DNA of 64,000 nucleotides from contig CALFUU010000057.1 of assembly GCA_937929835.1 (NCBI GenBank), positions 1 through 64,000 on the forward strand, given 5' to 3'. Numbering within the stretch: position 1 is the first letter of the stretch; the number at the start of each line of letters is the position of its first letter. The translations under genes and the position numbers were made by a program. Positions 1-64,000 of this stretch are shown here, in pieces. Source of the stretch: an uncultured Saprospiraceae bacterium (GTDB lineage Bacteria > Bacteroidota > Bacteroidia > Chitinophagales > Saprospiraceae). The notes beneath the pieces are model-generated. The model was not told where the DNA came from and searched no databases. It was given only the letters and a program-made list of their open reading frames with translations.

Positions 1-2513
1 GGCGACATCATATCTCCAAAACCATCTCCGTCCTGATCTAAAAAGAAAACAGTCATCGTCAATCCCTCATCAATCTGACCATCACAATTGTTATCTAACT
101 CATCACAGATTTCTGGAGCATCAGGGAAGACCTCACTCCTACTGTCGTCACAATCGGTATCATTGGATACATAACCATCAAGACTTGAAAAGCAAGACAC
201 CTGAGGGAACAACGCATCCCCAAATCCATCTCCATCATTATCTAAATAGAAAACAGTAGTTGATAATCCTTCATCTATCTGGCCATCACAATTATTATCA
301 ACGTTATCACAATTTTCTGGGGCGCCAGGAAAGACATCACCTCTTGTATCATCACAATCATCACTATTAAGCACCACACTAGGTGGAGGAACACTTGTCG
401 TAAACACTATAGGGTTATTAATATCCCCAAAGCCATCTGCATCATTGTCTCTATAACCAGTTGTGCCTCCATTGATTACGGTAACTGTTATAGGTACTCT
501 CGCTGATCTACAAAGCTCTCCAGTGCTCAAAGTCAACACCGTCTGGGCAAAATAGACGGCATCCTCTATAATATCGTCTAAAAACAAAGCACCCCGACCT
601 AAGAACATGCCCCCAACCTCTGCTGTCCACCAGACGATCTCACCTTGTGGGATATCTAATTCTAAGGCAGTACTACTTCCCGAGGTTACAAAAATGGTTT
701 CTTCCGAAGGCGCTTGAGGATCAAACTCAAATAGTGTTATAGGCTCAGATGTAATAAAATCTCCACACGCATTTAATATATCAGCTGTGTACTCTCCGGG
801 GATGGATACCCATATCGTTTTTGTTGTTTCTCCTGTAGACCAAATCAATTCATTATCAGAATCTACAGTCAACCGCACAGGCGTACCCGCACAAAACTCG
901 ACACCATCCGGTGTATCAATAACGATCGGGTCGTTCTGCGCAACTACATCTACAACAGCAGTAAATTGGTCGCAACCATTCGCATAAAAAAGCCTGGCAT
1001 TATAGGCTCCCGTTGTATTAATGGTAATCTGCTGGGTGATCTCTCCATTACTCCACAAGTAACTATCTGCGGGAGGTGCAATAAGTGTGATGGTCTCACC
1101 TGCACAGAGAGAGGGATTGCCGATTTGCTCAGCTTGTAGAAAGCCTGTCGGACAATCTAGTTCATCAACAATTAGCGATTGATCTACAGCCGGATTATTG
1201 ATCAGTGTTCTTGTCCCTGACGGCCACTCGATGACCAGACTATCTATGGAGGTATGCTGTCCTATCCCAAAATGCATAGAGAGCGTGCTCATAGGCGTCC
1301 AACTTGCGGAAGAGCGCAGTTCTTTGACTTGTATCCCCCAGTCACCATATAAAAACATTTTGCAGCCAATAGCATTTCGGTTGCTTAGCCTACCTACAGG
1401 ATTTATTTTAATCCAATGGTTATTATTCGCTTGGTTCATATAGATCTTGTCGATAGAAACGACATCTATAAATCCATCATCATTCATATCACCTAGTGCC
1501 CCTATCCGTACATTGGTCGGTACGGTAACAAAGGTCATATCTCCATTGTTATAATAGATGACTTGTGGGAAACCAGAAATTATATCCATATCCCCATCAT
1601 TATCGAGATCTGCAGATAAGGTTTCTACTGCATCCGTAAAAGGGATAGCATTGAGGCCTGTATTTTGAATTACTTCTGTAAACGTGCCGTCACCATTATT
1701 TCTTTTCATTCGATTGGTCTCGGTATGGTTGATCGTATAAGCATCGAAGTCACCATCTAAATCAAAGTCCTCAAAAAGTGTTACCCATGATTGTGCATCA
1801 TCATCCATCCCAGCAGCAGCGCCCACCTCGGTAAAGTTTCCGTTGCCATCATTGTTATACAATAGATTAAGTCTCGCCTCTACATTGGTGACGTCTACAA
1901 AACACTTGGTGAGATACACATCTAAGTCTCCATCATTATCGTAATCCGTCCAAGTAGAAATATAGTTGCCCGGTACACCAGCTGGTGAAGGAACCATATC
2001 CTCGTCAAAAGTTAGATTTCCATTACCATCATTTCTATAAGGTTGATTCTCGCCGACATCGTTACACACAAAAGCATCCAGATGCCCATCTACATCAATA
2101 TCCACAAAGGTCGTCCTCTGACAAAATATTTCTTCTGTACCTAAGACTTCATTATAATCGGAACCATTGGCGTCGGCATAAAGAAAAGAGACTCTGTCGC
2201 CATCTCCGAGCATCAAATCGTTATACCCATTGGCGTCTATATCGCCTGCGCAGATGCTCCACAAAGGCAATTTCTGAAGTTGTTTGGATATAGATCTAAA
2301 TTCAAACCCATCTTCGGTCTGGTAGGCGATATCAATTCCGTTTTCTGTAATACCAATGATGTCATCTTTGAAGTCTCCATTCAGATCGACTACACAATCT
2401 CTTATGGTCCCAAAAAGTCCTTCTTGATAAGATTCTGATACAAAATCAACTTGGCTTATGCCCTGTACAGTCAAGAACAAACAAGCCCATAATGTTAATG
2501 TAAAAAACTTCAT
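1..2513 (-). CDS. Secreted FG-GAP/UnbV protein with MopE-like metal-binding repeats (C-terminus off the left edge)
   Basis: I translated this frame by hand; it is open from the ATG at 2513 to the window edge, giving 837 codons. Residues 1-18 form a signal peptide (MKFFTLTLWACLFLTVQG). Residues about 20-360 are FG-GAP/VCBS-type repeats, with many D-x-N/D-x-D-G loops of the beta-propeller, calcium-binding kind. Residues about 363-450 match the ASPIC/UnbV domain, with the hallmarks SNRNAIG, LSMHFGIG and VIEWPSGT. Two Ig/PKD-like domains follow. From about residue 682 come MopE-like putative metal-binding units of the form DCDD...FPGAPE.CD..DNNCDGQIDEG, of which two are complete here. Such proteins are secreted, and in Bacteroidota usually end in a T9SS tail, which would lie outside the window. 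Role: probably an extracellular, calcium-dependent binding protein; no enzymatic motif is visible. It follows the terminator at 2586-2617, so it is a separate transcription unit. Confidence 0.85.
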   Translation of the reverse strand, partial: MKFFTLTLWACLFLTVQGISQVDFVSESYQEGLFGTIRDCVVDLNGDFKDDIIGITENGIDIAYQTEDGFEFRSISKQLQKLPLWSICAGDIDANGYNDLMLGDGDRVSFLYADANGSDYNEVLGTEEIFCQRTTFVDIDVDGHLDAFVCNDVGENQPYRNDGNGNLTFDEDMVPSPAGVPGNYISTWTDYDNDGDLDVYLTKCFVDVTNVEARLNLLYNNDGNGNFTEVGAAAGMDDDAQSWVTLFEDFDLDGDFDAYTINHTETNRMKRNNGDGTFTEVIQNTGLNAIPFTDAVETLSADLDNDGDMDIISGFPQVIYYNNGDMTFVTVPTNVRIGALGDMNDDGFIDVVSIDKIYMNQANNNHWIKINPVGRLSNRNAIGCKMFLYGDWGIQVKELRSSASWTPMSTLSMHFGIGQHTSIDSLVIEWPSGTRTLINNPAVDQSLIVDELDCPTGFLQAEQIGNPSLCAGETITLIAPPADSYLWSNGEITQQITINTTGAYNARLFYANGCDQFTAVVDVVAQNDPIVIDTPDGVEFCAGTPVRLTVDSDNELIWSTGETTKTIWVSIPGEYTADILNACGDFITSEPITLFEFDPQAPSEETIFVTSGSSTALELDIPQGEIVWWTAEVGGMFLGRGALFLDDIIEDAVYFAQTVLTLSTGELCRSARVPITVTVINGGTTGYRDNDADGFGDINNPIVFTTSVPPPSVVLNSDDCDDTRGDVFPGAPENCDNVDNNCDGQIDEGLSTTVFYLDNDGDGFGDALFPQVSCFSSLDGYVSNDTDCDDSRSEVFPDAPEICDELDNNCDGQIDEGLTMTVFFLDQDGDGFGDMMS

Positions 2514-2585
2514 AGTATCTGATTAAGGTTGATGGGAGGCCTTCCAATGTCGCACTAATCTCTCAAACTTCCCATAGGGATAACG

Positions 2586-2617
2586 AAAAATCCCCTTGTG
2601 ACGCGGTCACAAGGGGA
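2586..2617 (-). terminator. Rho-independent terminator of the OmpH operon
   Basis: On the minus strand a perfect 12-bp stem (TCCCCTTGTGAC / GTCACAAGGGGA) with a CGC loop is followed by five T residues. It lies 34 bp after the stop of the 2652-3173 gene and ends the transcription unit that starts at 4265. Confidence 0.9.
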
Positions 2618-2651
2618 CATATAATATGATTCTTTAAGTCGTTATTAACGC

Positions 2652-3173
2652 TTATCTCGGAAAGACAAATTCTGTGCTCACATTAGAGACAAACTCTCTG
2701 AGGGAAGCATCGTCAAACTTTTCTAAGTTGACAAATTTCCATGTCACACCTTCGTCTGTAGAAGAAGCAAAAAGATTGGACCAAGCTTCTACGTCTTTGC
2801 CGCCATAGCTGAGATAATACTTAATGGGAACAACCGTCTGCAACTCTTCATTAGAATTCAAGAACTCTGGGTGTGATCCGACTTCTGTGGTCACATACTT
2901 GAAGCCTTGTCCAGACATCTGATCACCTTCTGCTTTTAAATCAGAAATTATAAAATCCTTACCGCCACCCATCTTTATGACATCGTTATGCGTTAGATCC
3001 GCTACTTTGGCATAGTCTTGAGCGGCTACTGCTTTAGCGTAGGCATCTGCGTGCTTCATTAATGAAACAGACTCTGGCACCTCCGCTAGTGGTATAAGAT
3101 CACCGACCTCATTCTGAGCAAAAGCACTCGTTACCATCAAGAAAGAAAAAATAGCAAGTTGTAGTATTCTCAT
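2652..3173 (-). CDS. Small secreted protein, possibly NTF2/SnoaL-like
   Basis: 173 residues beginning at an ATG, with a clear signal peptide (MRILQLAIFSFLMVTSAFAQ, cleavage near residue 20). The mature part is about 150 residues. It starts with a helical stretch (residues about 38-65, ADAYAKAVAAQDYAKVADL) followed by alternating strands, which resembles the NTF2-like/DUF4440 arrangement. That is only a fold guess from pattern: I see no catalytic motif and do not recognise the family firmly. It is the last gene after two OmpH-like genes, 34 bp downstream of the second and directly before a strong terminator, so it is very likely co-transcribed with them and acts in the periplasm or outside the cell. 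Confidence 0.75.
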   Translation of the reverse strand: MRILQLAIFSFLMVTSAFAQNEVGDLIPLAEVPESVSLMKHADAYAKAVAAQDYAKVADLTHNDVIKMGGGKDFIISDLKAEGDQMSGQGFKYVTTEVGSHPEFLNSNEELQTVVPIKYYLSYGGKDVEAWSNLFASSTDEGVTWKFVNLEKFDDASLREFVSNVSTEFVFPR

Positions 3174-3207
3174 AATTAATTTTGAATGTGATAAATCCCG
3201 AAAGACA

Positions 3208-3714
3208 TTATAGCCCCAGCTTAGCTCTCACTAGAGGGCCACAATCCGCAGCAGTATCCGCATATAATACAAAACCTGTAGACGAATCAAAGATATAAGC
3301 ATACCCTTGTTCTGAAGCTACCTCAGTGATTGCTGCCTGAATCTGATCCGTAAGTGGCTGCAGTAGTTTTTGACTTTTAGCAATAATTTTTTCTTGGCTC
3401 TCTTGATCAAACTTCATGAGTTCTGCCTCTTCTTGCTTTAGCTTAGCAACTTCTGCTTCTAACTCCACACGGGATATTTCGCCGCGACCTTGCTTTGTTT
3501 CTAAGTCTCCATATTTTGCTTGTAGTGCCTTGAGCTTCTCTTGTCCCTTTTTCTGTAATTGGGTACGGTACGTTTCTATATTGGCATTGGCCTCTTTGAC
3601 CTGGGGCATAGATTGTACAATTTCAGCTGTATCGACGAAGCCAAATTTTTGAGCATTCATACTTGATGTCATTCCTAAGGCAAGGAATAGTAGCGTTATG
3701 ACTGAATGTTTCAT
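3208..3714 (-). CDS. OmpH/Skp-family periplasmic chaperone (second copy)
   Basis: 168 residues with a signal peptide (residues 1-21, ending SSMNA before QKFGFVD). The start of the mature chain, KFGFVDTAEIVQSMP, is the typical OmpH/Skp first strand. Residues about 40-120 form a long charged coiled coil rich in K, E and Q. The C-terminal part (GYAYIFDSSTGFVLYAD) is the closing strand pair of the Skp body domain. Skp-type proteins are trimeric holdases that keep outer-membrane and secreted proteins unfolded in the periplasm. The gene is 35 bp downstream of a second, diverged OmpH-like gene and 34 bp upstream of a small secreted protein, forming a three-gene unit. Tandem ompH genes are common in Bacteroidota; the specific clients here are unknown. 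Confidence 0.9.
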   Translation of the reverse strand: MKHSVITLLFLALGMTSSMNAQKFGFVDTAEIVQSMPQVKEANANIETYRTQLQKKGQEKLKALQAKYGDLETKQGRGEISRVELEAEVAKLKQEEAELMKFDQESQEKIIAKSQKLLQPLTDQIQAAITEVASEQGYAYIFDSSTGFVLYADTAADCGPLVRAKLGL

Positions 3715-3749
3715 TTTCTAATTCTAAGTTATTGGAATAGGTTATATAA

Positions 3750-4265
3750 TTATCGGATACCAAGCTCACGCTTGATCTCTTTTGTTTTATCAAATTCATC
3801 ATTGGCATAGATGAGTCCAGCGGAACCCGCCTTATCAAAGATGATATCATAGCCTTTGATCTTAGCATATTCTTCTATAGCTGTATAGACTTTGTCTTGG
3901 ATGGGACTGACGAGCTCTTGACGTCTTCGGAATAAGTCACCTTCGGGGCCAAATCTTCTTTTCTGTAGACTTCTGACTTCTGATTCTTTGGCCACTATCT
4001 CTTCCTCCCTCTCCAGCTTAACTTCTGCACTTAACAAGACCTGCTCAGCTTGAAACTTGTTGTACATACTTTTGATCTTATCGTATTCCTGAGCTATTTC
4101 TTGTCTCCATTTAGCAGAGACTTCATCAATTTGATTTTGGGCCTTTTGGTAGTCCTCAAGATTCTCTAGAATGTTATTAATGTCTACAAGTGCCACACGT
4201 TGAGCCTGAGTACTTAGAAGCGTAGCTAGTGAAAAAACTACAGCGAGGACTAATTTGTTAAGCAT
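3750..4265 (-). CDS. OmpH/Skp-family periplasmic chaperone (first copy)
   Basis: 171 residues; the signal peptide ends near residue 21 (STQAQ), and the mature chain starts RVALVDINNILENL, the usual first strand and helix of OmpH/Skp. A long coiled-coil arm spans about residues 40-125 and includes the charged segment KLEREEEIVAKESEVRSL. The closing strands are GYDIIFDKAGSAGLIYAND. Compared with the neighbouring copy (3208-3714) it is clearly paralogous but diverged, so this is an old duplication. It is the first gene of the three-gene unit ending at the terminator 2586-2617. A near-consensus -7 box (TA, three bases, TTTG) on the minus strand near 4285 could be the promoter, but this is weak. 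Confidence 0.9.
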   Translation of the reverse strand: MLNKLVLAVVFSLATLLSTQAQRVALVDINNILENLEDYQKAQNQIDEVSAKWRQEIAQEYDKIKSMYNKFQAEQVLLSAEVKLEREEEIVAKESEVRSLQKRRFGPEGDLFRRRQELVSPIQDKVYTAIEEYAKIKGYDIIFDKAGSAGLIYANDEFDKTKEIKRELGIR

Positions 4266-4481
4266 TGAAAATTGTTTAAGGTTACAAAGTATAATATAAA
4301 AATGCGTTCACACTCAAAAGGTATCAGGGGGGTTCTGATTTAACTATTGTTTAACCACAATATTGTGCACATTGGGCAAAGGCTCAAAAATAGGGGCAAT
4401 CCCCAAAAATCTAGCATTTATAGGGGTAAATGTACCTTTCGAGAAGCTAATTAACTCACCTGAGGCGTGTATTGCCCTTCG

Positions 4482-6983
4482 CTACCTTAATAAGGTAAGA
4501 GAACCAGACTGAAAGGTCTCAGTCTCTCCTGGATACTGTACCGCCAACTTATACATATAAACGCCTTGCTCTAGGAGCTGGCCACCCTGAGTACCATCCC
4601 AGCAGGACTCAGCGACAGATACATCGTGGACTGAAAACACCACGGAACCCCATCTATCATATACCTCCATACTGATAAGCGCCTGTGATTGGCCATTATC
4701 AAATACACAAAAAGTGGATTCATCAGCACTATTAGGCTGGAATGCTGTCGGAATATAGAGCGCCTTGGCTGGTGCAATCTTATCCGTAATGACTATATCT
4801 ACCGCCCTGACTACCACACAGCCATAGATATCCTGTACAGAGACCGTATAAGTAGCATCCTCTGTAACAGAAGCTATAGGTGTACTACAGTCATAGCAAT
4901 CTAGTCCTACGGGCCCTTCCCAGAGGATACTGACGATATCGTCTTCCTCAAGGTTGGTCACGACCTCTAGCACTACACTACTGCCTTCACTGAGGTCCAC
5001 AGAGTTGCCATTGAGTATAGTAATCTGCAGATCATCAGGATTATCAGTGACCATCACTTGTCTTGTTGTCTGACAACCTGTGTCATTATCTGTGACACTT
5101 AGCGTATAGGCTCCAGCATTGTCTATAGTTATATTGTCACCTTGCCCTATGCTGGCTCCTGTGGCATCTGCCCAGTCATAACGATAGTCCGCACTTGTAA
5201 CCATCGACACGGCTACGAGATCGACTTCTTGATTACAGTACTTGATAACTTCTTCTGTGGTCTCGACTTGTGGCACTGCACCGAGAGATACCTCAAAGGT
5301 ACCGTTCCACTCAGCAGCACAACCATTGCCATCTGTTGCCGATTCTATAGTGAGGACAAAGTCATCTACAGGTGTATAGGTTTCTGTGTAGGTCGGCTCA
5401 TCTATAATCAGGGTATACAACTCTCCTGCATCATCGCGGAGCTCTACTGTCCAAGGCGCAATACCTGTCAGACTCATCTGCAGAAAAGCACGCTCGCCTT
5501 CACAAATGGAAGAGCTGCCTTCCATCCATATTTCTGATGGTACTGAGGTACCAACTTCTATAATCAAAGGATCAGAATTGCATCCATTAGCTGCATAAAT
5601 TTTATAAATCTGTGTACCCGTATCTGGTGCTGTAATATCCAATTCTCGAGAAGCAGGATCAAGTAGATTGATACCTCCTAGTTCGTCTATCCAAAACAGT
5701 CTTGCTGACGTATCATCTACATCCAGACTCAAGGTCATCGTCTGTTGAGGACATAAGCTAATTTGTGTTTGGGCCGCTGATATACTTGGTGCTGTACAAC
5801 AAGCTACAGAAGCATTAAAATAGGTTACACGATCTTTAGAACAATCATTGCTCCTAAATGCGCCAAGCTCTCCATCCGCAAAAGATTTAAATCCGACCAT
5901 ACAATCGGTGGCCACACTGCAATCAGAAGGTGTAGCTGTCGTCAATTTCATACAAACAGTCCACTCATGATCTAGGCCACTGCCACAGATAGGATAATTG
6001 TCATCCCCAAAACTTTGATTGGGGTCTGCGGTAGGATTGACACAACAAGCATCATCAAACTCAAAACAAGTCGGATCGAAACTATTGAGAAAAACCCAAC
6101 CAGCATCGATATCATCACCGAATCGATAAGCCATAGGATTTGCACTATTTAGATTATAACTTAAGTCACCCGGTACATACCAATTCCAAGTGCCCGCTGG
6201 ATCACCTTCGCAAACTGGATTGGAGGTGGTGAATGAGGTGTGGCCTTGTGTCTGCAGAGGTACAGTTAGATTCTTAGGAGAGCCGTCTGGATTGAAAGAA
6301 TCTGGGCTCCACCCTTCTCCAAATATTGGTACAATCCCTTGTAGGTAATTACACCCGTTGTTTTCAAATCCTGAAATGGTGTAGCAGATTTCCACCTCCT
6401 CGTTGGGCTTAAATGGTCCACTAAATGGAGAGCCTAGAGAGGTGGAGAGTATGGCTATAGAGGGTTGTTTGTTGCATTGGTTTTCATCCGGTCCATAACT
6501 GTAGCATAGGTCAAAAGAGCCTTCGGCGCCATCAAGAGAGGATACGGCTATATAGTAAGTTGCTCCTGCTTCTAGGAGTACATTTCTGAGATTGACAGAA
6601 CGCGATTTTCCCGTATTACAATCTAGGGCGGCAAATGCAGAACAATCCCCTTGATAAAGGGTGACCACGATGTGACTAAGTTCAATAGAATTTAATTCTA
6701 GGTCGAATACTCTGTCCACCGTACCCGGCGAAATGCGATACCAACTGGTTGCAAAAGGTGATCCACTACAAGCTGCGTTTTCGTCAAATCTACCCTGCGC
6801 ATTGCCATCAGCACATCCCAGGAGACACTCCGAACTACCTGTGAGATCTAGTTCAAGTAGGTCGATAGCTTCGTCGCAAGTAGGGTTGGTACTGTCGCAA
6901 GCAGATAAATCTGAAAATCCAAACATCACAAGGACCACAAAAAAGGAAAATAAGGTCGCCATATTGGTGGATAGAAATCGCAT
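4482..6983 (-). CDS. Secreted protein with T9SS type B (gliding-motility/CHU_C) sorting domain
   Basis: 833 residues from an ATG. The signal peptide spans about residues 1-29 (hydrophobic MATLFSFFVVLVMFGF). Residues about 30-170 look like a PPC-type domain (CDEAIDLL..., YYIAVSS...GSFDLCY). Residues 175-400 are a Cys-rich region ending in CCTAPS. Several Ig/PKD-like domains occupy about 400-735 and contain the phrase YTLSVTDNDTGC. Residues about 738-833 match the type B T9SS sorting domain: YIPTAFQPNSADEST, VYDRWGSVVF, CWDGT, GVYMYKL and a final GSLTLLR. The protein should be exported by Sec and carried over the outer membrane by T9SS. It differs from its upstream neighbours, which have type A tails, yet shares their promoter palindrome (7139-7164). 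Its leader contains three hairpins. No enzymatic motif is visible; an adhesive role is inference. Confidence 0.9.
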   Translation of the reverse strand: MRFLSTNMATLFSFFVVLVMFGFSDLSACDSTNPTCDEAIDLLELDLTGSSECLLGCADGNAQGRFDENAACSGSPFATSWYRISPGTVDRVFDLELNSIELSHIVVTLYQGDCSAFAALDCNTGKSRSVNLRNVLLEAGATYYIAVSSLDGAEGSFDLCYSYGPDENQCNKQPSIAILSTSLGSPFSGPFKPNEEVEICYTISGFENNGCNYLQGIVPIFGEGWSPDSFNPDGSPKNLTVPLQTQGHTSFTTSNPVCEGDPAGTWNWYVPGDLSYNLNSANPMAYRFGDDIDAGWVFLNSFDPTCFEFDDACCVNPTADPNQSFGDDNYPICGSGLDHEWTVCMKLTTATPSDCSVATDCMVGFKSFADGELGAFRSNDCSKDRVTYFNASVACCTAPSISAAQTQISLCPQQTMTLSLDVDDTSARLFWIDELGGINLLDPASRELDITAPDTGTQIYKIYAANGCNSDPLIIEVGTSVPSEIWMEGSSSICEGERAFLQMSLTGIAPWTVELRDDAGELYTLIIDEPTYTETYTPVDDFVLTIESATDGNGCAAEWNGTFEVSLGAVPQVETTEEVIKYCNQEVDLVAVSMVTSADYRYDWADATGASIGQGDNITIDNAGAYTLSVTDNDTGCQTTRQVMVTDNPDDLQITILNGNSVDLSEGSSVVLEVVTNLEEDDIVSILWEGPVGLDCYDCSTPIASVTEDATYTVSVQDIYGCVVVRAVDIVITDKIAPAKALYIPTAFQPNSADESTFCVFDNGQSQALISMEVYDRWGSVVFSVHDVSVAESCWDGTQGGQLLEQGVYMYKLAVQYPGETETFQSGSLTLLR

Positions 6984-7001
6984 CGGTATGAGTTGAAAAT
7001 G

Positions 7002-7030
7002 AAAAAAGGTATACTCTCTGAGAGCATACC
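7002..7030 (-). promoter_or_regulatory. Terminator-like hairpin just before the start codon of the type B protein
   Basis: On the minus strand a stem of about 10 bp (GGTATGCTCT against AGAGTATACC, one G-T pair) with a three-base loop is followed by six T residues and lies only about 20 bp before the ATG at 6983. It has the form of an intrinsic terminator placed inside a leader, suggesting attenuation, or a processed or stabilised 5' end. It could instead be a fortuitous hairpin. Confidence 0.5.
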
Positions 7031-7135
7031 TTCAGGTTTTGGGATGACCTCTTAGGTCACTTAAATACACTTCCTGGGAGGGAAGTGCTTTTATCTTGTA
7101 TGCTTTCGGATGAGTACTGAGTTAGAATGGTTATA

Positions 7136-7164
7136 CAAACATATTATAAATAATTATAATATGT
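7136..7164 (-). promoter_or_regulatory. Promoter with shared palindrome, copy 1 (type B protein gene)
   Basis: On the minus strand a -7 type box TATGTTTG (7136-7143) overlaps one arm of a perfect palindrome at 7139-7164: ACATATTA, ten bases, TAATATGT. The arms extend further, to 11 bp of perfect inverted repeat around a four-base centre. It lies about 155 bp before the ATG at 6983 and after the upstream terminator, so it belongs to this gene. The same element stands before four other transcription units in the window. Confidence 0.65.
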
Positions 7165-7189
7165 AAACAACTGACTGTTATTATTTAAT

Positions 7190-7223
7190 AAAAAAAGAGG
7201 CCCCAAAGTTAATTTGGGACCTC
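7190..7223 (-). terminator. Rho-independent terminator of the DUF7507-repeat giant gene
   Basis: On the minus strand GAGGTCCCAAA pairs with TTTGGGGCCTC (11 bp, one G-T pair), followed by seven T residues. It lies 92 bp after the stop codon of the gene ending at 7315. Confidence 0.9.
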
Positions 7224-7314
7224 CCTTAGTATTTAGTGCTAACGAAAACTCTATTTTAATTCCTGTAGTATCGTCACAGGTAACGCCTCGGCACGATGGC
7301 CTTGGTCACATCTA

Positions 7315-10300
7315 CTAGTCGACAAGAATCATTTTGTATTCTGCAACGCCTTGGTCTGTTGTCAACTTGGCATAGATTACTCCAGTACCATCGATCTGGT
7401 TTCTAGACAGACGCATCGTGTGATAGCCTGTCGCATACTGGTCAGTTGCCCTATGCAGCATTCGGCCATTGACATCATAGAATTCCCAGATACCCTTTCC
7501 TTGCTGGGCAATGTAGAAGTTCACTTCTGTCATTGTAATCCATGGGTTAGGTGTAACAGAAATTATCTGAGATTCCTCACTGACTCTTGTATCTAATCTA
7601 AGTTCAACCTTATCGCTGTATCCTCTGTATGCTTCTGCTGTTGTTACAGAAGAACTCAAGATAAAGGCTGTCGAAAGATCGACATCTTCTTTAGCTTTAA
7701 ATCTCAACTCGAAGATGACTTCGTCAGAGGATTTGTCTTCGGCGCTCGTGCCAGCTTGTGACATAGTCAGGATTCCTTTATCGCCATTACCTAAGTTGTA
7801 GCTAACAGGATTAGATGGTGTCTTATCTATGAGATCCATCACTTCTAGGAGGTCTTTATCCCACTCCATCGTTGTCTGCCATCCACTGACTTGCTCGTAA
7901 TTTCTAAAGTAGAATGGTACTATAACTTCTTCTCCCTTAGATACTCTAACAGCATCGTACTCCATTACAAGAGGTGCACCTTGACTTCTTGTATCGACAG
8001 CTTGGTCTTGTGCATTGAAAGCAATGTCTCCATTGACATCTCCGACTTTGACACCGACGAAGTCAATATCCATATCTGAACTCAAGCCTACAATATCATA
8101 GGTCTCTGCAATCTGCGTCAACCAAGGATTATGAGCATCAGCAAATTGATACTCTGCATCTACAAATCTCCAACTCGTATTGTCAGGGAATTCTGTGTAG
8201 ATACCCAAGATTAATTTTCTCAATTCTACAAGATCTATACCGTTGACTCCTTCGCTAGAATTAACATCAGCAGCCAATAACTGGTATGGACTATCAAGAG
8301 TTTCTATCCCTAAGATGTGTCTCTGTATGATTATCAAATCTAGTGTACTCACACCATTCATATGATCATCATTCTTGACAGGAGCTACATTATAGTCTCC
8401 GCCGATAGGCATATCAGCAAAGGCATAATTACCATTACCATCTGTCATATCAAAAGTGGTTGATGTCAACTCTACTTTTACCTCTTCTATGCTCTGCTGC
8501 GTTTCAGTCTTGATATCTCCAGACAACGTGACTTTTTGTGATGTGCTACAAGCACCCGTAGGATCTTGAACCTCCACTGTACCGACACAGAAATCGCCTA
8601 AGCCTGTCTGGTTATCGATTACATAAAGGCTTACAGGCATCACTACTGGATACGTCTCATTAGGATCACAACTCAACAGCATATTGGATTGTGTACCTGC
8701 AGCATTAAAGCTTAACGTGATACCCAATTGTGGCCCACAAGGATGGTAACTACCTCCATCTATATCAGATGCCCATAACTCCACCTCTCCGTGCGAATCG
8801 AGACTTACTGCTATTCCGTTACGACAAATAGGTATCGGTAATTTCGTATTCAAGATTGTCAAGTTCTGCATATCTGTCGTCGTGTTGCCACATCCATCAG
8901 ATACTGACCAGACAATACTATAAGTTCCTGCCGCCAAGGTTGCTGTTATGCTGCTTGACCTTAGATCTATTGGGTTACCATCGACGTCGTTGAAGATAGA
9001 AGTGCCTGTCGCATCCATCAGCTGATTATTCCAATTCAATGAACTGAATGGTGTACAATCAGGACCTACTGTTCTGCTTAAAGACAATTCTACACTTGTA
9101 CAACTTGCGTTGCTACTCATTATCGTTGTATCCGATACTGCATCCAATACTGGTGCAATATTATCCTCGATCTTAATCGTCTGCGTAAACTGGAAAGTTG
9201 CAAAAGTTCCATTACGCTGCGTACACCAATCAATGGCTGTCCAGATTCTGTTAATGACTCCACACTCCTGCGAAATAGGATCACTAGCAAAGAACTCATC
9301 TTCGAAATCATATCCTAAGAGGCTACAATTGTCAGAATTAGAGAATGAAGGCCTTGCAAAATTCTCGCCTAGATCAGGATTAAGAGCAATCGCTTCTGGT
9401 GTCAGTGTAGACGCCGTTCCACAAGCCGCATCAAAATCTAGTGGCCATACTATATCATTAACTGTAAACGGTGCTTCATTGATGATCGTAATTTCTTGCT
9501 TACAACTCATCACCACTAGTCCAAAGGATGATATGCTAAACTCTCTCGTAATAGATCCTTGACCACACTGATTTAAGTTTGGTGTAATCAACGTATCCAC
9601 TTGCTGAGTATCTCCACAATTATCATCAATAGTATAGTTTCCAAACTGGAATCCTAAGAAATTTAAGTCAAATGGTACTCTACAGTCAATCGTCACATCA
9701 TCTGGACAAGTTAAGTTAGGAATACTCTTATCCTGTACTTCAACATTGACCATACAATCACTAGTGTTACCACCGCCATCGATTGCTCTGAATACGACCA
9801 TCTGATCTACACCGACATTGGTACAACAGAATCTGACGTATGGTACGCATAGATCTGCTTCGCTTAAGTATTCAATTCCGTCTAGCTCAATACCTGCAAC
9901 ATACTGTTGTAAGCAACCATTGTCTACTCTAGATTTCAATACGTAATCAGTTCCATTTAAAGTAGTATCAACAGATAGACTTCTGAATAGAACTAGGTCC
10001 TCCATCTTGGTTGCACAAGTTGTCACTGGTCCACACTCATCCCAAGATCCATCATCAAACACGTCTGAGCTTACAATAGTATTACCATCTTGGCTGATAC
10101 TCACTACTGTTGTCTGCTCACATATGGCGATAGGTTGTGTATTGTCTCTTACTGTCACAAATGCAATACACTCTGTATTGATGTTGTAACAATCATCAGA
10201 AACCGTATACTCTAACCTATGTTTACCTGTCTCTAAGGTCGCAGTTGGTGTCACACCATCTTGCACCTCTACTAGACCAAATGGATGCTGGATCGTTACA

Positions 10301-13300
10301 TTGATACCATTGTCACAAGCATCAGTAGCTTGCGGTAATGGTAATTCAATATCACCTGCACAGTTATCATTAGTTGTCACCTCAAAGTCAGGTGGACAAA
10401 CGTCTATAACTGGTGCTTGATCGTCTATTACTTCTATCACTTGTGGGACACCACTCATCAATTCTTCTACTCCACAATTCCACTCGAATATTTCCCAAGT
10501 TCTGATAAACTTCTTGCTACAGCCTACATCTGGTAGAAGTACATCTGTAAAGGTTACAAAACCATTACAAGTAGAACCAGTCCCAGGGAACAACGGTACT
10601 ATCTGATTGTCTGGATCTTGATCCATTCCTGTTACACAAATATTAGGCGCTATCGTACCAGAGCCTGTTCCTGATCCAGTGGTTCCCATTCCAGTGAATG
10701 GCAAACCAATCTCTAAATCTAATTCTGGCATTGCCAACCACGGTGCTGGACAGCCATCTGCTGTAAGCTCAAAGTTGCCCAAGTCACTACAATTAATCGT
10801 AGCCCAAGATGGATAAGTAATATCTGCGGACTCTACTCTCTCTAAGAATATCATCTGCTCACAGAAACCAGCTAGGTTGCCATTGTTATCTCTACTTCTG
10901 TAAGTCCTTGTAATGATATGCGTGTAATCATCTGCTCTCGGATCTCCACACTCTATTGTCTCTCTCTGCTCGTCTGCCAAGAACACTTCAAATGAATTAC
11001 CTGCACAATTGTCTTCTACATTCAATAAGTCTGGAAGACACATCACTTCTAGAACCGCACAAGTTGTGATCATTGTATCTGGACATACGATCTGAGGTAC
11101 CAATTTGTATTCGACATTGATATTACCCCAACAACTGTTTTGGTTATCACACATAGGATCGTTATTAGAGATACGATATGATAAAGATCGACCTATATGA
11201 TCTGCATTCAAGACAGTCAATGGCGTACCATCTGCATTACGTATTATATTCCCATTTTCATCTAAAATTTCTACATCATAAAAACTGGAAACACACATCA
11301 ATCCAACACCACCCATTTCTGGTCTAAATTCTGCTTCACAATTTTGACCTAACGAAACATTTAGTTCAGAAATACATATAAACTCGTCATCACAGCAAGA
11401 AGCTGGGATAAAGTTATCTGTAATACATACTTCAAAATCTCCACAAGTCGTCTTATTACCTCCACAGTCAGTAAGAGTGTAGTTCACTTGAGTACAACCA
11501 ACTAAGAAATAATTTGTCATTGTAGATCCGCCAACTACTTGCTGGCTAGTACCTGTCCCATCGGGGTTTATCATATTCAGCGTAACACTTCCCGTACAAC
11601 AATTATCATCTATTAATGGATGCGTCCATGTATGTTCTGTACCAGCTTGTTGAGTGACTTCCATCTGTTGATTGATCCCAGAATATGGACCAAACTCAAA
11701 CAATTGTAATTCCCAATTATTAAGAGCTCCAGTTTCAACTCCTGCGCCCATAACGTTTAATGTCCACGTACCGGCTGAGTTCATACCTGAGAATCTATTA
11801 AAGGATTCTACCGGTGCAAACCATAAACTAGAATTAAAATCATTACAATCAGCTGATACTAGATCAACCTGACTTGTATCACTGATACTTGATAAGAAGT
11901 TGGCAGTACCATTGCATTGTCCATCTAATACTTTTGTTTGAGTACCATCTGGTGCAATCAAGTAAATAGAAACTTGACTCATATCAGGATGTGTAATAGA
12001 AAGTCCATTGATCTGTACATAATCTACAGTGAATAATTCTGAGATAATAACAGTGCTTTCATTACACGTACCTGGATCTATCGTCAAATTTTCACCTTTT
12101 TCAGATGCTTCTTGTACGATTGCTGCACAAGTAGGTGCCTGATCATCTTCTACGCTAAGCACGAATGAACACTCGCTAACACTAGCTACTTCAGATTGCA
12201 ATGATGTGCTTGTGCTATTATTAGCCATGAAATCCAATGTATTATTAAGCACACCGATATTCTGAGTACAATTTAATGTTACTTTCCAGTCATTACTTGA
12301 ATTGTGATCCCAGTTCCAAACCCTACAGACATCTCCTCCATTCAAGTTACCTGTCCAATCAGATATACTATATCCATTGACTGCGAGCTGATCAAATGTC
12401 GCATTCATATACTCAAGAGTATATGCTGCGGCTTCTAAGTAACCTATATCTGATGCAAAAGTGTAAACCATAACAGCACCTGGCTCTAGTGTTGTCCCTG
12501 CTGGCAATGTATCAGACTCTACACCATTTCCATATCTATTTATTGTTAAGCAGTTAAGATCTAGAGTTGCAGGTCCTAAGTTTGATATTTCTATCATATC
12601 TGTGCCAGCCTGCACAACTTCAGTAATCAATAATAAAGGCTGATCTTGAACTCTAAAGCTTACATTGTGATCACCAACTGTAAATTGTGTTGTGCTTTCT
12701 AAGACATCCATTCCAGAAGCCACTACAGATCCAGATGGGTCTTCTGCTTTCCATATTACTGCACTGTTATCAGGGCAGTTGTCTTCAAATTCTATTGCTA
12801 AGTCACTAGGTAGATCTTCACCACAAAGAGCAGACTGATCTTCTGGACAAGAAGTAAATTCAGGAGCTGTATGAAAATCGTTGACAATCACTTTGAATGA
12901 ACATTCTGTTGAATTACCACAAGCATCTACAGCTAAGAAAGTTAACTCCGTTGTCCCTACAGGAAATAGTCCTCCAGAGTTTAGTCCTGAATTATCTATC
13001 TGAGACACTATTACATCACTAGTACAGTTATCTGATGCAGCCAGAGGTGAGAAATTTACAAAAGCTTCGCACCAAGTCTCTGGTGCCCCAATAACAATTG
13101 GTAACCTTTCGCAATTTGTGAATTCTGGCGGTGTATTATCACCGACCGCCCATGTATGTGTGACACTTGATGTATTACCACAATCATCAGTCGCTGTAAA
13201 TACTACATCTACACTTCTAGTACCTGGACAAGTCTCAACAAAATTAGTTGGGCTATAATCATTTGTCCACGTGACACTTCCACAAACATCACTTGCCGTT

Positions 13301-16300
13301 GCGCCCGCATTGGATTCTAACCACGCATCGAACTCAGGAAAGTTTCCTCCTGGATCATTATCACATTCGTTCATAGCCATATCAGAACCCTGTACTATTA
13401 CCGGATCTGTTGTATCCTCGATAATGAAGTTTGCTTGTGTAGTTGACACATTACCACATTCGTCAGTTGCTGTAAATCTATAAACCGTCGTCTGAGTACT
13501 TCCACAACCAGAAATCACATTAAGTAAATCCCAAGACCAAGAGAAAGTACAATTATCTTCTGCAACTGCATTTCCATTGGCACTCAACCAGGCATTGAGT
13601 TGGTTAATGTTTCCGTTCCCGTCACATTCTACTATCTCATCTGATGCAGCAACACTAATTATTGGAGCAGTTAAATCTGTTTGTTGTAAATAAGTACTTT
13701 GTGAGGTACAACCATTGGTAGTATTTAAAGTATAATTTATCAAAAACTCGCCACACTCTGTAACTACAAGTGATCCTGTAAGTCCGTTACCATGATCAAC
13801 AACTCCTGGGCCAGAAAATTGGCCACCAGGTAAGTTTGCTGTGTAGGTAACTGTCTGTCCAATACACGGCTCTTCATTATCAACTGTAAAACTGGCGTCT
13901 TGTGCAGTTCCGTCTTGTACTTCTATATCTACACAGAATTGCTCAGTACAAGTCCCTGCAGGAAGACTACCACAAGCTTCGTATGCAATCGTTTCTGTGA
14001 GACAAAGCACAACTGTCCCTGTACCAGTTACCGATATTTCTCCATTTACCTCATCATTGAGAGTAGCAGGACCTGTCACCGAGTAGGCCGTCGTGACAGC
14101 ACCTTTATAGCTCGGAGAATTAGTTAAGGCTACATAAATATGATTAGATAGAGGATCGCCATCACTCCAACATACCTGATCTTGAATCTGAAAGCTAGGT
14201 TGTGGTTGTTCAGATACAACGGCATAGCTCGTCACCTCTGATGGCGTTACAACACAAGGTCCAACATAGGTCAGAGTCAAGTCATAGCACCCTGGCTCAT
14301 CATAAACTACAGCACCCCCTACTACATTGGCTAATCCGCCTCCAGAAAGTGCCCATTCTTCTGTATTACTCACGTCTATTCCTGGAAAATATTGCGACAA
14401 TGAAATGGAACCCACAGCATCAAACTGACAGGTAAAATCTAAAGTCACAGAAGGAGGTAACGTTGGTGCAACTATTACTTCGATTGTGTGACACTTCGTG
14501 TCTTGGCACAAATCATTATAATAAACAGTTGCACATAGTTCTATATTTCCAGCTAGATCAGACCCGTCAAAACTTGCTGTTCCATCATTATTATCAGTGA
14601 TGCCCAGCCCAGTCCAACTAACTACAGCAGGAGGTATAGGCAAATTTAGATTATCCAGAACTAGAGTACGAGGATCATCATTATCACATATAGGTGCTTC
14701 TGGTGCCGTCCAAGTTGCATCTGCTTCACAAGGAAATTGTATCACCTCTGTATCTTCTGGAGACTCTACTGTATTACCTTGTGGATCTGTTCCTTCTGCA
14801 TTGGCTGTATTTGAAACTCCACCTGGAATTCCTGCACCATTAGCAACATCCACGTCACTTAAAGTATAAGTCGCTGTACATGTCACAGTCTCTCCAGGAG
14901 CTAAAGTTGTCGGCAGACAAACTATTGGGCTCATTGTTCCTGTTCCTGCTATTCCATTGAATGAAGGTCCTTGATCAACAATCATCACGTTATCAATCGT
15001 TACGTTTCCAGTATTTATAACATCATATTCATATGGTATGATATCTCCGGCATCTACTATTCCGTTTCCATTATCTACAAGCTCTGAAGCACGCTTATCC
15101 ATTTCTAACATAGGATTGGACGGGAGTTCAGTAACTGCTGTATCCTCTGGAGAAGTTACAGTCGACCCACTAGGATCTATGCCACTAGCGTCAGCGGTAT
15201 TCGTTATACCACCAGGAATGCCTGCACCGTTGTCTACATCTTCTTGGGCTAGTACATAAATAGCCGAAAATGTAGTACAATCACCTGGCGCTAAATCAGA
15301 CGAGGCGGGGTCGTAAGCACCTAAAGAATTAGCACCCATCAAGCCATTAAATGATGGACCTGGATCATTAGGCACCACTCCAGTAAGCGATACATTTCCT
15401 GTATTGCAAACTTCATAGGTATATAATATTTCATCGCCCGCATCTGTCAACAGCCCATCAGAACCTTTGAGTACAGTTGGCTCAGCCGCGCTCTTGTCCA
15501 TTGACAACATCGGCGTAGCAGGAATATGTGTAATAGCAGAATCATCTGGAGAATCCACTGTCGCTCCGCTCGGATCTAATCCAGAAGCGTTAGCCGTATT
15601 GGCTACGGAATTAGGTAAAGTCGCTCCATTATCTATGTCTGTCTGACTAAGTGTATAAGTCGCTGTACAAGTCGCGACTTCACCCGGAGTCAAAGTTGTC
15701 GGTAAACAAATAATAGGAGATAAACTATTAGTACCAGGAACGCCATTAAATGTAGGTCCAGGATCATTGACTGACACATTGGAAATTGTGACGTTACCAT
15801 CATTGGTTACTGTATAGCTATAAAGTATCTCATCACCCGCATCGACAATGTTTCCATTTGCTCCAGCGCTTATGCTTGGTGCACCGGCACTCTTATCAAA
15901 GGCTAGGCTCGGCATAGCTGGAATTTCAGTCATTGCCATATCATCTGGCGAATCATGACTTATACCACTAGGGTCAGTACCTAAAGCGTTAGCAGTGTTA
16001 GCTACTCCATCAATTACACCAGCGGCATTATCTACATCAGTTTGACTTAAAATATAAGTTGCTGTACAGGTTGTAGCCTCTCCTGGCTCCAATGTTGTAA
16101 CCATACATACAATAGGACTCAGACTATTAGTACCATTTGCCCCATTGAAGGTAGGACCAGGATCATTGATTGAAATATTATCCATGGTTACATTCCCATC
16201 ATTCGTTACCACATAGGTATATAGAATTTCATCACCTGCATCGACAAAGCTAGCTTCTGCTCCATTTGCAATTGTCGGTGCAGCTGCACTTTTTTCCATT

Positions 16301-19300
16301 GCAAGAGAAGGAATAGCAGGTAGCTGAGTCTCTGCCATATCTTCTGGTGAGTCTACACCTGCACCAGAAGGATCTGTACCGCTGGCCATAGCTGTATTAG
16401 TTACACCAGCAGGTATTCCAGCGCCGTTATTAATATCTATTTGGCTTAGAATATAGGTAGCTGTGCAAATCGTCGTTTCCGTTGGTGCCAAAGAAGTCAC
16501 AATACAGACGATTGTACTCAGAGTATTTGTGCCCGAAATCCCACCAAAGGATGGACCAGGATCTGAGATTACAATATTGTCAAGAGAAACATTACCTGTG
16601 TTTTCAACTTCATAGGTATATACTATTTCGTCTCCAGCATCTACTATTCCACCGTTAGCTCCATTGACTACACTTGGTTCACCGGCAGATTTTTCCATAG
16701 CTAGCATAGGTGCATTGGCTATATCTGTCTGGGCTGTATCATCTGGTGCCGTAACGGTTCCTCCACTAGGGTCTGTACCTGAAGCGTTTGCAGTATTTAC
16801 AATGGCTCCAGGGATGCCTGCAGAATTATTGACATCAACTTGACTCAGTACATAGATCGCAGTGAATACCGCGCAGTCCCCTGGGTCAAGTATAGCTACA
16901 TTTACAGGATCAAAGGCACTTAGAGAATTTGTACCAGCTGCCCCTCCAAAAGAAGGACCATTATCCATTGGTGCTACATTAGAAAGACTGACATTTCCTG
17001 TATTACATACTTCATAAGTATATTCTATTTCGTCTCCAGCATCTGTAATCAATCCATTGACTCCATTTAAGATTGTTGGTTCAGCAGCACCTTTATCCAT
17101 AGCCAGCATTGGCATAGATGGAATATCTGTTATCGCTGTATCATCAGGTGAATCGATTGGAGAACCACTTGGGTCCATACCCGTTGCATTTGCAGTATTT
17201 GAAACTGAATTAGGAAGCGTAGCACCGTTATCAATATCGGTCTGACTTAAAGTATAGGTGGCGGTACAAGTTGCAGTTTCTCCTGGCTCAAGTGTCGTAG
17301 GCGCACAAGTTATAGGCGACAGACTGTTTGCTCCAGGCACTCCATTGAAAGACGGCCCGGGATCATTAACAGTTATATTAGATATCGACACGTTACCATC
17401 ATTGGTAACGACATAAGTATAGGTTATTTGGTCACCGGCATCCACAATACTCGAATTAGCTCCGGAGCTCGTACTCGGCATACCTGCACTTTTATCAAAA
17501 GCTAGACTAGGCATAGAAGGGATCTCCGTCACAGCTGTATCATCTGGTGAATCAACTGGTGTGCCGCTTGGATCTGTACCAGAGGCATTAGCTGTATTAG
17601 AAACACCATTAGCAACACCTGCTCCATTATCGATATCAGCCTGACTTAAAATATATGTGGCTATACAAGTAGTGGTTTCACCTGGCATCAATGTCGTTGC
17701 CAAGCAGACGATAGCACTCAAAGAATTTGTGCCATTTGCACCATTGAAAGTAGGACCTGAATCATTGACAGTAACATTATTCATCGTCACATTACCATCG
17801 TTCATAACGACATAGCTGTAGACAATCTCATCTCCAGCATCTACAAAACTTGCATCCATACCATTTGCAACAGTAGGTGCAGCTGCACTTTTATCCATCG
17901 CTAATGATGGATTATTAGGGATTTGTGTTTCGGCCATATCTTCAGGTGAGTCAACGCCTGCTCCGGTAGGATCCGTTCCGCTTGCCATCGCAGTATTAGT
18001 AACCCCTCCAGCTATTCCTGCACCATTATCGATATCTACTTGGCTCAATATATAAGTTGCTGTACAAGTTGTCGTTGCACCTGGAACTAGAGAAGTTGCC
18101 ATACATACAATTGTACTTAATGTATTTGTACCAGGACTTCCTCCAAAAGAAGGACCAGGATCAGAAATAATTATATTATCGATTGATACATTACCAGTAT
18201 TCTCCACTTCATAGGAGTATATAATTTCATCACCAGCATCTACTATCGTTGCATTAGTCCCATTTACAATCGTTGGATCTGCTGCACTTTTTTCCATAGT
18301 TAGCATAGGCGCATTGGCAATATCGGTCTGCGCCGTATCATCTGGGGCTGTCACTGCTGCCCCACTCGGATCTGTTCCAACAGCATTGGCCGTGTTCATT
18401 ATGGCACCTGGGATGCCTGCAGAATTATTGACATCATCCTGACTCAGCACGTATATAGCTGTGAATGTCGCACAATCACCAGGATTAAGTATTGCTACAT
18501 TTACTGGGCTGAAAGCACTCAAAGAACTGGTGCCAGCTACCCCTCCGAAGGATGGACCTCCATCCATTGGTGCAACATTCGAAATAGTTACATTTCCGGT
18601 GTTGCATACTTCATAAGTGTACTCTATTTCATCTCCGGCATCCGTAACCAGGCCATTAGAACCACTTAAGATAGTCGGCTCACTTGCAGTTTTATCCATC
18701 GCCAGCATAGGCATAGACGGTATATCCGTCACTGCCGTATCATCAGGAGAATCGGTTACCGTGCCTGTAGGATCAGTTCCAGATGCATTTGCAGTGTTTG
18801 TTACTGAATTTGGCATTGATGCCCCATTATCTAAATCTGCCTGACTCAATATATAAGTTGCAGTACAGGTAGCGGATTCGCCAGGTGCAAGGGTTGTCGG
18901 TATACAGGTAATAGGTGAAAGAACATTTGTCCCAGGCGTCCCATTGAAAGATGGTCCTGAGTCATTTACTGTAATATTTGACATCGATACATTACCGTCG
19001 TTGGTTACCGTATAGGTATATATGATTTCGTCTCCCGCATCCACGAAAGTACTATTAGCTCCAGAAGATGTACTCGGCATACCTGCACTTTTATCAAAGG
19101 CCAGACTAGGCATAGCTGGAATCTCCGTTGTAGCTGTATCATCTGGTGAATCGACTGGCGCTCCACTAGGATCAGTACCAGCTGCGTTTGCTGTGTTTGC
19201 AACTCCACTTGTCACACCTGCTGCATTATCTAGATCAGTTTGACTTAGTATATAAGTCGCTGTACAAGTTGTCATATCACCAGGCATCAATGTTGTTGCT

Positions 19301-22300
19301 ATACAAACAATAGCAGAAAGGCTGTTAGTTCCAGTAGCTCCATTGAAGGTAGGACCATTATCATTTATAGTTATGTTATCCATTGTGACATTTCCGTCAT
19401 TTGTCACTACGTAAGTATAAAGAATCTCATCACCAGCATCGACTGTAGTAGCCTCAGCGCCATTGACAATGGTAGGTGCTGCTGCACTTTTATCCATCGC
19501 TAATGAAGGATCACTCGGGATCTGCGTTTCTGCCGTGTCTTCTGGCGAGTCTACTCCTGCCCCCGAAGGATCAGTTCCACTTGCCATTGCTGTATTCTCA
19601 ACACCACCAGGTATTCCTGCACCGTTGTTGACATCAGTTTGACTCAATGTATAAGTAGCCATACAAATGGTTGTTGCACCTGGCGCCAATGACGTTGCCA
19701 CACAAGTGATCGCACCTAAAGCATTGGTCCCTTGGACCCCTCCAAATGACGGGCCTGGATCAGAGATTGAGACATTGTCAATTGTGACATTCCCTGTATT
19801 TTCCACTTCATAGGTATAGATGATTTCATCCCCAGCATCTACCGTGGAAGGATTACTGCCAGCTGCGATCGTTGGTGCAGCGGCACTTTTTTCCATGGCC
19901 AACATTGGCGCATTGGTTATATCTGTTTGTGCAGTATCGTCAGGTGCCGCTACAGTGCCCCCACTCGGATCTGTACCGACTGCATTGGCTGTATTCATAA
20001 TAGCACCGGGTATGCCAGCAGAGTTATTCACATCATCTTGACTTAGAATATAAGTTGCGGTAAACATAGCGCAATCCCCTGGGTCCAATGCTGCAACATT
20101 CACAGGCATAAAAGAACTAAGTGAATTAGTGCCCGCAACACCACCGAACGATGGTCCAGAATCCATCGGAGCAACATTTGATAAAGTTACATTACCTGTG
20201 TTACATACCTCATAAATGTATTCTACCTCGTCGCCTGCATCTGTAATCAGACCATCTACACCATTCAAAATTGAAGGCGATCCTGCTGTCTTATCCATCT
20301 CTAGCATTGGCATAGCTGAAATATCAGTAGTGGCCGTATCATCTGGTGAATCGACAGTAGCGCCAGTAGGATCCATCCCCGTTGCGTTAGCCGTATTGGA
20401 AGCAAGACCGTTGTTGATATCAGCCTGACTCAACACATAGGTGGCAGTACAAGTAGTGCTTTGTCCTGGATCTAGAGAACTCGTTCCACAATTAATAGGC
20501 GATAACGAATTCGTACCAGGTACGCCATTAAATGTCGGCCCAGCGTCTACTATAGTTACATTATCTATAGTTACATTACCCGTATTCTCTACAACATAAG
20601 TGTAAGTTATTACATCTCCTTCATCTACGATGCTTCCATTTGATCCTGATGAAATAGAAGGCATACTTCCGGATTTATCCATAGTTAACATTGGATCAAG
20701 TGGCACAGGAACAGTCGCAGAAGATGGATCAGATACATAAGGATTACCAAATGGGTCGTCGCCACCTGCAGTAGCCGTATTATCAGCTGTACCGCCTGCA
20801 CTATTATTAACATCGTTTTGCGAAAGCGTATAAGTTGCCATACAAGTTGTACATTCATTAACTTGCAATGTTGTAGTAGCACAAGTTATCATACCCATAA
20901 CACCGGACCCAGCTTGCCCACCAAAGGTAGGGCCAGGATCATTTATCATTAAATTAGTTACAGTCACCTGTCCATCATTACATACATCGTATGTGTACAT
21001 AATCTGATCGCCGCCATCGGTAGATGTTCCGTTATTTCCTAATGCAGAAGTAGGACCTGTCGCAGACTTAGTCATATCAAGACTCGGATCACAACCCATA
21101 ACCGACAACGTCGCTGGATCAGAATTTCCCATACAACCATTAGCATCGATTGCCGTCAACCTAAATTGATTACCGTCAAAAATCAATGGCGCCCCAAACA
21201 CTGATAAAGTATTGGTCAATGAACCTGTGAATGTTGCTCCATCAGAGGTTGGCCCCCAATTAGTTCCACCATCAGTAGAGAGTTCCCATTGATACATAAA
21301 GGGTGGCGTACCTGAAGTCGCATCAGCTGTAAAACTTGCGTCTTCGCCTACACATATGGGTCCAACATCTGCAGGTGTAGTAATTTCGGCAGGACCATGT
21401 ACTACAAAATCCATACATTCCGTGACCGGACAATTCTCATTTCCAACATTATTACAAATTGTAAATGTGCCGGCTGTGGTTGGAGCAAAAGTCGCAGAAG
21501 ATCCACCCAATGGAGTAGTTGTACCATTTACTGTCCAACTCTGAAAACAATTATTAGGTATCCAATTCATTTCTACGCTCTCCCCTACACAAATCTCATC
21601 ATCTGAAAAAGTAAATTCTGGTGTTGCTTCAGAGACATCTATAATTAGATAATCAATGAATAAACAATTACATCCTCGACACTGAGCATCAACCATAGGA
21701 CCTCCGGCTGCCTGGTTATTAAAATCACCTCCTACCGATTGTGTAAACATAGGGCAAAATGGATCAGCAGTACAAGCACCAGCATCACCATCAGACTGGG
21801 GACCAGCAGGCAAAAAACAAAAATCACCGACTGAATTTCCTCCGAGTATTCCATTAGTGTAAAAACCAAATTGCATAACTCCATCCGCAGCTTGATCGTT
21901 AAAAGCACAAGGTGAGAAAGAAACGATTGTACAAATAGGATCAGCTGTACAGTCAAAAGCTGTACTATTTTGCGGTGCACCATCTATAACTCCTATCTCA
22001 TTTCCGAGTTCGTCATAGACAAATACACGCTCAGATACCTGACCGAAATCACCTCTTCTGCAGACTCGAAATTGTACATCATTACAAATAGGTAACGATG
22101 ATACGATAGCGCTTACATCTACATTTACCCGCCACTCAGGATCTGAACCTAAGCCACCGTTAGCACCATCACCTTCCACACACATTTCATTTGTCTGGGC
22201 TACATATGTTGTTCCAGAAGCCAAATTCAATGTTATATCTACAGTAGCATCAGTAACGCCATATGCGTCCCCCGCTGTACCAACCGCAGGAAAGATCTGA

Positions 22301-22440
22301 GCTTGGGCTGTATTAAATTGGAGTAATAAAACTCCAACCCAAAAAGATAGCAACAAAGGTTTTCTTGCTGTTTTAGAAAATAGAATCACCGAGAAATTGT
22401 TATGTTTTTCTTGGTCTTGACTTAGTACACCGTAATTCAT
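7315..22440 (-). CDS. Giant T9SS surface protein with 16 DUF7507-like repeats, HYR/Ig domains, lamin-tail-like and P-domains, dockerin and cohesin-like modules
   Basis: About 5041 residues from the ATG at 22440. The frame extends to a TTG at 22527, but the ATG gives a proper signal peptide (cleavage after about residue 47, NTAQA). Residues about 48-447: two Ig/PKD-like domains. Residues 448-2569: sixteen repeats of about 133 residues, each with a core like YTYEVENTGNVTIDNV, a CTATYTLSQ strand and a DPSG linker. After that come several HYR/Ig-like domains, with a lamin-tail-like insertion at about 3268-3390 and a proprotein-convertase P-domain at about 3460-3590 (ending AGTWTLNV...LNNWEL). Residues about 3680-4620: the core shared with three downstream paralogues, including GTGSGTGSGT near 3915. 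Residues about 4634-4690: Cna-B/carboxypeptidase-regulatory-like. Residues 4690-4750: dockerin-like. Residues about 4828-4945: cohesin-like. Residues about 4951-5041: type A sorting domain, ending YKMILVD. Probably a cell-surface adhesin. Confidence 0.93.
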   Translation of the reverse strand: MNYGVLSQDQEKHNNFSVILFSKTARKPLLLSFWVGVLLLQFNTAQAQIFPAVGTAGDAYGVTDATVDITLNLASGTTYVAQTNEMCVEGDGANGGLGSDPEWRVNVDVSAIVSSLPICNDVQFRVCRRGDFGQVSERVFVYDELGNEIGVIDGAPQNSTAFDCTADPICTIVSFSPCAFNDQAADGVMQFGFYTNGILGGNSVGDFCFLPAGPQSDGDAGACTADPFCPMFTQSVGGDFNNQAAGGPMVDAQCRGCNCLFIDYLIIDVSEATPEFTFSDDEICVGESVEMNWIPNNCFQSWTVNGTTTPLGGSSATFAPTTAGTFTICNNVGNENCPVTECMDFVVHGPAEITTPADVGPICVGEDASFTADATSGTPPFMYQWELSTDGGTNWGPTSDGATFTGSLTNTLSVFGAPLIFDGNQFRLTAIDANGCMGNSDPATLSVMGCDPSLDMTKSATGPTSALGNNGTSTDGGDQIMYTYDVCNDGQVTVTNLMINDPGPTFGGQAGSGVMGMITCATTTLQVNECTTCMATYTLSQNDVNNSAGGTADNTATAGGDDPFGNPYVSDPSSATVPVPLDPMLTMDKSGSMPSISSGSNGSIVDEGDVITYTYVVENTGNVTIDNVTIVDAGPTFNGVPGTNSLSPINCGTSSLDPGQSTTCTATYVLSQADINNGLASNTANATGMDPTGATVDSPDDTATTDISAMPMLEMDKTAGSPSILNGVDGLITDAGDEVEYIYEVCNTGNVTLSNVAPMDSGPSFGGVAGTNSLSSFMPVNVAALDPGDCAMFTATYILSQDDVNNSAGIPGAIMNTANAVGTDPSGGTVAAPDDTAQTDITNAPMLAMEKSAAAPTIAAGSNPSTVDAGDEIIYTYEVENTGNVTIDNVSISDPGPSFGGVQGTNALGAITCVATSLAPGATTICMATYTLSQTDVNNGAGIPGGVENTAMASGTDPSGAGVDSPEDTAETQIPSDPSLAMDKSAAAPTIVNGAEATTVDAGDEILYTYVVTNDGNVTMDNITINDNGPTFNGATGTNSLSAIVCIATTLMPGDMTTCTATYILSQTDLDNAAGVTSGVANTANAAGTDPSGAPVDSPDDTATTEIPAMPSLAFDKSAGMPSTSSGANSTFVDAGDEIIYTYTVTNDGNVSMSNITVNDSGPSFNGTPGTNVLSPITCIPTTLAPGESATCTATYILSQADLDNGASMPNSVTNTANASGTDPTGTVTDSPDDTAVTDIPSMPMLAMDKTASEPTILSGSNGLVTDAGDEIEYTYEVCNTGNVTISNVAPMDGGPSFGGVAGTSSLSAFSPVNVAILNPGDCATFTAIYVLSQDDVNNSAGIPGAIMNTANAVGTDPSGAAVTAPDDTAQTDIANAPMLTMEKSAADPTIVNGTNATIVDAGDEIIYSYEVENTGNVSIDNIIISDPGPSFGGSPGTNTLSTIVCMATSLVPGATTTCTATYILSQVDIDNGAGIAGGVTNTAMASGTDPTGAGVDSPEDMAETQIPNNPSLAMDKSAAAPTVANGMDASFVDAGDEIVYSYVVMNDGNVTMNNVTVNDSGPTFNGANGTNSLSAIVCLATTLMPGETTTCIATYILSQADIDNGAGVANGVSNTANASGTDPSGTPVDSPDDTAVTEIPSMPSLAFDKSAGMPSTSSGANSSIVDAGDQITYTYVVTNDGNVSISNITVNDPGPSFNGVPGANSLSPITCAPTTLEPGETATCTATYTLSQTDIDNGATLPNSVSNTANATGMDPSGSPIDSPDDTAITDIPSMPMLAMDKGAAEPTILNGVNGLITDAGDEIEYTYEVCNTGNVSLSNVAPMDNGPSFGGAAGTNSLSAFDPVNVAILDPGDCAVFTAIYVLSQVDVNNSAGIPGAIVNTANASGTDPSGGTVTAPDDTAQTDIANAPMLAMEKSAGEPSVVNGANGGIVDAGDEIVYTYEVENTGNVSLDNIVISDPGPSFGGISGTNTLSTIVCIVTSLAPTETTICTATYILSQIDINNGAGIPAGVTNTAMASGTDPSGAGVDSPEDMAETQLPAIPSLAMEKSAAAPTIANGAEASFVDAGDEILYTYVVTNDGNVTMDNISINDPGPTFNGANGTNSLSPIVCMVTTLEPGEATTCTATYILSQTDVDNAAGVIDGVANTANALGTDPSGISHDSPDDMAMTEIPAMPSLAFDKSAGAPSISAGANGNIVDAGDEILYSYTVTNDGNVTISNVSVNDPGPTFNGVPGTNSLSPIICLPTTLTPGEVATCTATYTLSQTDIDNGATLPNSVANTANASGLDPSGATVDSPDDSAITHIPATPMLSMDKSAAEPTVLKGSDGLLTDAGDEILYTYEVCNTGNVSLTGVVPNDPGPSFNGLMGANSLGAYDPASSDLAPGDCTTFSAIYVLAQEDVDNGAGIPGGITNTADASGIDPSGSTVTSPEDTAVTELPSNPMLEMDKRASELVDNGNGIVDAGDIIPYEYDVINTGNVTIDNVMIVDQGPSFNGIAGTGTMSPIVCLPTTLAPGETVTCTATYTLSDVDVANGAGIPGGVSNTANAEGTDPQGNTVESPEDTEVIQFPCEADATWTAPEAPICDNDDPRTLVLDNLNLPIPPAVVSWTGLGITDNNDGTASFDGSDLAGNIELCATVYYNDLCQDTKCHTIEVIVAPTLPPSVTLDFTCQFDAVGSISLSQYFPGIDVSNTEEWALSGGGLANVVGGAVVYDEPGCYDLTLTYVGPCVVTPSEVTSYAVVSEQPQPSFQIQDQVCWSDGDPLSNHIYVALTNSPSYKGAVTTAYSVTGPATLNDEVNGEISVTGTGTVVLCLTETIAYEACGSLPAGTCTEQFCVDIEVQDGTAQDASFTVDNEEPCIGQTVTYTANLPGGQFSGPGVVDHGNGLTGSLVVTECGEFLINYTLNTTNGCTSQSTYLQQTDLTAPIISVAASDEIVECDGNGNINQLNAWLSANGNAVAEDNCTFSWSWDLLNVISGCGSTQTTVYRFTATDECGNVSTTQANFIIEDTTDPVIVQGSDMAMNECDNDPGGNFPEFDAWLESNAGATASDVCGSVTWTNDYSPTNFVETCPGTRSVDVVFTATDDCGNTSSVTHTWAVGDNTPPEFTNCERLPIVIGAPETWCEAFVNFSPLAASDNCTSDVIVSQIDNSGLNSGGLFPVGTTELTFLAVDACGNSTECSFKVIVNDFHTAPEFTSCPEDQSALCGEDLPSDLAIEFEDNCPDNSAVIWKAEDPSGSVVASGMDVLESTTQFTVGDHNVSFRVQDQPLLLITEVVQAGTDMIEISNLGPATLDLNCLTINRYGNGVESDTLPAGTTLEPGAVMVYTFASDIGYLEAAAYTLEYMNATFDQLAVNGYSISDWTGNLNGGDVCRVWNWDHNSSNDWKVTLNCTQNIGVLNNTLDFMANNSTSTSLQSEVASVSECSFVLSVEDDQAPTCAAIVQEASEKGENLTIDPGTCNESTVIISELFTVDYVQINGLSITHPDMSQVSIYLIAPDGTQTKVLDGQCNGTANFLSSISDTSQVDLVSADCNDFNSSLWFAPVESFNRFSGMNSAGTWTLNVMGAGVETGALNNWELQLFEFGPYSGINQQMEVTQQAGTEHTWTHPLIDDNCCTGSVTLNMINPDGTGTSQQVVGGSTMTNYFLVGCTQVNYTLTDCGGNKTTCGDFEVCITDNFIPASCCDDEFICISELNVSLGQNCEAEFRPEMGGVGLMCVSSFYDVEILDENGNIIRNADGTPLTVLNADHIGRSLSYRISNNDPMCDNQNSCWGNINVEYKLVPQIVCPDTMITTCAVLEVMCLPDLLNVEDNCAGNSFEVFLADEQRETIECGDPRADDYTHIITRTYRSRDNNGNLAGFCEQMIFLERVESADITYPSWATINCSDLGNFELTADGCPAPWLAMPELDLEIGLPFTGMGTTGSGTGSGTIAPNICVTGMDQDPDNQIVPLFPGTGSTCNGFVTFTDVLLPDVGCSKKFIRTWEIFEWNCGVEELMSGVPQVIEVIDDQAPVIDVCPPDFEVTTNDNCAGDIELPLPQATDACDNGINVTIQHPFGLVEVQDGVTPTATLETGKHRLEYTVSDDCYNINTECIAFVTVRDNTQPIAICEQTTVVSISQDGNTIVSSDVFDDGSWDECGPVTTCATKMEDLVLFRSLSVDTTLNGTDYVLKSRVDNGCLQQYVAGIELDGIEYLSEADLCVPYVRFCCTNVGVDQMVVFRAIDGGGNTSDCMVNVEVQDKSIPNLTCPDDVTIDCRVPFDLNFLGFQFGNYTIDDNCGDTQQVDTLITPNLNQCGQGSITREFSISSFGLVVMSCKQEITIINEAPFTVNDIVWPLDFDAACGTASTLTPEAIALNPDLGENFARPSFSNSDNCSLLGYDFEDEFFASDPISQECGVINRIWTAIDWCTQRNGTFATFQFTQTIKIEDNIAPVLDAVSDTTIMSSNASCTSVELSLSRTVGPDCTPFSSLNWNNQLMDATGTSIFNDVDGNPIDLRSSSITATLAAGTYSIVWSVSDGCGNTTTDMQNLTILNTKLPIPICRNGIAVSLDSHGEVELWASDIDGGSYHPCGPQLGITLSFNAAGTQSNMLLSCDPNETYPVVMPVSLYVIDNQTGLGDFCVGTVEVQDPTGACSTSQKVTLSGDIKTETQQSIEEVKVELTSTTFDMTDGNGNYAFADMPIGGDYNVAPVKNDDHMNGVSTLDLIIIQRHILGIETLDSPYQLLAADVNSSEGVNGIDLVELRKLILGIYTEFPDNTSWRFVDAEYQFADAHNPWLTQIAETYDIVGLSSDMDIDFVGVKVGDVNGDIAFNAQDQAVDTRSQGAPLVMEYDAVRVSKGEEVIVPFYFRNYEQVSGWQTTMEWDKDLLEVMDLIDKTPSNPVSYNLGNGDKGILTMSQAGTSAEDKSSDEVIFELRFKAKEDVDLSTAFILSSSVTTAEAYRGYSDKVELRLDTRVSEESQIISVTPNPWITMTEVNFYIAQQGKGIWEFYDVNGRMLHRATDQYATGYHTMRLSRNQIDGTGVIYAKLTTDQGVAEYKMILVD
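14740..21098 (-). repeat. Array of sixteen DUF7507-like repeats (about 133 codons each)
   Basis: Sixteen consecutive domains, each starting with a phrase like P-[MS]-L-A-[MF]-[DE]-K-S and containing DAGDEI, N[TD]GNV, GPSFGG/GPTFNG, CTATY.LSQ and SPDDTA. Units 3-14 fall into four alternating subtypes (MLxMDKxA..YEVCNTGN; MLAMEKSA..YEVENTGN; SLAMDKSA..NDGNVTM; SLAFDKSA..NDGNVS), and unit 15 is again of the first subtype. Units 1, 2 and 16 are outliers at the edges. Confidence 0.92.
15514..20310 (-). repeat. Higher-order repeat: three tandem copies of a 1599-bp four-domain block
   Basis: The first-subtype unit begins with a proline codon at 20310, 18711, 17112 and 15513 (first base on the minus strand). 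These positions are 1599 bp apart three times running, which is 533 codons per four domains. Each block has the same subtype order. The fourth occurrence at 15513 starts an incomplete block. Confidence 0.92.
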
Positions 22441-22703
22441 GTTTAGCACTTTATTAATATTCACGTATATGCTTGATATGAGATACCACAATGCCATTAG
22501 AGCTCTGTTTATTACAGAGTGCTGCAATCATTGCAATACTGTTTACTGTTGGGCAGTAAATCGGTGTAGGGAAGGCGCTTTGGGAAAAGCTATGTTATTA
22601 CTGTGTTTGGCATAAAAGTCAGCCACATAGGATGTGACTTAATATCTAAGATGGATGGTTATTCCATTTTAAATATCGTCGTCCAAGAAATACTTAGACA
22701 AAA

Positions 22704-22742
22704 CAAATATATGATAACATATTAAATAAAATCATAATATAT
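22704..22742 (-). promoter_or_regulatory. Promoter with shared palindrome, copy 2 (DUF7507-repeat giant)
   Basis: On the plus strand the palindrome reads ACATATTA, ten bases, TAATATAT (22717-22742), one base off the perfect form in the right arm. On the minus strand a box TATATTTG (22704-22711) fits TAnnTTTG and lies five bases downstream of the palindrome. It stands between the terminator of the previous gene and the start region 22440-22527. Confidence 0.6.
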
Positions 22743-22840
22743 AAAACATTAATTATATTGAATACATATCTCATTAATAATCAGATGCTTATCTCGTTGT
22801 CGCAGTGATTAATTGTAGTCATTTTGTAGGCCTTAAATAC

Positions 22841-22872
22841 AAAAAGAGGCTTCAATTACGCATTGAAGCCTC
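22841..22872 (-). terminator. Rho-independent terminator of the SprB-repeat giant gene
   Basis: On the minus strand a perfect 10-bp stem (GAGGCTTCAA / TTGAAGCCTC) with a seven-base loop is followed by five T residues. It lies about 190 bp after the stop codon at 23064. Confidence 0.88.
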
Positions 22873-23063
22873 CCCTTTTATTTAATGTAAACACTTGCTC
22901 AACCGCGTCCTATAATTTCGTCTTAGGAAATGCCTAGGCACTTTACAGCTTGGAATAACTTTTATTCATCTAGTTCTCCATATACGCTTAACAGTTCTCA
23001 ACATTACATAATTAAGCTTGCGCACAAGCTGTACACATTACCCCGCATACTATGACACAGTTC

Positions 23064-26000
23064 TTAATCTAACAAAATCATTTTCTTCTCAGTAGTCATA
23101 CCTCCAGAGATCAGCTTTACGTACAGCATACCCGCAGCTGGAAATTCCTCTCTCCATAGTCTTATGGTATGGCTACCGACCTCATATTCATCAGACTTAA
23201 CCAACACTAACCGGCCTGACACATCATAGAACTCTAGTCTTGCTCTACCAGCTTTATCAAGTGTGATTTCAATATCAGTTACTGTCTTCCAAGGATTAGG
23301 CTTGATAAAATCTATCTGTAGACCTGTAGCCTTAGCTTCGAGCTCCAGATTTACAATTTGATCAAAAGACCTATATCCTTCACTAACTGTTATCGATGAA
23401 TTCAACTCAATCAACTTGCTATAAGGACTTACGCCTGTTGCCTCTACAATAAGTTCAAATAATACCGTCGATTCATCAAATTCTTCCAACTCAACACTTC
23501 CATAGCTAACTGTAAGTGAATTACTTACATCATCTAAGTGGGAGACTTTATTGCCGATATCCAAAGCCCTCGACTCAACACCCAAAAGCTTAGCGCCTGT
23601 CCCCATAAACGTACCTTGCCAGCCACTAACCTGCTCATAATTACTTGCATAGATAGGTATAGACAAGACTTCTCCCTTACTTGCAGAGCCTTCATCATAT
23701 CTAAACACTAATGGCCATCTCGAACTTCTAGCATCAATAACAGCATCTAGATGGTTGGCTTCTACATCACCATTGATATCGCCTACCTTGACTCCTATAA
23801 AATCGATTTCCATATCTGTATCCAAGATTGATATGGTGTAGAGCTCTGGAAATACAGATACCCAAGGATTTTCTATCTGAGCAAATTCAAAGGCATCATC
23901 TATAAATCTCCAACTCTCGTTATCAGGGAAGTCATCATAGATACCTAAGATTAACTTACGCAACTCTATTAAGTCTACCCCATCGACTTGCGAACTTCTA
24001 TCAATGTCTGCTGCGATGTATTGATAAGGAGAATCAAATTTCTTTACCCCTAATATGTGCCGTTGTATTAAAATCAAATCAAGCGTACTTATTCCATTCT
24101 TAGGATCATCGTTCTTTGATGGGATGACCTGATAAGCACCTCCACTAGGCATATCACCGAAAGCATAATTACCCTCCTCATCCGTATAAGATACTGGCAT
24201 ATTGACTGACATCTCAACAAGTACAGCCTCTATAGTCTGATAAGACTCTGTGCTGATGTTACCGACTATAGACACATTCTGTTGAGAACAATTACCATTT
24301 CGATCTTCTACATTGATATAACCCCAGCAACTATTCCCACATTGATTGGTAATTCTGAATCGAACTCTTTGGCCTATGTGTTCAGCTGTAATAATATTAT
24401 CAGCAATATGATTCCCAGCCTCATCAATAAGAGTGAGCTGATAATAGTCATCATAGGCACAAGCAGGATCAAGTCCAGCTATCAAGTTTGCAGGTGTAAT
24501 CAAGGCTTCACAATCTGTACTACTCAGAGACAAATTGACCTCAAAGACACAAGCCAACTGACACTCAAAAACACAATCTGGTATAAAATCCTGTGTGATG
24601 ACAATTATCTCTGGATCATGATCATCCTCGTCTCCCTTATCATTTAGTTGATCATCTAGCGGAATGCCATCATTATCAGGATCATTATCAGGTGTCGAGT
24701 CTGCATCAGTTCTGTTATCCCCAATTAGGTCTGTAGCTGAGCCTATTTCACTGTAATTAGTATAGTTTTCTTGATCAGTACCGACAAAATTAATTTCCGC
24801 AAAGAAGCTTACAGTAAGTGATTCTCCAGGAATGATAATCTCATCTATCGTCGTCGAATAGCTAGAGCCTGTACGTGTCCATCCTGGATTAAGTCCCATA
24901 CCCGACAACCCTGCAGGCAAATGATCCCACACTACAATATTGGTAGCTGGGACAGTTCCTTGATTATGAACTGCAATAGCATATTCCAAAATATCACCTG
25001 GCGCATACATAGGCTCTGTCACCAATTGCTTAATCAAGGCTAGGTCAAATATCTCCAAGCTTTCGAAGTCACTATCATCTTCGTCACCATTGTTATTATC
25101 TGTGTCGTCATTTTCCATAGTACCATCATTAGATGGGTCCGCATCTGCAACTGAATCTACATCAGTACCAGTAACGTCATTACCATCTCGATCCTCCATA
25201 CTTTCTACCTCAGCCGTGTTGGTATATGCACCAGCAGAAAGGCAAGGAGCTAATTCTAAAGTGATGTATAACGTATCAGTAGACTGACCTAATAGTGGCC
25301 CAGGAAAGACACGAGAAGCAATGTGTCTCACATTATCATAACTCCAACCTACATTATTATCCGCCAGATACTCAAACCCACAAGGAATGAAATCATTGAC
25401 CTTGACATTATATAGATCGAATATCCCCTGATTAACTAACTCTATAGCAAAGGTGACTTGCTGACCATAAGTATACTCACCTGATGTAACCGTTGTTTTC
25501 CTAAGCGCTATGTCCACAACCTGAACAAGTTCTTCATCATAATCATCTTCTCCACCATTGTTACTATCATCAAAGCTGTTATCGTTATCTCCTCTGTTAT
25601 CTCCGTCATTATCAGAATCGGAATCAGGCATAGAATCTGCATCGTCCATTGACCGATCGCCACCATTCTCATCTGCTGCACTGCCTATCTCTGCTGCATT
25701 GGTATAAGCATCAAGACCCCCACTCGCCAATTGGAGTATCCCTACAAAGGGCACTGCCAGTGTATCCCCTATGTCAACAACCTGATCCACCAGGTAGGTA
25801 TACACCGGTGCGAAGGCGGCATCCCACCCAGGATTATCAACGGGGTCAAAGGCAAAACCTGCTGGCAAATATTCATTAATCAAAATATTTGTCGAAGGCA
25901 CATTTCCATGATTAACAATAGAGATGGTAAAAACTACCTTATCTCCTAGTGCCTGTGGTGTACTCAGACTCGTGGTCTTTATCAGGGCCAAATCAAATAT

Positions 26001-29000
26001 TTCTGGCTCCTCGGAGTCACTATCATCTTCATCTCCGTTGTCTCCATTAGTGACATTGTCTTCCATCTCTCCGTCGTTATCAGGATTATCATCTCCATCC
26101 GAATCGACATCGTCATCTGTCCTGTCATTCCCTTCTTGGTCTTCCATACTTTCGATCTCGGCGACATTCTTCCAGGCCTCTCTAGACACACATTCTTGTA
26201 TCGTCAGCGTTATAGAAACTGTCTCACTTGATCCAGCAGCTATAGGCCCCGCTATGGTTGTTGTCGCCCTACTCGTCCCATCATATAACCAAGTGCCGTC
26301 ATTGCTTATGAGATACTCATATCCGCAAGGAATGAAATCATTAATTACAACATTGTACATATCCACATTACCTTGATTGTAGACATTAATATCAAAAGTG
26401 ATCGCATCGCCATAGGCAAAAGGCCCCTCCTCAATAGTCGTCTTACACAGTGCTAGATCAACGAGAGCGAAAGTTTCTTCATCGTGATCATCCTCCTCTT
26501 CAGGATCGTTATCTGGATCATCATCCTCCGTACTGTCCACATCTTTTCTCTCTTCCCCCTCCTCATCTTCAGAATCTGTAATCTCAGTGGTATTCGTGTA
26601 ACTATCAGGACCGCCATCTCTTTGCTCTACAGTGACATATATCGTCACACATACAGTATCGAGTGGAGCAACTAGATTCGGAAAAGTAAACATCGGTGTA
26701 CTAGGATTAGTGCCATCCCAATCAGAATTAATCGCGGCATCGAAACTCAAACCTGAAGGCAGATAATCCGTCACGACAATGTTCTGAGCAGTTACATTCC
26801 CTTGATTAGTCACACAAACACTATACTCTAGCAGATCACCGTATCCATAAGGTGAGGAGGTTACTAAAGTTTTGTCCTGAGACAAATCAAATATCTCTGG
26901 CTCCTCGAAATCACTATCATCTTCATCTCCGTTGTCGCCATTAGTGACATTGTCTTCCATCTCTCCGTCGTTATCAGGATCATCATCTCCATCAGAATCG
27001 ACATCGTCATCTGTCCGGTCATTCCCATTGATGTCTTCCATATTTTCGATCTCGGCGACATTCTTCCAGGCGTCATCAGACACACATTCTTGTATCGTCA
27101 GTGTTATAGAAACTGTCTCACTTGACCCAGCAGATATAGGCCCCGCTATGGTCGTCGTCGCCCTACTCGTACCATCATATAACCAAGTGCCGTCATTGCT
27201 CATAAGATACTCATATCCACAAGGAATGAAATCATTAACCACAACATTGTACATATCCACATTACCTTGATTGTAGACATTAATATCAAAAGTGATCGCA
27301 TCGCCATAAGCAAAAGGCCCCTCATCAATAGTCGTCTTACTGAGAGCAAGATCAACAACTTCAAAATTTTCTGGATCGTGATCATCTTCCTCATCTTCAT
27401 AAGAATCGTCTGTCGAGTGACCATCATTATCAGGGTCATTATCTGGATTGCTATCAGCATCCTCTCCATCTGCTTCACTTATCTCAGAGATATTTAGATA
27501 ATTGTTAGCACCACCAGAAGTCATCTCAAAAGTGACAAACTTAGAAATACAGATCGTATCGCCCGAAACCAATGGGGTCGTAATCTCAAAATCATAAATT
27601 GGCGCATTCGTCGCATCCCATCCAAGATTATCCGCAGCTGCAAATCCTAAGCCACTCGGTAGATGATCTGTCAGCGTATAACTGTTGGCCGTAACATTAC
27701 CTTGATTAATGACGCAGATACTGTACTCCAATAAATCACCATAGCGATAAGGTGGAGCAGTGACCAATTGTTTGATTTGTGCCAGATCATAAATCTCTAT
27801 AGTTTCAGGATCATTATCATCCTCATCTCCTCCAGCATTATCTGTTGTGTTATCTTCTGTCACATCATTAGATGGATCATCATCTGCATCACTATCTATG
27901 TCTTCATCAGATATATCTTGCCCATCCTTATCTTCGAAAGAAGCAATCTCTGCAATATTAGTCCAAGCGGCATTTGGATCTGAGGTACAAGCTTGGACCT
28001 CTACAGCAATCGAAATAGTAGCACTGTCTCCCGGTAGAATAGGCCCAGCAAGTGTGGCAGTTGCTACAGAGGTGCCTGAGTCAATAGTCCATAGAGGTGA
28101 ATTAACGCCTAAGTATGCCTGCCCACAAGGTAAAAAGTCATTGACCTCGATATTATAGAGATCCACGTTACCTTGATTGTACACTTCAATATCATAAGTC
28201 ACTGTGTCGCCATAGGCAAAAGGCCCTGTAGCTGTAGTCGTTTTCACTAAGGCAACGTCCGTAATCTCTGGATCAGCATAATCTTCATCATCCTCACTCT
28301 GATCACCATCATCATTATTCTCGTCACTATCTACATCGTCGACATCTTTTCCATTTTCATCTTGGATAAGCGTAATCTCAGCAATATTCTTCCAATCATC
28401 GACACCACCAGCCATCTCTAAAGTCAGGAAGATAGGGACAGACATACAAGCACCGCCAGCTATGGGCCCAGCAAGCGTATAACTCACATCTGTCGATGTC
28501 GCTGCATCCACTTGACTCCAGCCAGAATTGTTAGCGTCAGCATAACTATATCCTACTGGAATGTGATCTACAATAGTCACATTCGTCATAGGTGGAGAAG
28601 ATTGATTGCAAACTTCTATAGAAAACTCTAATAATTGCCCATACTGATAAGGACCCTCAGTGACCAAGTCTTTTTCTAAGGACACATCAAATATTGGTAC
28701 GAATTCTGGGTCGTGGTCATCCTCATCATCAGTACCGTTTCCATCTTCTTGATTATTGCTCGGCTCATTGTGTTCTCCACCAGCATCATTATTAGGATTG
28801 AAATCTGGCTGACTATCTACATCATCTATCGGATCTCCTAGGCCGTCATAAGCTTCAGATATTTCTGCCACATTGACATGTCCATTTATATCTGTACACA
28901 TTTCTACAGTCACTTCTATCTGTAACGTCTTTCTACTCTGAGCAAGTAGACTATTTATAGTCGTCATCGGGAAGGATGTCACAAAAAGTGTCCAGTTATT

Positions 29001-32000
29001 AGATAAATTAGTTAGCAAACCTGGATCATAAGAAAAACCACAAGGCAGGTGATCTGTCACTTCTATATCAGTTGCATCAATATTTCCTTGATTGATCACT
29101 TCTATATCAAAGATCACGGTCTGTCCGTAAGTATAAGGTCCAGGAGTTGCTAATTTCTTTGTCAACGCCAAATCAAAACAATCTGGCACAATCTCATAAA
29201 TACAAGTTGCGACACAGCCATTGGCATCGATAATCGTAATCGTATAAGTACCCAAGGTTAATCCTGTGAACAAACCTGTCGTCTGAACAGTCGTACCACC
29301 ATCAATACTATAGGTTAATGGTAAAGTCCCTCCACTTCCAGCTACTTCTATCCTACCATCATTAAATGCACAAGACTCTGGAATCAATTCTACTAAACTG
29401 CATTCCAATAACGGCGGCTCATTTATAGTGGCTAGGCAACTGGATACACAATCGTGCTCGTCACGGATATACACTACATAATCGCCACCACTCAATCCAC
29501 TGAAACTATTGGCATCTTGCCAGAAGCCTCCATCGATATTATAGTCATAAGGTGACACCCCGCCTGTCCCCTCTAAAGTAATCATTCCTGAGGCATCTCC
29601 CTTGCACAGTAAGTCAACGACCGTTGTTGTACATTCTAATAACGGTGGCTGCACCAAGGTGATCTCACAAGTTATGGTACAATCATTTCTATCTCGTATT
29701 GTCACTTCATAATCTCCTGCCGACAAGTCAAAGAAAACTGGACTCGGTTGCCAAGGGCTACCATTGAGGCTATACTCGTAACTTGGTGTTCCTTCTGCTG
29801 CTAAGACGGTAATATTGCCATCGCTAGCACCATAACAGAGTGGATCATTGGACAATAACTGACACTGTAATTCTTCTGGTTGCTCTATCTGAAAAGAGCA
29901 AGTACTAACACACAGAGGACTACCGCTATTACGAACATAGACTGTATAGATTCCAGATGCCAGCGCGCTGAAAGACCCACTTGACTGCCAACTAGAATTA
30001 TCAATACTGAACTCATAAGGTGCTGTACCATCCATACCAATAACCGATACTTCTCCCGTTGAGAAACCGTAGCATTCTACATCCACTACATTGGTAATTT
30101 GACACATAGGTGTCATAGGAGCATCTACAAACACCTCACAAGAACTGGTACATTCATTACCATCTTGAATGGTTACAATATGATGGCCAGGCATAAGGCC
30201 AGTGAAAATATTATTCGTAATAAAAGAACCTCCATCTAGACTGTAGGTATAACTAGATACACCACCAACTCCATTGGCGATTATAACACCATCAGAAACA
30301 CCACAATCAGAAACATCACGTGCTGTAAGGGAACAGCTCACCGGACTAGGCTCGTCAACAACTACAACTGCGGACAGAAAGCAAGAATTATTATCTCTAA
30401 CAGTTATAACATGCGTACCTGCCTCTATGCCGACAAAAATATTTCCTGGCTGCCAAGGTTGACCATCGAGACTGTAATCATATGGTGCTGTCGCTCCCTG
30501 TGGATTCACGATAATGATTCCACTGGCATCCCCGTTGCATTCTACATCCACAACATTGGTGGTAAACTCAAGAACTGTAGGCTCTTGGATTTCTGATGAG
30601 CAGACTGCCGTACAGCCTTGTGCATCGGTTACTGTTACCATATAAGTACCTGCTGTCAAGTTATTGGCAGTGTTGGAGGTAGAGCCATTAGACCACAAAT
30701 AAGTATAGAAGGTAGTGCCACCTTGTGGTAGGACCATCGCTTGTCCATCTGCACCACTCTTACAACTTACAGGAGTACCTGTTGTCGTACAAACTAACTG
30801 CTCTGGTTCCGTCAAGGATGTGAAGCAAGTAGATATACACATCGGATTTTCCATATTTCTTACGGTAACTGTATAATCACCAGCAGTAAGATTTATAAAA
30901 TCAGGACTACTTTGAAAGTCACCTGAATTTAATGAGAACTCATAAGCCCCACTACCGGCCGAGGCTACAACAGAAATACTTCCATCATCACCATTTTTAC
31001 AACTGATGTCAGAAATAAAAGCAATGGCGCACATCGGTGCGGATGGTGCCTCCACAGTTGCAGCGCAAGTACTTGTACATCCATTGGCATCAGTTACCTC
31101 TAGAATATAAGAACCAGCACCAAGGCCAGTAAATGTATCAGAATCCTGACGGACACCATTGTCGATCGAGTACGTAAATGGTGCTGTGCCGCCCTCAATA
31201 TGAACGGATACCGTACCATCAGATATCAGACAATCTGTTACATCTGTCTTTGTAGTCGTACAAGAAAGAGCTGTCGGCTCTGAGATGGCGATACTGCATA
31301 CAGAAGTACATTCATTTTCATCTCGTACTGTCACATTATAAACGTCAGCGTCCAAATCAAAAAACGTATTGCCAGGCTGATAGGCAGTACCATTAAGACT
31401 ATATTCATAATTACCTGATCCGCCTGCTGCAGTAACAATAATCCTTGCATCTACATCTCCATTACAGGCAAGCCTTGTACTAGATAAAACACAAGTTAAT
31501 AGCTCTGGCTCTAAAACTTCAACCCCACAAGTTGTGGAACATCCATTCTCATCAGTCACTGTAACTTCATAATATCCTGCCGCAAGGTCTGTAGCACTCT
31601 CCACTAACTGACCATCACTCCATCTATAAGCATATGGGGCTACTCCACCATCGACAACTAAGGTAGCCGTACCTGTATTTCCACCTTTACACAAAACATC
31701 AGTGCTGCTAGCTGAGCAGGTGAGTTCAGCAGGTTCCGTCAATTCTGTGGCACACATACTGACACACCTTGGACTAGAAGCATTTCTTACATAGACAGGA
31801 TACATTCCTGCCGTCAATCCATTGAAATGGGTCGTCGTCTGCCAACTCAGATTATCCAAACTAAATTCATAAGGAGCCGTCCCTTCACTTCCTGAAACTG
31901 TTATACTTCCAGTGGACTCGCCGTTACAATCAATATTGACAGTTGCAGTTATTGTACACTTTGGCGCCGAAGGCGCATTTAATGATACTTCACAAGTAGT

Positions 32001-35000
32001 GACACAACCATTGGCATCTCTTACACTAACTATATGTGTGCCTGCCATAAGATTTGTAAAATCTGTAGAGGCTTGATACGTGCCGCCATCTATCGCATAC
32101 TGATATGGCGTTACGCCACCTGCCGCAAATACAAATACAGATCCATCAATGACTTCACAATCTGACAAATCATTAAATGTAGTGGCGCAGGCTAAGGCAG
32201 TTGGTTCAGAAACTACACCCGCACAAGTTGCTAAGCAACCATTAGCATCTCTGGTAGTCACCGTGTAATTGCCAGCATCCAAATTAACAAAAACGTTACC
32301 CGGTTGCCAAGGGCCGCCATCAAGACTATATTCATAAGGTGTAGTACCCCCAGCAGAATTTATCGTTATACTTCCTGTAGCCTCACCGTTACAGAGTGCC
32401 AGCCTTGTATCCAAAGAGCAAACAAGTGATTGTGGCTCTACAATGGTAATACTGCACGTAGCAGCACAGAACTCGTCACCATTATCTGTTATCTCAATCG
32501 TATAACTTCCAGCACTCAAATCTTCGAACACCTGTGTCGTCTGAATAACTGTGGTTCCGACAATACTATACTCATAATTGCCTAAGCCACCACTAGGGGC
32601 CACCATAATTGTCGCGTCAGAAAATCCATTACAAGAAACTTCTGTCGCTGATAGTGCACAACTTATCGGAGATGGTTCTGTCAGAACTGCCGTACAAGTA
32701 CTCGTACAATTAGGTGAATCGCTATTTCTAACCGTTACCACTTGCAATCCTGAAGACAAGTTATTGAAGACTTGGCTGGTCTGCCAAGACATACCATCGA
32801 AACTATATTCATAAGACCCTGAACCACCTGTAGCCGCTATTGTCAGCGCACCATCAGTACCTTGGTTACAAGTCACGTCAGTTTTTTCTAAGATAGTACA
32901 AGCGGGCTGCCCTGGTTCTGTAAGTGTTGTCACACAAGTAGTCGTACAACCATTTGCATCAAGAACAGTCAGTGCATAGGTACCTGGACTGAGATCACTA
33001 AATATGGAACTGGTCTGAAAAGCACCATCATCTAACTGATATTGATAAGCAGGTGTACCACCTTGGGGAATGACTTGTACTGTTCCATTGTCAGCTGAGC
33101 AGTCAGAAGCATCCATTATCATGACACTGCAGGTCAAGACGTCTGGCTCTTTTAGAGTGACTTCACAATTGGTGAGACAACCATTGGCGTCTCGGACAGT
33201 CACTGTATGTGGACCAGCTGCCACTCCCGTAGAAGTATTACCTGAAGCCCAAGGCGCTCCATCAAGAGCATACTCATAAGGCATTACTCCGCCTCTTACT
33301 TGTGTCAATATTTCTCCTGTATCATCTCCGTTACACAAGAGGTTTGTTGCACTAGCTCTGCACTCTAATTCGTCAGGTTCTTCAATATCAAACTTTATTT
33401 CATTTATACAACCGTTGGCGTCTTGCACAACAACACTATAGGCCCCCGCCTTCAAGCCCTCTACATCCTGAGAATCCGTATCAGGACTTTGAGGACCATT
33501 GTGACTCCAATCATAAGAAAAAGGTGCTGTGCCCCCGAGTACATCCAAATTTAAAGCGCCATCCTCACCTCCATTACAACTCACATTTATAATTGTACCT
33601 TGTAATTGTAACTCTGGATATACTTCTGCTTCTATAGAACACATACTTGTCAGTCCATTAGCATCTGTTACTGTCACATTATACATTCCAGCTACAGGGG
33701 GATCTATCGTCACTTCTTTTGTAGAGGAAGTAAACCCATCAGGCCCGCTCCATTTCCAAGCGACATTGTTTTCTCCGATTTCTATAAACATCATAGGTGT
33801 CTCTGGACAGACAGGAATATTGTTTGCAATAGTACATTCTACAATAACAAAAGGAATGGACGCTGGATCGTGATCATCCTCATCGCCATTGACACTTGTA
33901 ACTTCTTGGTCTATGACAAGACCATCATTGTCAGGATCATTATCTGGAGTACTATCCAGATCTGGTGGATTATTTCCATTTGCATCTTCTGCCTCACTTA
34001 TTTCTGCAAAGTTGGTTATGTTTGCCATATTTGGATCTGACACTACAGTCATAACCAAAGGAATTTTTTGACAATTTCCTGGTGTAATTGGGCCAGATAC
34101 TGTTATAAAATATTCATCTGTTGCGCCGCCTACTGACCAACTTGGATCAGAGACCATCATACCTGTAGGTACATAATCGACGACTTGGATATCATAAGCA
34201 TCAACTTCCCCTTGATTACAAACTTCTATTTCATAAGTCACAGCACTTCCTATCGTGACTGGCACAGTTTGCAATGGACTTAGTGCTTTGGTTAGAGAGA
34301 GATCAAAAGTATCCACCTCTACTTTGCCCCAGTCTTCATCATCTTCACTCTGATCACCGTCATCATTGTTAGGTGTACTGTCCACATCTTCTTTATCGTG
34401 TGAAGTTACTTGAGCATCATTAATGATACATCCATAATCATCTACTGCTACCTCTATAAGTAACGTATCACAGGTGCCACTTTCTACCAGATCTATATCC
34501 CACTCATTAGAACCAGGACTATAGCTTCCATTAGTATGGGTATGCGACAGGTAGGTGACACCTCCAGGTAGTTGATCCACGATCTGAACATCTGTGGCAT
34601 CAAAAATTAGCCCGACATCAGAATCATAGACATTACAAACAACCAACTCATAGGTCACGGCGCTACCTAAAGTAAACGGATCAGGAAGATTGACTACAGT
34701 CTTGGTAAATTCTAGGTCGTGACATGGTTTTGTACTCAGGCAAAGTGTATCTGAGACAGAAGGACATTGCTGCGTAGATGAAAATCCTTTAACGATATAT
34801 TTTCCCTCTTTTAGTGGACCAGTCCATTCTGGAACACTGGTGGAAGCTTGGATGATTTCAAAGCCGCCCAAAATTCTAAACCACTCATAAGTATCAAATC
34901 CAGGTGTAGCGTAAGCGGTACCCGGTGCATAATCAAAACAAATCAATGTGTCGCCTCTTATACCGATATCACCATTAGGAAATACGGTAATGATATATTC

Positions 35001-38000
35001 TTGATTGAGCGTACACGTCTCACTGAAAACCAACTCTAAAGCATAGGTATAATCTCCAGGATTCTCCGCTGAGAAAATTGGATCCAATAAGGTGTTATCA
35101 TCTAAAAGCGTATCTGGCGACCAAGTCACTTCTGCGAAGTCTTGATATCTCGATGGCAAATCGACTTCAAAAGTAAGCGGAACATCTTGACAGGTGGTTG
35201 CCTCTTCCAGTGCAAGATCGAGCAATTCGATACCCTCGATCGTATAGATTTGATTGAAATCACAAGCACCTGCAACACCAGAGATAGACATCTCAGTAGA
35301 AACGCTTGGATCCACTAACATTATCTCTAAAGTGCCAGTACCAGATGTTGTCATCACATTGGCTGCTGGATCAAATTGTATCAAGTAATTACCACAGGAA
35401 TCTAGGGTTAACTTTTCATCTGGGCATAAGAAAATACTGGAAGGTAGATCAATAGCAAACGAAGGAATGACTTGTGTGAACGGCGTTGTATTGTTATCAC
35501 AGTTACATTCCGTTTCATAACGGACATTGAGAATTACGGGGCAAGCTTTAGCCACTGGCACATCGAAGCAACCTTCTAAGATTATTGATTCTCCTGCGGT
35601 TACAAAGGTTCCAGGAAAAACTTGTGAGTCTAATAAGGGGTCATAAAAGTCATAGATAAAATTATTATCTAAATCCTCGTGTAAGTCAACAGTAACAGTT
35701 CCAGAGTAATCTAGCCCTGGATTTTCTAGAAGTGCCTCATAACATAAGGTCACAAAATTCTCATCTGTAGCACAATCACTAAATAATTTTAACTCTGCTG
35801 TCTGCAAAGGACCCTTTAATGATACATCAAATTGATCATTGACTGAGCTCTGGACGTAGACATCACAGAAACTGCCATCTGTACACGGCTGCTGAGGCCT
35901 CAGCTCTTTTATCTGCACACCTATGCCGTGGTCTCCACAAGGGGTATCTACATCAAAATTGGCGTCGAAATTAAGGGTAAACTGCCCACCTACTGGCATA
36001 TTATTATACCCTGCAAAACAGACTTCAGTACTTGTCCCTATCATCGTCACTGTCTCTACACCTACAGATTGATCAGCCGGAATGACATAGCGCATAGAAC
36101 CAGGAATGTAGTCTAGAACGTCTGGAAGTACAATACACATCTCTACGCTATCACCAGAAGGTTTCTCAGAAATATTGAGTCCCGTGATGGTAAATTCTGG
36201 GTCACTTTGCCCACAAAATGCCTCTGAAGGTTCTGCAGTGACAAGTATCTTAGCAAAATCGTTAGGATTAGCATCTTGAACAATGAGCTGATCACTGTTG
36301 ACGACTCCTGAGCTTAAAATTTCAGGACTACAAGGATCTGAGGCAGTTGCCTCAAGAGTAGCATACGAACCAGAGAGAAACGAATCACAACCTGTCTCCA
36401 ACAAAAAAGTAATCGTAATATGATTACTGTCTTGTGTTGCAGCAACACCTGGCAGACCATTCTGATGTATGTAAGTACTAAAATCAGCATCCTCTGCGTA
36501 AGTTAAAATATTACCGTTTACAGACGGATCTGGGATAGCGTAAAATGTACCATTTAGATCACCACTGTTGGGATATGAAGCCATAAAAGAACCGGGAACT
36601 ATATTGATACCTTGAATAGGAATTTCCAATTCTAAGGCCAGATCCGTTAATGTTGCCAACTTTACATTTTTGACAAAAAAGGATATTGGAATTGTCCCAC
36701 AGAGTGGATACTCATTATTGCCGTCCTCTATAAATGTTGCTTGCAGACCTGATTCTTCCGTGATATACATATAACACAGTTCTGCCTCGTTACAGCCAGT
36801 TGCATTGGGAACAACAGCTGCTAGAACTTCACGGTCTAGACATCCCGAGGTGACGTTCAAGCATATTTCCGCAACCTCTGGCTCTACAGGGCAATAGGCC
36901 AAAGTCGTCAATATCAGTACATCTACACAATCACCTGGAGCCAGATCAGGCAGCTCAAAAGCATACGTACTTGAAGTCGCATCCGTCGAAGAAAACGTGG
37001 ATGCGATAGGGTTGCCGCTCGTATCTGTTACGCCTTGAAAGATGACACTATTCTGGACACTAACTGAGCCCGTCACACCTTTGTGAATTTCTTCTGATAG
37101 ATCCGTTCCATCTGAGCAAATTGTCACAAGGTTCTCTTCCACACTTATACCTGGTGCGCCACTGGCCATTATATTCCTGTCGATATCCAACTCTAAGGGT
37201 GGAAACCCATTGCTATTATCTGTAAGCGTAAAGTCCTCTGAAGATTCTTGAAAGACATATAAAGTATCGAGGTCAAAGGCATCATAATAACTCACATTAT
37301 GATTGAGTAAATCAGAATCCGTTCTACTACATATCGTCGGTAATTGATTATAGGTTCCATCCGCTCTAACCCAACATCTAAAACAAGCCCCATTTAATGG
37401 ATCACAAATTCTATAATCATAAGATATCTGGTATTCGCTTACATCACTTAGTTCTGCAGGGCAGATCCTACACAAATCGTATTCGATTCTAAACGAGTCT
37501 ATAAGTCCACCATATCCGACTGCTAAGCCAGGAAAACCATCCGTCAAAGGATTAAAAGTGATTGTCCCTTGGCTGCCATCACTGACAGAGCAGTATTCAT
37601 CAACGCCTACACTGACACATTCGTGATTAACAAATTCTTTAACGGTTAGAGGGTACTCTACACCTCCTGAGGTTATCAACCGCGCATTACCACAATACAT
37701 TGATGGTGAAAAAATGGGAACAGAGATGTCTTCCATTTTGAAATAAGGTCGGTACTCATTCTCATACCAATTAACAGGTGTGGATTGTACGACATTGAAT
37801 CTATGAACAACAGTGCCACCACAATCATCTAATTCCATTTCTGTGATGGCATTTATATCTTGTGGACAGAAGGTCTGGTAAGGTGTATTTTCCCTACAAT
37901 TAGTGAGAGACACTAAACAATCTGTATCAAAGGGATCTATATAGTGGCCAGCAGCTACATTGAGTATCTGAGGTGGCTGAAAATTAAAATTAGGATCTAC

Positions 38001-40940
38001 GGACCGTCTTGCAAAGGCACGAGGATTTTTGGTCAACGGTAGTAGCCATGTCATATGGATAGAATCCCCGATCTCAAAATTAAAGTGATTCCTTATTTGC
38101 TCTAGACAATCGCTCTCTTCCCAACTACTGACTTCTGTCCCTCGACAATCTTCTAGAATATTAAAGTTACGCAGATAGAATCCAAACAAGCTACCATCGT
38201 GGTAATCAAAAGAACTTCCACAAAATGGCGTATTGAATACACCTTCATACGGGGTCTCCGCAGCATAAGCCAAAAAACCCGTCGAACCAGACACATCAGG
38301 ATCATCCAGACAATCAGAAAATTGCGAAGGATCTAACTCCATTCTCGCACTTCCTGGCTTATTATATTCGATAGAAAGGAGCTCCGTACCACTGGCATCT
38401 ATAGTCAATTCTGTCTCATCCGTACGCCACCCATTTATACCTAAAGTTGTCGCATTGGCAACAAAAAATAATTGATATGATTCACTTATGGATTCTTCAG
38501 AATTGAAGACCATCCACCCCTCATAGAGCATCGTATCACAGGGTAAAAATCTATTGAGATCATTGGGTGCAATATCTTCTCTATCTCTTTTAGTCGTTGA
38601 CGAAGGATCCGTATAACCCGTATTCCATCTACTTACTGTGCCTCCACTTGCTATATCACAATCACAACCGCAATCAGTAGGATCGGCGCGCATCGTCACT
38701 TGCTCGCAAGCCTTAACTATTGTACAACTACAATCAGGGGTTTCACATTTTTCTATGGCTTGGTGGGTAGCAACTACAAATTGGGGAGGCACGCATAACG
38801 CCGTGTCTAGACTGATCTGGTAACTAAAACAAATGGTATCGCCTATAACCGAACTACCCATAGGCAGATTGAGCGATCTTGCGCCTTCTGATATAGTTGT
38901 GAAAGTGCCATTGACACCACTTTGCGTTACAGCACCATTAACGGTTACTTGTCCACTACCTGCTACAAATTCAAAATCCTGAACGATATGTGTAGAGCCC
39001 GAAATCAATACTTCAAGTTCATTGGAAGCAAAATCAGCTCCGCAAGGAATAACGTTTTCTTGCTCGTAGACATAGCAAAACTCTAAGGTTCTTGTCTGTA
39101 CTGGTCTAGGATTGCAAGCTCCATCGTTACCGAAAGTGCCAAAATCATAACCGAAAAAACTATTATTAATAAGCGTAGTCCCTTCCATTGCGAGGTAGGT
39201 TGCTCCATTAATGATGCTGAATTCTGTCACATCAGGAGAAAAACTGAAAGCTTGCCCACAATCTCTTCTAGCGGCAATGAATAGTTCTGCAAAGGAGCAA
39301 TCTATACTCGAGCATTGTAGAGAATTGGGATCATTAGGTGCTGCGCAGCTGAACTCTAAAAACACCTGCCCATTAAACACCTCACCACCAGGTAGGTCAT
39401 CAAAGAACCCATCACCATCGGCATCAGTCATACCTCCTGGCCCGTCAGGATCAGTCGTAATATTTGTAAAATCAACTATGAGATCACCATTGACCCAAGT
39501 CGTCGATTCGTCTGGCAAAGCAGTACCATTCATAATGACGGCACCTACGACCAAGGAACTTTGATCACATGTTTCAAAGCCCAATGTGACATCAGTAAAA
39601 AGGCCAGAAGCAGAATCTTGTACAGCTGTATTCGTACCAGGCTGAGCAGCATAAAAAGTTATGTCAAGGACACCAGGGTCTCCACATACAGCAGGATCAG
39701 TTTGTTTGATCAGTGTTGCAAAGGGTTCTGGTCTGAGCGATGGACGGATCCTGACCTCTGATTGTTGTGTTATCGTCTGACAGAATTCATCATTACAGCC
39801 ATAAGAAGTTTTAAACTCTAAAACTTGCGTATTCTCCAATGGGCAATCATCCACTTGATAGCATAATTCAATATTTACCCGCTCATTTTCATCAAAATTC
39901 TCGTCTGCTGGATTAGAGTTGGCGTTGTCCACAAAGTACGAGCCATCTATCTGAACAGTCAGCGTAGAGTCTGCACCGTCGTAATTATAAGGAATGGCAC
40001 GACCATTCACTTCGATAGAATTTAATTGCAATTCATTAGCGAGGTCAAGTCCGCAGATGGAAAAATCAAGATCTTCGGTGTAGGCTCCAATACCATCCTG
40101 CGATAACGAAATGATATGACAATATTCTTCTTCTAAAGTCGACAGGGTCACATTAGGCACAGATCGATAATTTAACACCGGTTCTCGCATTGTGGAGTTA
40201 TAAACACGTGTCGGAAATGACTTTTGACGGCAAGTCTGTATGTTGCCAAAAGTATCTTGAAAAGTAAAATTATATTCTACATCCACCCTATACTGCAATC
40301 CGTTGATCTGAGCATCACAAGTCGCTTCCACGCCTACATAAGCCACCATAATGGCATCTGTTATACCTTCTAGCAGGAAGGAGGGCTTCAATGGATCAGG
40401 GTCGAGATTACTAATTGTCGTACCAGAATAATGCGTCAGTTCAAATCCCGCATATTGCATCCCTTGGCTAAAGGTCAGGGTCATCTGGGCACCCAATATA
40501 TCGCCGGGTTCTTCTATAAAGATGACATAGGCCAAAGTGTCGGGTCTTCCACACATCACAAGCTCGTCAGTATTGGCAAATCCTGCAACATCGATGAGTT
40601 CTACTGTTTTGATATCTGGGCACAGAGCCATTGGGTCCATCACTTTGAGTTGCGACTCTACCTCGTAGTCAGTTGGTACAGTATGCATACTGATTTGACT
40701 TTTGAGGGCTTCTATTTCTTTTTGGATTTTTGGTAAAGAATTTTTATCCAGATTCTTTAGTTTGTACAATGCATTGAGTTGCTCTAGGAGCGGAGCGATA
40801 CTATCAAGAGTTTCTGGTTGTGCAATTTGATAAACAGTAGTATAGGAATTTTTATTTTCATCACTTGCTTGATAAGCAACAACTGCCAATATTGAAAATG
40901 AGAAAATAGAGATACTTAGCCCTAAAAGTGACTTTAACAT
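23064..40940 (-). CDS. Giant T9SS surface protein with 19 SprB repeats and 12 DUF11 repeats
   Basis: 5958 residues from the ATG at 40940. A signal peptide (about 1-25) is followed by a short coiled coil (about 44-85, containing IQKEIEALKSQIS), unusual for a T9SS adhesin. Residues about 90-2070 are Cys-containing beta-rich domains I cannot assign. Two DUF11 domains lie at about 2074-2360. Nineteen SprB repeats of about 77 residues follow (about 2440-3920), typified by GGTAPYEYSLDG, LTAGDYTVTVRD and NGC. Ten more DUF11 domains (about 3920-5440) have Asp/Glu/Asn-rich linkers. The end is the family module: a fragment of the shared core (CWGYINVED), Cna-B-like domain (about 5551), dockerin-like (about 5611-5671, canonical loop DIDRSSQVDGVD), cohesin-like (about 5744-5864) and type A sorting domain ending KKMILLD. 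SprB is the gliding adhesin of Flavobacterium johnsoniae; a similar adhesin role is inference. Confidence 0.93.
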   Translation of the reverse strand: MLKSLLGLSISIFSFSILAVVAYQASDENKNSYTTVYQIAQPETLDSIAPLLEQLNALYKLKNLDKNSLPKIQKEIEALKSQISMHTVPTDYEVESQLKVMDPMALCPDIKTVELIDVAGFANTDELVMCGRPDTLAYVIFIEEPGDILGAQMTLTFSQGMQYAGFELTHYSGTTISNLDPDPLKPSFLLEGITDAIMVAYVGVEATCDAQINGLQYRVDVEYNFTFQDTFGNIQTCRQKSFPTRVYNSTMREPVLNYRSVPNVTLSTLEEEYCHIISLSQDGIGAYTEDLDFSICGLDLANELQLNSIEVNGRAIPYNYDGADSTLTVQIDGSYFVDNANSNPADENFDENERVNIELCYQVDDCPLENTQVLEFKTSYGCNDEFCQTITQQSEVRIRPSLRPEPFATLIKQTDPAVCGDPGVLDITFYAAQPGTNTAVQDSASGLFTDVTLGFETCDQSSLVVGAVIMNGTALPDESTTWVNGDLIVDFTNITTDPDGPGGMTDADGDGFFDDLPGGEVFNGQVFLEFSCAAPNDPNSLQCSSIDCSFAELFIAARRDCGQAFSFSPDVTEFSIINGATYLAMEGTTLINNSFFGYDFGTFGNDGACNPRPVQTRTLEFCYVYEQENVIPCGADFASNELEVLISGSTHIVQDFEFVAGSGQVTVNGAVTQSGVNGTFTTISEGARSLNLPMGSSVIGDTICFSYQISLDTALCVPPQFVVATHQAIEKCETPDCSCTIVKACEQVTMRADPTDCGCDCDIASGGTVSRWNTGYTDPSSTTKRDREDIAPNDLNRFLPCDTMLYEGWMVFNSEESISESYQLFFVANATTLGINGWRTDETELTIDASGTELLSIEYNKPGSARMELDPSQFSDCLDDPDVSGSTGFLAYAAETPYEGVFNTPFCGSSFDYHDGSLFGFYLRNFNILEDCRGTEVSSWEESDCLEQIRNHFNFEIGDSIHMTWLLPLTKNPRAFARRSVDPNFNFQPPQILNVAAGHYIDPFDTDCLVSLTNCRENTPYQTFCPQDINAITEMELDDCGGTVVHRFNVVQSTPVNWYENEYRPYFKMEDISVPIFSPSMYCGNARLITSGGVEYPLTVKEFVNHECVSVGVDEYCSVSDGSQGTITFNPLTDGFPGLAVGYGGLIDSFRIEYDLCRICPAELSDVSEYQISYDYRICDPLNGACFRCWVRADGTYNQLPTICSRTDSDLLNHNVSYYDAFDLDTLYVFQESSEDFTLTDNSNGFPPLELDIDRNIMASGAPGISVEENLVTICSDGTDLSEEIHKGVTGSVSVQNSVIFQGVTDTSGNPIASTFSSTDATSSTYAFELPDLAPGDCVDVLILTTLAYCPVEPEVAEICLNVTSGCLDREVLAAVVPNATGCNEAELCYMYITEESGLQATFIEDGNNEYPLCGTIPISFFVKNVKLATLTDLALELEIPIQGINIVPGSFMASYPNSGDLNGTFYAIPDPSVNGNILTYAEDADFSTYIHQNGLPGVAATQDSNHITITFLLETGCDSFLSGSYATLEATASDPCSPEILSSGVVNSDQLIVQDANPNDFAKILVTAEPSEAFCGQSDPEFTITGLNISEKPSGDSVEMCIVLPDVLDYIPGSMRYVIPADQSVGVETVTMIGTSTEVCFAGYNNMPVGGQFTLNFDANFDVDTPCGDHGIGVQIKELRPQQPCTDGSFCDVYVQSSVNDQFDVSLKGPLQTAELKLFSDCATDENFVTLCYEALLENPGLDYSGTVTVDLHEDLDNNFIYDFYDPLLDSQVFPGTFVTAGESIILEGCFDVPVAKACPVILNVRYETECNCDNNTTPFTQVIPSFAIDLPSSIFLCPDEKLTLDSCGNYLIQFDPAANVMTTSGTGTLEIMLVDPSVSTEMSISGVAGACDFNQIYTIEGIELLDLALEEATTCQDVPLTFEVDLPSRYQDFAEVTWSPDTLLDDNTLLDPIFSAENPGDYTYALELVFSETCTLNQEYIITVFPNGDIGIRGDTLICFDYAPGTAYATPGFDTYEWFRILGGFEIIQASTSVPEWTGPLKEGKYIVKGFSSTQQCPSVSDTLCLSTKPCHDLEFTKTVVNLPDPFTLGSAVTYELVVCNVYDSDVGLIFDATDVQIVDQLPGGVTYLSHTHTNGSYSPGSNEWDIDLVESGTCDTLLIEVAVDDYGCIINDAQVTSHDKEDVDSTPNNDDGDQSEDDEDWGKVEVDTFDLSLTKALSPLQTVPVTIGSAVTYEIEVCNQGEVDAYDIQVVDYVPTGMMVSDPSWSVGGATDEYFITVSGPITPGNCQKIPLVMTVVSDPNMANITNFAEISEAEDANGNNPPDLDSTPDNDPDNDGLVIDQEVTSVNGDEDDHDPASIPFVIVECTIANNIPVCPETPMMFIEIGENNVAWKWSGPDGFTSSTKEVTIDPPVAGMYNVTVTDANGLTSMCSIEAEVYPELQLQGTIINVSCNGGEDGALNLDVLGGTAPFSYDWSHNGPQSPDTDSQDVEGLKAGAYSVVVQDANGCINEIKFDIEEPDELECRASATNLLCNGDDTGEILTQVRGGVMPYEYALDGAPWASGNTSTGVAAGPHTVTVRDANGCLTNCEVTLKEPDVLTCSVMIMDASDCSADNGTVQVIPQGGTPAYQYQLDDGAFQTSSIFSDLSPGTYALTVLDANGCTTTCVTTLTEPGQPACTILEKTDVTCNQGTDGALTIAATGGSGSYEYSFDGMSWQTSQVFNNLSSGLQVVTVRNSDSPNCTSTCTAVLTEPSPISCALSATEVSCNGFSDATIMVAPSGGLGNYEYSIVGTTVIQTTQVFEDLSAGSYTIEITDNGDEFCAATCSITIVEPQSLVCSLDTRLALCNGEATGSITINSAGGTTPYEYSLDGGPWQPGNVFVNLDAGNYTVTTRDANGCLATCAGVVSEPTALACATTFNDLSDCEVIDGSVFVFAAGGVTPYQYAIDGGTYQASTDFTNLMAGTHIVSVRDANGCVTTCEVSLNAPSAPKCTITATVNIDCNGESTGSITVSGSEGTAPYEFSLDNLSWQTTTHFNGLTAGMYPVYVRNASSPRCVSMCATELTEPAELTCSASSTDVLCKGGNTGTATLVVDGGVAPYAYRWSDGQLVESATDLAAGYYEVTVTDENGCSTTCGVEVLEPELLTCVLSSTRLACNGDVDARIIVTAAGGSGNYEYSLNGTAYQPGNTFFDLDADVYNVTVRDENECTSVCSIAISEPTALSCTTTKTDVTDCLISDGTVSVHIEGGTAPFTYSIDNGVRQDSDTFTGLGAGSYILEVTDANGCTSTCAATVEAPSAPMCAIAFISDISCKNGDDGSISVVASAGSGAYEFSLNSGDFQSSPDFINLTAGDYTVTVRNMENPMCISTCFTSLTEPEQLVCTTTGTPVSCKSGADGQAMVLPQGGTTFYTYLWSNGSTSNTANNLTAGTYMVTVTDAQGCTAVCSSEIQEPTVLEFTTNVVDVECNGDASGIIIVNPQGATAPYDYSLDGQPWQPGNIFVGIEAGTHVITVRDNNSCFLSAVVVVDEPSPVSCSLTARDVSDCGVSDGVIIANGVGGVSSYTYSLDGGSFITNNIFTGLMPGHHIVTIQDGNECTSSCEVFVDAPMTPMCQITNVVDVECYGFSTGEVSVIGMDGTAPYEFSIDNSSWQSSGSFSALASGIYTVYVRNSGSPLCVSTCSFQIEQPEELQCQLLSNDPLCYGASDGNITVLAAEGTPSYEYSLNGSPWQPSPVFFDLSAGDYEVTIRDRNDCTITCEITLVQPPLLECTTTVVDLLCKGDASGMITLEGTGGVSPYDYNIDGGFWQDANSFSGLSGGDYVVYIRDEHDCVSSCLATINEPPLLECSLVELIPESCAFNDGRIEVAGSGGTLPLTYSIDGGTTVQTTGLFTGLTLGTYTITIIDANGCVATCIYEIVPDCFDLALTKKLATPGPYTYGQTVIFDIEVINQGNIDATDIEVTDHLPCGFSYDPGLLTNLSNNWTLFVTSFPMTTINSLLAQSRKTLQIEVTVEMCTDINGHVNVAEISEAYDGLGDPIDDVDSQPDFNPNNDAGGEHNEPSNNQEDGNGTDDEDDHDPEFVPIFDVSLEKDLVTEGPYQYGQLLEFSIEVCNQSSPPMTNVTIVDHIPVGYSYADANNSGWSQVDAATSTDVSYTLAGPIAGGACMSVPIFLTLEMAGGVDDWKNIAEITLIQDENGKDVDDVDSDENNDDGDQSEDDEDYADPEITDVALVKTTTATGPFAYGDTVTYDIEVYNQGNVDLYNIEVNDFLPCGQAYLGVNSPLWTIDSGTSVATATLAGPILPGDSATISIAVEVQACTSDPNAAWTNIAEIASFEDKDGQDISDEDIDSDADDDPSNDVTEDNTTDNAGGDEDDNDPETIEIYDLAQIKQLVTAPPYRYGDLLEYSICVINQGNVTANSYTLTDHLPSGLGFAAADNLGWDATNAPIYDFEITTPLVSGDTICISKFVTFEMTSGGANNYLNISEISEADGEDADSNPDNDPDNDGHSTDDSYEDEEDDHDPENFEVVDLALSKTTIDEGPFAYGDAITFDINVYNQGNVDMYNVVVNDFIPCGYEYLMSNDGTWLYDGTSRATTTIAGPISAGSSETVSITLTIQECVSDDAWKNVAEIENMEDINGNDRTDDDVDSDGDDDPDNDGEMEDNVTNGDNGDEDDSDFEEPEIFDLSQDKTLVTSSPYGYGDLLEYSVCVTNQGNVTAQNIVVTDYLPSGLSFDAAINSDWDGTNPSTPMFTFPNLVAPLDTVCVTIYVTVEQRDGGPDSYTNTTEITDSEDEEGEERKDVDSTEDDDPDNDPEEEDDHDEETFALVDLALCKTTIEEGPFAYGDAITFDINVYNQGNVDMYNVVINDFIPCGYEYLISNDGTWLYDGTSRATTTIAGPIAAGSSETVSITLTIQECVSREAWKNVAEIESMEDQEGNDRTDDDVDSDGDDNPDNDGEMEDNVTNGDNGDEDDSDSEEPEIFDLALIKTTSLSTPQALGDKVVFTISIVNHGNVPSTNILINEYLPAGFAFDPVDNPGWDAAFAPVYTYLVDQVVDIGDTLAVPFVGILQLASGGLDAYTNAAEIGSAADENGGDRSMDDADSMPDSDSDNDGDNRGDNDNSFDDSNNGGEDDYDEELVQVVDIALRKTTVTSGEYTYGQQVTFAIELVNQGIFDLYNVKVNDFIPCGFEYLADNNVGWSYDNVRHIASRVFPGPLLGQSTDTLYITLELAPCLSAGAYTNTAEVESMEDRDGNDVTGTDVDSVADADPSNDGTMENDDTDNNNGDEDDSDFESLEIFDLALIKQLVTEPMYAPGDILEYAIAVHNQGTVPATNIVVWDHLPAGLSGMGLNPGWTRTGSSYSTTIDEIIIPGESLTVSFFAEINFVGTDQENYTNYSEIGSATDLIGDNRTDADSTPDNDPDNDGIPLDDQLNDKGDEDDHDPEIIVITQDFIPDCVFECQLACVFEVNLSLSSTDCEALITPANLIAGLDPACAYDDYYQLTLIDEAGNHIADNIITAEHIGQRVRFRITNQCGNSCWGYINVEDRNGNCSQQNVSIVGNISTESYQTIEAVLVEMSVNMPVSYTDEEGNYAFGDMPSGGAYQVIPSKNDDPKNGISTLDLILIQRHILGVKKFDSPYQYIAADIDRSSQVDGVDLIELRKLILGIYDDFPDNESWRFIDDAFEFAQIENPWVSVFPELYTISILDTDMEIDFIGVKVGDINGDVEANHLDAVIDARSSRWPLVFRYDEGSASKGEVLSIPIYASNYEQVSGWQGTFMGTGAKLLGVESRALDIGNKVSHLDDVSNSLTVSYGSVELEEFDESTVLFELIVEATGVSPYSKLIELNSSITVSEGYRSFDQIVNLELEAKATGLQIDFIKPNPWKTVTDIEITLDKAGRARLEFYDVSGRLVLVKSDEYEVGSHTIRLWREEFPAAGMLYVKLISGGMTTEKKMILLD
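25989..26446 (-). repeat. Near-identical direct repeat, copy 1 (458 bp)
   Basis: This segment matches 26883-27340 at a constant offset of 894 bp without indels. By eye I count about 30 differences, roughly 93 percent identity. It covers one DUF11 domain end and its acidic linker. Confidence 0.9.
26883..27340 (-). repeat. Near-identical direct repeat, copy 2 (458 bp)
   Basis: Partner of 25989-26446, offset 894 bp. It encodes the matching domain (DAITFDINVYNQGNVDMYN), nearly identical in protein. The much higher identity than elsewhere in the array points to a recent duplication or conversion of a two-domain block. Confidence 0.9.
29190..33617 (-). repeat. Array of nineteen SprB repeats with four-unit periodicity
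   Basis: Nineteen units of about 77-78 codons. Units 3, 7, 11 and 15 are a variant with a D-[ALV]-[ST]-D-C motif and no Gly after Cys; unit 19 is a related unit. Units 4, 8, 12 and 16 start P-x-C-x-I and end with RN...C...C. The unit 4, 8, 12 and 16 starts are at 32906, 31964, 31037 and 30110, which are 942, 927 and 927 bp apart. Confidence 0.9.
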
Positions 40941-41087
40941 AACACCGAAATTTGAAAAAATGACTTGACCTTAATAAACACTAGCTAGACGCTTCCCATA
41001 AGACATAGGAATCTAGCGTCTAGGACTATCTTAGCTTTTCTGTTGTGGGATGGATATTTTAGGGTGTAAAAAGCTGATATCCAACTA

Positions 41088-41116
41088 CGAATATATAACA
41101 ATAATTCATAATATGT
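41088..41116 (-). promoter_or_regulatory. Promoter with shared palindrome, copy 3 (SprB-repeat giant)
   Basis: The right arm TAATATGT (41109-41116) is perfect; the left arm is degenerate (ATATATAA for ACATATTA, 6 of 8), with the ten-base spacing retained. On the minus strand a box TATATTCG (41088-41095, one mismatch to TAnnTTTG) overlaps the palindrome in the same register as copies 1 and 4. It lies about 150 bp before the ATG at 40940. Confidence 0.55.
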
Positions 41117-41475
41117 TATTTTTAGTAATTGCTCCTAGTTCCAATACAGGAGCTTTAGAAGAGCTCTACTCACTAAATTCTATTGCTTTAAAAATTATGG
41201 CGCCTGACGAAATGGGATGTTGGTAAGATCAGATATTCCAATAGCTCAACGATGTGCACACATAAGCGAGAAAACTTAAGTAATCAATTTTCCATTATAC
41301 AAAATCTGGAGGTTATCGGCCTTGCTGCTTTTATCAAGGCCCAACGTAAAACTGGCGTGACTACGTTATTCTTATCACGATTGAGGCTAGTAGGCTTTAC
41401 TTTGATTCCTAGCAAAGCTTATTGATTTCGGATCAGCGTCAAGATTGTAAGGTTCTATAAGATTGCTAGGGACAT

Positions 41476-41510
41476 AAAAAAAGGCATCACGAATGTCGTA
41501 ATGCCTTTTT
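41476..41510 (-). terminator. Rho-independent terminator of the 1568-residue T9SS gene
   Basis: On the minus strand AAGGCATTACGA pairs with TCGTGATGCCTT (12 bp with one T-G pair) around a three-base loop, followed by a run of T residues. It lies 84 bp after the stop codon at 41594. Confidence 0.88.
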
Positions 41511-41593
41511 GCCTTTGGGATAAGGGAGTAACTATACTATAGTTATCTCATTATATAAAGATCAAGTATTGTGCCGAAATGGCCTACAACCAC

Positions 41594-44500
41594 TTAGAGT
41601 CTTATCATTTTGAAATCATAGACACCAGCTGCTGTCACCATTTTGATATAGATCACGCCTTTACTGTTTAAGTTGTCTCCATCAATTTGGATTCTACCTT
41701 TCCCTGAATTATAATATCCAGACTTGGTGTGTAGAAGTTTCCCTTGCGTATCGTAAAACTGAAACTCCACATCGCCCGCTTCTGACAAGATAAACTCAAT
41801 ATCTGTGTAGTGGACAAATGGATTTGGATTAGCGTTAAGAATTTTATTTGACCTACTAGACGCATTTACCTCTAAGTACAGAGGTACCTCTTCATTGTAT
41901 CCTCTATAAGCTTCCGCTCTCGTTAGGTCAGAATTGAGCTCAAAACTAGAAGCAGTAAAGCTGCCCTTAGCCTTTACATCTATTTCAAACAATACTACAT
42001 CCGAGTCATAATCTTTTACTTCCTTATCGAAGACGCTAAAGGACATTGCGCCAGAAGTATGATGTACATTGTCATCTGTTATGGTCACTGCTGCTGATCG
42101 CACCCCAGTAATCTCGACTAGATTGTCATCATAGGATAAAGTTCCTTGAAATCCTGAAATCCTTTCATAATTACTTGCAGTTATAACAAGCGTCTCCGTC
42201 TGCCCCTCTGACATTGACAACTCCTCTATATGAAGCACGAGCGGCCATCTCTGAGATCTAAGATCGATATGCGCCTCTCTTGCATAAGAGACAAAACTGT
42301 TATCTACATCTCCAATCTTTACTCCAATAAAATCCACATCCATATCGCTAGAGAGTGAGGTAATCGTATAAGATTCAAACAAGGAACTACTCCAAGGATT
42401 CGTCTCATCTGCAAACTCTCTAGTTGTATCAAAGAATCTCCAACTGGTATTTTCAGGTAGATCATCGTAGATACCTAGGATAAGTTTTCGCAACTCTATC
42501 AGGTCTAAGCCATCTATACCTTCACTAGAATTGACGTCCGCAGCTAGTAGTTTGTATGGACTATCTAGCGGCTCGATGTCCAGTATATGTCGTTGGATAA
42601 GAATTAAGTCCAATGTACTGACCCCATTAAGATAGTCAACATCTTTCTCAGGTACAACTTGATATGAACCACCTAACGGCATAGGATCAAAGGCATATTG
42701 TCCTTCACTATCCGTCATTTCTTGACCCATTACAGGGCCCATATCAACAGAAACTTCTTCTACAATTTGATGATCTTCTGTCTGTACTCTTCCGCTGACA
42801 GTCACTAAATTGCCCTGAACCGGTGTACCACAATCGACAGTCAGCGTCGTGATGCAACTGCCTTTTCTTGTAATATCGTGAGCAGGATCTAGCATCACCC
42901 AGAGTGATACGGGTTGCGTAAGCGAAGTGCCACATAGATGTGTAATCGTATTTTGCGTGCCATCTTCGCTGAAGCTCAATATCAAATCGCTCGCAGGGTG
43001 ACATTGGTGCGAGCTGCCTGCATTTATATCTGAAGGAAATATAGTTGCTGTCTCTCCAGCACCTACCGTTACCGTATAATTGGATAAACAGACTGGCTTG
43101 GGCGCCTTTGTACTTTCTACAAAAAAGGTTTGGCTAAAGCTACCAGATGCATTACAACCATCACTGGCTGTCCATTGCATCCTATACTCTCCCACTGGCA
43201 ATACGCCAGTGAATGTATAGTCCGATCCTGTAGCAACCACAGCATTCTGATCTACATTTACTAATGAATAAGACCATACTAAGTTAGCTGTACATCCAGA
43301 AGTAGCTGAGGCAGAAACGGTAAGACTTCGCTGACAATCTAGAGAGGCTGTCAGGAAGGTCAATGGAGAACTCGCCGTAACAACTGTCATCGCATCTCCA
43401 ATAGTAGTAATACGCTGTACTTGCTGATAAGTCTTAAAGGTACCATCTGCAGCTCGACTGCACCAATCTATTACTGTCCACGTTCTTGTGACACTGAGAC
43501 AACCAGACTGTCCTACCACTACATCATCAAAATCAAAACCGAGCTGTGAGCAAGTACCTGAACTCTGAATCGTCGGCGTAGAACCTAAAGCCGTAGGCAA
43601 CAGTTGTGCAACTGAACAAATACCACTTAGGTCTAAAATATCTTCTGGCCATACGATATTGGCATCGACAGGTGATTGATTCTCTACGATTATCTGTTGG
43701 TCACACGTCGCCAAAACTTCTGTACTCGTTTGCAGACTAAAAGTCTTTATGACTGTCCCTAATCCACAAACATTTAAGTTGGAATTATTGAAAGTCGTGA
43801 TCATTGTGCCTACGTCTTGGCAATCACCAGTTATGCCCACAGTACCTGTATCCAAACTCTCTACGTCAGTCATACAATCTACTGTAAGATGAGGAGGACA
43901 AGTCAGCACCGGGGCAAAACCTTGTACTTCTACTCTGACCATACAATCTGAAGAGTTGCCTCCTGCATCGATCGCTCGAAAGACGACCATCTCTTCGCCG
44001 CCCATATCCATACAACAGAACTGTACATAAGGTGTACAGAGATCCTCTTCGCTAAGGTAAGAGACGCCATCTATTATTGTTCCTGACAGATTAGATAAAG
44101 GGCAAGCTACTTTATAGTTAGACATTAAAACATACTCTATACCGTTGACTACAGTATCCACTGGCAAGTTTCTATATAGCTCCAAATCGGACATCCTTAC
44201 AGCACAAGTGGTTATAGCGCTGCATTCGTCCCAACTACCATCGTCGAAGGTCTGTGATCTTACAAGCGTCTGTCCAGAAGAACCCATACTCACTACCGTC
44301 GTCTGCTCACAAATAGCTACGGGTTGGATACCATCTTGTAAGGTGATATCAATGGTACAAGTTTCTCTGTTCCCACAGTCATCTGAGATTTCATAAGTGA
44401 CTTCATTGAGACCATGTACGAGATTAACTTCTATACCCTCAGCTACGGAACCGTCCATCGTAAAAACGCCTAGAGGCGTAAAGGCTCTAACATTTACTCC

Positions 44501-46300
44501 ATTGAGACAAGCATCAGAGGCTTGTACACCTGGTATGCGTGCCGCACTGCCGCAGTCATTATCAGAACTAAGTGTCAGATCATTAGGACAGACAAATTCT
44601 GGTGCAACATCATCTATGATTTCTATGATATGCGAAAATGGATTTTGAGAAATTTCTTCTCCGCAAGTCCATTCTAATACTTCCCAGGTACGAACAAGCT
44701 TTGTAGAACAACCTATTTGTGGAAATAAAAGATCGGTGTACGTGACAAAAGTATTACAGAGTTGCTGCGCCTCTATAGGCACTGGAGCCTCATCTGACAA
44801 AAAGAAGGCATCAGGTCCATTAGGATCATTGGGATTACCAAAGGGTATCAAGGGTATTATTGTACCCGATCCCGTTCCTGATCCAGTGGGAAAAGGGGTC
44901 GTACCTGTACCCGAGCCTGTTCCAGAACCCGTCAGTGCACCACCATCTAAGTAAGGGACACCTATCTCTGTGACATCAAAATCTGACGGCACCCAGGGGA
45001 TAGGAATAACCTGCCCATCTAGCTCATACGTGAAGTAGTTATCTAGGTCACTACAGTTTATCGTTGTTGTACCTTGTGGGTATTGTAAGCTACTAAAGTC
45101 AACACGTTCCAACAAGATGCGTTGGCTACAAGTAGCAGTATTTCCGTTACCATCGGTCGCTTGGTAAGTTCTTATAATTTCATTGGTATAAGGGGTATCA
45201 CATTCTGTGACATCCGTAATTGTCTCATTAGTAAGACTTATCGTAAAGGTCTGTGCGATACAATTACTCCCACCAGATACTGTAGCAGGTGGCAAGACAT
45301 CTAGTTGTGCACAGGATATGGTCAAGTCCTGACAGCCATTGAAAGTGGGTTGCAATTTATACTCTACATTGATGTTACCCCAGCAGGCATTTCGTTGACA
45401 ACTTGCAGTCAAGTTGGACACTTCATATCGAACGGTTGTATTGAGGTGACTCAAATCTACGGTAGTACCATCGATTTCATTTCCGTGAGCATCTGTGAGG
45501 ATTATTTCGTACTGCGATGGATCCTCTACCGTTGCTGGAAACAACATTTCTGGTGTGACCTCAGCATTACAATTTTCACTTAGACTAAGATTAATAGAGC
45601 CCAAGCACAGTAAGGGCTGCGTCGAGCAACTGTTATCAGAAAGATTAACATTGTCAAAGGCCACTGCGACCTCACCCGTCATTGTAGGCGGCACAGAGGT
45701 CGTAAAGCACAACTGTATGTTCTGGCAATTATATTCTGTCAAGTCCACATTATTAAGTGAGGCGGAAGTGCCCGGCTCTAGCGTATTTGCTGCGGCAGAC
45801 TCGGTTAATAGAGTGATCAGATTGCCCTGATCATCTATGATTGTGACCTCCAACAAGTTATCTATCCCCGCTAAGCCTCGTGTATCATAAGCAACAGCAT
45901 AGTCAAAATCTAAGCCTGCCTCACAATTAGAAAAGGTACAGGAATAGCAAGCCGCTACCGTACCTGACTCTGAAGCATCAAAGCTGTGCAAGGCGAAACA
46001 AGAGTTGTCTATCGTCAACAGATTAAAATCATCCGCCGGCCTAAAAGGGCTACAAGAGACGGAAGCATTAGCTGATTGGCCGAGGATCGTCCAACTTGTA
46101 AAATCTCCAGATTCAAATTGCTGGTTAGTCGTACATTGACTCAGGGCGCCATCTACATTAGAGAAAAAGAATAAGGCCATCAACAAACCTGTTAGGGCAT
46201 ACGGTCGTGGCTTACGCGTACTGCGTTGTGGACGAGGCAGACTTCGTCCAGGGATAAATCGGTGTTCGGACATCATGGATTCATTTAAGTAACTAGGCAT
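41594..46300 (-). CDS. Large T9SS type A surface protein of the HYR/dockerin/cohesin-like family
   Basis: 1568 residues from the ATG at 46300. The frame reaches a TTG at 46309, and an inner ATG at 46276 is also possible. The signal peptide is preceded by a basic stretch (PRPQRSTRKPRPYALTG), with cleavage near residue 54 (GALSQ). Residues about 56-230 look like a jelly-roll ligand-binding domain (GDFTSWTI at the start, VAVAFDNVNLSD at the end). Residues about 234-1160 are the shared core, beginning NLSLSENCNAEVTPEM, containing CWGNINVEYK, a long Gly-Ser-Thr linker at about 455-478, the phrase RTWEVLEWTCG and HYR-like domains with VAICEQTTVVS. Then Cna-B-like (about 1167), dockerin-like (about 1221-1281, loop DVNSSEGIDGLD), cohesin-like (about 1354-1477) and type A sorting domain (about 1484-1568, ending FKMIRL). 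It has its own promoter with palindrome (46389-46417) and terminator. Probably surface-attached; ligand unknown. Confidence 0.9.
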   Translation of the reverse strand: MPSYLNESMMSEHRFIPGRSLPRPQRSTRKPRPYALTGLLMALFFFSNVDGALSQCTTNQQFESGDFTSWTILGQSANASVSCSPFRPADDFNLLTIDNSCFALHSFDASESGTVAACYSCTFSNCEAGLDFDYAVAYDTRGLAGIDNLLEVTIIDDQGNLITLLTESAAANTLEPGTSASLNNVDLTEYNCQNIQLCFTTSVPPTMTGEVAVAFDNVNLSDNSCSTQPLLCLGSINLSLSENCNAEVTPEMLFPATVEDPSQYEIILTDAHGNEIDGTTVDLSHLNTTVRYEVSNLTASCQRNACWGNINVEYKLQPTFNGCQDLTISCAQLDVLPPATVSGGSNCIAQTFTISLTNETITDVTECDTPYTNEIIRTYQATDGNGNTATCSQRILLERVDFSSLQYPQGTTTINCSDLDNYFTYELDGQVIPIPWVPSDFDVTEIGVPYLDGGALTGSGTGSGTGTTPFPTGSGTGSGTIIPLIPFGNPNDPNGPDAFFLSDEAPVPIEAQQLCNTFVTYTDLLFPQIGCSTKLVRTWEVLEWTCGEEISQNPFSHIIEIIDDVAPEFVCPNDLTLSSDNDCGSAARIPGVQASDACLNGVNVRAFTPLGVFTMDGSVAEGIEVNLVHGLNEVTYEISDDCGNRETCTIDITLQDGIQPVAICEQTTVVSMGSSGQTLVRSQTFDDGSWDECSAITTCAVRMSDLELYRNLPVDTVVNGIEYVLMSNYKVACPLSNLSGTIIDGVSYLSEEDLCTPYVQFCCMDMGGEEMVVFRAIDAGGNSSDCMVRVEVQGFAPVLTCPPHLTVDCMTDVESLDTGTVGITGDCQDVGTMITTFNNSNLNVCGLGTVIKTFSLQTSTEVLATCDQQIIVENQSPVDANIVWPEDILDLSGICSVAQLLPTALGSTPTIQSSGTCSQLGFDFDDVVVGQSGCLSVTRTWTVIDWCSRAADGTFKTYQQVQRITTIGDAMTVVTASSPLTFLTASLDCQRSLTVSASATSGCTANLVWSYSLVNVDQNAVVATGSDYTFTGVLPVGEYRMQWTASDGCNASGSFSQTFFVESTKAPKPVCLSNYTVTVGAGETATIFPSDINAGSSHQCHPASDLILSFSEDGTQNTITHLCGTSLTQPVSLWVMLDPAHDITRKGSCITTLTVDCGTPVQGNLVTVSGRVQTEDHQIVEEVSVDMGPVMGQEMTDSEGQYAFDPMPLGGSYQVVPEKDVDYLNGVSTLDLILIQRHILDIEPLDSPYKLLAADVNSSEGIDGLDLIELRKLILGIYDDLPENTSWRFFDTTREFADETNPWSSSLFESYTITSLSSDMDVDFIGVKIGDVDNSFVSYAREAHIDLRSQRWPLVLHIEELSMSEGQTETLVITASNYERISGFQGTLSYDDNLVEITGVRSAAVTITDDNVHHTSGAMSFSVFDKEVKDYDSDVVLFEIDVKAKGSFTASSFELNSDLTRAEAYRGYNEEVPLYLEVNASSRSNKILNANPNPFVHYTDIEFILSEAGDVEFQFYDTQGKLLHTKSGYYNSGKGRIQIDGDNLNSKGVIYIKMVTAAGVYDFKMIRL

Positions 46301-46388
46301 TGTTACCAATACCTAACTAGCTCTATAATTAGTGTAATCTTCGTGATTGCTTTTGGGAAACAAACACAAAGCTTACGCTATAAGTATA

Positions 46389-46417
46389 CAAACATATTAT
46401 AAAATAATGTAATATGT
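46389..46417 (-). promoter_or_regulatory. Promoter with shared palindrome, copy 4 (1568-residue gene)
   Basis: Perfect palindrome ACATATTA, ten bases, TAATATGT (46392-46417). On the minus strand the box TATGTTTG (46389-46396) overlaps one arm exactly as in copy 1. It lies about 90 bp before the start codon and just after the terminator of the upstream operon. Confidence 0.7.
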
Positions 46418-46429
46418 AAAATTTAACAT

Positions 46430-46462
46430 AAAAAAGGCAGCCCCTTCCATCAAGAGGCTGCC
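46430..46462 (-). terminator. Rho-independent terminator of the 1459/1368-residue T9SS gene pair
   Basis: On the minus strand GGCAGCCTCTT pairs with AAGGGGCTGCC (11 bp with one T-G pair) around a five-base loop, followed by six T residues. It lies 33 bp after the stop codon at 46496. Confidence 0.9.
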
Positions 46463-46495
46463 TCAAACTATCATGCTATTCTAAAAACTGTATCC

Positions 46496-49400
46496 TTATA
46501 GGACAATCATCCTGTATTCTGTAATATCTCTATCGGTGGCCATTCTTATATAGACGACACCTGTAGTCTGTAATCTTTCTCTTTGTATCTGCAATTGATT
46601 GATGCCACTATCGAAGGTTCCTTCTTGAACATCGAGGACTTTTCCATCCATATCATAGAATTCAAATCTGACCAGCCCTGCATTTGGAATAGAGAACTGC
46701 AATTGCGTTTCTTTGACAAATGGGTTAGGATAGAGTGATAAGATTTCTGCCGACTCTATCTCTGATGACTGCATATCTAAAGCAAGTCTATTGAAGTCTT
46801 TATCATAGGCTTCTGACTTTGTTATCTCAGAATTCAATTCAAATAGTCTAGATGAATTTATCGCCGTCTTAGCAAGCACCTGGATCTCAAATAACACCTC
46901 GTCCGTTGTTATAGACTGACTCGCACCGTCATAACTAAAGGTCAAAAATCCTGACCTACCGGCATAAATATGTTCATCACGAATATCAATAGCGTCACCA
47001 TTCACAGACAAAATTTCTATCTCATCTGCATCGTAAGCCATAGTCGTCTGCCAGCCTCGTATATCAGAGTAGTTGGCAGCAGTGACTGGTATAGTCTTCA
47101 CCTCTCCTGCACCAATACTGTGTGGAGGTGTAGTGAAATTAAGCGCGCTATGCGCTGGTGTTTCATTTGTGTCGAGATTAGCAATCACATCATTACTGAC
47201 ATCGCCAATCTTTACGCCAATGAAATCTAGATATAGATTATCACTAAATCCGATAATGCTGTACCACTCAGGCAATTGTCCTAACCAAGGATTAGTAGGT
47301 TGTGCAAAGGTGTGGTCAGCACTGATAAATCGCCAGCTTTCATTCTGAGGTAATTCATCATAGATGCCAAGTACCAACTTTCTTAACTCAACTAAATCAA
47401 TACCATTGATCTTCTTACTATTATCAATATCTGCAGCTATCAATTTATAAGGACTATCTAGGGGTTCTATACCCAAGATGTGTCTTTGTATCATGATGAT
47501 ATCTATTGTACTGACACCATTGAGGTAATCATTTTCATACTGTGGTATGACTTGGTAGTCGCCACCTACAGGCATATCAAGGAAGGCATACGTACCGTCT
47601 GCATCCGTAATATCTACACCGGCATTGGCTTCGAGCCTCACATTGACTCCCTCTATTGTCTGGCTTGTCTCTGTCATAACATCTCCTGCTACAAACAAAA
47701 TATTTCCATTGAGACAAGTAGAACCGCCCTGGATATCAATAAGTCCTGTACAGAAATCTTGTGCACCTGTAAATACATCAGTGACATAAAGTCTCACTTC
47801 ATTTAATCCTCTGTTAGTACAGTCATATATTCTGACTTTGTCCGTAGTATCTGGAGAAAAACTGAATGTTATAGGATTATTGCAATTAGGATAACTTCCC
47901 GCATCAAAATCACTAGCCCATAACTCGACTGAATCAAAATCAATCTGTCCATCACCATCTGTATCATCACCCACGAGTGCTGCACTCAAGCCATTATGAC
48001 AAACAGGTGTTGGCGGTGTATCATCAAACACAGCTAAGACTTGGATATCTGTATCTTGATTTCCACAACCATCTCTTACAATCCACTCTACCTCATAGTT
48101 GCCGACTGGGAAGCTTGCACTGAGCGTAGATGATGACCCTGTCGCTACGACCAAGCCGTTTCTATCTCTCACTGTATATGACCAAACAAGACTAGAGATA
48201 CAATCATCCGTAGCGGATCTTACAATTAGCACCTCACCGCTTTGGCAATCACTATTGTGGCTATCTATGGTGATCGGCCCACTCGGACTTATCACTGGAG
48301 CAATGGTATTTCTCAATCTTAGAATCTGTGGTTGCGGTATCACAAATACCTCAAACTCATTGCCTATAGTCGAGCACCAATTGACTGCTGTCCAGGTCCG
48401 CTCAATAAATACGCAAGATGAAGCACTCGGTCCATTATTGATGACCTTATCTACAAAATCAAATCCTAACTGACTACACCCATCTGAGCCAAAAACAGTC
48501 GGAAATCCAAATCCATCAGGCAGTAGCTCTGGCGCCAATAAGCCCAGGCCAGCACAACCACTATTTTCTTCATAGTCAAGAGGCCAAGTGATACTGTTGG
48601 CAGTAATAGGAGTCGCATTCTCAATCGTAATGTTTTGCGTACAACTTTCTAGTGTGTTGCCGTGCGCATCTGTAAATTTAAATGTTCTCTCAAGCGTACC
48701 TATCCCACAGAGATTGACATTGGATTGTACAAGCTCTTCAGGAATTTGAATATTGGCACAAGCACCCCCAATTGAAGGTACACCAAAGGTTAATCCTAAA
48801 TTATTGATATCATATCCTTGCGAACAATCCACCGTGACATCAGCAGGGCAGGCCAAACTCGGCGTCAGCTTATTCTGGACTTCAACAGTGACCATACAGA
48901 CACTTTGATTGCCCCCTTTATCTACTACTCTAAATGCCACCATCGTCTCTTCGCCATCAGCATCTGCACAACAGAACTCTACATAGCTGTCCCAATCAAG
49001 AGCTAGACTATCACACTGAGTATCCATTCTTCTCACCTCCATACGCTCTATTCCACACTCATCAAAACTTCCGTTATCAAATACAGAGGCAGGAACTTTA
49101 TTCTCAGAAAGCGTGCTTAGAGAAACCACTTTAGTCTGATCACATATAGCTACGGGTTCGGTCTGATCTTGGACCGTTATCGTATAACTACAAGTTGATC
49201 TGTTGTAGCATTCATCTGAAACAGTAACATTAATTACATTTTTACCAAAATTCAATTCTGCTGGTGCACCATCCCCTTCCACTATACCTAAAGGTGTCTG
49301 AGACGAAACTATAATCTCATCACCACATAAGTCCGTAGGATTAATCAATGGCAACAAAACACTGCCTGTGCAAGCCTCATTATTAGTAACAACGATATCT

Positions 49401-50602
49401 TCTGGACAAGTGAACTCTGGAGCCACATCATCAATTATATCGATATACTGAATACTGCTGGTGACCAACTCACTCGTACACCACCATTCACTCAGCTCCC
49501 AATTTCTTATAATCTGTCTTTTACAGTTTCCATTTACACTTGGAAAAATTATATCTGTATAAGTCAATTGTGTATTACAGAAAACAGGTGTATCGTTTCC
49601 TTTAAAGAAAGTTGACTCTACCGTAGGATTGTTAGGGTCACCTGTTTCAAATATAAATACCGCTCCTCTTTCTGGAATCAATGGGAAGGCGCCACGTCCA
49701 GATCCATCTGGGCAGAATAGGTGCTCTCCCGAAACAGGATCATTTCCACTGAGTTGTGCTACATTATTATTGTTATCAAACAAATAATCTCTAGAAGCAC
49801 TCACTCCACAAATAATGGGCAGACCGTTATTAAGACCAAAGCCAGTTCCCGATCCAGTTCCAGACCCCGTACCAAAACCCTGGAAGTACCACGGCAACGG
49901 AAGCCCTTCGCTATCAAAAACTAAAGTCGTATCGCTACAACTTAGCGTAGAATTGTCAGGCCAAATAATTTCAGTAGGGTCCAACCTAGCTAAAGCCACA
50001 TTTTGCTGACACTGCTTAGAATTACCAAAATTGTCTGTAACCAGATAAGTTCTAGTGACTGTTGCAGTCATCGCTTCATCACAACTGAGATGTGTCTTTT
50101 CTTGGCTAAGCAATTCGACCTCGATACTTCCACAACCTGTATTAACTGGTTCGAAGAAGTTATGAAAATCTAACGTCGCACAAGGAATCGTATCATCTGG
50201 TGGACAAGCCACACTTATTGCTGCTTTGAATTCTACAGAAACTGTACCCCAACAACAATTATCTTCGCAACAGATCATATAAGTAAAAGTTCTACCTACA
50301 TCATCTATTGTGAATAAATTAGTAACTGGCCTATTGAAGTCATCAGTAATAATGATCTCAAAACCCTCCGCACACATTTCGTTTCCAACCAAAGCCATTT
50401 CTGGTGTAACAGAACCTGTGCAGGTAGTGGGGTCCAATGAGAAATTAATATGATTGATACAAGCCAAATCATTTTGCGCCTCCAATGTTGGATGCAGCGC
50501 CACCATAGCCATCACTATCAACACTGACAGTAATCCAACTTTGTTGATAACCCAACTAAAAGTATGACGGGCAAGACTTGTTAGAACTAACTCTTTATTC
50601 AT
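46496..50602 (-). CDS. Large T9SS type A surface protein of the HYR/dockerin/cohesin-like family
   Basis: 1368 residues from the ATG at 50602, with a long signal peptide (cleavage near residue 43, LEAQ). It consists almost only of the family core and tail. Residue about 46 on: NFSLDPTTCTGSVTPEM, CCWGTVSVEFK, then NCSD/SCSD-type domains. A GTGSGTGSGTGFG linker lies at about 241-256, followed by TYTDIIFPSV and NWELSEWWC, then HYR-like domains with VAICDQTKVVS. Cna-B-like domain from about 966; dockerin-like about 1025-1081 (HILGIEPLDSPYKLIAADID, loop DIDNSKKINGID); cohesin-like about 1158-1275; type A sorting domain about 1286-1368 ending YRMIVL. It begins 36 bp after the stop of the 50639-55018 gene with no terminator or palindrome between them, so the two are very likely one operon. 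Closest in layout to that upstream paralogue. Confidence 0.92.
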   Translation of the reverse strand: MNKELVLTSLARHTFSWVINKVGLLSVLIVMAMVALHPTLEAQNDLACINHINFSLDPTTCTGSVTPEMALVGNEMCAEGFEIIITDDFNRPVTNLFTIDDVGRTFTYMICCEDNCCWGTVSVEFKAAISVACPPDDTIPCATLDFHNFFEPVNTGCGSIEVELLSQEKTHLSCDEAMTATVTRTYLVTDNFGNSKQCQQNVALARLDPTEIIWPDNSTLSCSDTTLVFDSEGLPLPWYFQGFGTGSGTGSGTGFGLNNGLPIICGVSASRDYLFDNNNNVAQLSGNDPVSGEHLFCPDGSGRGAFPLIPERGAVFIFETGDPNNPTVESTFFKGNDTPVFCNTQLTYTDIIFPSVNGNCKRQIIRNWELSEWWCTSELVTSSIQYIDIIDDVAPEFTCPEDIVVTNNEACTGSVLLPLINPTDLCGDEIIVSSQTPLGIVEGDGAPAELNFGKNVINVTVSDECYNRSTCSYTITVQDQTEPVAICDQTKVVSLSTLSENKVPASVFDNGSFDECGIERMEVRRMDTQCDSLALDWDSYVEFCCADADGEETMVAFRVVDKGGNQSVCMVTVEVQNKLTPSLACPADVTVDCSQGYDINNLGLTFGVPSIGGACANIQIPEELVQSNVNLCGIGTLERTFKFTDAHGNTLESCTQNITIENATPITANSITWPLDYEENSGCAGLGLLAPELLPDGFGFPTVFGSDGCSQLGFDFVDKVINNGPSASSCVFIERTWTAVNWCSTIGNEFEVFVIPQPQILRLRNTIAPVISPSGPITIDSHNSDCQSGEVLIVRSATDDCISSLVWSYTVRDRNGLVVATGSSSTLSASFPVGNYEVEWIVRDGCGNQDTDIQVLAVFDDTPPTPVCHNGLSAALVGDDTDGDGQIDFDSVELWASDFDAGSYPNCNNPITFSFSPDTTDKVRIYDCTNRGLNEVRLYVTDVFTGAQDFCTGLIDIQGGSTCLNGNILFVAGDVMTETSQTIEGVNVRLEANAGVDITDADGTYAFLDMPVGGDYQVIPQYENDYLNGVSTIDIIMIQRHILGIEPLDSPYKLIAADIDNSKKINGIDLVELRKLVLGIYDELPQNESWRFISADHTFAQPTNPWLGQLPEWYSIIGFSDNLYLDFIGVKIGDVSNDVIANLDTNETPAHSALNFTTPPHSIGAGEVKTIPVTAANYSDIRGWQTTMAYDADEIEILSVNGDAIDIRDEHIYAGRSGFLTFSYDGASQSITTDEVLFEIQVLAKTAINSSRLFELNSEITKSEAYDKDFNRLALDMQSSEIESAEILSLYPNPFVKETQLQFSIPNAGLVRFEFYDMDGKVLDVQEGTFDSGINQLQIQRERLQTTGVVYIRMATDRDITEYRMIVL

Positions 50603-50638
50603 CGTTAATATCTATAAAATTTTAAAAAAGGATATATA

Positions 50639-53600
50639 TTAAAGTAGGATCATTCGGAACTCTGAAATCTCACCTTGAATGCGCATTCGGACATAGACAA
50701 ATCCTGTAACGGATAACTGATCCCTACTGACACTCAAGGTATTGATACCTAACTGAGAGTGAACAGTTGATGCATATAGCAAGCGACCATCAAGATCGAA
50801 GAATTCAAACTCTGCTGGCGCCTGATACGCCGAGAAATATTGTAGCTCAGCATTATCAATAAATGGATTAGGATTTACTGACAATATTTTAGATTCATCC
50901 TTGAGGTATTCTACCAACTCTATATCAGAGATAGAATAATCTGCTTGATAGGCCTCCGACTTCAATATTGTAGAAGAAAACTGCATAACATCCATAACAG
51001 AAGTATTGTCTTCTCTTGCCCTCACAACTAATTCAAACAGTGGTGTACCATAGCCAACCTCCTGAGCAATCTCAGAGTGGTAACTAAAAGTAACATGACC
51101 ACGCTCGTCGTCAATACTAAAATTTGATTCCGTAAGAGGAAGTGCCTGAGGTAAGACATCAATAATTTCTAAAGCCGTATTATCAAACTCTAGGGTCCCT
51201 TGCCATCCTCTGAGGTCTTGGTAATTGCTAGAATAGACCATTACAGAATTAGGTACACCTAAGTCCATCTGATGATCTGCAATAGCGAAATCAACAACAG
51301 TACTCGATCTTGAATTTAATTGGTCGTCAAAATTCAAGACAGCATCATTATTGACATCTCCTATCTTGACACCCACGAAATCAACGACCATATTATTAGT
51401 CAGATCTATCAGCTTATACGTTTCAGATATATCAGCGGACCACGGATTATATGGATCTACAAACTGATAATCTGCAGATACAAATCTCCAACTATCATTT
51501 AATGGTAGCTCTGAGTATAGACCTAAGATGAGTTTCCTTAACTCTACTAAGTCCACTCCATTGATCACTTGGTTATGATCGATATCCGCTGCGATATACT
51601 TATATGGACTATCTAGTTTTTCTATATCCAAAATATGTCTTTGTATCATTATAAGATCCAAAGTACTGACACCATCTAGATGATTGGAATCCTTAATTGG
51701 ACTTATCTCATAGTCTCCACCGACAGGCATTTGTGGAAAGGCATATGCGCCATTGGTGTCCGTCATTTCCATTATGGAAGTGTTATCTAAATGAATCTCG
51801 ACATCTTCTACTTCTTGCTGTGTTTCTGTCAGTACTTGACCAGCCAAAATAGCTGTAGCTTGTTGCGGACAATCACCATCATCTTGTATATCAATGAATG
51901 TGATACAGAAATCTTGTGCGCCTGTTGAACTATCAGTAGCCCACATCTCAACGATATTTCTACCTAAGTCCGCACAGAAGAAACTCTTACGCGTATCCAT
52001 TGTGTCTGATGAGAAACTAAAAACAATCTCATTGCCACAATTAGGATAACTACCCGCATCAAAATCTGAAGCCCATAAGTCTACTTTCTTGACATCGGGA
52101 AGGCCATCACCATCTGTATCCCAGTCTATCAGCTTTGCACTCAGCCCATTGAGGCATAGAGGCGTAGGCGCTTTGAGACTTATAACTTGCACATTCTGTA
52201 TGTGGAAATCCGAGTTGCCACAACTATCAAATACTCTCCACTCGATAGTATAATTGCCTACAGGATACTTACCATGTATTTCTGGCTCAGTCCCTGTCTG
52301 TACCAAGGCACCATCAGCCGTTTGTCTGATCGAGTAGGTCCACGATAATGCATTGCCGCAATCATCTGTAGCTGACCTGACGATATCTACTCGCCCACTA
52401 TTACAATCCACTTCGAGACCAGAAAAAACCAAGTCCGTAGCGGCATCCATTACTGGTGCAGTTGTATTTCTAATTTTTATGAGTTGTGGTCTCGGTATGA
52501 CAAAAGTACTGAAGTCACCTCCAGCTCCACACCAGTTCAAGACCGTCCAAGTTCTTTGTATAATAGTGCAGTCTCCTGAGTTAGGGTCAGCAGAAAAAAT
52601 CTGATCCGTAAAATCGTGACCCAACAAAGCACAACTCTGTGATGTGCCAGAAAAAGTTGGAAAAGCAAATGGTGCTTCAAGATTATCAGGTGTCAACAGC
52701 GCAGCATCACACAGGTCTGTTACTTCCAAGTCTTGAGGCCATACGATATCAGCAGCAGTAAATGGATTATCGTTAGTGACTGTTATGTTTTGTCGACATT
52801 CAGCAATAACATTTCCGTTAGTTCCTTGCAACTGAAATGTTCTGACCATCACGCCTACACCACACTGATCAAAAGCATCTTCCAATAATTCGATAGGCTC
52901 TGATTGATCACAATTGGTATCCGTTGTAGCAAATCCAAAAGTCAATCCCATATTCTGTGAACTATACGTCTCATTACAATCAATAGTCATATCTGGTGGA
53001 CAATTGACTATAGGATTAGACTTATCTTGAATCTCGACATAGACAATACATTCACTGCTATTGCCACTTGCATCTATAACTCTAAACTCTACGGGCACTG
53101 TACCCGCTATGGCATCTGCACAACAGAAGTGTGCATAGTCACCCCACTCTATAGCTTCTGGACCACAGCTCGTATCTTGTCGCTTTACCTTTATCTTATC
53201 TATACTACAGTCGTCATAACTCCCAAAATCAAATACCTCTGCAGGTACTTTTGTGACGTCACCGCCTCGCAATGAAATAACTTTTGATTGCTCACAAATG
53301 GCAACTGGATTGGTATAGTCTATAATTGTATAGTTGATTGTGCAACTAGAACTGTTATTGCATCCATCGCTAACGATATAAGTAATAGCATTGCTCCCCG
53401 CATTAAGATCTACCAATTGGTTATTACCTGTGACGGTTCCATTAGGATACTCCATAGTAACCGTTATATCACCACCACAATCATCAACTGCAACTATATT
53501 AGGCATCTGAATATCAGCGCCACAGTCTACATTGGTGCTTATGGTCAAGTCAGAAGGACAAGTAAACACAGGAGCTCTATCATCGATGATCTCAATAATC

Positions 53601-55018
53601 TGGACAGAGGTAACGTGTAATTCTTCATCACACCACCACTCATATGCTTCCCATGTTCTTAATATTTTTCTTTTACAAGTGTTTTTTCCTGTAGGGAACT
53701 CCGTATCGCTGTAGGTTAATACTGCCCCACATAGATTAGACAAATTTCCTTTAGCAACTTCTACCTCAAATGGATTATTGACATCACCAGTTTCAGTAAT
53801 GATGACACCTCCTCCTTCTGGAAATAATGGAATTCCGAAGGTACAACCACCACCTACACCAGTAGAAGTCGTCACACCGCCGCCTGTACTTGTTGTGGTA
53901 CCGCCACCAGCTCCAGCGCCTCCAGTCGTTCCTGATCCAGTTCCAGAACCTGTGCCACCTCCAGAACATAACATTCCAGAATCGATAATTTCTATTGTGT
54001 TCTGACAAGTAGCAACCACAGTTGCCCCATCTAGAAGATAAAGTGTATACGTATTGCTACCAAGTGTGTTACAATCATAATCTAGTGCCGACACTGAGCT
54101 TGTCGCACTAAATGACAATGAAAAATCACCAGCGACACAACTTGCGCTCACAGAAGGATTGGTCAGACTCAGCCCGATAGTAACCATTCCATTAGCATCC
54201 AGACTTGTGATCACAGAGCCACAATCATTAATGGCTGGAACACCAGAACTTGGACACATATAAGGAGACTCTATTGTATTGCTACATATAAATGGTACAC
54301 CAAAAACAGATAAAGAATCTGTTAGTGAATTAAAAAACCAAGGCAAAGGAAAATTATCCTCATCGTAGAGAATATTCTCATCGCTACAATTGATCGTTGT
54401 AAATTCCGGGAATATTATTTCCGAAATAGGTACACGTCTTAAGTAGATGTCGTGTGAGCAGAAATTTGTATTGCCAAATTCGTCTACTGCTCTGTAGGTT
54501 CTTGCAACAAAGGCTTGATGATCTGGATCACAATCCAAGGCATTATGTACTTCGTTAATCAAGTCTATAGACACAGATGCACACAAGTCTTCTGGTAGTG
54601 GCAACTCAAATGATTCTAAGCCATTGCACTCTATCGTTAAGTCTGGAGGACAAACTATCTGTGGCCCTTGCTTATATTCTACGAGCACATTTCCCCAGCA
54701 AAAATTATTGCATTCGTTCTCCGTAACTTTAAAAGTCAAAAGTTTATTGACGTGAGAAATGTCGACAGTGTTGTTAGGAATAATTTGATTGTGCTGATCG
54801 AACACAACCACAGAATAGCAGATTGTATCTCCGACTGCGATACTTTTTCCGCCCATCCACGGGGTGATCTCTGCTTCACAACCCGTGCCGAGAGATAAAT
54901 TTATCTGTCCAGTACAGCTGATAGAACAATTGGTATCACATTGGCTCTGAGCAGTCTGATGGAAACTGACAAGACAGAATAAGACACACAGTCCTCTTAA
55001 AGTATTAAAATACTTCAT
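50639..55018 (-). CDS. Large T9SS type A surface protein of the HYR/dockerin/cohesin-like family, first gene of a pair
   Basis: 1459 residues from the ATG at 55018. The frame reaches a TTG at 55042, but the ATG gives a clean signal peptide, MKYFNTLRGLCVLFCLVSFH, cleaved near QTAQSQ. The core starts at about residue 33 (NLSLGTGCEAEITPWMGG) and continues with NFCWGNVLVEYK. An extra domain of about 90 residues (CGSVITSLDANG to IEIIDSG) is inserted before the Gly-rich linker and is absent from the paralogues. The linker (about 352-390) is expanded with GTGSGTGSGTTGGAG and later TSTG units. Then YSDTEFPTG, RTWEAYEWWC and HYR-like domains with VAICEQSKVIS. Cna-B-like from about 1053; dockerin-like about 1110-1170 (loop DIDHNQVINGVD); cohesin-like about 1250-1363; type A sorting domain about 1375-1459 ending FRMILL. 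Driven by the palindrome promoter at 55323-55359. Confidence 0.92.
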   Translation of the reverse strand: MKYFNTLRGLCVLFCLVSFHQTAQSQCDTNCSISCTGQINLSLGTGCEAEITPWMGGKSIAVGDTICYSVVVFDQHNQIIPNNTVDISHVNKLLTFKVTENECNNFCWGNVLVEYKQGPQIVCPPDLTIECNGLESFELPLPEDLCASVSIDLINEVHNALDCDPDHQAFVARTYRAVDEFGNTNFCSHDIYLRRVPISEIIFPEFTTINCSDENILYDEDNFPLPWFFNSLTDSLSVFGVPFICSNTIESPYMCPSSGVPAINDCGSVITSLDANGMVTIGLSLTNPSVSASCVAGDFSLSFSATSSVSALDYDCNTLGSNTYTLYLLDGATVVATCQNTIEIIDSGMLCSGGGTGSGTGSGTTGGAGAGGGTTTSTGGGVTTSTGVGGGCTFGIPLFPEGGGVIITETGDVNNPFEVEVAKGNLSNLCGAVLTYSDTEFPTGKNTCKRKILRTWEAYEWWCDEELHVTSVQIIEIIDDRAPVFTCPSDLTISTNVDCGADIQMPNIVAVDDCGGDITVTMEYPNGTVTGNNQLVDLNAGSNAITYIVSDGCNNSSSCTINYTIIDYTNPVAICEQSKVISLRGGDVTKVPAEVFDFGSYDDCSIDKIKVKRQDTSCGPEAIEWGDYAHFCCADAIAGTVPVEFRVIDASGNSSECIVYVEIQDKSNPIVNCPPDMTIDCNETYSSQNMGLTFGFATTDTNCDQSEPIELLEDAFDQCGVGVMVRTFQLQGTNGNVIAECRQNITVTNDNPFTAADIVWPQDLEVTDLCDAALLTPDNLEAPFAFPTFSGTSQSCALLGHDFTDQIFSADPNSGDCTIIQRTWTVLNWCGAGGDFSTFVIPRPQLIKIRNTTAPVMDAATDLVFSGLEVDCNSGRVDIVRSATDDCGNALSWTYSIRQTADGALVQTGTEPEIHGKYPVGNYTIEWRVFDSCGNSDFHIQNVQVISLKAPTPLCLNGLSAKLIDWDTDGDGLPDVKKVDLWASDFDAGSYPNCGNEIVFSFSSDTMDTRKSFFCADLGRNIVEMWATDSSTGAQDFCITFIDIQDDGDCPQQATAILAGQVLTETQQEVEDVEIHLDNTSIMEMTDTNGAYAFPQMPVGGDYEISPIKDSNHLDGVSTLDLIMIQRHILDIEKLDSPYKYIAADIDHNQVINGVDLVELRKLILGLYSELPLNDSWRFVSADYQFVDPYNPWSADISETYKLIDLTNNMVVDFVGVKIGDVNNDAVLNFDDQLNSRSSTVVDFAIADHQMDLGVPNSVMVYSSNYQDLRGWQGTLEFDNTALEIIDVLPQALPLTESNFSIDDERGHVTFSYHSEIAQEVGYGTPLFELVVRAREDNTSVMDVMQFSSTILKSEAYQADYSISDIELVEYLKDESKILSVNPNPFIDNAELQYFSAYQAPAEFEFFDLDGRLLYASTVHSQLGINTLSVSRDQLSVTGFVYVRMRIQGEISEFRMILL

Positions 55019-55042
55019 GATAGTTTTCTTAAGTGTTAGCAA

Positions 55043-55407
55043 TAATATCTACCCCTAGCGTAGTGCATTACTATACCAGTGATAGCGCCCATATGGACGT
55101 ACAGTTTTTAATTCCAAACTTTGTTTGAATAGAAAATTATTATTGGAGGGATGAATTCAAGAACATGAATCCATTTTTAAAGAGATGTCGAGATGATCGT
55201 CGCCTAGCACAAGCAACAACATCCTTAATGACGTATCGTCTAGTTTTCGTTAACTCCTAAATAAAGATCTATTTAGGGTCTATTTATCAGGTAGGTTATG
55301 AAGAGAGTAACCCTTCACAATGCAAACATAGGAACATATTAAAGAAAAACAAAATATATTATATAAATCTTTCTTTAATATTTCCGTTACTGGTTTTCAG
55401 GAGACAA
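55043..55407. other. Intergenic region upstream of the T9SS gene cluster
   Basis: It contains the fifth palindrome/promoter (55323-55359) and a leader of about 300 bases with a hairpin at 55256-55277 (CCTAAATA/TATTTAGG, six-base loop). No clear intrinsic terminator for the ABC transporter gene is visible, so read-through from it cannot be excluded. No coding sequence is apparent. Confidence 0.6.
55323..55359 (-). promoter_or_regulatory. Promoter with shared palindrome, copy 5 (T9SS gene pair)
   Basis: The left arm ACATATTA is perfect; after ten bases the right arm is AAATATAT (6 of 8 to TAATATGT), at 55334-55359. On the minus strand a perfect TATGTTTG box lies at 55323-55330, three bases downstream of the palindrome. 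Its distance to the start codon at 55018 implies a leader of about 300 bases. Confidence 0.55.
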
Positions 55408-57201
55408 TTACTCAAACATCCGCCCTAGACTAGCCTGTCTGTGGTATAAGCCTTCTTGCTCCATAAGGACCTCATGTGCTCCTTGTTCTACTATCTTACC
55501 CTCGCTCAAGACATAGATTCTGTCTACCTCTTTGATGGTACTGAGTCTGTGTGCGATCAAGATACTTGCCCTGTCCTTCATCAAGACGTCAAGAGCATCT
55601 TGCACGAGCTTCTCAGATTCTGAGTCTAGAGCAGAGGTGGCTTCATCTAGTAATAAAATAGCAGGATCCTTGAGTATGGCCCGAGCAATTGCTATGCGCT
55701 GACGCTGACCACCCGAAAGCTTGACACCGCGCTCCCCTATCATCGTATCAAAGCCCTCAGAAAACTTATCTATAAACTCTATGCAGTTGGCCTTTGTCGC
55801 AGCCTGTCGCACTTCCGCATCAGTAGCATCAGCTCTGCCATATAGAATGTTATCCTTTATAGACCCAGCAAACAAGATGACTTCTTGCGGCACGAGGGCA
55901 ATGTTTTTTCTGTAACTCCTTAGATCGTAATCATAAATGTCCCTTCCATCTACTTTTATCTGACCCTCACTTATTCCATAGAAGCGCAGGAGTAATTGTA
56001 TTATTGTCGACTTGCCCACACCACTAGGCCCGACCAAGGCTATCTTTTCTCCCTTCTGTACCTTTAAGCTTATATCCTTGAGGATAGGCAAGTCTGGCCT
56101 TGAGGGGTAGGCAAAGCTGACCTTCTCCATCTCGAGGCTACCCTTGACCGTATCTCTCTGCGTCGCTGCTATTATCACTTCTGGGTTAAGCCCAAGTATT
56201 TCTTTAATCCGTTCTGTAGCCCCTATCGCGCCAAACAGCTCTGTGGTAAAGCTCCCCAAGCCAGCAATAGAAGCCCCGATCATAGAGGTAATCGTGACAA
56301 AGGAAAGCAGCTCACCAGCTGTCATCGTCCCTGACTGCAACATCCGAGCCCCCATATATATAATGAAACAGATCGCTCCAAAAAATACGGTCAATATAAA
56401 GAACGAAAACCAAGCCCGCGCCCCAGCATACTTCAAGGCGACCTTGACGGTCTTCTTTACAGTACCTTCATATTTTGCGACTTCCTGATCTTCATTGGCA
56501 AAGGCCTTGACAACCTGTATACCTTGTATGGTTTCTCCAAGTATAGAGTTAGACTCTGCTAGGTACTCTTGTCTCTTCTTGGATAACTTCCTTATAGTCT
56601 TAGCAAAAAAGATGGCTATGAGAACAACCACTGGAATGGTCAGCAACATTACCAAGGCCAATCTAGGGGTCATCACGACCAAGAAGCCTATACCAACAAT
56701 CAAGGTGATGATCTGCCTAAAGAATTCTACGAGTGTTACTGAGAACACGCTATAAAGCTTACTCACATCTGCGCTTACCCTACTGATCAAGTCACCACTC
56801 TTATTTTCTTCAAAGAAAGTAATGGGCAGAGTAATCATCTTAGAGTAGACGGCTTTCCTGACATCGGCTATACCATTTTCGCTGACCTGCGCCGTGAAGA
56901 CTACACGCAAATAGGAGAAGACACCCTGAAAGACCAACACCACTACAAGTAAGAGTCCGACCTTATTGATGGTGATAGGAAATTCGGATTTGCCCTGCGC
57001 TACATCGATAAGCAGCCCTACAAAGTAAAAAATGGCATAAAATGACAGCGTAGACAAGAAAACCAGCAACAATGAAGCGAAGAAGTACCATTTGTAAGGC
57101 TTCATATACTCGAAAATCTCAAGGGTCTTCTTGAAGTTTTGCCAAGTCATGGGCACCTTAGGTACATCTGGATCTGGACCGCCTCTATGTCTTCTTGCCA
57201 T
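55408..57201 (-). CDS. MsbA-type ABC exporter (fused permease and ATPase)
   Basis: 597 residues, the usual length of a half-transporter that works as a homodimer in the inner membrane. Residues about 20-330 are the six-helix exporter domain, with clear hydrophobic segments (YFFASLLLVFLSTLSF; ITLIVGIGFLVVM; FFILTVFFGAICFIIYMG). The ATPase domain (about 350-590) has Walker A GPSGVGKST near 392, signature LSGGQRQR near 493, Walker B ILLLDEATSALD near 517 and the H-loop AHRLST near 548. Members of this family move lipid A-linked molecules, lipids, peptides or drugs; the substrate cannot be told from sequence. It lies directly upstream of the T9SS cluster in transcription order, but the large gap with its own promoter argues against a shared operon. 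Confidence 0.93.
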   Translation of the reverse strand: MARRHRGGPDPDVPKVPMTWQNFKKTLEIFEYMKPYKWYFFASLLLVFLSTLSFYAIFYFVGLLIDVAQGKSEFPITINKVGLLLVVVLVFQGVFSYLRVVFTAQVSENGIADVRKAVYSKMITLPITFFEENKSGDLISRVSADVSKLYSVFSVTLVEFFRQIITLIVGIGFLVVMTPRLALVMLLTIPVVVLIAIFFAKTIRKLSKKRQEYLAESNSILGETIQGIQVVKAFANEDQEVAKYEGTVKKTVKVALKYAGARAWFSFFILTVFFGAICFIIYMGARMLQSGTMTAGELLSFVTITSMIGASIAGLGSFTTELFGAIGATERIKEILGLNPEVIIAATQRDTVKGSLEMEKVSFAYPSRPDLPILKDISLKVQKGEKIALVGPSGVGKSTIIQLLLRFYGISEGQIKVDGRDIYDYDLRSYRKNIALVPQEVILFAGSIKDNILYGRADATDAEVRQAATKANCIEFIDKFSEGFDTMIGERGVKLSGGQRQRIAIARAILKDPAILLLDEATSALDSESEKLVQDALDVLMKDRASILIAHRLSTIKEVDRIYVLSEGKIVEQGAHEVLMEQEGLYHRQASLGRMFE

Positions 57202-57452
57202 TAATTGATATTGCTGTGAATAGGGAACAAAACTATCCTAATTGACAATATTAGTCCGTATGGTCTATTAGATATTTAGAACAGTGGGCCTACTTCTTAC
57301 AATATGGTGATGTATATAGCATTGCAACTGCAAATCTAGATTGGAGATCTTGCATAAGGGGGCTATATGAGAGTTCTAATGCATTTATCAGCATCATGCT
57401 AAAGAGCAACCTTAGGGAACCTAGGGCTTATAATGGCGATACGCCGATAGCC

Positions 57453-57935
57453 CTACTGCACCTTATTAAGAAATGAAGAATACATCCATACCGACTTCTC
57501 TTGCAGACTGATATAATCACTCATCAAAGCATTGGTGCCTTCGTCACCAGCCTCACCTGACATATGCAGAATATCTCGTTGCAATATCAAGATAGTCTTG
57601 AAAGAAGATAAAATGTCTTCTACTGCTTTTACGCCATCGCTTACTTTAGGGCTTTCCACTACTCTAGAAGTCGTCCGGTACTCCGAATAATTATGCTTTG
57701 GCGTATGGCCTAAGGTCAATATTCTTTCTGCAACTTCGTCGATCTTAAGCAGTAAGTCGTTATATAACTCCTCAAACTTTAGATGGAGCTCAAAGAATTT
57801 GTCTCCTTTTATGTTCCAATGATAACCACGGGTATTCTGATAGAATATAGAATAGTTGGCGAGTAGCTCATTAAGTTTGTCTGCTAGGTGTTGCGCTTGA
57901 TCTTTGTCGAGTCCTATCAAGTTTGTATTGTCCAT
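57453..57935 (-). CDS. dps: Dps-family ferritin-like DNA-protection protein
   Basis: 160 residues from the ATG at 57935, the usual Dps length; the frame extends to a GTG at 57977, which would add 14 unlikely residues. Dps forms a 12-subunit shell that oxidises iron with hydrogen peroxide, stores it and protects DNA. The ferroxidase ligands are present with family spacing: H39 (in GYHWNIKG), H51 (in ELHLKF), E55, D66 and E70 (in KIDEVAERI). Position 55 is Asp in the Listeria protein and Glu here. The remaining helices fit a four-helix bundle. A palindromic sequence with nested stems around the stop codon (57423-57455) may be its transcript end. It appears to be a single-gene unit. Confidence 0.93.
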   Translation of the reverse strand: MDNTNLIGLDKDQAQHLADKLNELLANYSIFYQNTRGYHWNIKGDKFFELHLKFEELYNDLLLKIDEVAERILTLGHTPKHNYSEYRTTSRVVESPKVSDGVKAVEDILSSFKTILILQRDILHMSGEAGDEGTNALMSDYISLQEKSVWMYSSFLNKVQ

Positions 57936-58117
57936 ATTGGTTGTTTTTTGAACTGAATAAAAATTAGCTTCAGTCACGTATCATTCTTCAGTATAAATTA
58001 TAAATACTTTATAGTCTCTATTTGTTTAGCACTTACACTACAAGTCTGGAGGCAATTGTTGGTCTATTGTAGCTCCTCGTGGCGTATCCACATCGTAGAG
58101 TTCTAGGTGCAGCATTC

Positions 58118-58843
58118 CTACAGTCGATATCTTATTGGGTTTGCCGCACCTCTTTTTTTAGTATGCGCAATTGACTTATTGACATACTGGTCTCGAATAA
58201 GCTTATCGGCGACCACTCCTTCAAAACCCCACCTGCTCCTTCTCTTATTATGAGGTGTTTCGACCTGGAACCATTGACTAATTTCAAATACTTCGATAAT
58301 TATACCACTATACTCTGACAGTGCATACTTCGTGGATTTCCTTCTTGATTCACCTATTACCCAGGCCTTTCTAGTAGCTTCATATATACTATCACTATCT
58401 AGTCCTCGTTTGTACTTTTTATTAATGTTGACTATGATTACAGGATCACTTAGTTCTAACAGTGGCTTTGCGTTATAGGTTCTTATAATATCATCTGTAG
58501 ACATCAAGCCTCTCTCACTAGAATTATGCCCTAGTACTAGATTCGTTAAGTTTAGACCAAATTTATTTCCGAATTCTATTAATGAAGATTCAATCTCAAA
58601 GGCTTCTTTTTCGGTTAGACCATGTCTAATTATACAGTACTCAACTTTCTGATTATGCTTTTGGATGGATCTTATCTTGTCGAGTTTTAAATCTGAATCA
58701 TCTTTCTTGATTGCGCATTCGACATGACTAAAAACTCTATTGCCCATTCCCTTACCTATATAAAAAGGCCTCTGACTTATAGGGTCTATTAGAACGTAGA
58801 CATAGAATCCTATTTTTTCAGAAGCAAGGGAATCAAATCTCAT
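58118..58843 (-). CDS. LEM-3-like GIY-YIG domain protein
   Basis: About 241 residues from the ATG at 58843; the frame continues to an ATG at 58891 and a TTG at 58906, and the start is uncertain. Residues about 13-95 form a GIY-YIG nuclease-fold domain of the LEM-3/COG3680 type: FYVYVLIDP (about 13-21), FYIGKG (27-32), the conserved Arg and His in GNRVFSH (34-40) and the likely metal-binding Glu in FEIESSLIE (82-90). The motif Tyr, Arg and Glu expected for catalysis are there. Residues 100-241 hold a second part (RGLMSTDDIIRTYNAKPL, IVNINKKY, ESRRKSTKYALSEYSGIIIEVFEIS), which may bind DNA or recognise a target; I cannot name it. It lies downstream of a TPR gene on the same strand and may share its transcript. 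Function unproven. Confidence 0.8.
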   Translation of the reverse strand: MRFDSLASEKIGFYVYVLIDPISQRPFYIGKGMGNRVFSHVECAIKKDDSDLKLDKIRSIQKHNQKVEYCIIRHGLTEKEAFEIESSLIEFGNKFGLNLTNLVLGHNSSERGLMSTDDIIRTYNAKPLLELSDPVIIVNINKKYKRGLDSDSIYEATRKAWVIGESRRKSTKYALSEYSGIIIEVFEISQWFQVETPHNKRRSRWGFEGVVADKLIRDQYVNKSIAHTKKRGAANPIRYRL

Positions 58844-58948
58844 TTCGATGCTTGGTCTGAATTCAATAAATGAAGAAAGGCATAGCGTCATCTCTCTGAG
58901 ACACAAAGAGAGACGAGATCGTATCTACTGTTAGTGACTGGGCTGCAC

Positions 58949-59806
58949 TTATTTACTACTCACCGTTTTTGCCCATTCTATTGCCCCATCCACTTCTTGC
59001 CAATGGCGAGCATTATAATCACAGTAATAATTTGCCTCCTCTTTACTACCCAAGGTGTACCTATCTGATCGCATCTTTGATTTTCTACCTAATTGTCCAA
59101 TTACAAATGGATTATGCTCTATTGCTTGCTTGAGTAGATTGATTGATTTTAAGGAATTAGATGACTTGATAAATTCATAAAGCGCATTGTTGAATTTAAA
59201 AAATATGCCCTCATCATCTTTATTTGCTTTTGAGTGCTTTTCGTATTTGACATATTCCTTTGCCTGCAACAAATGTGATGTCAGGATATATCTTACGCCT
59301 TGATTATCATTTGGATTGAGTTCAAGTAAATACTCAATTAACCTAATTGATTCGTCTATATTACCTGCGAGATATTCGCATTCAGATAGGTAGAATATAC
59401 AGGTCATATAAGGCCTTGTTTCAAAAATGCCCCAAAAATGACCTTTGTGTTCTTCTTCATATTTCCCTCCAAATTGCTTCTTACCGACTTCTATTCCTTT
59501 TGCAAAAAATTCTCTCGCTTTGCTTGGATTATTTTGTTGCTCACCTAAATATTGATAGGCCATAATGCAATTGCTATCTAATTTAAGTGCCTCCTCCGCC
59601 AATTTTTTCCCTTTCGTTTTTGAAGAATCATAGGCTTGATAAACCATATCTTCAGCTTTTTCTCTGGTGCTTAAAACTTCCTCAGGAAATTCTGGTATTC
59701 CTTGTGATTGATATTTACTTAAAAACTCATTTACTTCCTTTTCATTTTTGAAGTTTTGAGTCTCCAAGAGTCTATTTAAATCTCTCATCAGTTTATCATT
59801 CTTCAT
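58949..59806 (-). CDS. TPR-repeat protein of unknown function
   Basis: 285 residues from an ATG, no signal peptide, so cytoplasmic. Helical hairpins typical of tetratricopeptide repeats are visible at about 65-115 (AEEALKLDSNCIMAYQYLGE, SKAREFFAKGIEVG) and 125-190 (YLAGNIDESIRLIEYLLELN). The central stretch with FETRPYM followed later by LNPNDNQGVRY recurs, as far as I recall, in a bacterial TPR family of unknown function. The C-terminal third (about 200-285) also looks helical (SLKSINLLKQAIEHNPF). It is directly upstream of the GIY-YIG gene, on the same strand, with a gap of 42-105 bp depending on that gene's start. No enzymatic motif; a scaffold role is the default guess. Confidence 0.7.
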   Translation of the reverse strand: MKNDKLMRDLNRLLETQNFKNEKEVNEFLSKYQSQGIPEFPEEVLSTREKAEDMVYQAYDSSKTKGKKLAEEALKLDSNCIMAYQYLGEQQNNPSKAREFFAKGIEVGKKQFGGKYEEEHKGHFWGIFETRPYMTCIFYLSECEYLAGNIDESIRLIEYLLELNPNDNQGVRYILTSHLLQAKEYVKYEKHSKANKDDEGIFFKFNNALYEFIKSSNSLKSINLLKQAIEHNPFVIGQLGRKSKMRSDRYTLGSKEEANYYCDYNARHWQEVDGAIEWAKTVSSK

Positions 59807-60035
59807 TACTTTATTTTTTAGTTATGCTAATTGAGAAATGAAGATAATCGTTTGTGTCAAGATTTTACTTTTATCCGCCTTTAATCCGTATTAAAGATGT
59901 GATATTTTTTCTATTCGCTCTAACACGAACGTCTAACAGCTCCTAGCGTCCACCAACCTGAAAGAGCTATCTTCGCAGAAGTCAGCAGAGTACTTTACGC
60001 CTTACATTATTGCGCACTCCTCTAGGCGCACTATA

Positions 60036-61787
60036 TTATTCTAACAGTTTCCCACTCCAATCAGAAATTTCAGATGTATCAGAAATCACTTTTTTTAATT
60101 CATCACTCATTGGTATCACTTCTTCTTTGCTGATAACTGCCTCTTGATTAGCATCCCAGGTTGCAGTAAAGTTGTTGAGATAATCCTTGTCATTAGTATC
60201 TTGATAGTCTTTTCTCTGATGAGCCCCTCTACTCTCTTTTCTCTCTATTGCAGATAAGATGGTCACTTCTGCCGAGGCAATAGAGCCTTCTAAATCAAAA
60301 GCGAGCATTAAATCTTGAAATCCTTCAGAATCGGGTCTTACATCTAGTTTGCTGAGTGATTCTTTTATTGATTTTATCTGCTGCACACCTTCTTTTAGCA
60401 AGGTTTCATTTCGCATGACACCACAGTTTTTCCACATAATATTTCTGAGTTCTCGTTGCAAGGGTCTTGCGACTAAGTCTCCAGTTTTTAGGAAAGAGTT
60501 GATTTTGTCGTGTGCTTTATTGATGCAATCATTAGACCTTATTTGATTGGTCAAGTTTATCGAATGATTAGCTGCAGCATGGCCTGCACGTTTTCCAAAA
60601 ATGAGTATCTCCGCTAGAGAATTTCCACCTAATCTATTTGCACCATGTAGACCTCCAGCGACTTCACCAGCCGCATAGAGTCCTTCTATCCCCGTGCTGT
60701 GTTCATCTGGACTCACTTTGACCCCGCCCATAGAGTAATGAGCTGTCGGTGCTACCTCCATTGGTTTTTTCGAGATATCTATCATAAGCAGGTCTAGAAA
60801 TTGTCGATACATTCGGGGCAATTTCTCAATGATATGATTTTTGTCACGATGGGAGATATCTAGATAAACGCCACCATTTTCGGTCGCTCGACCCTCCATT
60901 ATTTCTGTATAATTAGCCATAGCGATTATATCTCTTGTCGACAGCTCCATTCGTTCTGAATCATACTTTTCCATAAATCTCTCACCCTTGCCGTTGATGA
61001 GTTTTCCGCCCTCACCTCTCACTGCTTCGGTCACTAGCGTACCGGCTATGCTTTCTGGGATAACCATTCCAGTAGGATGAAACTGCACCATCTCCATATC
61101 TGTCAGCGTACATCCAGCTTTTAGAGCTAAATAGAACCCGTCACCTGTATTTTCATTTCTTCTAGAAGAACTCTTTCTCCAAATCCTTGTATGGCCTCCC
61201 GCTGCAAGGATTACGGAGTCCGCCATAAACACTGTCCTCTGACCGTCCTTGATATTAAAAGTCATAGCACCAAAACAAGTATTGTCCTTGACCAATAATT
61301 CCGTCACATACTGAGAATCCAAAATGGGTATTTTGAGTTCTTTTGCCTTCTTCAATAGTGTGAAAAGGATTGATCGACCTGTGTAATCACCAGAATAACA
61401 TGTCCTCCTGTAAGTATGTGCGCCAAAATATCTTTGGTCAAGCTGTCCATTTTCTAAGGTTGCAAAATTAGCACCCCAGTCGTGTATCTCTTGGACTAGT
61501 TCTGGTGCATCTTTGACCATTAACTCTACTGTCCGCGGTTCTGCAATATGATAACCTTCTATCATCGTATCCGCAAAGTGTTGCTGCCAAGAATCTTGGC
61601 TATCTACATTAGCTAAGGCAGCATTAATCCCACCTGCGGCAAGTACAGTATGCACATCTTCTTTTGCTCGTTTCCCGATTACCGTAACCTCTACTCCTGA
61701 CATTTTCGCTTCTATTGCTGCTCGAAGACCTGCGCCTCCACTGCCGATGACCAGGACATTTGACAGTTGTGTATTATGTTTATTCAT
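60036..61787 (-). CDS. Succinate dehydrogenase/fumarate reductase-type flavoprotein subunit, standing alone
   Basis: 583 residues from an ATG. It oxidises succinate or reduces fumarate using FAD. Visible: the FAD-binding VLVIGSGGAGLRAA (11-24); H46 in HTVLAAGG, the position of the covalently bound flavin in SdhA/FrdA (NadB lacks this His); the RRTCYSGDYTGRS segment; QFHPTG near 237; the catalytic loop VRGEGGKLINGKGERF near 256; AHYSMGG near 350; ANRLGGNSL near 382; and the C-terminal ESRGAHQRKDY. It is shorter than the roughly 640-670 residue SdhA usual in Bacteroidota. No iron-sulfur or membrane-anchor subunit gene lies on either side in the window. It may pair with subunits encoded elsewhere or act as a soluble reductase. 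Aspartate oxidase is less likely given the His and the TGRS segment. Confidence 0.85.
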   Translation of the reverse strand: MNKHNTQLSNVLVIGSGGAGLRAAIEAKMSGVEVTVIGKRAKEDVHTVLAAGGINAALANVDSQDSWQQHFADTMIEGYHIAEPRTVELMVKDAPELVQEIHDWGANFATLENGQLDQRYFGAHTYRRTCYSGDYTGRSILFTLLKKAKELKIPILDSQYVTELLVKDNTCFGAMTFNIKDGQRTVFMADSVILAAGGHTRIWRKSSSRRNENTGDGFYLALKAGCTLTDMEMVQFHPTGMVIPESIAGTLVTEAVRGEGGKLINGKGERFMEKYDSERMELSTRDIIAMANYTEIMEGRATENGGVYLDISHRDKNHIIEKLPRMYRQFLDLLMIDISKKPMEVAPTAHYSMGGVKVSPDEHSTGIEGLYAAGEVAGGLHGANRLGGNSLAEILIFGKRAGHAAANHSINLTNQIRSNDCINKAHDKINSFLKTGDLVARPLQRELRNIMWKNCGVMRNETLLKEGVQQIKSIKESLSKLDVRPDSEGFQDLMLAFDLEGSIASAEVTILSAIERKESRGAHQRKDYQDTNDKDYLNNFTATWDANQEAVISKEEVIPMSDELKKVISDTSEISDWSGKLLE

Positions 61788-61876
61788 TTCTTATTTTTTG
61801 TTGTTTGTAAGGCCGTTGTTAATATAAGTCTGGAGTTTCTATTTTGTTCTAAGTTTTCGATACAATCTTAAGGCTA

Positions 61877-62033
61877 GATAATAGTGCAGTGATAACAGAT
61901 TACAGCGCACAGAGAATGGAGACCGCAGAAAATCCTATAATCCCTTCATCCTATAAATCAGATCGAGTTCTTTTGATAATAGTGCAGAGATTACAGAGCA
62001 GAGCTAATAGAGTGGCAGAAAATTCTATAACCC
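61877..62033. repeat. Imperfect direct repeat in an intergenic region
   Basis: Two copies (61877-61944, 68 bp; 61975-62033, 59 bp) share GATAATAGTGCAG at the start, GATTACAG in the middle and GCAGAAAAT-CTATAA near the end, with a net 9-base length difference. Their spacing is 98 bp. They contain no open frame. Confidence 0.6.
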
Positions 62034-62049
62034 GCATCCACAATAAGTG

Positions 62050-62079
62050 AAAAGCCTCCTATTTCACACAGGAGGCTTT
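62050..62079 (-). terminator. Probable terminator of the LVIVD-like secreted protein gene
   Basis: Perfect 10-bp stem AAAGCCTCCT / AGGAGGCTTT with a nine-base loop, 29 bp after the stop codon at 62108. On the minus strand only a short T tract follows, so it may work in either direction or with limited efficiency. Confidence 0.75.
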
Positions 62080-62107
62080 CATTACTTTCCTATCGTTAGA
62101 CTACGTT

Positions 62108-64000
62108 CTAGTCTTTGACAAATTTTCTAGTGTATACGACCCCACTCTTTGCTTGAGCACTGAGTAAGTACAGTCCTCCCTTTAGACCAGACACGTCAAC
62201 CTTCTGCTCTGAGGCGTTATTGCTCTCGATGCGAGAGACAAGTTTTCCTTCTACATCTCTTATTTCGATAGAGACCCATTCTGCTCCTGTAGGACCACTT
62301 ATCGTCAGCTTATCAGACGTAGGGTTAGGTGCTAGAGCTAAGGCTGTAGCACTAACGTCCTCGGTCGACGAGGGCTGGCCTTCTTGTACTAGAAAAGCAT
62401 CTACATCAAACAGATCTAGTCCATTTGTCAACTCTAAGTCAAACTCAAAAAATACTTCTGATAAATCTGTGCCTTCGGGTACAGCATTGAAAACGTGCAA
62501 CTCATACCGTTGCCAGTTGAAATCTGTATCATCAATCTCTAGGGCAGCTATTCTTTCTCCACCTATGATAAAAGTCGGAATCAGCTTGGCACCACTCGTA
62601 AACAATCTTGCACTAAAACTAATCGCTGGAAACGAAAGCTCAGACAGATCCATCGCTGGCGTCCTGATGCCTTCATCACTCATCGGGTCAAAATTCTGAT
62701 AGAACTGAGTCCCCAAGTCTGTCTCTATATCATCATCGCCTAGGCGTTCCCAACTGGTATCTTCAGGCAGATCCCAACCTAGATCAAAATAAAAATCATC
62801 TTGGTAGCCGCGCTGTATCTCGATGACGACCTCATTATTCTGGACCAGTATCTGCTCTACTTTATGCAAATACCCCCAAGCCCCTATAGTGAACGTGTAG
62901 TCACCCACAAAGATGTTGGTACTAAATATTCCAGTATCATCCGTCACGAAATCAAAATCATAGCCTGGCCCATCTATTTCAACTTGGGCATCTGGAATCA
63001 TCTCCCCAGTCGCTGCATCACGAACAGATACCGTCATATTGAGAAGTTCCGCAGGAAACATTTCCACTTTTAATTCTGTCACCTCCCCCTCTACAAGATC
63101 AACACTCATCTGAACTTGACGGTAACCATTTCTTTCAAAAATAACCGCCTGCATACCTGCTTCTGAGTGCCCCGATCTAAACTCACCAATGGCATCTGTG
63201 GTTGTAAACACTTCAGTGATGGGTATCCTCACCTCCACATCCGACAAAGGTGCTCCGGTAATGCCATCCACCACACAACCTTCGAAGTAAGATGCACGTG
63301 GGTAGTTAGGTCTTAAGACATATAAACCCGACTGCCTATCAGAAGCTAGAATAAGTCCTGAGGGCAGGAAGGGATAAGCACCCCAACAACCTACAAACCC
63401 CTGAGACTCATTGGTGTTGGTATCATAGCGGCCGACAATCACGAGATTATCGGGCTTGTTGGCATCTACGACTATGACGCCATCCCCATACCACGAGGTC
63501 ACTAAGTAGCCGTCGTGGTAATGCGTATTATGCGGCACAACACCTCCACCCTCTCTTCTAGGACGGACACTCGACACTCTCTGGATGTCATTAAAGTCGG
63601 TTACATCATAAGCATCTACAAAGGCATTATTTCTTTCGTCAGTTGTAAAAATATGCGTGCCGTCTTCTGAGAGCCAAGCATTATGTGTGAATGCAAAAGA
63701 AGTCTCTGCACCGCCCAGTTGAATCGGCTGCATTTTATCCGTGATATCATAGACATTGAGCTCACCGATAAAAATTTCTGAAGCATAAAGGATATCGTCC
63801 TTAATATAAATATCGTGGGCATATTCTCCTGGCACGTAACCGACGACCTCTGGTTCTAGTGGATTGGCTGCCACATCAAGAAGGACTGGTGCACCATCTA
63901 ATACATTACAACCAGTCATACATAAGATGCCTTTCTCATCTACATAGAGATTGTGCGCATTGACGATCGTCAACTCTATGCTATCAAATTCAAAAGTCGG
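62108..64000 (-). CDS. Secreted LVIVD/choice-of-anchor-B-like protein with T9SS type A sorting domain (N-terminus off the right edge)
   Basis: 630 codons are visible; the frame runs open past the window edge, and the TTG at 63973 is unlikely to be the start because the domain is already under way. The first 230 visible residues resemble the LVIVD/choice-of-anchor-B beta-propeller, with NAHNLYVDEKGILCMTG, YAHDIYIKDDILYASE, FTHNAWLSEDG and PHNTHYHDGYLVTSWYGDG. Two carboxypeptidase-regulatory-like domains follow (about 235-310, starting VVDGITGAPLSDVEVRI; about 315-395, starting VSVRDAATGEMIPDAQV). Residues about 400-540 look like a jelly-roll. Residues about 550-630 are a type A T9SS sorting domain (LAPNPTSDKLTISGPTG, VEGKLVSRI, GLKGGLYLLSA, final TRKFVKD). 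Exported and surface-attached or released; substrate unknown. It is not part of the cohesin/dockerin-like family. Confidence 0.88.
   Translation of the reverse strand, partial: PTFEFDSIELTIVNAHNLYVDEKGILCMTGCNVLDGAPVLLDVAANPLEPEVVGYVPGEYAHDIYIKDDILYASEIFIGELNVYDITDKMQPIQLGGAETSFAFTHNAWLSEDGTHIFTTDERNNAFVDAYDVTDFNDIQRVSSVRPRREGGGVVPHNTHYHDGYLVTSWYGDGVIVVDANKPDNLVIVGRYDTNTNESQGFVGCWGAYPFLPSGLILASDRQSGLYVLRPNYPRASYFEGCVVDGITGAPLSDVEVRIPITEVFTTTDAIGEFRSGHSEAGMQAVIFERNGYRQVQMSVDLVEGEVTELKVEMFPAELLNMTVSVRDAATGEMIPDAQVEIDGPGYDFDFVTDDTGIFSTNIFVGDYTFTIGAWGYLHKVEQILVQNNEVVIEIQRGYQDDFYFDLGWDLPEDTSWERLGDDDIETDLGTQFYQNFDPMSDEGIRTPAMDLSELSFPAISFSARLFTSGAKLIPTFIIGGERIAALEIDDTDFNWQRYELHVFNAVPEGTDLSEVFFEFDLELTNGLDLFDVDAFLVQEGQPSSTEDVSATALALAPNPTSDKLTISGPTGAEWVSIEIRDVEGKLVSRIESNNASEQKVDVSGLKGGLYLLSAQAKSGVVYTRKFVKD

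Follow-up and report, generated by a model that had tools for sequence, protein, structure and literature searches.

The window analysed here, a stretch of 64,000 nucleotides from an uncultured Saprospiraceae bacterium, encodes a giant protein in whose array of 16 domains one domain type recurs every 1599 bp, which raises the question whether this period reflects recent amplification, selection on the length of a stalk, a functional unit of four domains, or the way in which the array once grew.

The giant ORF and its four-domain blocks

The ORF (5070 aa, 7315..22527, on the minus strand, as are all features below) is listed with a TTG start, its true start probably being a downstream ATG, and has a hydrophobic, signal-like N-terminus. 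It contains 16 Ig-like DUF7507 (CLIPPER_2) domains: the PF24346 HMM matches 14 stretches in 14701–20310 (927.6 bits against a gathering cut-off of 27) and two stretches in 20311–22527 (131.1 bits), which are the first two domains. DUF7507 domains are described as intramolecular-isopeptide stalk domains in PMC12617251. Elsewhere in the protein, matches above the cut-off are limited to HYR, P-domain, and cohesin, with LTD, carboxypeptidase-regulatory-like, and dockerin matches below it, and this domain-model search recognized no adhesive tip domain. The TIGR04183 T9SS-like C-terminal tail scores 20.8 bits, below the cut-off of 23. A part of the C-terminal region used as a query matched 142 out of 150 genomes of the family, including its own, and was discarded as too general to define orthologues.

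The array begins with X00 (20695..21087), which carries both of the cysteine pairs discussed below, and X01 (20311..20694), followed by three complete blocks of 533 aa (15514–20310), each consisting of domains A, B, C, and D: block 1 (18712..20310; A 19909–20310, B 19510–19908, C 19111–19509, D 18712–19110), block 2 (17113..18711; A 18310–18711, B 17911–18309, C 17512–17910, D 17113–17511), and block 3 (15514..17112; A 16711–17112, B 16312–16710, C 15913–16311, D 15514–15912). In a block, A has 134 aa, and B, C, and D have 133 aa each. The array ends with X14 (15115..15513), a lone A-type domain of 133 aa, one codon shorter than A1–A3, and the terminal domain X15 (14722..15114), which pairs with the last domain, Y17, of a homologue from the same genus (67% identity).

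The preliminary description claimed that four subtypes recur in fixed order and proposed to compare each domain with its fourth and with its next neighbour. This comparison yields a distinct peak: over X02–X14, the mean protein identity at lags 1 to 5 is 60.0, 55.9, 59.8, 78.4, and 59.4%, respectively, and 75.4% at lag 8. The same period is seen in the uncut protein, where, over X02–X13, the self-match peaks at 533 aa (0.80) among 1250 offsets tried and rises no higher than 0.53 at offsets other than multiples of 533 aa. When the order of all 16 domains was shuffled, the lag-4 value was reached in none of 100,000 trials, and with the lag left free (2–12) the observed maximum was reached in seven out of 2000.

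A proline codon had been taken to mark the block starts. The A-type domains indeed start at 20310, 18711, 17112, and 15513, with a constant spacing of exactly 1599 bp and motifs PMLEMDK, PMLAMDK, PMLAMDK, and PMLSMDK; the proline itself, however, is common to all 16 domains, and hence a block is marked by its A-type sequence. Position 15513 keeps the spacing but starts no fourth block, only X14 followed by X15. Likewise, the statement that block length has been held without indels is true of the three blocks, whose eight lag-4 pairs align without gaps, but not of X14 with its lost codon.

An AF2 model of one block, built in line with the earlier suggestion to model four consecutive domains, consists of four beta-sandwich domains (mean pLDDT 82.6, pTM 0.56), and its Foldseek/VIA-align matches include tandem Ig-like adhesin extender chains, e.g., 4p99 and 6xi3. 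Given this model and these matches, the 16 Ig-like domains provide the repeated stalk domains expected of a fibrillar adhesin. A sequence relative in PDB, an exochitinase (9buf, E 0.002), covers part of one domain and was set aside. The CLIPPER crystal structure 9IFR, mentioned in the available part of PMC12617251, is not among the structural matches listed, which excludes nothing.

Predicted bond-forming residues and the age of the blocks

We counted the predicted bond-forming residues in 34 domains, comprising the window array and that of its closest relative, the same-genus homologue (genome G009). All 34 have Lys, Asp, and Asn in alignment columns 7, 50, and 109, respectively. We read these columns as the likely counterparts of Lys72/Asp112/Asn152 of the example in PMC12617251, an assignment made by motif order, not by structural superposition. 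The cysteine pair 36/81 alone occurs in 12 domains, the pair 70/84 alone in 20, both in two, and half a pair in none; three domains (X15, Y17, Y01) contain one further Cys. Each domain is probably locked by one disulfide and a predicted Lys–Asn isopeptide bond. The rarer pair has a spacing of four domains in the window array, every block having the class order I-II-II-II, and 17 alignment columns are fixed within each subtype and differ between subtypes.

The blocks are old. At fourfold sites, identity at lag 4 is 33.8% (172/509), compared to 31.5% by chance and 29–36% at other lags, so these sites are random between the blocks and no recent amplification or homogenization has taken place. Codon positions 1/2/3 are identical in 84/90/46% of cases (1066 codons, eight lag-4 pairs inside blocks), DNA identity at lag 4 is about 72%, in keeping with the preliminary description of the blocks as diverged, and exact direct repeats in the array reach at most 29 bp, which makes assembler collapse or mis-spacing unlikely. 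Taken together with the synonymous saturation, this repeat length indicates that exchange between blocks ceased long ago. Indels are rare, one per 310 corrected substitutions in nine lag-4 pairs, whereas comparison with the homologue outside the array gives 38 per 1205 (P about 0.0015, conditional binomial test).

These observations bear on the explanation of the array as a recent amplification, a product of concerted evolution, a length-variable array of the Periscope type, or an assembly artefact. Tandem domains within a large surface-type protein would suit it, and near-identical repeats do occur in other arrays of the order, with lag-1 identity of 93–94% in genome G207 and 90% in G251; since neighbours are nearly identical in several DUF7507 arrays, unlike neighbours are no general requirement of the family. 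Nevertheless, recent expansion or gene conversion is ruled out by the random fourfold sites, and with the lag-4 DNA divergence and the short longest repeat considered as well, we find this explanation very improbable.

Related arrays and the neighbouring gene

The homologue (locus L021 of G009), which belongs to a sister species, has another period. Its block comprises eight domains (1056 aa) in an array of at least 18 DUF7507 domains, with 73.9% identity at lag 8 (seven pairs) versus 50–55% at other lags, a maximum reached in none of 2000 shuffles; within its eight, the lag-4 signal is marginal (permutation fraction 0.048). Indels are similarly rare, four per 464 corrected substitutions in nine lag-8 pairs. 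As the homologue is poor in indels with a block of 1056 aa, low indel tolerance looks like a property of DUF7507 domains and not of a 1599-bp unit, and selection for an exact stalk length, suggested in the preliminary description, has to be abandoned, block size and domain number both differing in the homologue.

In the tree of domains, A1–A3 group together (99/93) and have as their sister group the two A copies of the homologue itself (94/84), with X14 branching outside both; B1–B3 are also a clade (98/92), while C and D do not resolve as clades in this tree with the homologue. The A and B clades, along with the lag-4 peak, support the proposal that the array grew by duplication of four-domain blocks.

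The lag scan covered the window and 24 further DUF7507 loci, which were best hits and not a random sample. Twelve arrays have at least seven domains, and a clear peak is seen in three, namely, the window at lag 4, G009 at lag 8, and genome G080 at lags 4 and 8 (29/2000 shuffles); hence, a lag peak is no general rule of DUF7507 arrays. Array L057 of G207 passes the shuffle test (21/2000), having no real peak with 92–94% identity at lags 1–8, and neither the G031 array (lags 3, 4, 7; 137/2000) nor the two G007 arrays (lag 3; 166 and 358/2000) are significant. The G080 array (L061), from another genus and more distant, is a four-block array with A-like domains free of cysteines, and thus a four-block can do without the disulfide swap. 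Its domains b, c, d show no in-register match to B, C, D; only the A-like domain groups clearly, and a full A–B–C–D register was therefore rejected.

An unexpected observation is that the neighbouring gene (23064–40940) contains an array of 19 SprB repeats (29178..33596) with a four-unit higher-order repeat of its own, and also ten DUF11 domains (24591..29177) with a two-unit one (identity 51.9% at lag 2 versus 33.8% at lag 1). Three other genomes of the genus have SprB arrays with this same order of four phases, for which a one-residue deletion serves as the marker. The N-terminal 2000 residues of the SprB proteins of these three species are unrelated to those of the neighbouring gene; in two of the three, the DUF11 array that follows the SprB repeats is shared as well, and descent from one stalk therefore accounts for some of the agreement in phase. 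A family-wide test covered 30 loci (all listed lengths up to 3.1 kb) and the window, with 22 arrays of 8–40 units: P is about 0.002 for the window, 0.048 for one other (lag 3), and above 0.05 for the rest, most pieces being too short to show period four well. A general rule of the SprB period is not borne out by this set.

Origin of the four-domain order

We favour an old duplication of four-domain blocks in a stalk, whose subtypes have been kept by purifying selection, so that order and not length is conserved (probability roughly 0.7). The domains are ordinary, and it is their architecture that is unusual; most of the mechanism is what we infer. The DUF7507 array would be the stalk-forming part of a giant protein, probably secreted by the T9SS and displayed on the surface of this Saprospiraceae bacterium. 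After the split from the lineage of the same-genus relative, an in-frame tandem duplication of A–B–C–D (533 aa) may have produced three blocks, inserted ahead of the older A-type domain and the terminal domain, long enough ago for synonymous sites between blocks to have become random. Purifying selection would then have kept the sequence, cysteine pair, and length of each subtype. Unit size would be a matter of lineage, four in the window and eight in the relative, the conserved trait being the alternation of unlike neighbours in fixed order rather than exact total length, and selection for unlike neighbours may be the reason why the blocks were kept. Points that speak against this explanation are the lack of C and D clades in the tree, the lack of a recognized adhesive tip, the T9SS tail score below its cut-off, the block model's pTM of 0.56, the cysteine-free A-like domains of G080, and the near-identical neighbours in several other DUF7507 arrays.

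A possible, though less likely, explanation is that a chance unequal exchange of four domains started the pattern, and later in-register exchange perpetuated it without selection on block size. It agrees with the variation of block size among relatives and with the lack of pattern in most other DUF7507 arrays examined, but the protein sequences have retained their subtypes long after exchange ended. Rather unlikely, in our opinion, is a titin-like functional unit, in which a superhelical turn or binding period makes selection hold exact length and order. The gapless pairs inside blocks, the cysteine class order, the period four in G080, and the same phase order of the unrelated SprB family in four genomes of the genus point to it, whereas the homologue has period eight with only a marginal lag-4 signal, an array of different total length, and a low indel rate at lag 8 as well, G080 is out of register in three domains, and the shared SprB phase may come from a homologous stalk. 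The broader proposal that one four-domain phase governs the stalks of several giant surface proteins of this genus, DUF7507 and SprB alike, with ordered four-type registers outlasting synonymous saturation because the unit itself serves in mechanics, folding, or binding, is speculative and improbable, but if true, this phase would be a bacterial counterpart of titin super-repeats. As to the four-domain structural repeat of the preliminary description, the disulfide-class switch at every fourth domain and the SprB four-unit repeat keep it alive without settling it.

Returning to the old block duplication, its parts can be compared with known systems, each as far as the available portion of the cited source goes. 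CLIPPER_2 systems share with the window array the Pfam family DUF7507, tandem arrays, long surface proteins, and the Lys–Asp–Asn triad; the portion of PMC12617251 concerned mentions tandem and alternating DUF11/DUF7507 arrays, and contains neither a four-domain higher-order repeat nor exclusive cysteine-pair classes. The giant Mobiluncus adhesin, with 51 cross-linked Ig-like domains, is likewise a giant chain, whose cross-links include isopeptide, ester, and disulfide bonds, and no higher-order block repeat is described in that part of its report (PMC10619420). Among domain-repeat proteins, nebulin has a seven-domain duplication unit, and such repeats, detected by the same type of lag statistic, resemble ours in that domain n is similar to n+k due to joint duplication of k domains; that survey examined 24 proteomes, of which seven were bacterial, and the window array represents a bacterial case with saturated synonymous sites (PMC1553488). 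In the titin A-band, Ig-like domains are arranged in ordered super-repeats and are more alike between than within them (PMC10665226), and the window array also has ordered subtypes at a fixed lag; titin super-repeats may reflect thick-filament periodicity, as its authors reason, whereas the nearest relative of the window array differs in unit size.

Ordered subtypes with two exclusive disulfide placements have here outlived the complete loss of synonymous similarity. With a relative of different block size and an adjoining gene of unrelated domains but the same period, the locus offers a natural test of whether the block-wise growth of multi-domain proteins stems from a need of adjacent domains to differ in order to fold. 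Periscope proteins are also bacterial surface proteins with tandem structured domains, but their repeats are nearly identical in DNA and vary in number (PMC8201768, as far as available), whereas DNA identity between the blocks studied here is about 72%. Discussions of repeat stalks in bacteria often present them as near-identical and length-variable; the window array, diverged and apparently locked, is the opposite.

Four-domain repeat of the DUF7507 array

The array is carried by a giant ORF (7315–22527, minus strand; 5070 aa if begun at the listed TTG, though the true start is more likely an ATG further on), which has a signal-like hydrophobic stretch at its N-terminus, 16 Pfam DUF7507 domains (X00–X15, spanning 21087 to 14722, minus strand), matches to HYR, P-domain, and cohesin beyond them, lamin-tail and dockerin matches scoring under their cut-offs, and a T9SS-like C-terminal tail with a score slightly below the cut-off. 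On the same stretch, two tandem OmpH/Skp-like genes (3208–3714 and 3750–4265, minus strand) adjoin a gene (4482–6983) whose product ends in a T9SS tail of the CHU_C type.

According to the preliminary description, four domain types (here A, B, C, and D) recur in blocks whose starts are exactly 1599 bp apart. Indeed, A-type domains start at 20310, 18711, 17112, and 15513 with exactly this spacing, and domain lengths of 134, 133, 133, and 133 aa occur three times over, the lone fourth A domain, X14, having 133 aa. The mean protein identity of domains n and n+4 (lag 4) is 78.4% (nine pairs), vs. 60.0, 55.9, and 59.8% at lags 1, 2, and 3, so that the expected peak at a lag of four is seen; the observed lag-4 value was matched by none of 100,000 domain-order shuffles, and by seven out of 2000 when the lag was left free. 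The self-alignment proposed as a check, made without cutting the array into domains, agrees, the offset of 533 aa ranking first.

The blocks had also been described as diverged in nucleotide sequence. At lag 4, 172 out of 509 fourfold-degenerate sites (33.8%) are identical, close to the 31.5% expected by chance from codon usage, and other lags yield 29–36%; identity at codon positions 1, 2, and 3 is 84, 90, and 46%, respectively (n = 1066 codons). Since the silent sites have become random under a preserved protein sequence, the blocks are old, with homogenisation long absent. An assembly artefact is disfavoured, since the longest exact repeat within the array is only 29 bp.

Relatives and origin of the blocks

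A search with the array matched eight out of 60 genomes, that is, its own and seven out of 59 others, including two (G009 and G007) out of 13 other genomes of the same genus. The G009 homologue (locus L021) contains at least 18 DUF7507 domains (Y domains), a lower bound because the open frame spans the whole contig and the gene is truncated at both ends; its post-array region aligns with that of the window at 57% identity. The period of this array is eight domains (1056 aa), with mean identity of 73.9% at lag 8 (seven pairs) vs. 50–55% at others.

On the tree of 34 domains from both species, A1–A3 form a clade (99/93) next to G009's own two A copies, and B1–B3 form another (98/92), C and D being without resolved clades. 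Together with the lag-4 peak, the A and B clades support the proposed growth of the array by duplication of four-domain blocks. Since each species' own A copies group together, the present block copies, with unit sizes differing between the species, probably postdate the split of the two lineages; concerted evolution acting before the silent sites diverged would be expected to produce the same tree. The X14/X15 end of the array is older, as X15 groups with Y17, the final domain of the G009 array (99/92), and X14 branches outside the remaining A copies of both species.

The claim that block length has been held within the array is supported, whereas the suggested selection for one exact length of the stalk is not. 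For the window, we counted one indel per 310 corrected substitutions at lag 4; G009 has four per 464 (lag 8), and the region outside the array has 38 per 1205 (P = 0.0015 and 0.0038, respectively, against the latter rate). The comparison is rough in that pairs have branches in common and the non-array region includes long loops. In both species each domain type keeps its length, but block length and domain number differ between them.

A third such array, from another genus of the same family (G080), has a period of four (69% at lag 4 and 70% at lag 8; 29 out of 2000 shuffles) and is younger, as its fourfold sites are 59–68% identical. Its A-like domain clusters with domains carrying the class I cysteine pair (100/95); its three other domain types show no correspondence to the B-C-D register of the window. 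The opposite architecture also occurs among DUF7507 arrays: at L057 and L058 (G207) and L059 (G251), neighbouring DUF7507 domains are 90–94% identical.

SprB and DUF11 arrays of the neighbouring gene

The next gene upstream (23064–40940, minus strand) encodes a giant protein of 5958 aa with SprB and DUF11 arrays. Its 19 SprB repeats (29178–33596, minus strand) are 41.6, 41.8, and 40.4% identical at lags 4, 8, and 12 vs. 34–36% elsewhere (42 out of 5000 shuffles), the peaks at lags 4 and 8 being about equal. The ten DUF11 domains (24591–29177, minus strand) show 51.9% at lag 2 vs. 33.8% at lag 1 (37 out of 5000 shuffles); they are of two alternating types, the fifth and seventh being 92% identical.

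Among nine SprB arrays of at least eight units, collected from the window and 12 same-genus stretches (best hits, hence a non-random sample), four have a lag-4 peak (window, G004, G012, and G007) and five do not. The shuffle test is also passed by four of the latter, whose best lag is 2 or 3; this mostly reflects decay of similarity with distance and, in G008, a small lag-3 peak (57 vs. 53–54%). The G012 array (L133, contig C7; 23 units) is a cleaner case than the DUF7507 array itself: unit lengths of 78, 75, 76, and 76 recur about five times with no indel, identity at lag 4 is 73% vs. about 40%, and fourfold sites are 36–41% identical at every lag.

The phase order is shared with L132 (G004), L133, and L134 (G007): with the window's degenerate first unit omitted, phase-to-phase matching was the best of 24 pairings in four out of six species pairs and the second in two. 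A loop is one residue shorter in 18 out of 18 phase-3 units and in one out of 61 others, namely, that degenerate first unit, although this marker was chosen after the alignment had been seen.

Beyond the SprB array, residues 1–2070 of the window's SprB protein have no match in the G004 and G012 proteins; in that of G007, whose frame stops within the array, their sole match is a piece of 147 columns (26%). DUF11-type domains of G004 and G012 match, at about 27–45% and in several registers, both the stretch immediately preceding the SprB array and the DUF11 array that follows it, and thus the SprB-then-DUF11 order is common to two out of three relatives. These proteins may be orthologues whose N-termini were replaced, or they may have in common a stalk that was exchanged. 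The two scanned stretches of G001 (L129 and L130, contig C5) contain a homologue of the N-terminal 2200 aa of the window's SprB protein (39% identity) and no SprB array of at least eight units, which makes an exchange of the stalk portion possible.

Predicted cross-links and the four-domain unit

Lys, Asp, and Asn occupy fixed columns in all 34 domains of the window and G009, the residues and their order being those of the isopeptide bond predicted for DUF7507 (PMC12617251, excerpt). Cysteine pairs occur at columns 36/81 (class I) in 12 domains, at 70/84 (class II) in 20, and at both in two, with no half pairs; Y01 and the terminal domains X15 and Y17 have one extra Cys. In the window, pair 36/81 alone marks precisely the four A domains, yielding the block pattern I-II-II-II. 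The AF2 model of one block (pLDDT 82.6, pTM 0.56) places the Lys, Asp, and Asn of its domain A on three different strands. The fold is ordinary, since structure searches matched Ig-like, integrin, and cadherin domain chains as well as extenders of bacterial adhesins.

The array probably forms a stalk locked by predicted isopeptide and disulfide bonds and enlarged through old duplications of four-domain units. Duplication of blocks rather than single domains would keep neighbours unlike, and adjacent domains in large multidomain proteins are usually less than 50% identical, which is thought to limit misfolding (PMC8201768, excerpt); as neighbours in the window are 51–69% identical, exceeding this figure, such avoidance is only a possible reason. 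It is also possible that four domains constitute a functional unit: the four-unit SprB result in the neighbouring gene favours this, and the eight-domain period of G009, the nearest relative, weakens it.

In a literature collection that lacks most subscription papers, no such Bacteroidota array was seen by title or abstract start among the matches listed on domain repeats, DUF7507, adhesins, and SprB, a weak negative. Duplication of domain blocks is known in general (PMC1553488, excerpt) and in titin (PMC10665226, excerpt).
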